64,000 nt of DNA, taken from positions 13,083,030 through 13,147,029 of the forward strand of contig NC_091147.1 in the NCBI RefSeq assembly GCF_041381155.1, given 5' to 3'. Source of the stretch: Argopecten irradians (lineage: Eukaryota; Mollusca; Bivalvia; Pectinida; Pectinidae). Position numbers and translations under genes: made by a program. Numbering within the stretch: position 1 is the first letter of the stretch; each line of letters begins with the position of its first letter. The notes under the pieces were generated by a model, which did no database searches, was not told the DNA's origin, and was given only the letters and a program-made list of their open reading frames with translations. This document shows positions 1 through 64,000 of the stretch, piece after piece.

Positions 1-2940
1 AGGTTTAAAGGGAATTCGTTCAATGCTATTTTCTCGCCTCACCTTTACATCAAGCTAAATCATCTGTTATTCGGAAATGCTTATGGAATTTAAAGATATT
101 GGAGTAGTGTTATTAAATTGCCTATCAGCCTAGCAACGACTCACAACAAACACTAGATATTTATTTTCTGAGGGGTAGTGGCATTAATTTCATATTAAAG
201 TCATCAATCTCTATTTCGTATCGAAACTTGACGCGTCATGTTATGATCTTCCGCGGTAAACGTCATGTATCGGTAATCAAAACATGTATCATTAATCTAT
301 CAAATTACGTTATAATAAAATGGAAATAATTTTCATTGGAACTATTATAAGAAGAGATAGCTATTGTAGATATGAATACATAATGGTTTATTTATGATGT
401 TCATCTTTAATTGAAACTTGTAGCAATTCATCGACGTCTAATATTAAAATCCTTTTTAGTAAAATCATTGAACAAAAAATAGATAATGAAATAGGTTTTG
501 CAAATATGAATAAAGTTTTGATGATATCAATCTTTAATTAAATGTACTAGCATCCTCACACCACCAATCTTAATAAAGTTAACTGTGGAGTTATTCTGGG
601 TCAATTTGCTGCTACAACTACACGTAACCATGCGAAAATTGTGTTTCGTTAGATAAGTGTTTGTGACTACAGTATGTATATATACAATAATTATACTATT
701 GAGGTCACGGGTTTTTAATGTATTCAATGGTTATTTATCGATGCGTTACTGATAAATGAGTTTTATTCTAGCTTCGAACTGGCGACAGCCAATGCATTCA
801 TGCATTATGGTTTCCGATTCAAAAGATCGAATTGATAGAGAACATTGCTGTTTTATATTGGAAGTAAGAAATGAGTTTTTAGATGAAAAGTATATCACCT
901 GTTGGTCGGAAAGACATTAGGGATTTAAAAATGGCTGCGCAGTTATATTAAACTGATGATCAGCCTAGTAACGCCCATAGCATCCCACAACAAATATTGC
1001 CGAGAATAGTGTAAATGTAATATCCATATCCGCCTGTTTGATTTATCGTTTTATCGTTTGTGATTAAAACAACCACTTAAACATCTGTCAGTTCGTTTTG
1101 TATTTATAATGATTCAAAATAAATATACATTATCATTTTCAATAATAGTTTCGCACCAATGCTTTAGATAATCAAATGAGATAACTTCTTAAGATTGCGT
1201 CCATAGCAACCACAGCGTATCTTGAAAATTAGTTTTGCATATTAAAACATTCACCTATCTTTACGTGCAAGAAATAAATGTATAACATAAAAACACGTCA
1301 AGTACATTTGTGACGACGAACATTTTATTTGCCGTATGTTTTTCATAGGTTGAAGGAATTTGTCATTCTTTTATTAATATTGAAAAATCCACAACACATT
1401 TAATGAATTCATATCAACGGCCATTCACCATCAAACACTTTGCGATATTTACTGGATCAATAAATACGTTTCGATATAATATATGACTACATGTATATGA
1501 ATAAGGCTATTCAGACTTCTGACTTGTGATATAAAAACCTTGAGACAAGACAAAAATCAATAGTTATTAGTGCTACTTGTGAAAAGTTGAGTACAGATAC
1601 CAGCACATATTTCAAATTTATGTCGCCGATCATGGTTATACATATCGAACCATCAAAGGATATTGAAACGATCCCCACTTGTTCTCCAGATAAAGCAGGT
1701 CTAAGATAGGCGACCTTGTTTGGCCCAATTGAAATAACCGCCCTTAAATGTCTCTACAAAGTATTTGCTTACGACTGAAATATAACTTCTAACCCTTGAC
1801 ATTATACATACACCAAAACATGGTCATAACGAAATATGGTATTGGTACTTGAGCGAAAAGAAAAACTTGTGAAAGATTCAGCATTTACAGTAACAGTAAA
1901 AGATGGTTGAAAATATAGTAGAATGTAACTTTACACATGTAAAATACACATTCCCCTCTCTCTTAATCAAGCCATCACATGTTTTCTCGAAACCTTTTAT
2001 GATTTCATCTATACCATAAGGTCATCATATTTTGTTGTACAGATTAACAGCTATCAATCGAGCTTAGAATATGTGAAAATTGTTTGACTTGTGACCGATA
2101 TTTCCGACGGTTGATGAATTTTGATTATTTAAAGAAAATATGAAAATTAAATAGTTTTTACACAACAGTATATATAATGTTACATTCTCCGAGTAATTAT
2201 GCCAGCATTACTTAAACCATAATTTCTTAAGATTAATTACAGAAATTGGAACAAAACCGCGCCAATACAATAGCTCTATTATATTTTAATATCAATCGAT
2301 ACGTTTGACGATTTAGAGATAATGATGATGAAAAGCAAAGACGGAATTGCTCGATAAAACCACACCTTTCTGACGAGTTATCTATCACGAGTATTATCTA
2401 TATAAATCCTTCAATAAGTCGCCTGCGTTCTGAGATGAGCCAAACTAAACCGTTCCGATCGATAGTCCACAGTTGTATCATACCTGTTGACACTTGTTTT
2501 CGCGCCGAACTATTTACACATGTAAAGGTTCTCGTTTGTATAGTTTCTTCAGTACAACATAGATTTTGTCGTTAATTTCAAGAAAAACAAACATTAACTA
2601 TCGTTTTGTTTACACATAGATAAAGACGAATAGTATGGAATTTCATTATGTTTTGTTTATGTTGCCATAGCGAGAGTTGCTATGACGATTACGGTCTAGT
2701 GAACAAATAACAAAAATCTTTAATAAAATGTAGAAAATACTCCAATGCGTTAATGTATCTTACATTCATGGTATGACAGTAAAAAATGAATGAAAAAAAT
2801 GATATCGAATCTAAATCACCTACAACATGACATTAGGAATGAAATATGTTCACGTTGTATATTATCTTAAGTTGTTATTTAAACCCTATCCCAATAATAA
2901 TCAATGCATTGTACAAGCGATATCGTGTTGATAATCTCAC
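1..2940 (-). other. First intron of the beta-tubulin gene (partial)
   Basis: This is the sequence downstream of the beta-tubulin exon-1 donor. The donor reads G|GTGAGATT on the minus strand, immediately left of position 2941. I looked for the next beta-tubulin exon and did not find it, so it should lie left of the window. The stretch is AT-rich. I see no convincing open frame, RNA gene or long repeat in it. Confidence 0.55.
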
Positions 2941-2997
2941 CTTGGCTCCGATCTGGTTACCACACTGTCCAGCTTGAAGATGTACGATTTCCCTCAT
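2941..2997 (-). CDS. TUBB: Beta-tubulin, first coding exon (gene runs off the left edge)
   Basis: The exon encodes 19 residues, MREIVHLQAGQCGNQIGAK. This is the near-invariant beta-tubulin N terminus, including the GQCGNQIG stretch that contributes to the GTP-binding site. It ends at a clean phase-0 donor (AAG|GTGAGA), and splitting after residue 19 is a known beta-tubulin intron position. Beta-tubulin pairs with alpha-tubulin to build microtubules. The leading MREI tetrapeptide is the nascent-chain signal recognised by TTC5 during tubulin mRNA autoregulation, so this gene is probably under that feedback. Only the first ~4% of a ~445-residue protein is present, so isotype and integrity cannot be judged. 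Confidence 0.93.
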
Positions 2998-3100
2998 CTT
3001 GATTGATGTTTCAGTCAGTAGGTTTCACCTGGTTTACAGGGGGTTCTCTTCGCTCCGACAGCTTTCAGCCTTTCCACTGAGGAGTTTACTGACAGCCGGG

Positions 3101-3161
3101 CTTTAAATATTATCGCTTCTTTATGGCTGCCTTTCTTCCTTCCGTCAACGCTTCTGATTGG
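3101..3161 (-). promoter_or_regulatory. Beta-tubulin core promoter (TATA box and CCAAT box)
   Basis: On the minus strand a TATA-like ATATTTAAAG lies at 3110-3101, about 104-113 bases upstream of the ATG. A CCAAT box (CCAATC) lies at about 3161-3156, roughly 50 bases further upstream. This implies a start of transcription near 3075 and a 5' untranslated region of about 75-80 bases. The arrangement is typical of a strongly expressed tubulin gene. The start site is inferred. Confidence 0.6.
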
Positions 3162-3810
3162 TTGATCCATAGATGGGTCATATTTTCAAATTATTTATAT
3201 TTTGTGGAAGAACATAATGTATCAATTTTAACTTTTTCTTTAAATTTATTTATTTCACATCGGACTAATGACAGATATGAATTAATCTTATGAAATAAAT
3301 ACGATATGCTTGTTTTTATTTGCAGTACAGATGACATGGTGTTTTGCCCGAACATGAACGCCGGCAGTCCGCGGATTCACTCATCCATAAACTATCAGAT
3401 TACTTTTTATTTCTATTTGAATAAATGAAGCTGTGGTATAGTTCTCGGTTCACGGAACCATCAACGGTAATTGAATATTCTACTCCACAGGTAGCGGTCA
3501 AATCAGATCGATCAAGTATGAACAGGCTATAGAAAAAAAAAAACACATTAAACTCACAGATGGATATAACGCTATATGATAAAGATATACTAACGCGTGT
3601 GGGTTTTTTTTTTCAGAAATAAGTGACAATATCACATAATACAAAATACACTAAATTTAAAATGGGATTCGGTTTATATAATTGTGGTTACTGTTGAGGA
3701 TTTGGTTGCATATACACATTTACAAATATTTCTTCATAATTTCGTGTGATATTGAACGTACAGTGGATATTTACAGTTTATGCAACGGGTAATGTTAACC
3801 TACATATATG

Positions 3811-3892
3811 TATCTACTTAACAGCGTCAGCGTATTGGGGAAAATATTATATATCTACTTAACAGCGTCAGCGTATTGGGGAAAATATTATA
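3811..3892. repeat. Tandem duplication of a 41-bp unit
   Basis: A 41-base unit beginning TATCTACTTAACAGCG occurs twice head to tail at 3811 and 3852 with essentially no differences, so the duplication is recent. No function is apparent. Confidence 0.85.
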
Positions 3893-5182
3893 TTTCTGCA
3901 CTTGTAAGAAAACGTTTTAAGCAGAATTTCTTTATATAATACAATGATCAAATTCTACTTAAAAGGCTTTCTTACTACAACAGCAGAAAAGAATTGTACT
4001 TTTTACGATACCACATATTTATGAAATAGAGGCAGTATTACACCATGCTATACTAATAACATTGAGTGATGCTAATATGATTGAAATATCAGCTACATAC
4101 ATCAATATAGATAATTTTTAAAGTTACACGTTTGATGTCTTTGAATAGAAAGTGACAAGCCAGATGATGTTTTACGGCACTCCTTTAAATAGTATTGACT
4201 GTTCAATTCACTGACAAAGATGTAAATAAAGGATGGCTAATCTTATGTCAAAGACCTCATCAGATGATACTCTTGGATTCGTGTTCACTCAAGCATAGCA
4301 AATCATGTTTCAAGAACACGCTGCGATGGACAGCTTAGTGGGTATCCTATGGTGACAAATAACAAGTCCATCATGGAAAATCATTTTATTCTGAAACCTC
4401 CAAAACATTATTATGTACACTACACGCTTCCGAAGACTTCAAAGTAACCTATAACATGTTTTCTTTGTTCATTACTTTTATCACATAATACGCTCATGTG
4501 ATAATATTTTTGTTTATGACACTATTATGATATATTTAACGTGAAGCTATTTTTATTGGCTGGAAACTCGTTGTGGTGTTATTAGCAATTATAAAGTGAT
4601 GTCTGCAGATATGTTTCCATCTAAACATAAAAAATACCAATTTTACAGTACATGATTTCTGTGTTGTAACATTTATAAGGCATCTGAAGCCATTTGAATC
4701 AGGGGCGGACGCTGGAGGGGACTTGTCCCCCCGTTCCCCAGGACGGTTGGCAAACATGTCTTTTTGCCACCATCCCCCCTCCCCCATTTTCGGAGTGTGA
4801 AAAGTTCTAAAAATGCACAGTTGAAAGATAAAAGGGTCCTCCTGCACATTTTTGTACTTCAATTTAGAAAATTTTCCGCTGCGCGTCGCGTTTCCTAAAA
4901 CGATCACACGAACTAGACTAAAAATTTCCATCAAGGGATTATACTATTTCAAAACATCCTTCTTAAAAGATCAATTTGTTTATATGTCTTAGCAAGACAA
5001 TCAATTCATTATTATTTTGAGTTACACAACAATGTGCCGATGGTGTGAATCCGGTGAGATTCAGATCGAGCTGGGTTGCATAATGGTATGACGACTCTCA
5101 CAATTATCATTACTAAATGAATGTTACTTTAAATTGAAAAATTACAGTGTTAAGAACGCTTTACATTCATTAAAAAATATTG

Positions 5183-5440
5183 AAAAACTCATCTCAGCCA
5201 TTCCAAATCGTACCGGGGGAATCCCCCGGACACCCCAAACACATAAATCTCGCGCCTTCGGCGCTCGCAAATTCAATAAAATACATCGTAAACTCATCTC
5301 TGCCAGTCTAATCGCACAATTTTTCCCCAGGAGAGACCCTCGGATCCCCCAAAACACAAAAATCTCGCGCCTTTGTCGCTCACAAAATCATCAAAATACA
5401 TCCTAAAACTCATCTCAGTCATTCTAAATCGTATTATCCC
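5183..5440. repeat. GC-rich ~110-bp degenerate direct repeats
   Basis: The phrase AAACTCATCTC recurs at about 5187, 5290 and 5406. Each time it is followed by a related run with CCCC blocks and a shared ATCTCGCGCC segment. The unit is about 105-118 bases, with two full copies and one partial. Open frames on both strands here are by-products of the repeat. The block stands out from AT-rich surroundings and may be part of a degraded transposon, but the family is not identified. Confidence 0.6.
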
Positions 5441-6924
5441 CCCAATTTGTACGCTAATTTGCGTATTCATTAATTTCCTTCTAGCGACGCGAATGTTTAT
5501 AGATGTGTACAAGGAATATATGTATTGATTATGAAAAAAGCGAGGGAGGGGGTGTTACGAAATATTGAGGCCCTTTACTCCCCTCCTCCCCCCATTACAT
5601 TTCATCTTCCTACGCCATTGTGAATAATTTTCAATTTTCACAGCTTAATTCACCTAACCTAATGGATTTTAAAAGACTAACGATGCAAAAATAGCATAAC
5701 AAAATGTTCGCCCAGTGACGGCACATTTAACTTTAAGACCTGTTTTATATAAAATGAACCTTATATGTATTATCACAAGAACTCGTCTTTATAAATGTTG
5801 ATATATGTTATGTACTTAAACCAAAAGATATATGTATTTTTATCAATTCATATCTAAGTTCATAATGACATATTCGTGTGGTAGTCTCATTATAAAATTA
5901 CACAGAGATAGATCGTAAGTTATCTAATATTTAGCTCCAATATTAATGAAGAGCCAGAAGTATTGGAAAAGATAAAATATCAATATGACAGCTTGTCTAT
6001 ACATGATTGCAGTTTGTAGTTGTCTTGGTATACCGGAATATTCAAACACTTCTCATTTAAATACCCATGCTATCTACCTCTACTTCATTTATGGATTCTT
6101 CAGTGTCAATATTCTGATAACACTAGTCTAGTGACCTGGCATTATCAAACAAATCCCCTATTACTGACTAAAATGTCTAGATACCGGACCGAATAAGACA
6201 GCAATATAGACCTCAACGACAAAGCCAATCTATGTGACTTCCAAGCGTTAATTAAATTCCATATTGACAGTTCATGGATATAATTTCCACATAATCACGC
6301 ACCTGGTGATTTGAAGAAATGACAGTTTTATTATATATTTTATTCTTTAACAGATTGATATTTTAGATTAAAATTTATGCTAGGAACAAAACTCCTACAA
6401 TTTAGTATCTACAAATGTCATCTCTTTTATTCTTTTAACAAATTGGTATTTCAGATCTTTTATGTTATAACAATTACATATAGGAACATCACGCCATACG
6501 TAGTTCTAAGGAAGCGACAAAGACTTACTTGATTGATTGGAAAACTATTTAAAAGAGGTAAAGTTTGGTGCTAATAGTTTTTACAAACAAGGTTAACCAA
6601 CCATAGTACGGTCCATTGGACCTCTTGAAATTTACAGTTGTGTGATTTTGTCTCGATTTTATCGTCAACATTGCTTTTCAAGCACTAGCATCAACGACAA
6701 TAATGTGTATTACCAAATCAAAATATGTAAATATCGTATAAGCTGCAATATTGTAGCATAGACAGATAATGGTGTCTATTAGGCTGGGTACGTTTATTCG
6801 TTCAAATGTCGTACGAACGACATTTACACTTAGGTTTGCTTTGGGTTTTTGGTACATTTTGGAGATCCCAGTACAAGTATATTCATATCATGTCCAATGT
6901 ATTAATATGACTGCTGCATAACTT

Positions 6925-7005
6925 GCATTGTTATCTCACTAAACCATACTGCCAAAGACATAGAACAGCACACCCCGTCCGATTACCTTGCATTGACAAC
7001 GATTT
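6925..7005. repeat. Dispersed repeat copy related to 55.64-55.75 kb
   Basis: The stretch runs from a TATCTCACTAAACCATACTG phrase to TTGACAACG. It matches the segment near 55,650-55,730 (ctgagacatgctgcc ... actggcaacgg) in order and orientation, with roughly 75% identity by eye. Two copies about 49 kb apart indicate an interspersed repeat family rather than a gene. Confidence 0.5.
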
Positions 7006-9001
7006 GAACCGTTCGTTTTGCTTATTTTATACTAAGAAGCACTGAACAAGAAAACATTCAACGTGATTATCATTCTCGATATTACAAGGGTTAATATCAC
7101 TAACGGAATATCCATCAATCTATGCTATGTGATCCTCATAGCAAAACTGAAGGCATTTCAAGTGAAAGAAAACCCTTACCAATCATAGCCCTGCATGTTC
7201 TACCTATGAAGAATCAAGAGAGGGACGCTCTGCTTCAAGTTTGTACATTAATGAACCAGACTACCTGTCTCGCCTGTTGTTACATATAGAAAGGTCAAGT
7301 ATGCTATGACAGTCCAGTAATGTAGAATACGGCAGTAATACTTACTCCTGATTTGTCGAATTTACGTTAACAAACAATACGGTACTTCAGGCTATATACA
7401 TGAATGGAATATCTACAAACATGGCTATCTCACATACTTACATTACCTTTCGGCTTGAGTTGACATTTTGTCATTATTTTATGGCTGTATGCTTTACTTG
7501 CTTATGATTGGCTGAAACTACATTACGTTTTGATAAACACTCTTTTCACCAGAAAAAAAAATATGCATTGGTGACGTCATCCAAGGTTGATATAAGAGTT
7601 CAAAAGATTGAGGTCGTGCCCAAATATAGAAAGATTGCATTGTGATGTCAAGATCACTTTCGGGATTGATATAAGACTCCAACAGGTCCAAGTCGTACCC
7701 AAATATAGCCAAAAGGGACCTTCCATGATGTCAAGATATGTTTGCTATATGGTGATATGGTGACGTCATCATTCAGCAAGATGTGACGGACGGCAGCAGA
7801 TTTACTGCAATCGATTTGACCCTGCCAATATAAGTGTATATTTTTGTATGATTTTTTTTTAAATGGTTAGTATGTGTTTTGTTTTCTTTGTATTTACTTT
7901 ATATTATCAGCCTGCAATATGTTCAGAATAATTTAACAGTACTACTCAATATCGGGGAGAGGAAATACTCAATAACATGAAGAAGAGATACATGCATGTA
8001 CATGACGTTACATGAAGTGGTTTATATCTAATTTACAATGTCAATACATTATAATACAACATATGTCAATCTGTTATTTGACATATTGACTGTTATTTAT
8101 CACGTTTATTAAACTCGAACAAGTTAATTTTCAAATTTTGCGAAATTCTAGCGAGTGTTTTTCAAAACATAATAAAAATAAACTAATGAGAGTTTAGATA
8201 AACAAGATCAACAACAGTCACTCGTTGGGGAACTTATTTATCCCATAACATAAACTCTTTATTTATTCGTCTTCATTCAGGGTAACTTACCACCATACAA
8301 TGTGTAATGATATCTTTTCGCCATAAAATATAGTGCCTAAATAGAAAGCCAATATTTTATTGTTAATTACTTTAAATAAGCAACAACCGGATATGCAGTA
8401 AATGCAATGTTGTATAAATGAAAATGCGCTATGAAAAGTAGTCAAAGTTGAGAGCCAATCGGAATAAAAAAATCCTTTAAGTTGACCAATCAGGGGCGCC
8501 TTAGGTGTTTACACACTGGAGTGTGTATCCAGTGGGTAAACATAAATTATAACCAACTGCTATGGAATTTATCACATAGTTTTTCCATTGTGAAACTTGC
8601 ATAGTTTTGGGATAAATCACGTATCCACCTGAAAACAGGTGGATATTTCTATCATAACATAGGCAATAGCTCCAGGTTCTGTGCCATAGTGTGATATGAA
8701 CAATACCGCATAGGTCCATTTTTTCAAAACCTAGATACTGTTCATGACTTTGTTGGTTTGTGATAATTAAGCATTAAATTGTCTTCTTTGTGGATTTAAG
8801 GTCCTATAATTTTCCCCGGATTGCAGACAAACTAAATAACGCGCGTTTGTGACAACAATACCTACGAACTCTTGACAGTTTGTGTCTTTAAATGAATATG
8901 TCGAATACGTCCGAAGAATGAATATTAATAATGTAACATGTAAAATATAATTAGGGTAAAGGTGAAAATAAAACAGTTTGTGAAATAATGAACGACAAAA
9001 G

Positions 9002-9511
9002 TAACTCTGGCTCATAGATAAAAGAAAATGATTCGCACTGTATGAGCTTAACATTTTGCATAGCTAATTAAAATTAACTCTGGCTCATAGATAAAAGAAA
9101 ATGATTCGCACTGTATGAGCTTAACATTTTGCATAGCTAATTAAAATTAACTCTGGCTCATAGATAAAAGAAAATGATTCGCACTGTATGAGCTTAACAT
9201 TTTGCATAGCTAATTAAAATTAACTCTGGCTCATAGATAAAAGAAAATGATTCGCACTGTATGAGCTTAACATTTTGCTTAGCTGATTAAAATTAACTCT
9301 GGCTCATAGATAAAAGAAAATGATTCGCACTGTATGAGCTTAACATTTTGCATAGCTAATTAAAATTACCTCTGGCTCATAGATAAAAGAAAATGATTCG
9401 CACTGTATGAGCTTAACATTTTGCTTAGCTGATTAAAATTAACTCTGGCTCATAGATAAAAAAATGATTCGCACTGTATGAGCTTAACATTTTGCTCAGC
9501 TAATTAAAATT
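9002..9511. repeat. Minisatellite, 73-bp unit x 7
   Basis: Seven head-to-tail copies of a 73-base unit (TAACTCTGGCTCATAG...) start at 9002, 9075, 9148, 9221, 9294, 9367 and 9440. Most copies are identical. Variants occur at the GCATAGCTAAT / GCTTAGCTGAT position, and those variants alternate along the array. The last copy has a small deletion. High identity implies recent expansion. The array begins inside a minus-strand open frame (8767-9054) that is therefore unlikely to be real. Confidence 0.95.
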
Positions 9512-10275
9512 GAATTTTTGTAACGCCATGTGGATGTTATTAAAATAATCAGAGGATATATTTGTAATTCAGACGACCGTGGCATGAATATGCTAGCAGG
9601 TGATAAATGGGAAAGCAAAATAATACCAACAAAGCCTAAATAGCTTTGTATACAGGTAAATGAGAATGGACTTGTCAGTATTTACATGACTTCTAAACTA
9701 ACTACGTTACATAAGACAGGTTTATACGGTTAATAGTATTATACTATACAGGTATCGACATTGTATACACTAAACAAACCAGGTAAACAAGACATTTGTT
9801 ATAGTTTGCTTAATATAAGTTAAGTAGACAAATTACGTTAAATAGGGAAACAAGATGGAATAGCTTACTAATATAGATATACAAACAAGGTAAACGTCAT
9901 TCAAATGAACTTTACTTCTGTAAGCCACCCACTTTATCTCGCGAGACACATTTTTATAAGTAATTTCGCGAATTAAAGCGAATTCATAAGTTAGTTTAGT
10001 TAGAAACATCAATATACATCGAATTGAATATATGGTATTTGATTAATTGATTAATTTTTAATTCGAGTTAACGAAAACAAACAAAAAATACCGCTGCGAA
10101 ATGTTTTATGATAACAACACATCTACATCAGCAGAACGATTGTAATTAAAGCATTAAGCGGATGGATAAAGCTGTTCATATTTGTCACAACATATCGTTT
10201 CACTTCTATGTAAAGCTAGCATTCCAATGACAGATAGTTTCGCAAAAACACTCGACATAGCCTTCTGTATATATG

Positions 10276-13200
10276 TTAGCAAGGATTAGTGCCGTTTGTC
10301 GCCGGGGAACCATTGTCTGGAGAAGATACCAATGGACCAATAGATTCCGCTAAGTCGACTTCTTTTTCCTGAAAAAAAATAATAGAAGACTACACATTCT
10401 AAAAAAACGTAAGGTTTATACGTTTCTTTCAAAATATGAAAACTAACAAATTATCTTTTTCAAAGTATATTATCCTATCAAAGTAATATCGCTGAGTGAA
10501 TTTGCGACCCAGATTGTGGTCACATTCTTAATTCAAATTCAATATCTCCTCATGATGGATACTTTGAAAAATAATGTGTTTTCTATTTTTCTTCACCTGG
10601 ATAAGAAAAATGAACGGTTCTTAATCAAACTCTTTGACCATTTTGATTCTGTGTCAATGGCAGTGTGCAGCATTTTGTTAATGATGCGTTTCAGAATAAA
10701 TATATGATGCGTTTCAGAATAAATATATGATGCGTTTCAGAATAAATATATGATGCGTTTCAGAATAAACACATGAAACGTTTCAGAATAAATATATGAT
10801 GCATTATTCCCTACCTCATTTATACCAGGATACTTCAAGTCACAGCCAAACTTCCGCAGGATACTTTTAGGGATACACGAACGCAAATAGTCATGCAGTG
10901 GGACTACCAAACCTGGATCGACAGGTTCTCGTGCTTCAAACAAAATAATTGTTTGTTATTATTTTGATATGGTTATATTGCTTTTTTATCAGTTAACTTC
11001 TCCCGTAAACAAGTTTTATTTCATAAATAATTACCTCGTATAGAAGTAATGACATATTAAACATCAAAATGTATCGATATTATTCTTACCTCGAAAACGG
11101 CTCGTAAGGGATCCGACCGCTAGTACAAGGACAAGTCCGACCGGCAACAACCATTTATAGGAAAGGGAGTACAGTACGTCTAGTCCTTGTCTGTCATAGA
11201 AGTAAACATTGATAGAACAGAGATCCCATGCTGTAGGTTTTGACTGACACACAAGAGTCAACTAGAACTGTGAGCCAATGGATAAATAATACCCCGCTAC
11301 CCAAAGTCTGTTTAATCTTGTTTTGACATTTATGTAGGTTTCCATGGGAACCAAACTTCATATGATGTCTTGAAAACTGAATCCATTGTATTTGTTATAC
11401 TTTATGAATGCTATTTACCGGCAGCAAATTTAAGCTTTATTGAACAATATCTTAATTTTACCCATTCATTCGTTTTGTTTCCGTGGCAGTATTTACTGAT
11501 ATTATACCATGTGTGGTGTGATATATTAGGTAATCATGTATTGCTTCACCTGTCCAAGTAGGAACTGAAATTTAAATAGCCAATTATAGGCAGGTTGATT
11601 GAATACATTCACGTCCTATTGACAGCCAGGGTCATTTAAGGACGGCCCTTCGTATATGATATGTGCCATCGTCATGTACATGTATTGACTCATAACTATT
11701 CATCCCGGTTGACTTCATATGCCAAATCCTTAAATATGACAAATATCATAATTTATAGAACAGAATTTCCCGGTAAAAAATCTGTGATGCATTATCGCTT
11801 ACCAAGTCCTCAATCTGCTTTGATACATTTCATATTCGTTACATTATACTTACGGCCCTGGCGTCAATGGTGGAGAGGGCGTGGACATAGAACTGTAAGT
11901 ACCATTTAATACCACGTCCGTTGTATTCAAGTAAGCCGCTGTATCCGTAAATAATATGATATTTGGACAGTTTATCGTAGATGGTGGTTCTAGTTTGTCA
12001 TATTTCCGTATTCCTGGTGATAATATCTTTCCAAGCGATACCCATCCGACAAAAACAAAAGCAGCACAACCGCCAAGAATCGCACCCTGTATATATCGAA
12101 TACAGTAAGCTTCGATTATATTGGTTTGTAAATTCTACAGTACTATATGGTATAAGTAATATAATGATTTGTACCACAGATTTTATCTAGGGTTTTTTGT
12201 GTGTTTATAACGAATTCAATATTGTGGCAGTTCACCTCATTTCTGCAGCAACTTTGCACTTAAATAACAAATTGTAAATTACTCAACACCTTATCTGTAC
12301 ATTCGTAGCAAAGACTATCATTAATACTATACATGATTGATTATAAACATATTTTCGAAAAATAAAAGCTTTTTCCATTGTTTATTGACTTTCTAGTATT
12401 TCTCCCAGAAAATAAAATGATGTATAACGAAATAAAAAAACAAGTTTTGTCTTATATTTGTTCCTTCCATCTATACACAGGACAAATTATAATGAAATAA
12501 GTATAAAAGAGTTTTACTGTACACTATTTGAGACAAAACAAGCAATTTACAAGTTTTACAGAATAATTAAAAACCCATTTATTTTTTGTTGATAACTAAT
12601 TTGGCGTCGCGATTTATTGTCAAATTCAGAAATATTCTAATAACTTAAAACGCTATAAACACTTTGGAGAGCGGAGGGTGAAACAGAAAAAAAAACCTAT
12701 TTCAAAACACTGTTAAAATTGAACGGTATTAACCATCATAATAATAAATTCTTTTGTCTTATTGTATTTTCTATTATTAATCTTCATTATGTGGAAATGT
12801 TTGTTTTATGCCTGCTTTGATAAAAGGGACAGGCTGAAAATACGACAATCTATTTTGTCTACAGCCAAGGGATCTTTATACACAGTTTTGTTGAAATTGA
12901 TAATAATGGGACCTTGAGAAAGTTTTCTTATTAAGTAAGTGGTCTTTGTACAGATGTGGACGCTAAGACAGGCTTAACTGTATATGAATGTACTAACCAA
13001 TGAATTAGCTGTTGGAACCAGCCAACCGAGCATCATAATTCCAACCGTCGCACCACCTGTACACGCTCCGGTGATATCAAGTATCTAAATGCAAAAAATC
13101 ATACATTCAAAAACGTACTGCAATTATTGTCAGAATGTAATTTTCATGCTTTGATAAATGCTGGTGAAATAAGAATTACCAGAGGGAAAAATATAAATAA

Positions 13201-16200
13201 AGATAAAAAGAATATTTGAGGATATGTGAGAGAAAGCACTCCTGTCCGATGATAGTAATTAAAATATGGAATAGTCTCCCACCAAATATTGTTAATGCAA
13301 GAACAGTCAAACATCTTGAATATGAATTGATTCACAGTGTACTACATCTACATAAGTATCCTTGCACTGAAAAAATAAATCTGTAAAATTCTAAAGCTGT
13401 CTGTCATAGAATTTCCTTACGTTGTTACTATCAATTTATGTATTTATGTAAAAGAAAATATACTCATATTAGTACTTCGTAGCCTAGTATGTCAGAATCA
13501 CGTTTTCATGAAAGTTGCGAATTTCTTTGAAACTTTGAAGAATGTTGATAAAAACGGATTCCGTCAAATGACGTTATCGCTTGTCAGAAAATTGAATAAA
13601 TAACACTTGGTTAAGAGACCTACCGAAAATGATTTGCTTAATGTCTTATAAACAGGCGTTGTTGTTTAATTATGTGTGAGGTTTGAAAGGTAGAGGAAAG
13701 CGGGAGATACCTGGGCAAAACCACCGACCTACGGCCAGTACCTGACAACAGCCTCACAAATCCTACCTGAGATACTGGTCCCTCCATCCCAGTTATGACG
13801 AAGGCAACGAACACAGCCAGTCCGCCAAACAGAACCACTAGTGCAATAGACAATGTATGGCATTTGTTAATTTGTGGTAGAATTTTGATGTCAAATTAAA
13901 CTGTCCGTTGGAGGATCCAGGGAACTATCTTGTGGAATTCCAAAAATGTTTTAATCATTAGTGCAAAAATGGTGAAATAATTATTTGTAGCGAAAATTAT
14001 CAAAATGAGGGGTCCTTTTGAAGATCACGACCACATCCCCTCAAAAATAGATCTGGATCCATCACTGCTTTATCAAAATATGAATATAAACATGTACGTT
14101 ATTTGTACAGCGAAATTAGTCAAGACCCACAAAAAGGGGAGGGGCGTTTATAAGGAAAGGGTGCTTATTTTGTCAAATGCTACACTATCAAGATCCATTT
14201 TGCAAAATATTAAGTAAATGTTACCTTTGCAAATTGCATTAAATCGTATTTTTTAAAGTATGATATGTTCAACACCATTCAACTGTTTTAGAATGGAGTT
14301 GTCTATGAAATACATTACCTGATAATTGAGCAATCCGTATAGCCTTTTTATCGGACATAGGCTTGCAGTGTGGTTTGACGATATCTTCCCAGAATAACGC
14401 TGCCATTCCACTCAGTAGTGACGACATTGTGCTATAATATCAAGTAAAATTCGTACGTAAAGCTATTTTGTATACATTTAATAGCTCAATCCCAGAATTG
14501 AATACCTTACGGAGCTAATATGCACACTTTGCGATAAAACGAAGACAATAACGACCTAACTTCGATTGCACCGTTCTACTGATTGACCCTTCATATATAT
14601 ATATAAGAGTTACCTCCCTTATGCTTCACTGTGTCAGTCTGATGTCATAGTTACCTCCCTTATGCTTCACTGTGTCAGTCTGATGTCATAGTTACCTCCC
14701 TTATTCTTCACTGTGTCAGTCTGATGTCATAGTTACCTCCCTTATGCTTCACTCTGTCAGTCTGATGTCATAGTTACCTCCCTTATGCTTCACTGTGTCA
14801 GTCTGATGTCATAGTTACCTCCCTTATGCTTCACTCTGTCAGTCTGATGTCATAGTTACCTCCCTTATGCTTCACTCTGTCAGTACTGATGGTTTGAAAC
14901 GAAGGGAGTTAACTCTGATAGATCCTGATGCTGAGTGACTGTCTTACCGAAGTTAGTCTTACCTAAGTGAAGCGCTGAACAGTGCCGCCAAGAATATTCC
15001 TGGTAGACAGGGTGTATCTGCAAATATGTCCCGGACCAGCTTCGCCATTAGCTAAACACATTATCATAATTATGAACAATTTTAATGACATTGTTATTGA
15101 AATATATAACTTAGCAATGAAATAGTGTTTGATGGCATCGTTGACGAAGTATATTACTAAGTAAATACTAAAGGAGTTCCTAACGGAAAGCGCGTTTGAT
15201 AACAAGACAGTAAGTAATTAAATAAAGAAAAAACTATGAAATAGCGGATAAAATACTATAAATACTTGGACGTATGTATAAGCAAACCTGTTATTATTTA
15301 GGAAGTAGCCTTAACCAATAACAACCTAAACAGAATTGAGAGAACCTGAGGATATTTTAACTAGTTATCACAATAGTAATTATATTATATTAATAAAGTA
15401 CAGCACACCTGATTTGGGTTCCTAACTTGTTTCGCTGACAGAGGGTCACATCCAATAACGTCGTAGTAAGCGAACATTATAGCTCCCGAGATAACGGCTA
15501 AACCGGAGATGAACAATGACAGTGCTGCCGCTATAAAAAACATCCTAAATAAATAAATAAATAAACAAATATCAACAAATAATTAAATAAATAAATATAA
15601 ATAAATAAATTTGTTTAAGCAGTTGTATGATCTCTACTTTCTACTTGCGAAAATAACGTGATTAAAAGTAAACATCTTATGAGAATTTATTGTTATTCTT
15701 TTCTTATTTTCATTTTAAGCGACATAGTCGAATGCCATCATGCAGGAATTTGGATCCATTGTATATTTAGGTTATAGGACATTTACAACATAACTTTTAC
15801 AAAGATGTTTTATTCGATGTATGACCGATAAGTCGAAAATTTTGTCTGTTTCCGTCGACTTCGACTTATCCGTGCTTTTACTCTACTTTTACTTCTCTCC
15901 ATATAAGATAATATGATGAAGTGAATAGAATTTATGACGTCGATAAGGTATCAATATATCATATCAATAGGAAATTCAGCTGGAATATTAGACTCTTAAA
16001 CTAGGGGTCAAGGAAGTAATATCAACGGTCGTTTTCCAAGTTACAATGGATTCATATAAACTTATGTTGATGGATATGAATAGTAGTAATTATAGGGCAA
16101 AGAAGTATTTTTCACAGTGTGGTTAAAATATTGTCGATTTTTTAAAGCGATCTGCTCCTTTGTCAAGACACAAAAAAGAACAAATAGAATTGCCTATTAA

Positions 16201-19200
16201 AGACTGTCACGAATGTTCATAGTCTCGCATTCCACAGACTCTCGCCGCCCTGAACGAGCGTCTGGTCCGGTTCGTGTTTGAATTTTGCGACCGGTAGAGG
16301 GCACACTGAAACGGTAAACAAACATGGACGGCAGCAGACGAAGAGTAGAATACATCTTCTTTGTGCATTACGGTATTCCGAAAAAAGTAATTTGTATTTC
16401 TTATCTGGAAATCTATTTTTCAATTTTTAAGTGTGGCTAACAACTTTTTTTCTTCAAAATTTGTATCCGTCATATTTGTGGGTATGTATCTATAAGCCAA
16501 TGAAAAGCTTTCCCGATTTTTCGGTAAGCCTCGATTTCAAATCACAGAACGGAAATACGAACCGGACCAGACTCTCGTTCAGGGCGGCGAGAGTCTCGGG
16601 AATGCGAGACTAGAATGTTCAGAAAACCATAAACAATGATCACATATAGAACATACAGATAAACTAAAGAGACAATTTTGATGCGTATTGTCTGAATGAT
16701 CCTTCGGTTAGTCGCTGTACATTTGTAATTAGTTCGCTGAAGGCGTATTTAGTTATCTAATGAAAAGCATATTAAACTCTAAAGCTATGCAACACAAACT
16801 AGAATTTGCATATTACAGAGTTATCTGCACTTGCGGGTAGGTATTGATTGTGACGTCATATGTTTGCGAGCGTAACGTCATACGTTTCGGAGAAAACGAC
16901 GTGACTTGCACGCACAAAATAATGACGAAACAATCGATACCTACCTGCAAGGGAGCTTACTCTGTAATATGCAAAGACGGATTACAGTATCGAACGCCGT
17001 CTTAATGTTACCGTATAATTGTTATTTCCGCTGAGATGAAAATATTGTGCTTTCGCGAGACATTGGTAGTATCACAGAAATGTGATATGCGAAATTGAAA
17101 TATTTAGAAATGTGAATCATATATACTATAAATACCGGAAATTTAAAACAATTAAAAAATGATTTTAAGTTAGCTCCCTTGCGGGTAGGTATCGATTGTT
17201 TCGTCATTATTTTATGTGCGCAATTCACGTCGTTTTCTCCGAAACGTGTGACGTTACAATCGATATTTACACGCAAGGGCAGAAAATACTGTAATATGCA
17301 AATACAGATTACCTGAACAAGAATTACTATTACCGTTTAGCCACTGGTACTGATGGTGTGGCTTTGATGCGTTGGTATGTAGGTTGGGCTACCTGTAGCC
17401 TGATTCCAGAGAGCATACCTCCTATAAAAAGGCTCCAAAAAGACTGGCGCAGGGTAGGGTCAGGATCAAAACTAAGAGAAAAAGTAGGAAAACGTAGGAA
17501 GTCAAACAAATCATAGCACACTTAGAATTTACTTGTTATAATATTAATTTACTAAATAATCGATAATAAAACTATTATAAGTACCTCTACTAATATATAC
17601 CTCGACTCATTGAAAATAAATTTGCAAACATAGATCTCATAGGTCTACATACAAAGTTTCATTAAGACTGGTGCATACTAATACACATTATCGTGTTCAC
17701 AAGGTTCAATAATTATTATCGCAAAGGGCAATAACTCCGTAATAAAGTTAAAAACGAATCAAGCTGATTTTCAAACTCGACTGAGATCTTTCCAATGTAA
17801 GTCTCCATACACAGTTTATATTAAGCTGGATGCATATTTATGCAAGGTATCGTATTCACAAGGTTCCATCATAATTATTAATACAAGGTGCAATAACTTC
17901 GTAAATTACCGTTGAATCAAGCTCATTTTCGACCTTGTCCGAGATATTTCCAATATAAGTCTACATACACAATATCATTCAGCTTGATTCATATTTACTT
18001 TAGTTATCGTGTTCACAAAGTTCAATTGTTAATAATTTCAAATGACAATAACTCTGTAAGTAACAATCGAATCAAGCTGATTTTCGGACTTGTCTGAGAT
18101 ATTTCCAATGTTAGTCTACATACAATGTTTTATTAACCTCGGTTCATATTTACACAAGGTTCAATTATTATTATTGCAAAGGGCATCTTTGTATATTACT
18201 TTCGAATAAAGCTGATCTTTGAACACGTTCGAGATCTTTCCAAATTAGTTTATAAACAATGTTTCATTAAGATCGGTTTATATTTACTCAAGTTATCGCG
18301 TTCGCAATGTCCAATAATAGTTATTAGTGCAAAGGCCAATAACTCCGTTTATTACTATCGAATCACGCTGATTTTCAAACTCATCTAAGATCTTTCCAAT
18401 GTTAGTATACATACAAAGTTCCATTAACCTCTGTTCATATTTACTCAAGTCATCGTGTTTAGAAGGTCAAATAATAATTATTAGTGCAAAGGGCAATAAC
18501 TCCGTAAATTACCATCGAATCATAGACGTTTTTAATCTCATCCAAGATATTTCCAATGTTAATCTACATTACAAAGTTTTATGAAGATCGGTTTATGACA
18601 GCAATTATCGCGTACAATGTCAAATAATAATTATAAGAGCCAAGTGCAATAACTCCGTAAATTACTATCGAATCACGCTGATTTTCAAACCCATTCGAGA
18701 TCTTTCCAATATTAGTATACATACAAAGTTCCATTAACCTCTGTTCATATTTACACAAGTTATCGTGTTCACAATGTTCAATAATAATTATTAGAGCCAA
18801 GGACAATAACTCCGTAAATTACTATCGAATCACGCTGATTTTCAAACTCGTCCGAGATCTTTCCAATGTTAGTCTACATACAAAGTTTCAATAACATCGG
18901 TTCATAGTTACTCAAGTTATCGTGTTCAAAAGGTCCAATAAAATATTAGTGCAAAGGGCAATCACTCCGTAAATTATTATTGAATCACGCTGATTCTCGA
19001 ACTCATCCGAGATCTTTCGAATATAAGACTACATACAAAGTTTCATTAACCTCGGTTTATATTTACTCAAGTTATTGTGTTCACAATGTCCTATAATAAT
19101 TATTAGAGCCAAGGGCAATAAGTCCGTAAATTACTACTGAATCACGCTGATTTTCGAACTCGTTAGAGATCTTTCCAATATTAGTCTACATAAAAAAGTT

Positions 19201-22200
19201 TCATTAAGATCGGTTTATATTTACTCAAGTTATCGCGTTCCCAAGAAAATGTTAACGGACGACGGACGAAAGAGTAGCGCAATATGTCACCATGACCTAT
19301 GGTCAGGCGACCTAAAAATGGAACTGGATTTGGGTACTTGTAGTTTCCCGCAACCTTAATGGCTGACGAAAGAAATAGAAGAAACGTTTTTTTTCTGTTG
19401 AGATGATCAATGCATATATATTTCTACTTTTTGTTTTTGTTTGTTTGGGTTTTTTTGCTACTGTTCAAAACTTAGCCAAAATTAAAGCTAAAAAGTATTA
19501 AGATCGATACACAAACGTTGGGGTGTGAGATAGCTGAAGATGATGAAGGTTCTATTTTCCCTTGATAATGTTTTGATGACTTAATCAGATTAACTACGTA
19601 ACTTTGGCATAACACTGGCAGGATTTCAGCGTGTCTTATAGTAAGGTCGACTTGATCAATCTACTGATGTTACATTATTTTCAATCTAATTAAAATTTGA
19701 TGTTCATTATCTACGCCGTACACTTCGTACAGTGTACAGAGTAGATAATGAACATGGAATTTTAATTAGATTGCATTATTTTCTTTGTAATGTTGACAAA
19801 ATAAATAAGACGCATTTGTAAACAAAGAGAAACATTCCAAATATTTACCAGAACATGTTAATGAACTTTTTGCAACTCTTAAGATTAATATGTGTTGTGT
19901 ACAAGTGATTTTTACTGGAATCGGTTCAATTGTTTCATTCCCATTGCGCTGATTCAAATTGAGATTTTGTTTTAATGTTGATCGATAAGAACACATTTTT
20001 TATTCTTGAGCCGCGTGTTAGTTAGACACATTGTTTTCTGAAACATATTCAAACGTGCCATCTATACTGCGGGTATCCCTGCGAGATGGTATTCGTGACA
20101 TCATGAATATTCATGAATGATTCATGAACTTTCAAGAATTTAATCAGATTGTGGTTCATGAAAAGAAAGTTTATGAATATTCATCAAATGACTCTCATGA
20201 ACTCTTCATGAACTGTTATGAATCAATGAAACATTCATGATTGTTCTTGATCAACATGTCAAGAATTATCTATTCTTCAAAATGAAAGAAAATATTTCAT
20301 TCATTTATAACAATTTTAATGAATATCAGTTATGCATAAAACTTCATGAATGATTCTTGACATGCTATTTCATTCATGTTGATGAATTTAATGAAAATCC
20401 ACTGAAGTCACATGACTTGTTTCATGACCACTTGAGTCACATGGCTTCTATTATATATTTCCCCCCAAAACAGTCACAATCTAAAATGGCTGCTGTATCT
20501 GCTGGCGTATGGAAGGGGAAACATTATTCATCTTAAAATGGCAGTTCTGGCACATTAGTGAACGGATTATTCCATTCCTGGATTTCTTTACGCACAGATG
20601 AACATTTTCAGTAAGTTTTGATTTATCTGCAGTTCTTTTTCTATGGTGATTATGAATAGATATTGGTTTGTGACATTTTGTCAAACGTTATTGAATTAAA
20701 TTGCACATGAAAAAATATCATGCTTTAAAATCATAGCTTTATTTTGGACATATACTAATTTATTTGGAATGTGTTATAAAATTTACTGCTGCGTATCACC
20801 GCAAAAAGATTTTGTAAGCACATCTGTGGCAGTATGAAAATAAAATGAGCAAAGTAAACTGTTAGTGATTTCATGTTAAACTCTCCTGATGTTATATATT
20901 AATATATAAATGATACCTATTGTCATTTAAGCATTGAACGTCTTTCAGTTGGCATTCATAGCCAATATGAATGCAAACTGGACAGAGGCAAATGCCATGA
21001 AGCGCGCTAGCACCTTATGCTGAATTTGCCTCTGTGAAAAGACGTTCAATGCTTATATTTACATTTGATTACAATTTTATGATGAAATTCCAAGGAATTT
21101 TGCATTTATAATGAATTAATCATTCGTTATCGTCATGGATGGAACAGCCATTTGAACAGCCGTCTTCCGTGATCGCTGGCACGACAATTGTGACGTCACA
21201 ATGATAATGACGTCATAATAAGCGCTTGAAGTTCATTGTTTATATGACTGCCAACTGCGTTTGGTAAGGTTACATAGTGGGACTGCATTGAAAATGTAAA
21301 TATAAGGATTTGTTTCACTAAATGTTGATTTGGTTCCAATATAATTATCATTGGTTTGATAGAAAAACCCCAGTAGAGATCATGAAATTCAGATGCCGCT
21401 GACTCCAACTTGCATTCATTCATTTAAATTCATGAACACGACTTAAGTTCATGAATATATATTCATGAACTGAACTGGAACAGTTCATGTTTCATGAATA
21501 TTCGTGAATTCGTGTGCATATTGATGCAAGTTGTACTTCATGAATGACTCATGAATTATCACGAATAAACATTCATGATGTTTTCAGTTCATGCATATTC
21601 TTAAAATACTCATGAGCTTTTTTATTAAATTTCATGAATGTTCATGATTTCATGAATGAAAGGATTCATTAAAGGATTCATTAATGTTCATGAAATACTT
21701 TTTCCTAAATTATTCATGAAGTTTTAAGTTCGTGAATTGCATGAGTATATTCATGAATTATTCATCAACGTCTCACAGGGGTAGGTATGCATTTTAATCA
21801 ACGCCATTATTTGTGAGCGAACCTCGCGCCGTTTTTAACGAAAAGTATATATAACGTAACGTTAACACACATGATGATGTATCCAGCATCTACCCGCAAA
21901 TACGTTATATTTCTCTGGAACAAATTTTTGCGGTTTGCTTGCGGTTTACGCCAAGTACTCACTCTAGCATGTTGAAGCGGCCCTTTTCTATAATTCTTGA
22001 CCAAGAATTCGTGATTCCACCAGCTTCAATAGTGCCCTGACCATGCAAAAAAATAGAAGAAAAAAACTAAAATCATATGAAATTTATTATTTACCCGGTC
22101 AATACTATACAATTAAGGCATTTTGAAGAGGTCGATGCATGTTTTTATTGAAAAAAAAAAAATTATCGTCCGAGGTTGATAATTTTTGTTTGGGAAATAA

Positions 22201-25200
22201 AAACATGCATCGACCGAATTCAAAATGCTACAATTGTTTTATTATTTGAATTGGTTTTCCTTTGCAAGCAATAAATAAAAAGACATATATAACAATCTAG
22301 TGTATATATCTGCATTTGTATTTCAGGATATATTACCAGAAAATGAATGGGTAAATATCAAAATAATCATACCAATGATACGAGGATTAATATATAGCTT
22401 TCCTATCAATCCTGATTTCCAGATACAAGTACAGTAGAAGATGGCGAATGCATCCTCATACTGCAGTTTTCATAGTTATCAATGTCCGATAAACGACGTG
22501 TAAAGCTTATATTACTGTCTAAATAAAAACATTGCCCTTACGTGTATCATAATTACAACTTTGTTTTTGTAGCTCCGACGTTGTTTAAAATGTTTCATCA
22601 AAATTACCGGCAGAGAGGTAAAACCATCTGTCTATCATTCGCTGCACATGTTTGACGAAAATGTGTTACCAACAAAATCGTCATCTTAAAAATGCTTAAT
22701 TTATCAACGTTACATGTCATTCAAACGCTTAAATGACTTCGATGCTTTTTTCAATGTGTCTCTGCTGCGTAGCTGATGCCACAAATAAACTACAATGCAT
22801 TCCGAGAAGAGAACTTTTATGTAGCCAGCCAATGAGATTGCAGCACAGGCCTAGCTCATGCATATTTTATCCGGATCGGCCACCGTGAATATTAATTAGC
22901 TGCCGTTCAAGGTGTTTGTCATAATGGGGCTTATATCGTCTTAATGATAGCACTTTGTATACATGTGTAGGATGAATTCGAAAGGAAAATTATCGCTCTT
23001 TCCAACGGCAGTAACCGTTTTTATGACGATTTACTAGAAATGTGTTTTTATAGCCGCTACAGGTAGGCGGGTTATATATTTGAGTCTAAAATCTTGTCAT
23101 CCTTCTCGTAGATTTTTTATCGTTTTTTTTTTATCTAGAGCTCTAAAACATCTAAACATGGTCTTAGGGCACTCTGGTGGTTCCATGATTAAATAATCTG
23201 TAACTAATTCTCAGATTCCTGTGTCTGATTCAAGTATCATATCCCATTAACATTCCTGAAGCGGATTGGTAGTTATTACAGGATAAACAAAATACCTTTA
23301 TGATTACGGAGAATAGTCCCACAAATATCAGAATGGCTTGAAACACATCCGTCCATATAACAGCTTTAAATCCTCCCTATAAAAGAGCGATAAAAGATCA
23401 TCAAGGTTTGGTTATCAGGTACACATTTCGTATGGCAGGGGAAATAACTCGTATTGATATTTCTAAAAGATGTTCCACCGCCGACAGAGAATAATTGGGG
23501 TTTAATCGTGAATATGTATGACTGATTAACACAAAAAATAACATGAAATAATTTATTTCGCCTTTGGTGCATGCGCAATCATTACTTCATTCCATATAAG
23601 ATATAGTGCCACGGAATTGTTTCGGGATGCAATGAATTATTTTTTGTATTGTAAACTTGAAGTAAAATTAGAAGCTCAAACTTTTCAATGGTGGTACTGG
23701 TGTAAAGTAAGAATTTTTTTTAACTGAAGAAAAATACTAAATCGTCTGCTCCTGTTTTTGATAGTGAAAAAATACCATTTGTCAGCGGTGGAGCATCTTT
23801 AAGTTCATTGTTTACTAATTTGTTTATTTATATAGTATATAGATACACATGGCCAGTGTCAAAATCTTGGCGAGGGTAAAGAAAGAAGAAAAATGTATAT
23901 CAGATGACTGTGGTTATTTGTTATCCTGCAATACTCAAAAAACATATTTAAGTTAAAAGATGTCAACAATGTTTCAGACTTATTCGTCTTCCAATGTTTT
24001 GCTCCTCGAAAGTAAGTCAGTCGATTCGGCGCACGTGCTGAAATTCTAAAATATAGATGATTTTTCGCCAGTGTCACACACAGCAAAATATATGTGATAC
24101 ATGTAGGTTGCATGGTGAATGTATTTATTACCTAGTTATGCATTCTTTTATTCATTTTTCTTTCTTTCATATTCGACCTGTGTATGGTGGATTATACTAA
24201 GATGATAAAAACGTTTCCTCCTCTGCTACGATATAGCTGTCTTCCGACGACTCGACGTTGATGCCAGGGACAAGATAATGGTTTATTCGTACAACGGTTC
24301 ACTTGTAACCAAAACGTTCATAAATCTAACAAAATGCCAAAACAAAAGACCCAATGTTAATCAATGGAATACACCAGATGTCGATGACTAATACTTACAA
24401 TAATGGTATATACTAGAACAATGACAGTCAGTGAGACGATAGATACTTCCATAGGGATGTCTGTCACTGAAATATATTGGGAATATAAAATCAAATATGC
24501 CAATATAGACTGTCAATGCTGATGTAAACAATAAATAATTGTTTTTTACAAAAGTAAAACATATTTGGTATTCAAATGTATAATAGATAAGATAAAACAA
24601 CAGATGGGATAAAGTATGCATCATCAAACAGTCTGCATCATGTACAACGTAAATGCATATAACTCCATATTTATAACAAATATTAAATATCTACGTTTAG
24701 TTTTCATTGGAGTATATAAACCGACAGTGATATTAATCCCTGGAAAGTCGTGGGTGCATGCAACATGCACATGCATTGATAATTTGTTCTTTACTGTAAA
24801 CAAATAAAAACAAGAATACGAAACAACTCTTTACACTTTTGATTAGATATCCTAAATTGCGTTGTATAAAGGTCTAAGTATGCTGCGTATTTGTAAAAAA
24901 AAAGTCATGCATATAAAAAAACTAATTTGTTAATAAGGATTATGTATCGATTCGTAGTCAGAATAATGCTAAATGACAATAATCTTGGAGTTAAACAAAA
25001 TAAGCTATGCATCATGTGGTGCCTTGTAAATCGATGACGAGGTACGGGAGTGTCCGTATGGCGGTATTTATCCGAATTAAAAAATAAACAAAGATTAAAT
25101 ATAATCAATATAAAAACTACCAAATTATAAAATATATGATGCTGTATCTTACCCATTTCCAACGTGATGGCTGGTACGAATATTACATTTCCGAGATAGT

Positions 25201-27229
25201 TAGTCTGAAATGTTAACTCCGGCATTAATCTTTAAAATACGTCTATGAAACACACGTACAACTGTTATGTAAACAACCTACATTATTCAACAGTGCATCC
25301 CTAAGACAACATAACTTACTTAACTTCAAAACATCTTTATCGATATTCTTTGAAGTTAGCGAGGTATAGTTAGAAAGTTAATCATCGTTATTCATAATAT
25401 TCAGAAGATAATACAGTTTTTGGGGTCTTTTAAACATTTTGTAAATATAAAAACTGTGTTTGTTTAGGTAAGTAACTTTATGAAAAAAATAGCTCATATC
25501 CTTTATTTCATTTTACGTGCTTGATCAACATCACTGACATCAGATAATTATTTCACCACTTAATAACACTACTTACCAGGGATATCAAACTAAGTGTCGT
25601 TGCAAACAGTCGAAGACCATGGGACTTGAAACGCAATTCTAAATACTGAAAGTGTAGTAAAATTACAAAACACTTATCGGATAAATTATTTAAGTGAGTG
25701 GAAAAATACTAACTTGTATATCATATAGAACACAAACTTGAAGAGCAATGCTTAGTGATTACTTGCAGACTACCATCCTATCAGAATATAACTTCGAACA
25801 TATTCTTGAAATGCGTTGCCAAGTGCCTAATTGCTGTTTTAAAATTGCTTATATATATACATGTATTACTAAAGTCTATGACTTGCTTGGTTTTTTTTCG
25901 TTTTTTGTAGAAAAAGCATTTAAAGTGCTCTACATATTTTTCTCCGCCTCCTTATATATATATTTGTTGACTTTCGTATTCGAAACGTTATTAAATGATT
26001 AAATTCAAATATTTATTTTCCACCTAACCACATTTAAAATAGTTCGGAGGTCTTCGAACTGTTCCGATCCATTCTGATATGTATCGCTGATGTCGCTCAT
26101 GATAACGTGATGCAACTCGGTTTTCCGATATCAACCGAAAGTTATCAACATGACGTTGATATGTGCCGCTTTCAAAATGTCCCAATTCCTTTCCTCTATC
26201 TGAATGGTATGGATCCGAATCCTCATATATGTGTATTAAGAGTAAGCATTACATGATATACAACTTTAAGCATAACTTCTAAACTTTATGTAATCAAAAA
26301 TACATCTCTGTTCTCAATAGCATGTTATTTACGTAGCAGATGTAATAATTACTGTACTAGTATGTCAAACTTTGTCTTATTCAAGAAGGATCAGCGAGTG
26401 ACAAGGAGAGAGACAACATGGGCACGGCATGTGATAGACATTAGATCAGTTTGTATGGCATAACATGAGGATTAGTATTATAGATGTGATTGTCACCTGA
26501 GCTGGAAAAGACCCATTATTCTAGTATTTATATTATATGTTTGTAAATTTCATATCAAAATACTGATAATCTCTCTCTCTTCCTCTCTCTCTCTCCCTCT
26601 CTCTCTCTCTCTCTTTCTCTCTCGCTCTCTCTCTCTCTAATAAAGTTTATCTGTATATAACTTAGGTCATCCATTTGCTTGTATATGTTATAAAATAACT
26701 GGAACGGGCTTAATATAAGTTTTTTAACTTGTGCCCAATCCTTTTTTGTATTGTAAAAAATGCAAATAAAATATGTTTAAATCAACTTTGTCTCTGTAAA
26801 AAAATAACAAATCGCAAAGTATTTAGATGAATTCGATAAATTAGCGAAATGAAATCCCCTCGTGAATATTTAATAGGAACAATTGGTATCACTTACCTTA
26901 TACATACTAGTGCTGCTGAGATGCCATTGTAGAGGTAATATCAAAACCATAGTCATGATATTCACAACAAAATTACCTATAATGGACATATACCACTGCA
27001 TGCCAAATAAATACACCTCCGCCGGAACTCCTAACATCATGATCCCGGATTCATACGAAACCATTAAGGATAATGCTACAGGGATGGCGCCCATATTTTC
27101 GTTGCCAATAAGAAACTGTCTTGTTGTTTTCTGGGTGTTTCCACGTAAGGAGTTATACAAACCGATCCCAAGACAGAAAATCAAGGTCAAGACGAATATG
27201 ACGTAGTCTTCAACTTTCAAAAATGCCAT
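10276..27229 (-). CDS. SLC5A8-like: SLC5-family sodium-coupled monocarboxylate transporter-like (SMCT), 16 coding exons
   Basis: Coding exons, 5' to 3' on the minus strand: 27229-26897, 25645-25577, 25204-25153, 24466-24399, 23376-23296, 22036-21963, 17471-17334, 15544-15409, 15051-14963, 14431-14319, 13837-13767, 13084-12998, 12086-11854, 11190-11090, 10933-10815, 10368-10276. All junctions are GT-AG and every phase matches. They sum to 1857 nt, i.e. 618 residues plus TAA, the usual SMCT length. Family marks are GVPAEVYLFG (67-76), GGFKAVIWTDVFQ (175-187), FDPDP in exon 7, and A344/S347/T348 at the expected Na2 sodium site. Sequons lie at N491 and N498 in a predicted external loop. Relatives import lactate, pyruvate, short-chain fatty acids or nicotinate with sodium across the plasma membrane. 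Substrate and SLC5A8 versus SLC5A12 (or other SLC5) orthology are not settled by sequence. The gene looks intact. Confidence 0.93.
14608..14893. repeat. Minisatellite, 41-bp unit x 7 (SLC5 intron 9)
   Basis: Seven copies of a 41-base unit beginning AGTTACCTCCCTTATGCTTC start at 14608 and then every 41 bases. A CACTGTG/CACTCTG variant divides the copies. The array lies between coding exons 9 and 10 of the SLC5 gene. It is flanked on the left by a short TA repeat. Confidence 0.93.
15545..15612. repeat. (AAAT)n microsatellite at an SLC5 splice acceptor
   Basis: Imperfect AAAT/TAAA repeats lie directly upstream (on the minus strand) of coding exon 8. They form the polypyrimidine region of its acceptor (TTATTTATTTAG). 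Length changes here would alter the acceptor tract itself. Confidence 0.7.
16211..16621. mobile_element. Mutator-like (MULE) MITE, 393 bp, with 9-bp target site duplication
   Basis: The element occupies 16220-16612. Its ends are inverted repeats of about 55 bases beginning TAGTCTCGCATTCC and continuing through CTCTCGCCGCCCTGAACG, with only a few mismatches between arms. Both sides are flanked by the 9-base direct repeat GAATGTTCA (16211-16219 and 16613-16621). Long terminal inverted repeats with a 9-bp duplication are characteristic of Mutator-like elements. It is too short to encode a transposase, so it is non-autonomous. It sits in SLC5 intron 7. The near-perfect arms suggest a fairly recent insertion. 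Confidence 0.82.
16805..16974. mobile_element. Fold-back MITE, TTTGCATATTACAG family, copy 1
   Basis: An almost palindromic ~170-base element. Both ends read TTTGCATATTACAGAGT inward, followed by TTGC(A/G)GGTAGGTAT and GATTG. The interior is rich in ACGTCA-type CRE-like motifs. Related copies lie at 17163-17302, 63054-63226 and, partially, around 21781-21910. Confidence 0.75.
17163..17302. mobile_element. Fold-back MITE, TTTGCATATTACAG family, copy 2 (one end lost)
   Basis: The stretch from TTAGCTCCCTTGCGGGTAGG to GTAATATGCAAAT matches copy 1 at 16805-16974. The left terminal ~15 bases are missing or diverged. It lies just upstream (+ side) of SLC5 coding exon 7, within 35 bases of that exon's donor. 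Confidence 0.65.
17690..19310. repeat. Satellite-like tandem repeat, ~155-bp unit x ~10 (SLC5 intron 6)
   Basis: The anchor phrase CAATAACTCCGTAA recurs at about 17731, 17893, 18048, 18339, 18496, 18649, 18806, 18961 and 19118, with one diverged copy near 18184. The period is 153-162 bases. Each unit also carries GATTTTC(A/G)AACTCG, GAGATCTTTCCAAT and TATTTACTCAAGTTATCG. The array ends in an ACGGACGACGGACGA run followed by CATGACCTATGGTCAGGCGA, which contains a short palindrome (ACCTATGGT). Copies differ by roughly 10-20%, so the array is older than the minisatellites nearby. Confidence 0.9.
19682..19775. repeat. Inverted repeat / hairpin
   Basis: The arms AATCTAATTAAAAT..TGATGTTCATTATCTAC and their reverse complement enclose a centre of about 20 bases that contains smaller GTACAC/GTGTAC palindromes. 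The whole ~94-base stretch would fold into one hairpin. It is probably a fold-back element remnant in SLC5 intron 6. Confidence 0.8.
20077..21780. mobile_element. TTCATGAA-rich element with short inverted ends (non-autonomous, family unknown)
   Basis: Two blocks, about 20,090-20,430 and 21,420-21,775, are packed with TTCATGAA and ATTCATGAAT palindromes. They flank an interior of about 1 kb without such repeats. The outer ends are imperfect inverted repeats (CCCTGCGAGATG and, from the right, CCCTGTGAGACG). The interior contains its own inverted repeat at 20,918-21,064, whose arms include GCATTGAACGTCTTT. The flanking GCGGGTAT and GTAGGTAT look like an insertion into a copy of the TTTGCATATT MITE. 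No transposase frame is visible. The subterminal repeat clusters resemble transposase-binding arrays of DNA transposons. Superfamily is not assigned. Confidence 0.55.
22110..22245. repeat. Fold-back element
   Basis: Arms reading ACAATTAAGGCATTTTGAA..GGTCGATGCATG and the matching inverted arm enclose a poly(A)-containing loop. The stretch would form a ~60-bp-stem hairpin with a few bulges. It lies in SLC5 intron 5. Confidence 0.8.
26573..26638. repeat. (CT)n microsatellite
   Basis: About 66 bases of nearly pure CT dinucleotide repeat with rare interruptions, in SLC5 intron 1. Confidence 0.95.
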
Positions 27230-27268
27230 CTTGTTTCCTAAATCGAGTCCAGTTGGTTAATGAAAGTG
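27230..27268 (-). other. 5' untranslated part of SLC5 exon with upstream acceptor
   Basis: The ATG at 27229 is preceded by 39 bases. Beyond them is a strong minus-strand acceptor (pyrimidine-rich, ending TTTTTCAG) at 27269-27270. This supports 27229 as the true start and implies an upstream noncoding exon. A candidate ends at 27788 with donor CTG|GTAAGCT. Confidence 0.6.
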
Positions 27269-27787
27269 CTGAAAAAGTAATGGATTGATTAAAATTACTA
27301 CGAAACTGAGTTTCTTTAATGTATATACAATATTTCGCTATGTCGCTATTATAGGCCGAAAATATTGACCTCTGTGCTTGTTGGAAATAAAGCATTCATT
27401 TTTAGAATGTTCATGCTATTTTGCTTAACAACGTTTTGCCAGCCATACTCTTTCAGAATAACTCTTTTAACTGGTTTGTATTTTTGACAAGGTCACATTC
27501 AGCATTCACAAAAAATCTGTCAGCTCTCAAACACAAAAAACACTATTACAACAAGTATAAAATCATGGGTTATTGATTTTCAATTAAGACCATATATTAA
27601 AAATAAAACAATGGTCATAAAAACAATTAAAAAAATGTGTCTAATATGTACAAGGAAGAAAACACAAGAATGGAATTAACCGAGAGAAAGCATAGTCAAG
27701 AAGGCATAGTTAACGATTGTTATTTTAAAATACTTCAAAAATGCACATTGCAAAAAATATAAATTCAATTTCACATGCTTAGCTTAC

Positions 27788-27880
27788 CAGACTCATACAA
27801 GAGTTTTGCGTGAAAATGCTGCAAAAGTTCGACTCCTCTGGAATACGGATGATGGAGCACCACGTGACCGCTCAGGATTT
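27788..27880 (-). promoter_or_regulatory. Probable noncoding first exon and promoter region of the SLC5 gene
   Basis: A consensus donor (G|GTAAGC) lies at 27787-27781 on the minus strand. Upstream on that strand are a CACGTG E-box near 27,862 and a TATA-like CATAAAAG near 27,890. Together with the acceptor at 27,269 this gives a 5' untranslated exon of about 90 bases and a ~520-base intron. The start site and exon length are inferred. Confidence 0.4.
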
Positions 27881-27949
27881 TTAAGTCTTTTATGTGGAAC
27901 ACTAGCCATATAGAGTCATGGAAGAACCCATTTTATGAACACTCTTCCG

Positions 27950-28475
27950 TATACATATATTATATGTACTATGAAAAACGATATATTGTTAACTGATCAA
28001 ATATTATTTACTACATATTTACTACAGATCAAAATACCGATAAAAGCTTTGATTGTTGTTTATCATATTATTTTTTACTATTTGTGTAGAAATGTGGAAA
28101 AAGTTCATCAATATTCATAGATATCGTCAAGAAAATACGGTCAGCTGTACATAAACAAAAGTGTATGACCCCTGTTTTATTGTAACTCTCATTAAATATA
28201 GTAAATTACCGGTATTTTACATAAAATATGGTCGTTTATAAAACCCAGGAAAACATCGGATTTATATATGATTATCGCATCAGATGGTGTTTTATTAATA
28301 CCTTAGCGAATAACATTATGGTAATACATGATGTAAATATGAAATGGTACTAACATTAAAACATAGCTACGCTTAGCCATCATATTTCGCTACTTCAAAT
28401 TTATTTTATTTAAATGAATGTAAAAGGAAATATGCAAAGCACCTACACGGATTCCATGTGTAGAATCTGTCTTTC

Positions 28476-28506
<31 letters not shown>

Positions 28507-29520
28507 GTGCGCTCTGTAAATCATAATTAGCTTTTGTTTTATTTTTATTCTTTATTTTTTTACGCTCTGTAAATCATAATTAGCTTTTGTTTTATTTTCA
28601 TTTTCATTTTTTACGCCCTGTAAATCGGTTGTAAAACTAACGATCAGTACTATGATTAGCACGCTTAAAACAAATTCATAGTTATAACGTAATATTTTAT
28701 TTTTTCCAATCATAGTTCCTATATGTCGTTTGTGATATGTGTTTAACAAACTATACTTATAAATAAAAATGAAGATATTTCGTTTGTCCCCATAAAGGTT
28801 TGTTATGTGAAATGATATTAAGCAAACTTAACGCATAAACATAATAATTATTTATATCTTAAATATCAACTCATGATACAATCTTTATATTAATGTTCGC
28901 AAGAAATTGTGATCAAGATCACCACATTGTTTAAAACATTTGCAACTCATACGGTCAAAATTATCCCGACTCCTTTCAAATCAGACCAAACCACTTCTTT
29001 TCGCAGCATGTTTAATTCTAGGCATATTTAATTCTTGCTAGACAGTATGATACCAGCAAATTGTTATATGCAAGCGTGTTCAAGTCTAGTACCAATGCCA
29101 ATAATTTGTTGATTTTGAATTATTGCAAGGTACATCATTTCAACCCCGAGACAAGTATGTATCTAGTGAAGTGATCATTGATAATGCGAAATACTAGCAT
29201 TGTCTTAGGGTATTATTCTTATAAGATTTATTGTATAACGAATAAATCAATTTATTAAAGGAGCAAAAATTTAATTCAGTTTCGATGGAATGTTAAGTTG
29301 TGCAGGTTTGGGGCAATAATTTTCGTTACAGCCGGTGTGTATCATTTCTGCCGGAAGTAGTAGCATTTAGTATAACGCGTTCTCTCTCAGTAAGCATGCG
29401 CGGTGAACACTTCCTTCTTCGTCGCGGCTTGAACAAATCTGCAAGGAAAAATTTTCAAGCAAGGTTTTCGTAAGTTTTGTTGGAAAGGTATCAAGTTATC
29501 GTTCAATTCTAGATACTTTA
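27950..29520. other. Intergenic stretch upstream of the SLC5 gene
   Basis: No gene is recognisable. It contains a T-homopolymer of about 26 bases near 28,481-28,506. Just after it, two copies of an ~80-base segment (CTCTGTAAATCATAATTAGC) start near 28,511 and 28,564. A CpG-containing stretch at 29,370-29,430 precedes the DIRS-like element. Confidence 0.45.
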
Positions 29521-29906
29521 GAAACCTGATGATACTGAGATGATTGTCTAGCGGTCTCGGAGTTCGATGTTTTGAGTCAAGTGTGATTACGCTGGAATTT
29601 TAACTTCGGGTGCCGGAGATCGCATGGAGTAGCGGTGTACAGCAATGGCCGACTAAACGGCCTCTCTTGTAACAAACAGTTATTAACGCGTTTTTAGTAA
29701 TTAGTATAATAAATAGCTATCAAATACAATTTTAATAAAATAACGAATATTTCATCAAAGATAATGCCTAATTACGAACCACATCTTTTTAAATTATATT
29801 GTCTATTATTGTTTTGGGAGCTAAATAGGCATAAATAATGTGGTGTCTATGGTACGGATAATGTATTGAATTATATGTGTTTTTATGAGATCTACAGATA
29901 ATCAGC

Positions 29907-30948
29907 ATGCCCAGGGCGAAAGGTATTAGCCCTCGTTCAAAGAGGGCGAGGCAATACCGTTCAACAGTATCGGTACCATCTACAATAGAGGAACAATTGA
30001 CAACACCTGTACCTCAGCACGCAAGCCTTTCCGGAGATCAACCCGACCAGGTTCCAATTGCAAGCTCAAGGAGTTTATCACATGCAACCTCGCTGACCCC
30101 GACACCCTCACCAGCTCCAGCACTGGAACAAGTCCAGAACACAGTCTCTGGAGATCTAGGTATGGATCTTGGTGATTCCCCCCTTTCTATGGTTAGTGTA
30201 TCATTAAGTCTAGGTGAGAATATTCATCAAACTCTGAAAGAGAAGATCTGGAAAAATAAATACATAGAATTAGGGGCCTTACTTGATCGAGAATCAGAGT
30301 CAGCTGTTAGGTAGAATTTGGTATTAGTAAATGGGGTATTACAAGTCAAATCTACCCAAAGCAAACGAAAAAAATAACAATATAGAAGAGTGGACAAGGG
30401 CATTTCTCATTTTTACCAGTGTCTATTTATGCAAATGCCCAGAAAGACACCAAGAGTTCATCAAATATATGAGTATTGTTAGGTTTGCAGCTGATCATTT
30501 TGAGGGTGTTGGTTGGAGGAATTATGATATTCAGTTTCGGTTAAAACAAGTGCGCACTCCTATGCGGTCTTGGGCCGAAATAGATTCTGAATTATGGCAA
30601 ATTTTGGTGTCTGGTGCACCGAGGAGTATTCAAACACCTAACCCTTCTCTTAGTAGCAAATGTTACAGCTTCAATTATCAAGGGCAGTGTAGGAGAAATA
30701 ATTGCCAATATCTACACACCTGCATCAAGTTTAATGGTGCTCATCCAGCGTGTCGCTGTGGGTTTAATGCAAATCCGCAACATCAGTATAGTAGTCAAGG
30801 GAATTTTAGGTTCCACGGGCAAGGCATAAGGGGGAATAATCCAAATTTTCGTTATTACAACCCCCACAGATTCACAGGGCAAGGTCAGCAGCAAGTCAAT
30901 ACCAGACCCAAAGGTCAAAATATGGGACCTAGGGGCAACCCCAATTAG
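29907..30948 (+). pseudogene. Gag-like region of the DIRS-like fossil
   Basis: The N-terminal part is low-complexity and rich in Ser, Pro and Thr. A helical core follows, then a cysteine/histidine cluster (Cys-x8-Cys-x4-Cys-x3-His, near 30,660-30,715) that resembles a CCCH zinc-binding motif. A Gly/Gln/Asn/Arg-rich tail completes it. This fits the nucleic-acid-binding protein encoded first in DIRS-type elements. It is part of a broken element. Confidence 0.6.
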
Positions 30949-30970
30949 GTTTCATCCTCTTAAGGTTCAT

Positions 30971-32213
30971 TTGGAGAATTACCCATTGAGAGTTGAGGGT
31001 GCAGAGTTAGCAAAAGGATTTGAATTTGGTTTTGGTTTGGAATATTTAGAACCCCGTATTCCTTTGGATTGTACTAATCTTAAATCAGCAGTAGACCACC
31101 AAGCAGCTTTGGCTGAGAAAATTGAATCGGAGGTTAAGTTAGGAAGAGTAGCAGGTCCTTTCGTTGACAAGCCTTTAAATAACTTGCGCCTTTCCCCGGT
31201 GGGTGTTGTTCCTAAAAAGTCTGGAGAATGGAGAATGATAACTCACTTATCTTATCCGGAGAACTATAGTGTTAATGATTTCATTGATTTTGACAAAGCA
31301 TCTGTGAAAAAGCAGTATAAATGATACATAAACTGGGAAAGGGGGCCTTGTTAGGGAAAAAAGGATATAAAATCTGCTTTTAGGTTACTCCCAATTCACC
31401 CTAGTGATTTAGATCTTTTGGGTTTTCGTTTTAAGGGACAGTATTATATAGATAAATGTTTGCCTATGGGCTGTAGCATTTCTTGTTCATTGTTTGAAAA
31501 GTTCTCTTCTTTTTGGAATGGTAAGTGTGTGAAAAATCTAATTCAAAATGTATAGAACATTATTTGGATGATTTTCTTTTTGCTGGCAGGAAAGACACAA
31601 CAGATTGCTTAGAATATATGAACACTTTTGATCAGGTGTGTAATGAGTTAGATGTTCCATTAGCTCCAGACAAATGTGAGGGTCCTACACCTTGTTAGAC
31701 ATTTTCAGATCTAGATATTGATACAGAGGAGAATCAAGGTTCCATTAGAAAAAGTAGTGTCTCTAGTAAACTTAATTGAGAGTTTTTTGAACAGGTCAAA
31801 AGTCAGTTTAAAAGAAATGCAGTCTTGACAGGAAAGGTAGCATTTTGTACAAGAGCAATTCCTGGTGCTCGAGCTTTTTTTAGGAGACTTTACGAGTCCA
31901 TGTCATGTGCATCTAAACCTTTTCACTACATTAGGCTCACTAAGGCTTTAAATGAGGACTTGGAAGTGTTATTGCATTTTTTCTCCTCATTTAATGGGGT
32001 GTGTTTTATACCAGACAAGGATTGAAAACAAACACAACTTTGGAGTTGTATACAGATAGTGCAGGTAACCCAGACTTGGGGTGTGCTGCAATATATCAAA
32101 ATCAGTGGGGTTGTTGGCAATGGCCTTTTGCTTGGAGAAAATTGGATTTGATTTGGGACATCACTTTTCTAGAGCTTGTACCAACAAAAATACTTCAAAG
32201 TCAAACAGGGTGA
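30971..32213 (+). pseudogene. Reverse transcriptase / RNase H region of the DIRS-like fossil
   Basis: The upstream portion matches the start of DIRS reverse transcriptases (LSPVGVVPKKSGEWRMITHLSYP, then NDFID). The downstream portion carries an RNase H-like start (ELYTDSAG..GCAAIY). The region is broken and is listed only as a part of the fossil at 29,525-33,730. Confidence 0.7.
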
Positions 32214-32788
32214 TGAAATTGATTCGGCCTCTAGTATTAACATCCTTGAAGAGTAACATTTATTTTAAATCTATTCATGTTCAGGGCTACACAATTCTAT
32301 TGCTGATGCACTGTCGCGATTTCACTTTCAGAAGTTTCGAAAACTGGCGCCACATGCCGAGGCATATTCTTGTATAATTCCACAGAGTTCTGGGGAATTT
32401 TCGATCTGAATTCCATTGTTTAATTAACTCATCTATTTCTAGTAACACCAGGTCAACTTATGACAATGCGCTGAATGCATTTAATCAGTTTAGGAAAGCT
32501 GTTAATTATCCATCAGTTTGGCCTCAAACAGTGCATCATATCATAAATTTTGTACTACACCTATCAAGCACCAATACAGCGTGCTCAATTTTTCATGAAG
32601 CTTAGCAATAGTACTGACCATACAAGCAATTTCATTGTGAAAAAAACCTGGTTATAGCTATGCAAAGGCGTAAAGAGTCCAAGGATTGGCGTGCCCCAAT
32701 AACAGTAGAAATGTTGATGTCTTTCCCAAACTCTCTTGGATATGTCTGTATGTAAGATTTTGAAGCAAAACTTTTTTCAGCTGCCTTT

Positions 32789-33240
32789 TTGTTAGCCTTT
32801 TATGGTCTACTCGGAGAAGGGGAACTTGAGGTAACTAGGTTCAATAGATCAAAAGTGGTACAGTTTAATGATGTCGAACTGTCTGGTACCCATATTCAAT
32901 TAACCCTTAAATATGCCAAAACTGATCAGATGGGTCATTCAGTCACTCTATCAATACCTAGAGCAGCTTCTGTTGTTATTTGTCCAGTGCAGGCTTTGGC
33001 AAGGTAAAACTTCAGGGTTCACTTTTCATCCACATGGACCACTCGCCCCTCCCCCGCTACCAATTTAGTTCAGTACTAAAGAAATCGTTGGAGATTAGGG
33101 GGTTCATCTGTAGCAATATCAAAACTCATTCCTTCAGAATAGGGGGGCTACCCGGGCACCTATGGTAGGTTATCGTAAGCAAGAAATCCAGAACATGGGA
33201 AGGTGGAAATCATTAGGTTATACGCTTGAGCACGTGCACT
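32789..33240 (+). pseudogene. Tyrosine recombinase region of the DIRS-like fossil
   Basis: The reading frames resemble the catalytic half of DIRS tyrosine recombinases: a FYGLLGEGEL-like segment, a KTDQMG-like beta turn, and an HSFRIGG box (the His-x-x-Arg of the recombinase active site). Its place after RNase H supports the DIRS assignment. Broken, as is the rest of the element. Confidence 0.65.
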
Positions 33241-35099
33241 AGTACTGTTTACGTTAGCGGTATAGGCATATTAGGGTAATTATATGGTTAGTTAATGCCT
33301 ATATAAGTGTGTTTATATATGATATCAATTGTACTAATAGTGTAAATAGTAAGTTTAGGGATTATTATCGTATGTTGTAGCTTCACGTGCAAGGACTCGC
33401 TGTCCCAAGTACAGAAAAATACGGAAGCCGGGAGAGACCGGATTGGTCGGATATACACATATATCATAGATGCTGTACTTATTCGCTATGTAAGCGGCGT
33501 ACCACGATTACCTGATTGTTGTGGAGGTAAAGAGGAGACACGATGGAGTGTGTGCTCTGTTGTAGCCTTTACGGCTAGTACAACCTGAGAGTGGTTGTTA
33601 TACTTATATTGGGCCTTGGCACTGAAGCCGGCGGGCGTCGAGGACAACAGTTTCGACGGAGTATTTTAATCAGACAGTTCCTGGTCTCAAGGAGACCGAT
33701 ATTACATCATCAGTATCAGGATTGAAGACATTGAACCCGGATGTGATATTTGTGATGCTACAAAGACTGTAGGGCTGTTAGGTTAATTTTAGTTGTATTT
33801 AAATATATTCAAATGTAATAATAAAAGTGTGTAAATTCGCTTGCTGAGTTTATCACAAGAGGATATGAGTGTTTGGATGTGAGTGGGGTTTTATAAAATA
33901 GAGAAATAGTAAAAAGAATCTTGTAAAGTAACTGTATATCTTATTGTATATTGCTTGTAATAATAGTGTATAATAATAATTGTAAATATGTATTTCCTGA
34001 ATTTGTTATTATTTGGGTTACCTGTGTGGCAATTGCTCGGCTACGTTAGATTGGCATTGAGTGCACTTATTGATAGTGTTTATTAACATCTTTTGTAGTC
34101 ATTGATAGAGTTTATTGAAATTGTTTGCACTCATTGACAGTGCTTTATATTCACATTGTTTGCTTTATTTGAAAAGAAAATGAATATTATATTAATTATG
34201 TGTTTGGAATTAATTTGAAAATTTAATTACATGTAAATGTCTAAGGGCAAATTCTACATTTAGAGAGTAATTTAACTTTTATTGATTAAAGTAACTAAAT
34301 TTCTTTCGCTCAAGTAACTTTATGACTTTTGAATAAATTTTGGTCAAAAAGAAACTATGTGATGTTAACATAATGGAGTGAATGCTGGTATCCTCATTCA
34401 CCTCTTTTGACTTCTTGGAATATTAAGAAATTTTGATTGTGATGTTGCCAATTACACCCATTGATGGGCGGTGCATCAAATAAAGCCGTGGCCTTAATCG
34501 CAGTATGTGTTTCTGTTATCTTTAATAATACTTTGATACATTATGATGTGAAAATATCACTATCGTTCTCTAGAAGATATGAGTAGATATACATACACAT
34601 TGTTAAAATTCCCTAGCTAAAATTCTGACCTGAAACGAGCAGAATAGACAATTTCAGGTTTAAAAAACTAACCTGCAAGTCAATTTCATATAATGTTTTG
34701 GTTAAAATTTAGTCAAATAATTACTGGTCAAAGTGTCGTGTAAAGAGCAGAATAGTCAATTTTAATTTTACAAAACCTAACCTGAAATTGACCTGGATTT
34801 CAAATAAATATTAACTGAGGTTAATTGCAGTTCAATTGTTGGTCAAATTGCACGGGCAGTTAAGTCAAAAATTGATGCAGGTCATTTTCATCTCAAGTTT
34901 ACTGTCAATGTCATTGCCTGTAATTGTTTCACTTTCAATATGGCATACACCGAATTGTAGCCATTTTAAGCAAATCAGAGGTTGCAATCACACTGTAAAG
35001 CCGATCGCCTGACACAATCACATTTAAAAAAAAAATTCTTCATTATAGAATATCGTTAAACCTTGGAAAAACATGTATGGAATGGGACTAAGATGATTT

Positions 35100-35965
35100 C
35101 CTATATCTCCTTGACCAGCATCGCCAGGTTACATAAAAGCGTATTGCCGTGAGAAATAATATTGTTGAGAATTGGATATCGTTGAACTCCTTTTGTATTC
35201 AGTTTCCATCCGCGCGAGGATATATCGCCACACGAAATGATAGTATAGATGTTAAAATGTAATAAAGTTGAAGATGTTTTTACAACGGAATCTCCCAGAG
35301 AATCAGAGTTCGCGATAGAGACGATGTTGGGAAACTCGCCAAACCGCATAAACAGAGAAAACATTGAGATGTTTCATGAAACTCCTAAGCCAATATCACC
35401 AGGGAAATCAGAGATTCTGAAAATGTGATGACGTCGTTGAAGTCATTAAGCCCGAGTCGAGGTAAAAAAAAAGTAGGGAGTCTAAAACTGATATGATTTT
35501 AAAAACAACCTCATAAGGCCAGACCAAACCGCCAAGGAGAACAGCGATGTTGTGAAAGAGATATTTCCGTGAACTCCTTAACACCACAACATCATTAGAA
35601 TCAGAGATACCGAGATTGAGTTTAGTTCGTTGAACTTGTTCATAACGCAAAGCTGGAGAAACGACTATTTTTGATTAAGACTGTTTTGGAAACTCATGAA
35701 GTCCTCAATGCAAGGAGTAAGACATAGTGACCGGGACTTAGATACAAACAGGCTGGGAATAGGATGCTTTTGAAGAACTCGTTCAGCTCTACCATGGACA
35801 GGAAAACAGACAATGAGAATGAGATCATTTTGTAGATTTCTCCAGGTGAACAGAGATTGAGATAGATATAATTTCCTATCTCCAAGAGAAACAGAGGAGG
35901 AGAAAACGACAATTTCGTAGATCCTGTTAAAGCAGCTTATCAGAAGAAGCAGAATGTGAGACAGG
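35100..35965. repeat. Degenerate tandem repeat (GAACTC / CAGAGAT motif family)
   Basis: A pattern of the type (A)GAATCAGAGAT..GAGAT..GTTGAACTCcT recurs about ten times at spacings that alternate near 60 and 85 bases. Copies are strongly diverged and purine-rich on the plus strand. Several open frames on the minus strand (for example 35,101-35,364 and 35,665-35,979) cover it, but they look like by-products of the repeat. Confidence 0.5.
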
Positions 35966-37895
35966 TTAGATGCGTTCAATAATTTTGAAACACAGTTGAA
36001 TAATATTTATCAAAATGTGACTATTGAATTTGTTTGGTTTTCTTAACACTTTCACTTTACTGACCATACAGAATGCGAGCGACCACCCAAAAGTAGCAGT
36101 GGCGGTTTAACTACTTCTGAACTATGAACTTTGTGGATATAAAAGACCGCATCCAGTTCATGGCCCGGAGCTTATGGCCATTAACATTCTTAATGATCAG
36201 GTCATGATGTTACTAGGTTACAGCATCCACACGCGTTTATAACCTCCTTCGACAAGTACAGTCGGGTAATGTTACTGTGGCAGGGACAGTCTGTCCGGTC
36301 CAGGTTTCGCCATTTGATTAAATGTATTGCATATTGCACCCAAAATTAACACCACTCACCTGGCACGTGCGGACTGGGAACGCGTATATCCCAGAGCTGA
36401 GCAAGGTATTTATCTTTAATATATTTAATTAGTATAGTTTTGCTATAAGTAGAAATTGTGTATGTAACATGCAAATGTTAGATATTACTTCTTGTATTAC
36501 TTTAAAATATATATCTTTAATCATACATATTATTGGTAGAACCTCTGAGAGGTGACACGTACATGTATTTAGCCTGTCGGCCATATTGAAAATCCACGCG
36601 TAACATATTACTTTATAACTTTATAACCTTAGTAGGAAGTAGGAAATTACGTGTATTTCCTGTATATCCTAAAACTTGTTGTTTTTAGTAGATTTACCTA
36701 TCTCTCTATAGGTTTTCCTTACCTGAACACGCTGCATATACATATATAGCTATTTCGGAGGAAAAACGAAAACCCATGTCACATTGATATAGAAAGTTTA
36801 AATTGTATAATTTGATTAAGCACTTGCATTATTTTTAATTGACCATGTTATATCTGAAAGTGAATAGTCGGGCAAAGAAAACCAGTCTAAATGCGTTCAT
36901 TGGCCTTCCAAAAGTTCTCACATATTAATAGGACGGCCAAGTTCTGCTTAGTTTCGCAGTTCTGACCATTAAAATAAAGAAAAGTTGAAAGCATTGAAAT
37001 CGAGGCTGCGTGGAAATGTAACCACAGACGTTAGTGAGCCGGGAGGACGTTTTATAATTCCCATAATTTAAATTAATTTTTTCGTACGCAGACAGATTTT
37101 TAAGAGAGATTTTATTTTTCTATTTCATAAGAAATAATACTGGATACATTCACACCATTTCACCAACTTTAGCCATCCTTGCCCGACTGTTCACTTTAAA
37201 ATGAATGTGGAATGTCATTATGAAAAACGCTATAAGAATTATTATATACCTTGTAATTTTCCATTGTAATATAGTCAAGGAGTTTGGTACAATCTATGTA
37301 AAGTCATCGTAACGTAATATTGAATTGTGATGTCCATATGTAATAGTTGGTATACAGCTTGTTATTTCTATTGTTTTAGGATTTTTATCCATGCATATCG
37401 GCATAATAAAGAACAGGAGAAACTAAAACTGGTGTTGCGTGATTGCGTCTCTGTCCAACACAGGAAGATATCCCACCCTAGCAACTAGCGAAGTATGTAC
37501 ACGGCATTTATATGTATAAATTTCAATAATGAATATATATAAATTAATTTCCATGAATTTGAAATTATCAATATATTACCTAGGTCTAATATTAAATTGA
37601 ATAAATGGTTTGTCATCAGTCTCAGTTGTGACTAATTTGGTAGGTTTATGTAGCCATAACAGGTAAATATATGGAGAAGTAATTTATGTTTATTGCCAAT
37701 AAACACAGTTGATTTAACTTATCCAATTTCATACATAACCCATATGTATTAAGAAACGGTTTCTGACGTTACATATGATTGTTTCACCAATATAAAGTTT
37801 TTGTATCTACCTATTTACAAGGAATTTATTGTTATTTTACATCAAGCACACACTACTTGTTTCCAAAACGTCTTGGTAGTGTCCGAACAATACTA

Positions 37896-38052
37896 TAAGA
37901 CTCTTTCATATGTGGATATGAAGGATAGGGATATTCTACCCGAGGGTCACAAAATGTAGTAAAACCCGAGGCTTGCCGAGGGTTTTGCAACATTTTGTGA
38001 TCCCGAGGGTAGAATATCCCTATCCTTCATATCCACTTATGAAAGAGTATTT
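37896..38052. repeat. Fold-back element
   Basis: Arms of about 65 bases (ACTCTTTCATA..GTGGATATGAAGG, then TAGAATATCCC-type sequence and ACAAAATGT) are inverted around a central CCCGAGGCTTGCCGAGGG palindrome. It would form one long hairpin. It adjoins the dispersed repeat at 38,240-38,378. Confidence 0.88.
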
Positions 38053-38239
38053 TTCTTTCATACCACGACGTTTTACTGCAATTTTACAACTATAATATCC
38101 CGCCATTTTGAAATAAATTCGAAGAAATCCACGACTGGAAGTCAATTTCCATACATGAAAAATTACGTGATATTTTCAACACAAATTCCGTTGCTTGCAT
38201 CTTTTATAGTAAAACTAGTCAATTTTGTGAAAAAAATAT

Positions 38240-38378
38240 TAAAAATTTACCGAGGAAATAGAGATTTTGTTGACGCCGTGACGTCACGAGGCTTTATTGC
38301 GTGGGTAGCCATGCAATACAGCCTCAGGCGACATGAGTGTATTGCCCTAGACCAGCCAGTATTACACGTGTAGGTATG
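38240..38378. repeat. Dispersed repeat, shared with 61,380-61,555
   Basis: The stretch from ACCGAGGAAATAG through GACGTCACGAGGC and CATGCAATACAGC to GGTATGAAAGAA matches 61,380-61,555 at about 85-90% identity by eye, in the same orientation. At the second site the last ~30 bases (GACCAGCCA..CACGTG) are duplicated. It likely belongs to the same transposable family as the fold-back just upstream. Confidence 0.75.
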
Positions 38379-38576
38379 AAAGAAAAAATCATCTCTTATT
38401 GTCCCATGATTACTTTAGGTAGAAATAGAAATAGTATTTGCTGTTATTGGATTCATTGTTCATAAAATGCATACCGTATTGAATAGTTAGTTATTAACTA
38501 TTACCAGTGTATATGTTAAAACGTTAATCAATCTTTATGTACGAGGAAATCCTTGTTAATTCACAGCATACATACA

Positions 38577-40628
38577 CTACTTGTATAACCGGGTTGCATA
38601 TATACATAAATACAATATTGCAATTCTGCTAATGGCAGTATTGCCAACAGGGAACGAGGCGTTTGATTTAGCTGATTCCCAATACGCCATCATAGCCATG
38701 TGAAAGTTCCCGAGTATTTGATAACAGATCCCGAGGAGAATGTTGGTTATCCAGAACCTCTGTCCTCCCTGGTGCTCATCATGCTGGACCTGTACCATGT
38801 GGTGTAATGCTTCATCACGTCCTCTGGTGTCTCCAAGCTCGTGGCAACACAGGTAGGTCAGGAATAACACGTATGGCAGAGGTGGCATCGCTACAAATTG
38901 CAAATCATTGGCCAGTTCTAGACATAGATGAGGCACATAAATGTCTGAACGCTGAAATACCATGGCTTTTGTGAATATATTCTGAAACGCTTCCAATGAA
39001 TTATCACGACGTCTATGGTTACCATGGTGCAGATGCAAAAGGTAGGGAACGTCTGGAAAATCGTCATATCTATATCGCGAAGCAATATTTCTTACATCTC
39101 GGCTCATCTGCAGGCATTTGCTTATGTTTCCAATAACGAAGTAATACGTTGCCAAATGCAACACTTCAGTGCCAAATGAAGCGTTCGGGGACATCCATAT
39201 CTTACATTTCCTTAGTCTTTTGTATCTTGTCTTGTTGTCTAGACCATTTTCATTATCACCAACATGTTGAATTATCAGTTTCGATGCAAGATATCTGAGG
39301 CTATCCATGGTATAGAAATATGTGTAAAGTACGTCAAAATCTGACTTTGAAGTAGATAAAAAGTGAAGCAATTTGTTCGTATTTCTTCTTGTATTTATGT
39401 TTTCTAAAGCTGCATATGTTTCCTGAACCATAGCAATAACATTTTCATCCGCAGTTATTGGACGCACAAGACGAACTTGCATGGAACTGTTACACAGATC
39501 TGCCCAAATCGAAGGTTTGTAGAAGTTTCCGACCGAAAGGCATAGCCATTTCATCTGACCATAGTTTTCCAAAATACCCAGTAATATTTGTTGATGCTGC
39601 CCGTGTACTTTCCTCTTGAACATGTTGTTGGCTGGAATGAAGTAGTTGGGACAAAATCCTGCCCTGACCCATGCAATCAGAACGCTGTAGCAAAACCAAA
39701 AACAATAAAACAGATTTTTGTCTTGCCAGAACATTTGACTTGTTTGCTCTATTGCATAAAACATGATTGTTTTCATGAAGTAGGAACACAAGATGTCGTC
39801 GTCACCAATGATTTATTTTAATGCTTTCTTTATTTGTTTTAAGAAGTATTTCAGCAGCGTGTACACTTTCACTTGGACGTAACTAAACGAGTGAACTAAA
39901 CACTTTTCTGCTACTGCAAGCGAGATTCTCCATTGTAAAAATGTATCTTCTGAACACTTATCTCCAACTGGGACAAGATGACATCCTCCTTTCACAATCT
40001 TGTCTATCAATGTTTGAGAGGGCCAGCCATGCATACGTGTACGGGTAATCCATTCTTTTGCTTCTTTTGGCCAACTGTAACATGGAAAACAATGAACCAA
40101 GTCATTTTCACTGTCATTGCCATACCAACCCATCACTGTACAACTTGGTCCGGTAGATTTCCTATTTGGACATATGACTTTGGTTTCTCTGATAATTTCT
40201 TCCCTGTATAGATCACTTGAAATAAAAATAGAATTTCCAATTTCAATTAGGAAATTATATACTTGAAAAGGAACTTCATCTTTCATCTGAACTACCTCTA
40301 AGTGGACAAAGCCAGGGCGACAGTCAACTGCCTCTCGAATGTACAGAATTGTTTTGTTTGCACTGTATAGAGGTATACTATCATCAGGGTACATCACTAC
40401 AACAGATTTGTTTACTAGCATAGCGTCCAAGTCTGATCCTTTCTGAAAACATCCTTCTGCATTGCTTCCAGTTTGAATGTAATCATAAATATCACCACTC
40501 TCCATACGATCTTTTAATACGATTCCTCTTCTCCTAATGTTAAGGCACTCCTCCGTCCCAATATACTTCCTCTCCAGTAAAGTGGACAAGAGCAGAGACA
40601 TCCGCTCACTCTCCGTGGAACTCATCAT
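38577..40628 (-). pseudogene. Mab-21/cGAS-like nucleotidyltransferase with TPR-like tail, copy 1 (one in-frame stop)
   Basis: One long exon begins at ATG ATG (40628), 11 bases after a CCACAG acceptor, and is open for 684 codons except for a single TAA at 39815-39813 (codon 272). Copy 2 has GAA (Glu) at this codon. The N-terminal half carries the nucleotidyltransferase signature G54-S55-x10-D66-x-D68 and an acidic E111 where a third metal ligand is expected. Next come CFPCYSWP, GWPSQTLIDKI, LQWRISLAVAE and, after the stop, SYFMKT and YFIPANN, all Mab-21 family marks. Residues ~560-683 form a TPR-like helical repeat (LLGICYQILGNFHMAMMAYWES). Relatives include cGAS and cGAS-like receptors, which make cyclic dinucleotides on sensing nucleic acid. 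Activity, ligand and expression are unknown. The stop could be an inactivating mutation, an allele, or a sequence error. Confidence 0.85.
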
Positions 40629-40738
40629 CGTTATCTGATCTGTGGAGATACATAGAAGAATACTTCAAAAAATGATAAGTATCTTATTATTACTGAGACA
40701 ACAAACCTGTTGAATCAAATAGTTATTATTTAAAGATT

Positions 40739-40861
40739 AACTTTCTGTTTTATTTAGGTTATAACTACAATGGAACACGGAACGCGAAGCCGGTTATGTA
40801 CAATTTACCCGTGTTCCATTGTAGTTATCCCCCGATAACCTAAACAAAATAGAAAGTTAAC
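40739..40861. repeat. Fold-back element in intron 1 of Mab-21-like copy 1
   Basis: Arms of about 50 bases (TTAACTTTCT..TTTAGGTTAT..ACTACAATGGAACACGG) are inverted around a loop of about 25 bases. The stem is nearly perfect. It lies about 110 bases upstream of the coding exon acceptor and is absent from the corresponding place in copy 2. Confidence 0.88.
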
Positions 40862-41171
40862 CCTTATATTTACAGTTTTATTATTTGTCACTGTAAGTTC
40901 CTTGCGTGTATATATTTCCATGTTGAAAGAAGAAAAAAATGCATTTATTTGGTTGTCGATAAATTTCGTTTCTGAAACGATATCATTGGAACAGCCTATA
41001 GTTTCAACCTTTTGACACCATGGCAACAAAACGAACAACTACTTTCAATAGTTTACATATTTTAATTTCTTTACCTTGCAAAATAGTACAAGCAGGTATA
41101 GGTATGATATTTCATAATACAAAAAAATCAAAATTCATTCAATAATTTGTAACAAATCATTCAATAATTTG

Positions 41172-43216
41172 TAACAAAGATAAATTGTACACGGGACTTT
41201 ATTACAGCGCGGGAATTTCATAATTTTTATTATGCATCATTGACTGGATCTACTTGACGATGTTGAACTGGAAGGAGCAGTTACTGAAGCTTGAATTTGT
41301 CAACATTCCTGACTGGATAGTGGGTAACACCGACGTATTTTAGATGGAGTGTGTTGGAATTGAAAGATCGTTTTGAATTTGTGTGAAAACCGGACGAGTG
41401 ACTGTGCTTGTGACTGGAACACGTGGGACAATCGCCATTACACCGTCAGATAGGCTTACACCAGTTGAACTTGCTACGGAGGAAAGCGTGGTACTAATGG
41501 ACTGTTTTTGTGAGTTAGAACAGTCTCGTGAATACGATCTAATATATGCTTCATTTTTGTGTCCGCTCATATACATTATTTGGCGAGTTTCAAGCCCAGC
41601 ATCACTCAGACATTGGATCACTAAAATCACGTAAACAGTGCGCGGTGTACCGTGTGGAACAGTGCATTTTTACAAATGTCGGGTAAGAAATTTCTGAAAG
41701 TGTGCTTACCAAGTGAGTTGGCACTGAACGAGACTTTTTCAGTAATGGGAGACGTCAGTTCATCTTTGTTTATTTGATTAAATATCAATATTTCGACTGG
41801 ACATAAAGAGGAGTTTGCAGCGTATATTCGCCGGTCCGACATGGCCTCTTCGCTCACAAGGCCACCCTGATAATGTTTTTGTTTTGTTTCTTGTGTGAGT
41901 CTAGCGTACTGTTTTCCCTGCGGATCTTTGACTAATTCAAATGAATGTCCCCTGACGCATTCTTTCTTTCAACAGACCTCCAATTTTCTTGTTTAAAGTT
42001 TTAAAGCTTTGTCGTGAACAATGTCAATATTTCTGCCTATATCAGACAAATGTCTATTTATAGCCGATCTAATAGATTTCAAAGTGTTTTTATGGTATTC
42101 TGCCGCCTGTTCACGTGGCATATTTGCAGAAATCCTTTTCTCGGGATCATTTGGCTTGGCCTCACAAAAAATTTTCCCAGTTTCGCTGACACCTCTTCTT
42201 TGCTGACGGCTTTTAGGTCCATCGCGTTCCTATACGTCTCACAGTGCCACTCTAAAAAGCAAATTAATTTGCATATTTTGCTAGAATTATAGTGTTTTTT
42301 TTTAGTTTAGATTTTCTTTTAATCTTATTTAATTTCAACCATGATTTTTAATCAGTTCTTAGGCTTACAGTTATATCAAATGTTGTGACCAAGTGATGAT
42401 TTAAAATGCACTCGATGATGTAAATGCTCTGACAGATTTGAAATTAAAATTTCTGTATTGCATTTCCAATTTGCAGTGTGTTTATTAACTGCACATTTTT
42501 TTAAAATTAATGCTACAATGTACCTTGCAGGATCTTTATCCCCCATTTCGTACTCTTTTTCGTAGTTTTTGCTTGGTTGAGGTCTTCCAGTTGTTTCAAT
42601 TGTTCCTCAGTTTTTGTTCCAAATCTCTTTCTTTTCTGTTTTACATGTTGGAACATTAACGTAAACAGAGGTTGGTATAATGGGACTCTCCTGGGCTGGT
42701 AAATCGTCAAATGCTGGGATGCCTAATACCTCGGACATTGAAAATATATCTTTGATATCAAGAAAATCAGACGTCTGTTTTTATGACTGAATAAGATCAT
42801 CGAAGTCTTCATTGTCCAACTTGTTTTCCTTCTCAGCCATGTCTGGAAGGTCTATTGCAAAATTTCCATCCATGTCAGATTCCTTGTTAACGCTGGCTAA
42901 AGCAGACGACCCTTTGACGCTTGATAATGCACGCGAAACTATTCCATTTCTGTAATTTTTCCTCTCGTTTAATTTTTTTTTATTTTTTTTTTATTTTTCT
43001 TACACTTAAATCCCTGGACAATGGAGATGTTTACATATAAGTATATGAAGGCGTGTTTGTGTTTTAGTTGAAATCTCGGATCTGTGACATCTATAAATAG
43101 CAAAAATAACGGGAATCCCCCGCATACCCAGTGAACACAGTACATGTGTTACTACACGCACGAGAAGGACTAGAATTAAAAAGGTTATAGAGTCAATTAC
43201 AAAGGTATCTGTAAAT
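41172..43216 (-). mobile_element. Crypton-like DNA transposon, copy A of a head-to-tail pair
   Basis: The minus strand encodes pieces of a tyrosine recombinase of the Crypton (DUF3504/KIAA1958-like) type. An N-terminal KRFGTKTEEQ..KKSTKWGIKIL segment (42710-42524) ends at a GTACAT donor. After an acceptor at 42253-42252 comes EWHCETYRNAM.. and a SIRSAINRHLSDIGRNIDIV segment, the usual DNA-binding core. CPVEILIFNQ..LGKHTFRNFL (41857-41630) and GLETRQIMYMSGHKNEAYIRSYS (41630-41340) form the catalytic end, with GHK and the candidate nucleophile Tyr. The frame shifts several times between these pieces, so no complete recombinase is encoded. Relative to copy B, 53 bases near the left end are missing. 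Confidence 0.72.
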
Positions 43217-43218
43217 AG

Positions 43219-45316
43219 TAACAAAGATAAATTGTACACGGGACTTTATTACAGCGCGGAAGGATATACTAACGCCTATTGAAACTCGATGTGATTCGGT
43301 CACAAGTCGCGGGAATTTCATAATTTTTATTATGCATCATTGACTGGATCTACTTGACGATGTTGAACTGGAAGGAGCAGTTACTGAAGCTTGAATTTGT
43401 CAACATTCCTGACTGGATAGTGGGTAACACCGACGTATTTTAGATGGAGTGTGTTGGAATTGAAAGATCGTTTTGAATTTGTGTGAAAACCGGACGAGTG
43501 ACTGTGCTTGTGACTGGAACACGTGGGACAATCGCCATTACACCGTCAGATAGGCTTACACCAGTTGAACTTGCTACGGAGGAAAGCGTGGTACTAATGG
43601 ACTGTTTTTGTGAGTTAGAACAGTCTCGTGAATACGATCTAATATATGCTTCATTTTTGTGTCCGCTCATATACATTATTTGGCGAGTTTCAAGCCCAGC
43701 ATCACTCAGACATTGGATCACTAAAATCACGTAAACAGTGCGCGGTGTACCGTGTGGAACAGTGCATTTTTACAAATGTCGGGTAAGAAATTTCTGAAAG
43801 TGTGCTTACCAAGTGAGTTGGCACTGAACGAGACTTTTTCAGTAATGGGAGACGTCAGTTCATCTTTGTTTATTTGATTAAATATCAATATTTCGACTGG
43901 ACATAAAGAGGAGTTTGCAGCGTATATTCGCCGGTCCGACATGGCCTCTTCGCTCACAAGGCCACCCTGATAATGTTTTTGTTTTGTTTCTTGTGTGAGT
44001 CTAGCGTACTGTTTTCCCTGCGGATCTTTGACTAATTCAAATGAATGTCCCCTGACGCATTCTTTCTTTCAACAGACCTCCAATTTTCTTGTTTAAAGTT
44101 TTAAAGCTTTGTCGTGAACAATGTCAATATTTCTGCCTATATCAGACAAATGTCTATTTATAGCCGATCTAATAGATTTCAAAGTGTTTTTATGGTATTC
44201 TGCCGCCTGTTCACGTGGCATATTTGCAGAAATCCTTTTCTCGGGATCATTTGGCTTGGCCTCACAAAAAATTTTCCCAGTTTCGCTGACACCTCTTCTT
44301 TGCTGACGGCTTTTAGGTCCATCGCGTTCCTATACGTCTCACAGTGCCACTCTAAAAAGCAAATTAATTTGCATATTTTGCTAGAATTATAGTGTTTTTT
44401 TTTAGTTTAGATTTTCTTTTAATCTTATTTAATTTCAACCATGATTTTTAATCAGTTCTTAGGCTTACAGTTATATCAAATGTTGTGACCAAGTGATGAT
44501 TTAAAATGCACTCGATGATGTAAATGCTCTGACAGATTTGAAATTAAAATTTCTGTATTGCATTTCCAATTTGCAGTGTGTTTATTAACTGCACATTTTT
44601 TTAAAATTAATGCTACAATGTACCTTGCAGGATCTTTATCCCCCATTTCGTACTCTTTTTCGTAGTTTTTGCTTGGTTGAGGTCTTCCAGTTGTTTCAAT
44701 TGTTCCTCAGTTTTTGTTCCAAATCTCTTTCTTTTCTGTTTTACATGTTGGAACATTAACGTAAACAGAGGTTGGTATAATGGGACTCTCCTGGGCTGGT
44801 AAATCGTCAAATGCTGGGATGCCTAATACCTCGGACATTGAAAATATATCTTTGATATCAAGAAAATCAGACGTCTGTTTTTATGACTGAATAAGATCAT
44901 CGAAGTCTTCATTGTCCAACTTGTTTTCCTTCTCAGCCATGTCTGGAAGGTCTATTGCAAAATTTCCATCCATGTCAGATTCCTTGTTAACGCTGGCTAA
45001 AGCAGACGACCCTTTGACGCTTGATAATGCACGCGAAACTATTCCATTTCTGTAATTTTTCCTCTCGTTTAATTTTTTTTTATTTTTTTTTTATTTTTCT
45101 TACACTTAAATCCCTGGACAATGGAGATGTTTACATATAAGTATATGAAGGCGTGTTTGTGTTTTAGTTGAAATCTCGGATCTGTGACATCTATAAATAG
45201 CAAAAATAACGGGAATCCCCCGCATACCCAGTGCACACAGTACATGTGTTACTACACGCACGAAAAGGACTAGAATTAAAAAGGTTATAGAGTCAATTAC
45301 AAAGGTATCTGTAAAT
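43219..45316 (-). mobile_element. Crypton-like DNA transposon, copy B of a head-to-tail pair
   Basis: This copy repeats 41,211-43,216 at a constant 2100-base offset. By eye only a couple of substitutions separate the copies (for example near 43,136 versus 45,236 and 43,164 versus 45,264). It includes the 53-base segment near its left end (43,258-43,310) that copy A lacks. It has the same recombinase pieces and the same frame breaks, so both derive from one already degenerate element by a recent duplication rather than from two independent insertions of an active element. Confidence 0.75.
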
Positions 45317-45322
45317 ATTAAT

Positions 45323-45640
45323 GAGATAACACACCTGTATAATCAAAAAGTTATTATTACTGAGATAACACACCTGTATAATCAAATAGTTATTATTACT
45401 GAGATAACACACCTGCTTAATCAAATAGTTATTATTACTGAGATAACACACCTGTTTAATCAAATAGTTATTATTACTGAGATACAATGTAACACACCTG
45501 TATAATCAAAAAGTTATTATTACTGAGATAACACACATGCTTAATCAAATAGTTATTATTACTGAGATAACACACCTGTTTAATCAAATAGTTATTATTA
45601 CTGAGATAACACACATGCTTAATTAAATATTCATAATAAC
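45323..45640. repeat. Minisatellite, 39-bp unit x ~8
   Basis: About eight copies of a 39-base unit (TGAGATAACACACCTGTATAATC...) abut the right end of Crypton copy B. One copy contains a small insertion (GATACAATGTAAC). A single diverged copy occurs at about 40,690-40,735, on the other side of the Crypton pair. A minus-strand open frame over the array translates as a repeat (YLSNNNYLIKQVC) and is not taken as a gene. Confidence 0.9.
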
Positions 45641-46859
45641 TGTTGCTTTGTCTTTCTTCGCTTTTTGTTTGTTTACCACCACAGACATCTGTTACAGACA
45701 GTAGTAAGGCATTTCGTATCGATTTTAAAAGATTGATTTGATATCTGAACTTGTGATTTTGACGTCATATTTTGATTATGACGGTAGTATTGCCTGTGTG
45801 GTCGCGATAGCGGAATAATTAAAAGTGTGTCTTAATATATTTATGACTGGGTTATATGACATGGCTGAACGGGTCGTTTATGTTATAATAAGTTTCATAA
45901 GCAAAAATAATTAATTAATTAGAAATTTGTTGAAAAGGTGGACACAGGGGATTCCCTTAACATATACGAAGAGTATTGTTAGTATTGTCATTTCAGGCCC
46001 TTTATGCCTTTTTTCAAAAAAGGCAAAATGGATCAAAAGTACATAACAAGTAGTTCTAGACCTTTAACATTGGAAAATTTTCACGAAATCGGAACGTGAG
46101 CAAATTTTGCAACCCCAACTTTAGTATATATTGTTACATTGAAAGGAATGGCATAATGTTCTCCCATACTTCCTGATCATAGTCAAAATCAATCCCAATT
46201 TGGTTTGTCAGGTTATTGGAGAATTATTTATGTTAAGTAAACTATAAAAATCTTGAAATGGGAAGAGATAGCTCTATCTTATACAAATGGGTTGTAAGGC
46301 AGCTTACATACACTAGACAATTCATTTGTTGATGGTTGATTTGATATTTGAACCTGTGATTTTGAGTAGCTGAAATAGAGGATTGTACATGACTTGTAAT
46401 GTCGTATAAAAAGTAATGTGCATGTGGTGGGTCCTTTTTGATCCATCGCTCTTTTATTAAGAAATTATTGTATTAGACAAATTGAAGCATTTAATATTCC
46501 ACGAGGCATTAGGCGAATAAAATATTTAATTTATAGTTTAATAAGTCTCATATTACACACTAGTGTATTAATCATTTAATTTATGTTAACGAAATTATAA
46601 AAAAAAATCAATCTCGTTTTTCTATAATAAGGTGAATTTAGGCTCGAAAGTGACGTTTCTGTCTACCGAGACAATCGTGTGACGTCATATTTTGATAATG
46701 ACGGTAGTATTGCCTGTGTGGTCGCGATAGCGGAATAATTAAAAGTGTGTCTTGATATATTTATAACTTGGTCATATGACATGGCTGAACGGGTCGTTTA
46801 TATGATGATAAGTATCTATGTCAATGTCATTCATAGGAAGAGTATAAGAACACACTTAC

Positions 46860-46950
46860 CATGCACTTCAACAGCATCAGTATAAACTTCATGAGTTATC
46901 GAAGAACGTTCCAGTAATCTATTGAATATGTTAAATGCGTCAGCTCTCGG
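46860..46950 (-). other. Noncoding first exon of Mab-21-like copy 1
   Basis: On the minus strand a consensus donor (G|GTAAGTG, GT at 46859-46858) ends a segment that closely matches 54,534-54,625 upstream of copy 2, including AACTCATGA and GATGCTGTTGAAGTGCA. With the TATA box at 46,983-46,973 the start would be near 46,945-46,950, giving an untranslated exon of about 90 bases. It would splice to the coding-exon acceptor near 40,640, across an intron of about 6.2 kb that contains the Crypton pair. Confidence 0.65.
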
Positions 46951-46972
46951 TATGAAAATGTACATCCGAAGG

Positions 46973-47030
46973 CCTTTATATAGGTTTTGTCACACATGTC
47001 CCGGCAGGTCAAAAGTTAAAAGTGAAATTG
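46973..47030 (-). promoter_or_regulatory. Promoter of Mab-21-like copy 1: TATA box, DR1-like and IRF-like motifs
   Basis: The TATA box CTATATAAAGG lies at 46983-46973 on the minus strand. Upstream is a block shared with copy 2: CCCGGCAGGTCA, a DR1-like pair of nuclear-receptor half sites (AGGTCA-A-AAGTTA, read on the plus strand near 47,006), and an IRF-type core AANNGAAA at 47020-47027 (plus strand). Conservation of this block between copies, while intron sequence is not conserved, supports function. The factor assignments are motif inference only. Confidence 0.55.
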
Positions 47031-47639
47031 ACGTAAACTGATTTTAAGTAGTGTATTATCCTCACATGTCCAAATATAGACAATAACTGGTAATATGTTA
47101 GTGTGTTTCCCTGTTTACGTAACAATTTAGAGAAGTTTCATGACAAGTTTGAAATAAACAATATTTTCTAGTGAGAAAAAGTACTGTCTGGTTTAGAGGC
47201 TGCATCTTGATTATCTCCATAAACAGTATGAAGAAAATAAATAGAGGATCTTACACTCGTGACTATGTAAATATGAAATTTATCAAACGAGTTCAATAAT
47301 TTGATATGCCACGAGCCTTTAGGCGAGTGGCATATCGAATTATTTAACGAGTTTAATAAATTTCATATTGCATAGTCATGAGTGTAAGATTCTCTTTATC
47401 ACATAACTTTTAATAATAGAAATATACGTAAAACTTTAGATTTTGTCTCTATATAAAACAGTAGAAATCCGGCTTGGATGTGGCGTTTCCATCTACTGAG
47501 AAAATCATGCGACGTCATAGATAGAGTATGACGTCAAAACTACATGTGACGTCACAATAGTGTTATTACACATGTGTCTTAGGATATTTATGACATGGCC
47601 GTTTGACATGACTGGACGGGCTAGTTATGTGATAAATTG

Positions 47640-50450
47640 TATTATATAACTGTAAATAGTTTTTATTATCATACAAACTTCCTCGTAAAGTCTCCATTAT
47701 CTTAATCGCGACCTAACATGTTTCGGGAATAATTGTTTTAAAATGTAAATCAAAATAATGTATTCACTGATACATATATAAATTGATCGAGACGCGAATT
47801 AAAGTATGAAGTGGCTTACGATTATTCATGGGAAAATAACCAATATCAAAGATAAGCGATACTAAATCGGTAATATTATTTAAGTAATAAAGAACAGCCA
47901 ATCAAACAATACCTAGTAATTGAATAAAAAACAAAAAACAGTTTGAGTCCACATATGTCTAATAATATTGATTATCTATGAAGTAAGCGATTCAAGTATT
48001 ACGTCACTTGCGCGGAATATTAGTACATTAGACAGATCAGGACAGATAAAAAAATCTAGCATGGGACACCACAGGAGATTTCCCTGTGCGACGTGGGAGG
48101 GTATATTAATCTACGTGTGTGAGTATTTCCTTGTTAACAAATGATGAGAGAATCCATTAATCATATACCAGTTTAGTGTGAGGAGGAAATATGACGCCCA
48201 TTTCAAGTGTATCATCATTAGTATCGAGCTTTCCAATCTCTAAGGAAACAGAAATTTAACAAAAATAAAAATGATAAATGATGTATTACGTGTGACTCAG
48301 ATGCATAAGGAAATGTATGCGATAATCTAATATTTATACTTATTGAAAATGTAGTATTTGCGCACGGTATCCTCGATATTCAAAGGGTTACTATCACTGT
48401 GATAATACACACCCCTGAAATATCGCCATAGCGAATCCCAAATCTCTTTGTGCGACAACAAATGAGACAGGTAGTTTGGTCCTTTGATGTACATCAAAAT
48501 AATTGAATAACGGTACAGTGTATGGCATTCAGGTTGAGAGTCGCCCTAATCTTCAAACGAAGTCTCTGAGGCCTGTGATTGGTCAGTGATATTACCCCTG
48601 AACTGCTTTCAAATTTTGCTGTGGCATATTCCATGGTGAGTATCGAGGAGGTATACATGCTTGTCTAACGATTCAGACGGGTATCTTTGGAGAAAAAGCT
48701 GTTGAGCGGAATACAAATATATTGATAATTGTGTTTTTAATTATTTGTTCTTTTTATACTAAATCCTACTTTGTGATTGGCACTAATGTTCATTCTTTAT
48801 CCAAGAATGACGTAAAACACAAGATGATGTTACAATAGAGACATGGACATTGCTCATTAATCAGGAAAAATAATCAATAGAATCGTACATTTAAACGTAT
48901 TTGATTTCAATAGGTATGAAAATATTAATTATAAGCATCAATGTCACTACATGTATTTTTAGCCCCATCGGGATATGAATAATGTTTGCAAAAATTCTTA
49001 TTCATTTTCCGATAAAATTAATTATTTGTTATGTAGTGTTTTATTGGGATGATACGGAAATATATTGAGCCAATGGCAATGTTAAACCAAATACAACTTT
49101 TTTTCATTGACCCAATATATTTCTGTATCACCCCTGTAAAATTCTTTTAAACGATTTTATCCCAATGGTGGTCTTTCGTAAGTCATATAACAGATACTCT
49201 ACTTTAATAGTTTGAGGTCATGCAAGCATATGAGCCAAGAGAGCCCTTCGTTAAACTAAAATGCTACGTAAATTGTGGTAGAGAAATCATCAAATACTAG
49301 CTGACTTACAGACACTGGTCTTATTTATTGTTTCTTAAGGCAGTGTTTTTCTTACCTTGATTATATTCGCTTCCAAAATAAATATATACAGTTTGTATAA
49401 CAATGTGTGTTATCCAATGTTAATCTTAACGATTTTTTACAGCAAACATCAACATGAGAAAGCAATATATATATAGCTTGAACAAACTCAGGTATGCTTT
49501 GAAAACAATCACGATTTCATATTGGATCAAATGAGAACATATTCATTTAAACATTGGCTTTAAAAATAGTTTTTAATGAAAGAAAAGTTTAAAAAATGAT
49601 ATGTTTAATACAATGATCTAAAAACTGCTGCATTTTTTTTTTATTTCATTTGAACATTTTAATTAAAAAAACACTAATGCATATAATAAATTTTAAAGAA
49701 TACTTGATGAATGAAAATACGTTTTAATGTACGATTCCGTTTATTACTAATTAATATTAATTATTTACCAATGCTGTAGTTAAAGATTGCGTCAATGATA
49801 ACAATAATAATTTAATGGCATTATTTTCAGTATTCTTAATACATATTCTCAATACATCAATAAAAATGTCTTAATTCTATACATTCACATGTATAGATAG
49901 GATCTTAAATGAAAATTAATTTCATATGAAGTTTTATAAAACTAGTCTTAGCCTTGTTCTTTATATTTTTGCGAGCATTGAAGAGCAAAGAATGAAATCT
50001 CATATAAGATAAACACAAATGTAAAATACTTTTTATCACACGACTAAAACATTTCGGAGAATCTCAATATCAAAATGTGTTGTAAAATCTATCAAGGCCG
50101 CCATTTTGTCCCGACGTTCTCGAATTCTGACGTCACATGGTTTTAACTGACGTCAAATTATGACGTCACCCTTACTTTCCGGTCAACGAAAAGCGATCTA
50201 GGTTATATAGTGATATATACAAAAGTATATGAGTGTAGTCACAAGATATCAGGTAGATTTTTGTGATGAAATCATATATTATTATAATATTCAATTTTTG
50301 AGTAAAACTGGTTAGATACAGTTAAAACTATATTAACCACAACTAATAGTGGTAGTAATCCCTGGAACAACCCCACTTTCACGTGCTTCATAAATGTCTT
50401 GCTTGGTTTTCGTACATTACAAAATCATCTTTCTTTGTTTCAATTATTGC
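47640..50450. other. Spacer between the two Mab-21-like copies
   Basis: No gene or promoter is evident apart from the copy-2 3' flank at its right end. The stretch is very AT-rich. It contains a fold-back at 49,028-49,145 and a run of GACGTCA motifs near 50,130-50,170 that resembles the CRE-rich half of the local fold-back family. Confidence 0.45.
49028..49145. repeat. Fold-back element
   Basis: Arms around GATACGGAAATATATTGAG..CAATG and CATTGACCCAATATATTTCTGTATC are inverted about a short AT-rich loop. Outer flanks (TTTTATTGGGATGA / CACCCCTGTAAAA) extend the pairing weakly. Confidence 0.75.
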
Positions 50451-50696
50451 TAGGGTAGAAATAATAATTGTATTTGGTGTTATTTGATTCATTGTTCATA
50501 AAATGTATACCTAATTGAATAGTTATTAACTATTACTAGAGACAATTGAGCCTCCTTTAAATTTTTCCTAACAAGTCATCTTTTTATAAAGGTCTCTCAG
50601 AATTACACTCAGAACATACATTATAGAGCTTTTTATCCACTTATTTAAAATTCATTAAGTGCATGTTACTCCTTGTTGATTTACATCATACACACA

Positions 50697-52738
50697 CTAT
50701 TTGCATAACCGGGTTGCATACATACATAAATACAAAATAGCAATTCTGCTACTAGCAGAGTTACCATATTGATACATGGCGTTTGGGTTAGCCGACTCCC
50801 AGTACGCCATCATAGCCATGTGAAAGTTCCCTAGTATTTGATAACATATCCCGAGAAGTGTGTGGGTTATCCAGAACTTCTGCCCTCCCTGGTGCTCATC
50901 ATGCTGGACCTGTACCATCTGGTGTAATGCTTCGTCACGTCCACTGCTGTCTCCAAGCTCGTGGCAACACAAGAAGGTCAGGAATATGGCGTACGGCAGG
51001 GGTGGCACGACCAAAAAAACGACTCTTCGGTCAGCTCCAGACAAAGATGAGGGAAATAGAACTCTGAATGCTGAAATATCAAGGCTTTTGTAACTACTTT
51101 CTTAATCGTCTTTAATGAATATTCACAAAGCCGAGGCAAAAGGTCGGGATTCAAAGTTTGATATCTGTAGAACGAAGCTGGCTTTATCACGTCTCTGCTC
51201 AGCTTCAGGCATTTGCTAATATTTCCAATAACGAAGTGATACGTTGCCAAATGCAAGACGTCCGTTCCAAATGAAGCATTCGGGGACATCCATATCTTAC
51301 ATTTCCTTAGTCTTCTGTATCGTTCCTTGTTGTCTTGGCCATCTCCATTATCACTAACGTTAACGTTTTCAGTGAAACGTTCCGAAGCAAAACATCTGAG
51401 GCTAGCCATAGTAAAGGAATATGTGAAAAGTTCTTCAAAATCTGACTTTGAAGTAGATAATAAGTTAAACCTTTTGCTTATATTTCCTCTGGTCAAATTT
51501 TCCCTTCCTAAAGCTTCCAATATTTCGAAAGCCGTATACATAAACGTTTCATGTACAGTCAGTGGACGCACAAGAAAAGCTTGCATGGAAATGTTACAAA
51601 GTTCTTCCCAAATCGAAGGTTTGTAGAAGTTTCCGACAGAAAGGCACAGCCATTTCATCTTACCATAGTTTTCCAAAAGATCAAGTAATATTTGTTGATG
51701 CTGTCCGTGTACTTTCCTCTTGAACAAATTGTTGGCTGGAATGAAGTAGTTAGGACAAAATCCTGCCCTGACCCATGCAATCAGAATGTTGATGCAAAAC
51801 CAAAAACAATAAAACAGGTTTTTGTCTTGCCAGAGCATTTGACTTGTATTCTCTATGGCATGAAACATGACTGTTTTCATGAAGTAGGAACACAAGATGT
51901 CGTCGTCACCAATGGTTTCCTTTAATGTTTCTTTTATTTGTTTTAAGAAGTATTTCAGCAGTATGTACACTTTGACCTGGATGAAAGTAAACGAGTGAAC
52001 CAAACACCTTTCTGCTACTGCAAACGAGATTCTCCATTGTAAAAATGTATCTTCTGAACACTTATCTCCAATTGGTACAAGATAACATCCTCCTTTCACA
52101 ATTTTGTCAATCAAAGTTTGAGAGGGCCAGCCATTCATACGTTCACGGGTAATCCATTCTTTTGCTTCTTTTGGCCAACTGTAACATGGAAAACAATGAA
52201 CACAGTCATCGCCATATCCTAAGCTATGCGGACTACTGACTGTACAACTTGGTCCGTTAGATTCCAAACATATGCCTGCGCATACGCTGTTGTGGTTTGT
52301 GATATGTTCTTCCCTGTATAGATCACTGGAAATAAAAATAGAATTTCCAATTTCAACTAGGGAATTATATACTTGAAAAATAACTTCATCTTTCATCTGA
52401 ACTACCTCTAAGTGGACAAAGCCAGGGCGACAGCCAACTGCCTCTCGAATGTACAGAATTGTTTTGTTTGCACTGTATAGAGGTATACTATCATCAGGGT
52501 ACATCACTACAACAGATTTGTTTACTAGCATAGCGTCCAAGTCTGATCCTTTCTGAAAACATCCTTCTGCACTACTTCCAGTATGAATGATATCATGAAT
52601 ATCTCCACTCTCCATACATTCTTGCAATACCACCCTATCTTTCTTCATATTAAAGAACTCTTCCGTCCCAATATACTTCCTCTCCAGTAAGGTAGACAGG
52701 AGCAGAGACATCCGCTCAACCTCCGTGGAACCCATCAT
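50697..52738 (-). pseudogene. Mab-21/cGAS-like nucleotidyltransferase with TPR-like tail, copy 2 (one frameshift)
   Basis: This is the paralogue of 38,577-40,628. The coding exon starts at ATG ATG (52738), shortly after a CTCCACAG acceptor. The open frame extends 60 bases further upstream, but those bases include the acceptor and intron. The signature G54-S55-x10-D66-x-D68 and the Mab-21 marks are intact for 586 residues, including Glu where copy 1 has its stop. A 1-base deficit at a 7-T run (51019-51013) then shifts the frame, and translation ends at 50978. The remaining ~100 codons of the TPR-like tail (50,697-51,010) stay open and conserved in the other frame. Either the tail was recently lost, or the assembly dropped one base in the homopolymer. 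Family role as for copy 1: a cytosolic, possibly cyclic-dinucleotide-making, immune-type enzyme; unproven. Confidence 0.85.
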
Positions 52739-54169
52739 CGTTACACCTGGAATATACGATCTGTGGAGATAGATAGGACAAACTGTAAAAAGATACAAAC
52801 TCTTTCATGACATGACAGAAGTCATTACCAAACTATCTGATTCTAGATTGGCGTTTTAAACCTCAACAGTGATATAGTGATATTTCCAGCTATTCGTGAA
52901 TGTTTTCTTTGTTTCACAGTGATGTGGTATTATCAGTTTTCAATAATAAACGTGAACGTACTACGTGCGCGGATACGGACGCATAATGTACAAATTCTAG
53001 GGGTCGTTTCAAAAGAAAAGTTCCATTTCCTATATTTGCAACGAACCAAACGTTGCGCCCTAAACTACGCCCATAAGTTACATACACAGATATGTTGAAA
53101 TGCCAGATGTCTATGTAGATGGTTTATGTTATATACATACGTGTACATGTAGAGAGATGGTTGGATATGGGATGGATTCCACACGGTTGAGTTATTTTTT
53201 TAAACGTTTCAAAAGGCACAATAACGTCTATCCACTTTTTTCACAGTTGCTTGAGCAACTACTAATTGTCGGACTATAAAAAACGTATGCGCACGCCAGG
53301 TTGACATATACTCCGGCAAAATAATCATCAAACTATTGTATTCAAGTTCAAATGAATTTCCGATTCGTTTAATCTACCAAATTTATTAGTATAATTAACC
53401 TTATTGGTGACGTTGACAAAACGTTATGTGGAAAAAGAAGGTCGGCCAATGTTTGGCGTATTATCCAATCAGAATGCGAACAGTTTGTTAGATACCAGCT
53501 GTGATTACTTGATCGGTTGAATAACTTCCAACGATTTTGGTAGAATGAGAACTATGTAAAAGAGTAAATAGTTCATATCTGGAACATAAGTTAAGAATTA
53601 AGTCCAGAGGTTAATATCATTTTAATCAGACAGAGGAAATTGTTTTAGTAAAATATAATCATATATGTCGGCACCAATGTTCTGTCGTAGAAAGGTTCAG
53701 TGCACGTGATTGTTACCGTTTGACCTAACACACGTCAAAGCGCCCCCTAAGTCAAGGGTACGCAACCCATGCCTACCCCGATTCCGTTCATCTTCTCCAC
53801 GGTGTAACAGATATAGCCCTACCGTGCGTGTACATTTTCTAATAATATGCCTATAACAGACGGCGATTTCCGTGCGTAGATGATAATATTTACTGACAAA
53901 AAGCAAACAATTAATCATAAGTGTGAATTGATAACCAATTAAAAATAAGTTATGCAATGTTAAAAACATATAAATTGCTTATGACATTTCCCTACTAAAC
54001 CATTAGTATCATTTACTCGAAAGTTATAACAATATATTGAAAATAATATTGAGTCCTCTATAACAACAACTATAAAAAAGCAGAAGTACGGTAGCAGGTT
54101 AGTTTTTATTTACTCTAAATTAAGAAGATGCATACCATACAATATCGCCGGTATTGTATGTATTAATGA

Positions 54170-54345
54170 AACAAATGCGCCTGATTTAAACATGGCTACC
54201 CTGGTTGGAGTTTGAGCAGAATGACCCAAATATTTTGTTTGCTATATATGATATATGATAACCTAGACTTTAATTATAGAACACAATAGCTAACTAATAT
54301 TCCTTTGTTTTAATTATACATTACAAAACCTTTACACACTTTAAC
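54170..54345 (+). repeat. Dispersed repeat, inverted relative to 56,110-56,295
   Basis: The stretch containing ATGGCTACCCTGGTTGGAGT, AACCTAGACTT and GAACACAATAGCTA matches the reverse complement of 56,110-56,295 at about 80% by eye. The pair brackets about 1.8 kb and could be the ends of one element or two independent copies. Confidence 0.6.
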
Positions 54346-54533
54346 TCTGTGGTCTATTTAAAATTATCTAGTTTGTTGTTCGCTTGTACGTTCACGCTTA
54401 TTAATGGAAATGTCTAGTATGTTCTCTATGTATTACAAAATGGTCGTATTTAACGACTGAACGGACTAGTCATGTGAAAAAATATTACATGCATCTTGAA
54501 CTTAATTCAATAGATTATCATAATGCACTTACC

Positions 54534-54625
54534 GTGCACTTCAACAGCATCAGTATGAACCTCATGAGTTATCGAAGAAAGGTCCAGGTATCTATTGAAT
54601 AGTTCAAATGCTTCAGTTATCTATA
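54534..54625 (-). other. Noncoding first exon of Mab-21-like copy 2
   Basis: The minus-strand donor (G|GTAAGTG, GT at 54532-54531) and the preceding ~90 bases match the first exon of copy 1. The intron to the coding exon acceptor near 52,770 would be about 1.8 kb, much shorter than in copy 1, which carries the Crypton pair. Confidence 0.65.
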
Positions 54626-54648
54626 TTCAAATTTACAGCTTCGGAGGT

Positions 54649-54710
54649 CTTTATATAGGTTTTGCCACAAATGTCCCGGCAGGTCAAAGGTTAAAAGTAG
54701 AATTGAAATA
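54649..54710 (-). promoter_or_regulatory. Promoter of Mab-21-like copy 2: TATA box, DR1-like and IRF-like motifs
   Basis: The TATA box CTATATAAAG lies at 54658-54649 on the minus strand. The adjoining block (TGTCCCGGCAGGTCAAAGG) aligns with copy 1. Here the DR1-like site is closer to consensus (AGGTCA-A-AGGTTA near 54,681), and an IRF-type core AANNGAAA lies at 54701-54708 (plus strand). Motif assignments are inferred. Confidence 0.55.
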
Positions 54711-55259
54711 GACAGGCTTTATATACCATACGTAGTTTTACATACTCTGTTGACCAAATATGTATGTATGGTAAACGGTAAGTGGAAGCGTGTGTATACT
54801 TCCTTGTTTATGAAACAGCCTATATAAATTTTCCTGACAAGCTAAAACTAACAATATATTATATTGGGAAAAGTCGTTAAAGTTATGTGTTGTAACTAAG
54901 CGAAAATTTTGAAATGTTGTTCTTTTCTTCATTAATCTTTATAAATTAAGCCGTGAAAAGCAATCAAATTGTTTCAGATGCCTTATAAACGTAAGTTACA
55001 ACACAGCAATTATGCACTGTAAAATTGTTGTTTTTTATGCCTTAAGTATGTTTTGATGGAAACATTCCTAAATTAAATTCCATGTTGAAAGCTTATCTTG
55101 ACCCTGCGCACTATTAAAAATACGGCCCATATAACTTTAAGGCATATCCTTTTTCATACATTCATATAATAAAACATATTTATGATTCCGATTCTTTATT
55201 TTGCTTAAGTTGCAAAATGTCACTTATAACAATATTATAACAATAAGTGTTTGGGTTGT

Positions 55260-55790
55260 TACCTGTAATTATATTCCGTTGTTTTGGGTGTGACTTATAA
55301 CTTTATCACTGATGTGGGGGATTTTTTGTGTTTTTTCAGGTTTCGGATTTTTTTTTTTATTAAAGCAAGTTATAGGGTGATATGGGTTCGTCCTTCTAAC
55401 ATCATGCAGCCTCTCACATGTGACTTGTACCTACACTGTATATCGCGATGTTCGGAACGTGACGTACAGCTATATCCCTGATGTTTCTTAGTTGTTTTTT
55501 TTTTAGGTTTTGGATTTATTTTTCCCAGTAAGTTATAGAACGACTTTCCCTGTGTATGTTATGTGATGCGGTTCGTGGATGTCTGTATTTTGGGAGGCTG
55601 TAGTATATCCATACTTGGTCTCCTTGTGTCAATGGGTCTCTTTTTATAGCGATTTCTCCCTGAGACATGCTGCCAAAGACACCGAACAAGGACACCCAGC
55701 CCGGTCACATTATACTGGCAACGGACAAACCTGTCGTCCCATTTCCTTTATGCTAAGCATTAAGCACGTGCAGAACAAATAGCTAACACA
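55260..55790 (+). repeat. Interspersed repeat (second copy of the 6.9-7.0 kb family)
   Basis: The stretch shows internal semi-repeats (GTGACTTATAACTTTATCACTGATG; GTGACGTACAGCTATATCCCTGATG) followed by poly-T/GGTTT..GGATTT segments. It ends with CTGCCAAAGACACCGAACAAGG..CACATTATACTGGCAACGG. The last part matches 6,925-7,005. It is most likely part of a dispersed noncoding repeat; the family is not named here. Confidence 0.5.
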
Positions 55791-56483
55791 CCGTCAACAC
55801 TGATATACCCTGGTAGGATTGTGAAATAAAACACTTATAATATCACCTATTTCCCTCATATGTGTCCTATCTAAACGAACCATGGATTATTCCATAAATG
55901 TTTGTTTTCGAATAGGCATAAAAAAGACTTTTGGTGATCACATGCATTCACCACTATAGTTTCCTTGTTCTATGTGAACTTAAACCTCCCACGTCATTCA
56001 TGACTATATTTAGCACGTAGTCCTCATGTTTCGGTATTTCTATGACGTTGTGCCAAACCAAGATAAAACATCATTTGATGTAGAAATGCTATTAACAACC
56101 AACTAAATATAAAGTAAAAATGGCTTCTTAAAGGTTTGTAATGTATTATTGAAATAGCTGCATATAATATAAGCTAGCCATTGTGTTCTATTCTTTTAAG
56201 TCTAGGTTCTCATATAACACTAGATAGAAAAAAAGTTTGGGTCTTTCAGCTCAAACTCTAACCAGGGTAACCATTTTGAAATAAGATGCATTTTACATTA
56301 AAAAAAATCCTGAAATTCTAATGTTTTTACAGTTTTCATTATCGAAATTGATTTCTTAAACCTGAATTTCAATCTGAATTTTTAAATTCATATCATTGTT
56401 ATCTAGAAATAATCACCTGTCAGAAACATTTTCACTTTTCTAATTCATAAATCGGGTCCAAATTCTATCCAAGGCTCAATCTT

Positions 56484-56762
56484 CTATACACAGAGGCCAT
56501 TTCGAAGGTCTATTTTGTATTTAGTTGGTTGTTCCCATGTAAGATGTTCCCATGGAAGACTGAGTATACATTCCATTGTATACACAATGTTTATATCAGG
56601 CACTGTCCTAGCTATTGTGGATTTTCTGGGAAATTTTGTTTTTATTTCTAACAGGAAAATGACATTATCAAGCATGAGAACATCATCACTACTTGGTCCT
56701 CGTCCAACAAACCTATTGTTTCCTTCTATGCGACATTTGTCGGGAAATACAGATACTTGAGT
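56484..56762 (-). CDS. Unidentified open frame of about 90 residues
   Basis: On the minus strand the frame is open from a possible acceptor (CTCAAG) near 56,762 to a stop at 56484. It encodes a compositionally normal peptide (FPDKCRIEGNNRFVGRG.., then SDDVLMLDNVIFLLEI.., WEHLTWEQPTKYKIDLRNGL). I do not recognise the family. Base composition is more coding-like than its surroundings. It lies just beyond the dispersed repeat at 56,110-56,295 and might be an exon of an unseen gene or part of a repeat. The opposite strand is also open over much of it. Confidence 0.25.
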   Translation of the reverse strand, partial: TQVSVFPDKCRIEGNNRFVGRGPSSDDVLMLDNVIFLLEIKTKFPRKSTIARTVPDINIVYTMECILSLPWEHLTWEQPTKYKIDLRNGLCV

Positions 56763-58337
56763 ATGAAGTACGTATCGTACACGAACACAGTCATGATGTT
56801 TATTTTTAAAATCAGTATTTCATTTACAGTTTGCTTTTCAGATTCTGGTATAATCTGTGTAGTAGGAGAAAAAGAATAGGCGTCACTTCACGATTACTAA
56901 TAACACTTTGAGATTAAGATCACTAGTGTCACAATCCTTCCCCATTTCACTGTGAATACAAAGAATATAAATCACGACATTAATTGTCATTAACAGAATT
57001 TTGATGCATCGTAAGTATTTCAATTCTCAAATATTTAACCCTTTAGGTGGTAAAAAACATACCGTATAGTCGTTTATTTTCGTGGTGATCGTCTTCGCGA
57101 GCCATCGCATAATTTTGCTTCGTGAAATGTTATGATTTGTAGAATCTGATATGCCTGTTTATGCCAAATCGTGACATTTTGATTCGATAACGTTTTATTG
57201 TCTGCTTTAAGGTCATAACTGCAACAATTATCTAAAAAAAACGAAATGAATCTTCTATACGTTAACAAGTACTTGAGCCACATTATATGACTGATTATGG
57301 CACAAAATTGTCACTACTATAGTATATAGTATGTACTTTAGCCTCAGAGTGGAAACATATTCCTTTCTTTTGTACTTATATAGGAGGTATTGATGTTGTC
57401 CTTGAGTGTGTAAGTAATCTGGTACATCAGAATGCGCCATGGATCATGTTTGACCGTGGGAGTTGTAAACTCTTCCTGAAGTCTGTAGTGGAGTGGTTTA
57501 GCATAAAATCGTTCATTGTTTTAAGAACAACTACATATTTTGACATATAAGTTCAGAAAACAATATAACTTCGAAAATATACCCACTTTAGCGGTCGCCA
57601 TATTGTTTATCGTCAGAGGCCGTAGTTTTTGGAAGTTGATTTTTTTCTTAAAACTTATAACCATAAATAAAATTATACACAAGGTGTTTTTTCAAACTTT
57701 GAAAGAATTGACAGAAAAATATGCATATATTACGTACACTATTGTCATAGAAAATCGTAATAATGTTTGATTCGCGTAAACAATTGTATAAAAGATTTTC
57801 CTTCCTAATAATAATTAGAATAATTTGCCTAATAGTGTAGTTGGTTTTCGTGTTTAGCTCTCGAACTTGAGGGACCTTAACTAGGCACATACAACGATGA
57901 TATTGTTTGTGATTGCATTTCAGGTTTGTATCTCATTATACGTACACAAAACATTGTAACCAATGGCAGCATAACCTCGAACTTTAACTTTTTTCTTTGG
58001 TAAATAAGACTGAGATTATAATAATAATATTTTTTATCTGCTAACTAATGTTGAACGCATTATATCGCTCGACTCTCTCCGCCATATTCAAATAAAGGCT
58101 AAGAAATATAAAAATATATATGATATTTTGTCTGCATGATTATAGATCTAGGGTCAAATCATTCTCGAATGTTTAATGGACTGATTTCTTGATATAAAAT
58201 AAACGAAATGCTCTCAGATGGCCTCTTATTATCATATATAGAAACCAAACATAACGTTTTCTTTAAAAAAAAGTTAAATCTGAGCTCGTCATGTGTAAAG
58301 CATAGCTACAATAATATACATATGATACAAAACTTCT

Positions 58338-58715
58338 AAAAATGATGATGATGATAATGATGGTGATGAAAATTGTGATGATGATGATCATGATGATGAT
58401 GATGATGATGGTGATGGAAATTGTGATGATGATGAGAGCATGATGATGAAGGTGGTGGTGGTGATGATGATGAAGGTGGTGGTGATGATGATGATGATGG
58501 TGGTGGTAATGATCATGATGATGATGATGATGATGATGGTCGTGATGTTGGTGATGATGATGATGGTGATGATGATGAGGATGATGATGCTAATGATGAT
58601 GATGACGATGATAACGATGATGATGACGATGATGATGATGACGATGATAACGATGATGATGACGATGATGATGATGACGATGATGATGATGACGATGATG
58701 AAGATGATACACTTA
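58338..58715. repeat. ATG/GAT trinucleotide microsatellite
   Basis: About 380 bases of imperfect GAT/ATG repeat with GGT and GAC variants. Both strands are open over long distances (poly-Met/Val on plus, poly-Ile on minus), which is the usual artefact of such repeats. No gene is inferred. Confidence 0.95.
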
Positions 58716-60050
58716 ATGTAGTTCATCGCCTGATGTACATTTAATTTAGCCGACCCTGATCACTGTAGTTTCGGAAAGCATTTCATTCGGGCAACTGCTA
58801 AAACTTACTAGTATATTAAATATGTCAAATGTATGTTTATTGTAATGTAATTATATATGCTGTTTGTTTAAAAAATTGTAAAATTTAAAAAGTTTGCCTA
58901 GCTTGCATGAGTCCCTGATATTGCCTTCACACAAAGGAATGCGGATACTACAAATACTTTATAAATAGGCGACCAATGATTTTTGTTGTAAATAAATAAA
59001 AAGATAAAAAATAATCGCAAATAATATAAACCAAGATAACTCATGTGGTCTGTAACGTTTTTACGTCCTCGGTTAAATATTTTTTCTTTGGTCGATATAA
59101 CCACGTGTCGACGTCATCAAAATGCTATATTTCTTACATTCCTACAGAATGGACAGCGAAAAAAGAAAACAGACTTTGTAAAGAAACGGTGTTAAATGGA
59201 AGTAAGATAGTGCGTAGTTATTAAGGTGTATAATTGTCGGCAAGAAGTGCAACCGACTTGTATATCAATGTGATTTTGAGCAGAATCATAAGAGGAAAAC
59301 AAAACTGGAAGACAAGAGTGATTGTTTCAACAGGGCGGAACGTATTGAGGTGATATATCCCCAGGTTTGAGTGTTATAGATATCGGTAATCCCAACACGG
59401 ACAATAGACAGACTCTTGATGAAAAGGATGAACAGAATGTATGTGAAAAATACAAAGATTCCGTTGATCAAGGCTGGGCATGGGTAGTGTTACTAGGTAA
59501 GTTATAATTTTTTTATATGTGAAAAAGGCACAAATCCTTGTTCAGGATTTTTTTCAAGTATGATATTTTTTCACTTTAGACCATATAAACAACTTTGTGA
59601 TTTGGGGACGTTTCGGATTTAGATGGTGGAGAGAGACCGCAGTACCCGGAAAAAATCACCTACCAGTTGTCAATACAAGAGTTTTTTTTACTCCGAGAGC
59701 TTAAAATATGACATCAATGACTACAATTAATATTCTGAAATATTTGATTTGCTTTGATTGCCAATGGCTTATATATTTCCACACGGAGGTCGACGTTTTG
59801 ACTTATTTTATTAATATTATAATTAGTTAGTAATTCCATTTTTACAACATCAAGTCAATATTAATATTATGAGGTCACAAACCGGTCAACTCACAATTGC
59901 CCAAACCTTGAGTTTCGTAGGTTTGTAGCCTAGGGATACCCATCGTCTTTCTTATAATTAAATGCTTATCATATAATGCTATTGACATTTGTAACAAACT
60001 CATAACCTACTATAAGGACTAAGAACCTTTACATCGGTCAGTATAGTGCT

Positions 60051-61874
60051 ATAATTCAATATTGCTTGTTACGAACATTTTCATTGGTTTAAACATTTAC
60101 TTTATCACCCCCATAAAGAAAAACATGGCGTCGCCGTTTGTAACGTCGCTTCTGATGGGCTGCGATGACGGCGTAATGATTTCATAGACAAAAGAGTCCC
60201 AAAATGAATTCTGAATATTGAAGAGAAAACCTTAAGTAAATTGAATCACATGTTGTATTAGGATTAATTTGAATAGATTTTTATGTTATGGAGATATATA
60301 ACACAACTCTGAGTGAACTCTCATCATAAACCGCTTCGCGGTTTATTTAGAGTACACTAAAATTTTGTGTTATATATCCATAAGATAAAAAATCTATTGA
60401 AGTTAATCCTTAAATATCACCTCAGTATATGTGTTATAATAATGTACGTCCGTGGTTCATTTTTGATATTGCCAAGGCGTGTGAGCACTATATTTGATCA
60501 TTTTAGTAAACAAAAGATGTATTAAGATGGCCGGCTACACCTCACTATCTGCATTTTTTGCATGCATACAAACAGGGTCTTTTTTTGTCACGGTGTACAG
60601 TACATAGTCTGAATAATTTGACATGAAATTCACATGAAAATGACATGAAATTGAGGTTAATAGAGATAACTTGAGATCAATTTCAGGTCACCTTGACCTT
60701 TAACATCCTCACGTGAATTCATATTAAATTTGTTCATGGGGTAGCCTCATTCTTCTCCATTATTGTGGTTATAAAATCATATTCATCGAAACCTTTCTCT
60801 ATGCAATTTAAACTAAAAATAAGTATGTACTTTTTTACCTATGAAATACTTGAACACCAGCATTTTGTCACTCGCAAGGATGGGCAGATATAAAAGGTAT
60901 TGGATTCATTAACCTTTTGAAACTTTTTGTCCGAAATATTATGTTTCAAGTTTTTCTTTGTATGAACTGTTAGTGTTAGTTAATATACAACCGTGTGGAC
61001 AAAATAATATCAAATTTTCGAGGCGATCTGCCCTTTTATCAAGACACACAAACCGAATACGATTAAATAATATGATAAGAACAGTTATGCGGGACGATGG
61101 AAGTAGAAAAATATTAAGCAGCACAAAAAAGCGCAATATCTTATTTCTTAAATATATATACATGTAGATAAGGCATTCTTCACTTTACATACAATTGTAT
61201 TTAATAGGTCGTCTAGAAAACTGAATTCTTGATATGATTGCCAAGGTTGTCATTCCTGAAATAATGTCAGTTATTTATTATGCAATGTTCATGTATAGAG
61301 AGATGACTTGCACAAATCCCGTTATTTGATATCTTTTAAAATAAATCCAGCCTAGTTTTTACAAAAATTGTTAAAATTGTACCGAGAAAATAGTAACTTT
61401 GTGGACGCTGTGACGTCACAAGGCTTTATTGCATGGGTAACCATGCAATACAGCTTCACGCGACATGAGTGTATTGCCCTAGACCAGCCAGTATTACACG
61501 TGAAGGTATGAGAGACCAGCCAATATCACACGTGTAGGTATGAAAGAATAAAGAATACATGCAAAATATATAAAAATGGTAACTTAAACTGATGTATTTT
61601 GCGATGATAAACTGTGTACTCGGCGATTTTCATAACAAAAAAATGTATTCAAATCAATCCTTATAATTCAATTTACTAAAGATAATATCTTCAATACTCA
61701 AAATTCAAATTTTTTCCATTGGGACTCTTTTGTCTATGAAATCATTACGTCTATGAAGTCATCTCAGCCAATCAGAAGCAACGTTACAAACGGCAACGCC
61801 ATGTTTTCCTTTATGGGCTGATAAAGTAAATTTTTAAGTCAATGAAATGTTCGTAACAAGCAAAATTGAATTAT
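60051..61874. mobile_element. 1.8-kb element with ~240-bp terminal inverted repeats (SLC16-like intron)
   Basis: The left arm (60,051-60,290) and right arm (61,638-61,874, inverted) share ATAATTCAA(T/A)..TTGC TTGTTACGAACAT, CATGGCG..GCCGTTTGTAACG and GTAATGATTTCATAGACAAA at about 85% identity. The interior has no transposase frame. A small hairpin (AACCGCTTCGCGGTTT) lies near 60,331. A copy of the 38.24-38.38 kb repeat sits at 61,380-61,555 and may have inserted later. It is a non-autonomous DNA element; the superfamily and target duplication are not resolved. Confidence 0.7.
61380..61555. repeat. Dispersed repeat, second copy of the 38.24-38.38 kb family
   Basis: The stretch shares GTGACGTCACAAGGC, CATGCAATACAGC, CGACATGAGTGTATTGCCC and GGTATGA with 38,240-38,378. 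The terminal GACCAGCCA..CACGTG segment is doubled here. It lies inside the 60,051-61,874 element. Confidence 0.75.
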
Positions 61875-63053
61875 TTTCATTTAAAACGATAGGAACTATG
61901 TTTTGAAGATAAATTTAGAAAACTTTGTAATTCGGATGCCCCACGAAATCGCAATATATTTCCCGCTATATGGCATGTTAATGAACATATTTTTTTAAAA
62001 GGCATAAACAGAAAAGAGTATTCTGGCAAATTGTTTATATGAATCTGCACATAATGAAATCCGTGATTGAAATATTAATCATACGTTATGTAATGAAAAC
62101 TCTATCATCCTCAACCCCAAGCGAAATCGCACCGTCGCTAGGCCACATTCTCTATGAATATTCATAAGTGAAAGTTTGCGGTCCAATGAAAATGTGTATG
62201 CACGTGGCACGACATTAAAATTTCCTTCTGATGTTTTCAAGGTGAAGGATGAATGATTCTGTTTATCTTGCCTTCTGACCATATTGTGTCTCTAATAATG
62301 ATGTGTCATCAATGCATACAAGAATGACGTGACCTGATTGAATTTTCGTCATCGTGGTTGCTCTGACGTCATTGCATTGTTGTCTGACACCATACTACAA
62401 ATATCACGACGCCATGTCATTGTTACAGCAATATAATGGGACTGATTCACGTTCCATGTGATACTTGCTAAAGTTTGTCCGGAACTATTTTTTTCTGTTT
62501 GTGGTGATGGAATGACGCTAAAACTATGATAGATCGCGCTGATGTCATTTCACCTAGAATATAACAAATAGTTACTTTCCATCACCACTGGAGATAATAG
62601 TTCTGCACAAACGTTATCGGGTACCACATGGTACATTAATGTTACATAAAATAAATTGCGGGTTTCCTAGTCCTGGAAAAGAAAATATGTTATTTCTTCA
62701 TCGACGCGAATCATCTGAAGCGATATTAGATTGTAAACAATGGAACATTGTAATTAACTAAAGTTTGTGTTTCAGGAGGATTTTCGTATCCTTTTCCATA
62801 GTTGGAAGTCAAAAATCGTTTGGAATGCTTTACGCCGATCTATCGACGGAATATCGGACGTCCAACAAGGCCTTATCTATCACACAGTCACTAGCTGGTT
62901 TTCTACAGCAGTTTCTAGGTCAGTTATCTTTTACAGTGCTACAATAAATATTTACTCACCGTTAATGTTTACACAAGATATTCTGCCCTCAAAATCAGGT
63001 TACTCTGAATTTCCCTATGTGTCCATATTCCAATCAAAACCTCAAATTCCATC

Positions 63054-63226
63054 TTTGCATATTGAAAAACTTAACTCTCTTGTAGGTAGGTAAATATTGT
63101 TATTTTATTATTTTGTAAGCGAAACTCACGTCGTTTTCTCTGAAATCATGACGTTACGCTTTTAAAATAATTTTTGTTATAATCAATTCCTGCCCGCAAG
63201 GGCAAATAACTCTGCAATATGCAAAT
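63054..63226. mobile_element. Fold-back MITE, TTTGCATATTACAG family, copy 3
   Basis: It begins TTTGCATATT and ends AATATGCAAA, with internal GTAGGTAGGT.., GTCGTTTTCTCTGAAAT and CCCGCAAGGGC segments matching the copies at 16,805 and 17,163. It lies between exons 2 and 3 of the SLC16-like gene, 42 bases before the exon-3 acceptor. Confidence 0.7.
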
Positions 63227-64000
63227 ACAGGATATAAAGATATAAATATGATTCGTATATTTTTCAGGTCCTATTAGCGCAATACTAATTAAAAAATACT
63301 CCCATAGAACGCTGATCATCTCCGGAGGGATATGTATTGGTGGAGGTTTGATGGTGTCCTCTCGTTGGCGCCTTCTATCGGGGTGTTATATATGACGTAC
63401 GGCATCATATCAGGTAGTGTATGATACGGCTTTTATAGTTTGTATAAACAACCACTTTCTTCGTGTCTGCTCTCGATAAATTTTCAGACTTCAGTATTTT
63501 GTGTTCTATTTCTATCAGCATGTTTTCAATTTGTTTTTCAGGCATTGGTTACGGACTTTGTTTTTCACCATCCGTCGTGATCATAGCCAACTACTTTAAC
63601 AAATATAGAGCATTCGCTTCTGGTATATCCCTTGCTGGAGGAGGTCTCGGAGGGATGGTATTCCCCTATCTCATCCAGTATCTGCTGAAAAAGCACGGAC
63701 TGGGGGACGCTTTACGGGTTTATGGTGCTATAATGTTGAGCATCTGCCCATGTGGTCTTCTCATGCGTCCCTTACAAGACAGCACACGGCAAACAGACAA
63801 TCAGCCAGGTTCTTCACTCACAATATCAAAATTGGAAACACATACGATATTTAAGGATAGTCTTATTTTCATACAGCAGATTATGCGTGCTGTTTATGAT
63901 TTAGAATGGAGTCTATTTAGACAATGGAAATGTGCTTGTTTTTTTGGTGTGGTATTTTTTTGCGATGTTTGGATATAACAGTTTATTTAATGTACTCCCT

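Follow-up and report, generated by a model that had tools for sequence, protein, structure and literature searches.

Tandem duplication of a cGAS-like receptor locus with its promoter in Argopecten irradians, with both sister copies frame-broken as assembled

Two Mab-21-type loci, both on the minus strand, lie in a 64,000-nucleotide stretch of the Argopecten irradians genome (RefSeq assembly GCF_041381155.1, contig NC_091147.1, positions 13,083,030 to 13,147,029; hereafter the window, whose numbering is used unless another contig is named), raising the question of whether an entire locus, from promoter to 3' flank, was duplicated here and whether either copy is still a complete gene. The two copies (copy 1 and copy 2) are sisters and belong to the cGAS-like receptor (cGLR) superfamily; they are an ordinary case within a family whose strong expansion in some shellfish is on record. 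Very probably, an ancestral cGLR gene was tandemly duplicated together with its promoter and the copies diverged, after which copy 1 gained a nonsense codon; copy 2 is frame-broken as assembled. Among the papers listed by library searches on cGLR/Mab-21 expansion, none dealt with this locus.

A blastn self-alignment of positions 36001–57000 recovered three matching blocks, all plus/plus, in conserved order and far above chance: the coding exon (38550–40671 versus 50670–52791; 83.4% identity over 2,152 columns), the promoter and exon 1 (46839–47031 versus 54512–54706; 83.1% over 195 columns, E 1e-52), and the 3' flank (Table 1; 124 columns, E 1.7e-24). With the non-coding flanks co-duplicated with the coding exon and their order kept, copies 1 and 2 represent a tandem gene duplication. 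An initial annotation of this DNA had proposed the duplication of a complete Mab-21/cGAS-like locus with its promoter and 3' flank, and the three ordered blocks at 80–83% identity, with homology extending outside the coding exon, bear this out, as they do its coordinates (accurate to some tens of bases) and the spans of ~8.6 kb for copy 1 and ~4.3 kb for copy 2. The description of both genes as complete did not hold, as copy 1 contains a nonsense codon and copy 2 a frame break as assembled; the annotation had missed these broken frames, along with a third copy outside the window, a 21.7-kb duplication, and a promoter relic on contig C4.

Table 1 Positions of the features of copies 1 and 2 and of the associated repeats, in window numbering
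Feature	Position	Strand	Evidence
Copy 1, 3' flank common to copy 2	38385..38507	-	blastn, 80.6% to 50421-50539
Copy 1, coding exon (exon 2), Mab-21 family	38577..40639	-	ORF list, translation, Pfam; start from acceptor
Two tandem Crypton-like units of 2.0 kb, copy 1 intron 1	41208..45321	.	99.85% identical
Copy 1, non-coding exon 1, donor GTAAGT from 46859	46860..46950	-	three-way alignment; start inferred
Copy 1, TATA box TATATAAAG	46974..46982	-	common to copy 1, copy 2 and C4 relic (one change)
Left unit of 21.7-kb head-to-tail duplication	49085..64000, continuing to 70819	.	blastn, binned alignment
Copy 2, 3' flank	50421..50539	-	blastn versus copy 1 flank
Copy 2, coding exon (exon 2)	50697..52760	-	ORFs, alignment; Pfam PF03281 and PF20266
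Copy 2, non-coding exon 1, donor GTAAGT from 54532	54533..54625	-	three-way alignment; start inferred
Copy 2, TATA box TATATAAAG, in block common to copy 1 and C4 relic	54649..54657	-	three-way alignment

The coding sequence of both copies lies essentially in one exon, with acceptor-like sequence just before it, and a three-way alignment (copy 1, copy 2, and a contig C4 place) delimited a shared block that holds a TATA box and a short leader, plus a GTAAGT donor in the two window copies; a second TATATAAAG (54717–54725) is present in copy 2 only. The transcription start and splicing of the two copies are predicted from these sequence signals, and the putative splice sites would give an intron 1 of ~6.2 kb in copy 1 versus ~1.8 kb in copy 2. 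The ATG in exon 1 was rejected as a coding start, being out of frame with the main frame across the predicted splice in either copy. A dispersed repeat with at least 39 further occurrences starts at ~47238, a short way upstream of copy 1; for the exon 1/promoter block itself, such an origin was ruled out by its occurrence at only four places in the genome. An origin by retrocopying was ruled out because the promoter/exon 1 and the 3' flank are common to both copies.

The promoter and exon 1 are matched on contig C4 (C4:27806840–27807040; L050 ~7200–8210) at 66% for copy 1 and 75% for copy 2. The coding exon was not found in the 7.8 kb examined downstream of this block, and one weak tblastn match (E 0.13) occurs on its other side; contig C4 holds none of the 79 places found with protein queries (see below), and its PF03281 places are ~3 and ~5 Mb from the block, which may be read as the relic of a further gene copy. 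Amongst the relatives, one of two genes on C12 was searched over 4.7 kb upstream without recovering the shared promoter; the sole non-coding match there (60 bp, 75%, E 1.5e-4) was to the copy 2 intron.

Sections of PMC10732462 define the cGLR superfamily as a clade by the Mab-21 nucleotidyltransferase (NTase) domain PF03281, and this domain, scoring 33.3 bits in copy 2 and 30.8 bits in copy 1 (cut-off, 24.1), places both copies in the superfamily. Mab-21_C (PF20266) is likewise over its cut-off in both copies, though in copy 1 it follows the stop. Searches of NCBIfam and, with L006, of the PDB found nothing. The signature of catalytic cGLRs, as given in part of PMC9980059, consists of a G[S/G] activation loop and [E/D]h[E/D] X50-90 [E/D]. 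Five residues (G53, S54, D65, D67, and D177) do not vary across 23 aligned rows from 22 distinct genes (L008 and L042 represent the same gene), such that the activation-loop motif is present throughout, and copy 1 carries the same active-site residues (G, S, and three acids) as copy 2. The D65-L-D67 motif is present, with a middle residue that is not hydrophobic in several relatives, and the invariant D177 would provide a third acid at a gap of 109 (copy 2) or 107 (copy 1), outside the published 50–90. The earlier label of an innate-immune-type enzyme is plausible given the homology and this complete-looking active site.

An AlphaFold2 model of copy 2 (pLDDT 79, pTM 0.80) is predicted to hold D67 and D177 inside strands 66–72 and 176–184, with D65 just before. 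All 50 of the Foldseek matches listed for this model are Sp-cGLR1 or cGAS, with TM-scores by target of 0.62 for Sp-cGLR1 (8gjy) and 0.65–0.75 for cGAS, and the predicted fold of copy 2 is cGAS-like. Beyond approximately residue 350 there is no Pfam match and the chain is modelled as helices, with confidence falling from ~390. The window genes thus resemble Sp-cGLR1 of Stylophora pistillata and the bivalve cGLR radiations described in part of PMC9980059 in the Mab-21 NTase with helical lobes, the GS motif with three acids, and the presence of both a large family and STING-domain places in the genome; they differ in that both window copies are frame-broken, in the longer spacing to the third acid, and in a C-terminal extension of >200 residues past the cGAS-like core. 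Vertebrate cGAS is alike in predicted fold, at the TM-scores above, and in active-site acids, but sits on a separate branch of the tree with only 16–20% identity. MAB21L1 and MAB21L2 have the Pfam domain in common with the window genes, while the MAB21L1-like gene of this genome (L001, C7; phmmer 664 bits to 5eog) falls outside the window clade.

Across the genome (845,758,899 bases in 1,508 contigs), a profile search identified 77 PF03281 places (E ≤ 0.001) and protein queries identified 79 places (E ≤ 1e-10), which, merged within 3 kb, amount to at least 95 Mab-21 places; 47 of these have a neighbour within 50 kb. Broken copies are part of this count, as are six places on C81 and C551 that are likely haplotigs and a seventh short-contig place, on C659, that may be one, and the real number may exceed 95 because the searches score only the best candidates. 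The family is large and often clustered, in agreement with the suggestion of an expanding family like those reported in bivalves, for which sections of PMC9980059 describe cGLR radiations of >200 proteins in some genomes; in the portion of its main text consulted, PMC8382680, on bivalve gene-family expansion, has no Mab-21 or cGAS. A larger cluster than that of the window occurs at C11:1580293–1637307, with six Mab-21 places ~10–16 kb apart. Three STING_LBD places, ~18 kb apart, are located at C14:13865822–13902988, on the same contig as the cGLR array and 0.7 Mb from it.

Phylogenetically, in a tree of 36 rows (30 from this genome, out of the 95 places, four PDB segments, and the two window copies; L005 and L045 are one gene and L037/L049 are a likely haplotig pair), copy 1 groups with copy 2 as its sister (support 100/100), and the pair belongs to a seven-member clade (100/99) that also includes genes on C12 (two), C5, C10, and C14:34 Mb. 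The clade is separate from MAB21L1, vertebrate cGAS, and Sp-cGLR1; its deep placement is not claimed because the program warned of long branches at the base.

A blastn comparison of 134 kb of contig C14 (the window and 70 kb of flank) identified a 21.7-kb head-to-tail duplication, the left unit of which (Table 1) has its partner beyond the window at 70842–92690, with two long pieces matching at 99.1% and 95.4%. Copy 2 sits in this unit, and a third copy is accordingly present at 72432–76504. In 500-bp bins, identity between the units ranges from 100% to 85%, with 37 of 43 bins at ≥98% and two near 65–66 kb at 85%. Relative to positions 50300–54530, copy 3 differs by 27 insertion events (26 no longer than 3 nt), 15 substitutions, and one deletion, versus two insertions, two substitutions, and one deletion between the units over 54530–58500; where the copy 3 stretch aligns with copy 1, 13 of 14 insertions are absent from copy 1 as well. 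Such insertion-heavy change looks like unpolished long-read sequence. The 21.7-kb repeat is either a recent duplication or two haplotypes in series, and the finding that a 3.2-kb piece of the unit has only two full-length matches in the genome fits either reading.

On balance, it is somewhat probable that a single locus underlies copies 2 and 3, the assembler having joined its two haplotypes end to end, and that the array consists of two genes, which is compatible with the duplication proposed for copies 1 and 2. Haplotigs seem to have been retained in the assembly: a pair of gene places on C551 has matches of 98.0% and 97.0% on C81 with their order conserved, C8 matches C81 at 99.4% over 3.5 kb, and the 21.7-kb pair, at 99.1% and 95.4%, is about in the range of these pairs. 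The excess of insertions over substitutions in copy 3 points the same way, and false duplications that inflate gene families have been described (sections of PMC9516828). However, the 134 kb contain no N, and so there is no gap at the 70819–70842 junction, clusters are common in the family (47 of 95 places, as above), bin identities of 85–100% equally suit a true duplication with conversion, and the insertion patch could reflect poor polishing within a genuine copy. The concern that the assembly may present alleles as duplicates applies to copy 2 versus copy 3, outside the window, but not to copy 1 versus copy 2. Elsewhere, C81, C551, and C8:22.80–22.82 Mb are likely retained haplotigs with Mab-21 genes (97–99.4% identity) that inflate gene counts.

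As assembled, none of the three copies has one open frame through the NTase, Mab-21_C, and C-terminal region. An in-frame TAA at 39815–39813 in copy 1 splits the PF03281 part from the PF20266 part, and it is not a homopolymer error because the site reads GAA in copies 2 and 3, with neighbouring substitutions. A further 411 codons are open after the stop, whereas neutral simulation of such a stretch (2,000 runs) gives 4.3–5.1 expected stops at 8–10% change (stop-free, 0.018–0.006) and 2.2 at 4% change (P(0) 0.12); the stop therefore probably arose late. Copy 1 may still function through a truncated product. The open frame of copy 2 extends from 52738 to a stop at 50978, the frame having shifted at a T7 run (51019–51013), and the counterpart of the last stop of copy 1 (50697) is in the other frame. 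Because copies 1 and 3 share another length at this run, the break in copy 2 may be an assembly error. Copy 3 is split over several frames with stops.

With every copy frame-broken as assembled, the locus could be a decaying pseudogene cluster without a working member, though this is unlikely considering that frames elsewhere are open for hundreds of codons, the active-site residues are retained, and the break in copy 2 amounts to one base in a T run. Further, of the six indels that distinguish the coding parts of copies 1 and 2, all but the T7 break have a length divisible by three.

Over 563 codons, copies 1 and 2 have a dN of 0.153 and a dS of 0.218 (NG86; ratio, 0.70), or 0.156 and 0.207 (YN00), and over 590 codons that include the frame-shifted end, 0.179 and 0.241. 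A ratio of 0.70 is high for a constrained gene. The copies are fast-evolving and not exceptional, since ten other non-allelic pairs span 0.23 to 0.96; of these, seven are paralogue pairs that include neither window copy (0.35 to 0.96) and three set a window copy against a C12 or C5 relative at greater distance (0.23 to 0.35). C81/C551, likely an allelic pair, is at 0.54. Substitution between the copies is patchy, with a 137-nt identical run that none of 2,000 codon permutations reached. This permutation test is not specific, as five of the ten other non-allelic pairs also give ≤2 of 500, and uneven constraint contributes to identical runs because one such pair has a dS of ~1.1. The low dS in the region of the run (0.025 between copies 1 and 2 versus 1.06 between copy 1 and a C12 relative) is the better sign of gene conversion. 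Between the copies, dN exceeds dS in the stretch before the third active-site acid and at the start of the C-terminal domain (for instance, dN 0.324 versus dS 0.158 for codons 133–192 of the open frame of copy 1). It is very doubtful that the array acts as a small diversity engine, in which broken neighbours are donors and conversion remodels an expressed copy before the third acid and at the start of the C-terminal domain. Allelism of copies 1 and 2, with one locus mistakenly assembled twice in a row, is effectively ruled out: the apparent haplotigs in the assembly are the only point in its favour, against an identity of 83% (97–99% for likely haplotig pairs), a dS of 0.22, and surroundings and intron contents that differ along the same contig.

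Under tandem duplication with subsequent frame breakage, the ancestor would have been a two-exon cGLR superfamily gene with its whole coding sequence in exon 2, and a duplication, presumably by unequal crossing-over, would have taken in the promoter, exon 1, intron, and 3' flank. The copies would then have diverged to ~83% identity, probably with at least one later gene-conversion stretch in the NTase region, before copy 1 gained its nonsense codon, making it probably a young pseudogene or the source of only a truncated NTase; the single base in the T run that breaks copy 2 near its C terminus could be either a true change or a fault of the consensus sequence. If intact, the product would be a cGAS-type nucleotidyltransferase with an NTase lobe, a Mab-21_C helical lobe, and a helical C-terminal extension, and would be expected to sense a ligand and make a cyclic dinucleotide read by STING; expression, enzyme activity, and ligand are all presumptive for the window genes. 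The coordinates capture an innate-sensor family multiplying by local duplication of whole loci with their promoters, with the caution that haplotypes joined in series, and broken copies taken for genes, can inflate gene counts in such families.

Most of the difference in intron 1 size between the copies is supplied by the tandem pair of Crypton-like units in copy 1 (4.1 kb). The initial attribution of the size difference to a Crypton pair is thus sound with respect to size, while the Crypton nature depends on the domains of a relative elsewhere in the genome (L055), which has Phage_integrase and DUF3504 over cut-off and is 55% identical over 95 residues; five pieces of the first window unit had no Pfam match over cut-off. 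A head-to-tail array of Crypton-like elements also occurs at C10:21153802–21164276 (four equal-score places ~2.5 kb apart, with one gap twice that), and tandem insertion or amplification may be a habit of the element. Outside the two copies, the window contains a ~1.6-kb tandem repeat array at 17639–19245 (copies ~157 bp apart, ~75–78% alike), two overlapping open frames at 30331–31324 that read like gag-like and reverse-transcriptase pieces of a retroelement, and a 176-codon open frame at 63448–63978 that by reading resembles a monocarboxylate-transporter exon.
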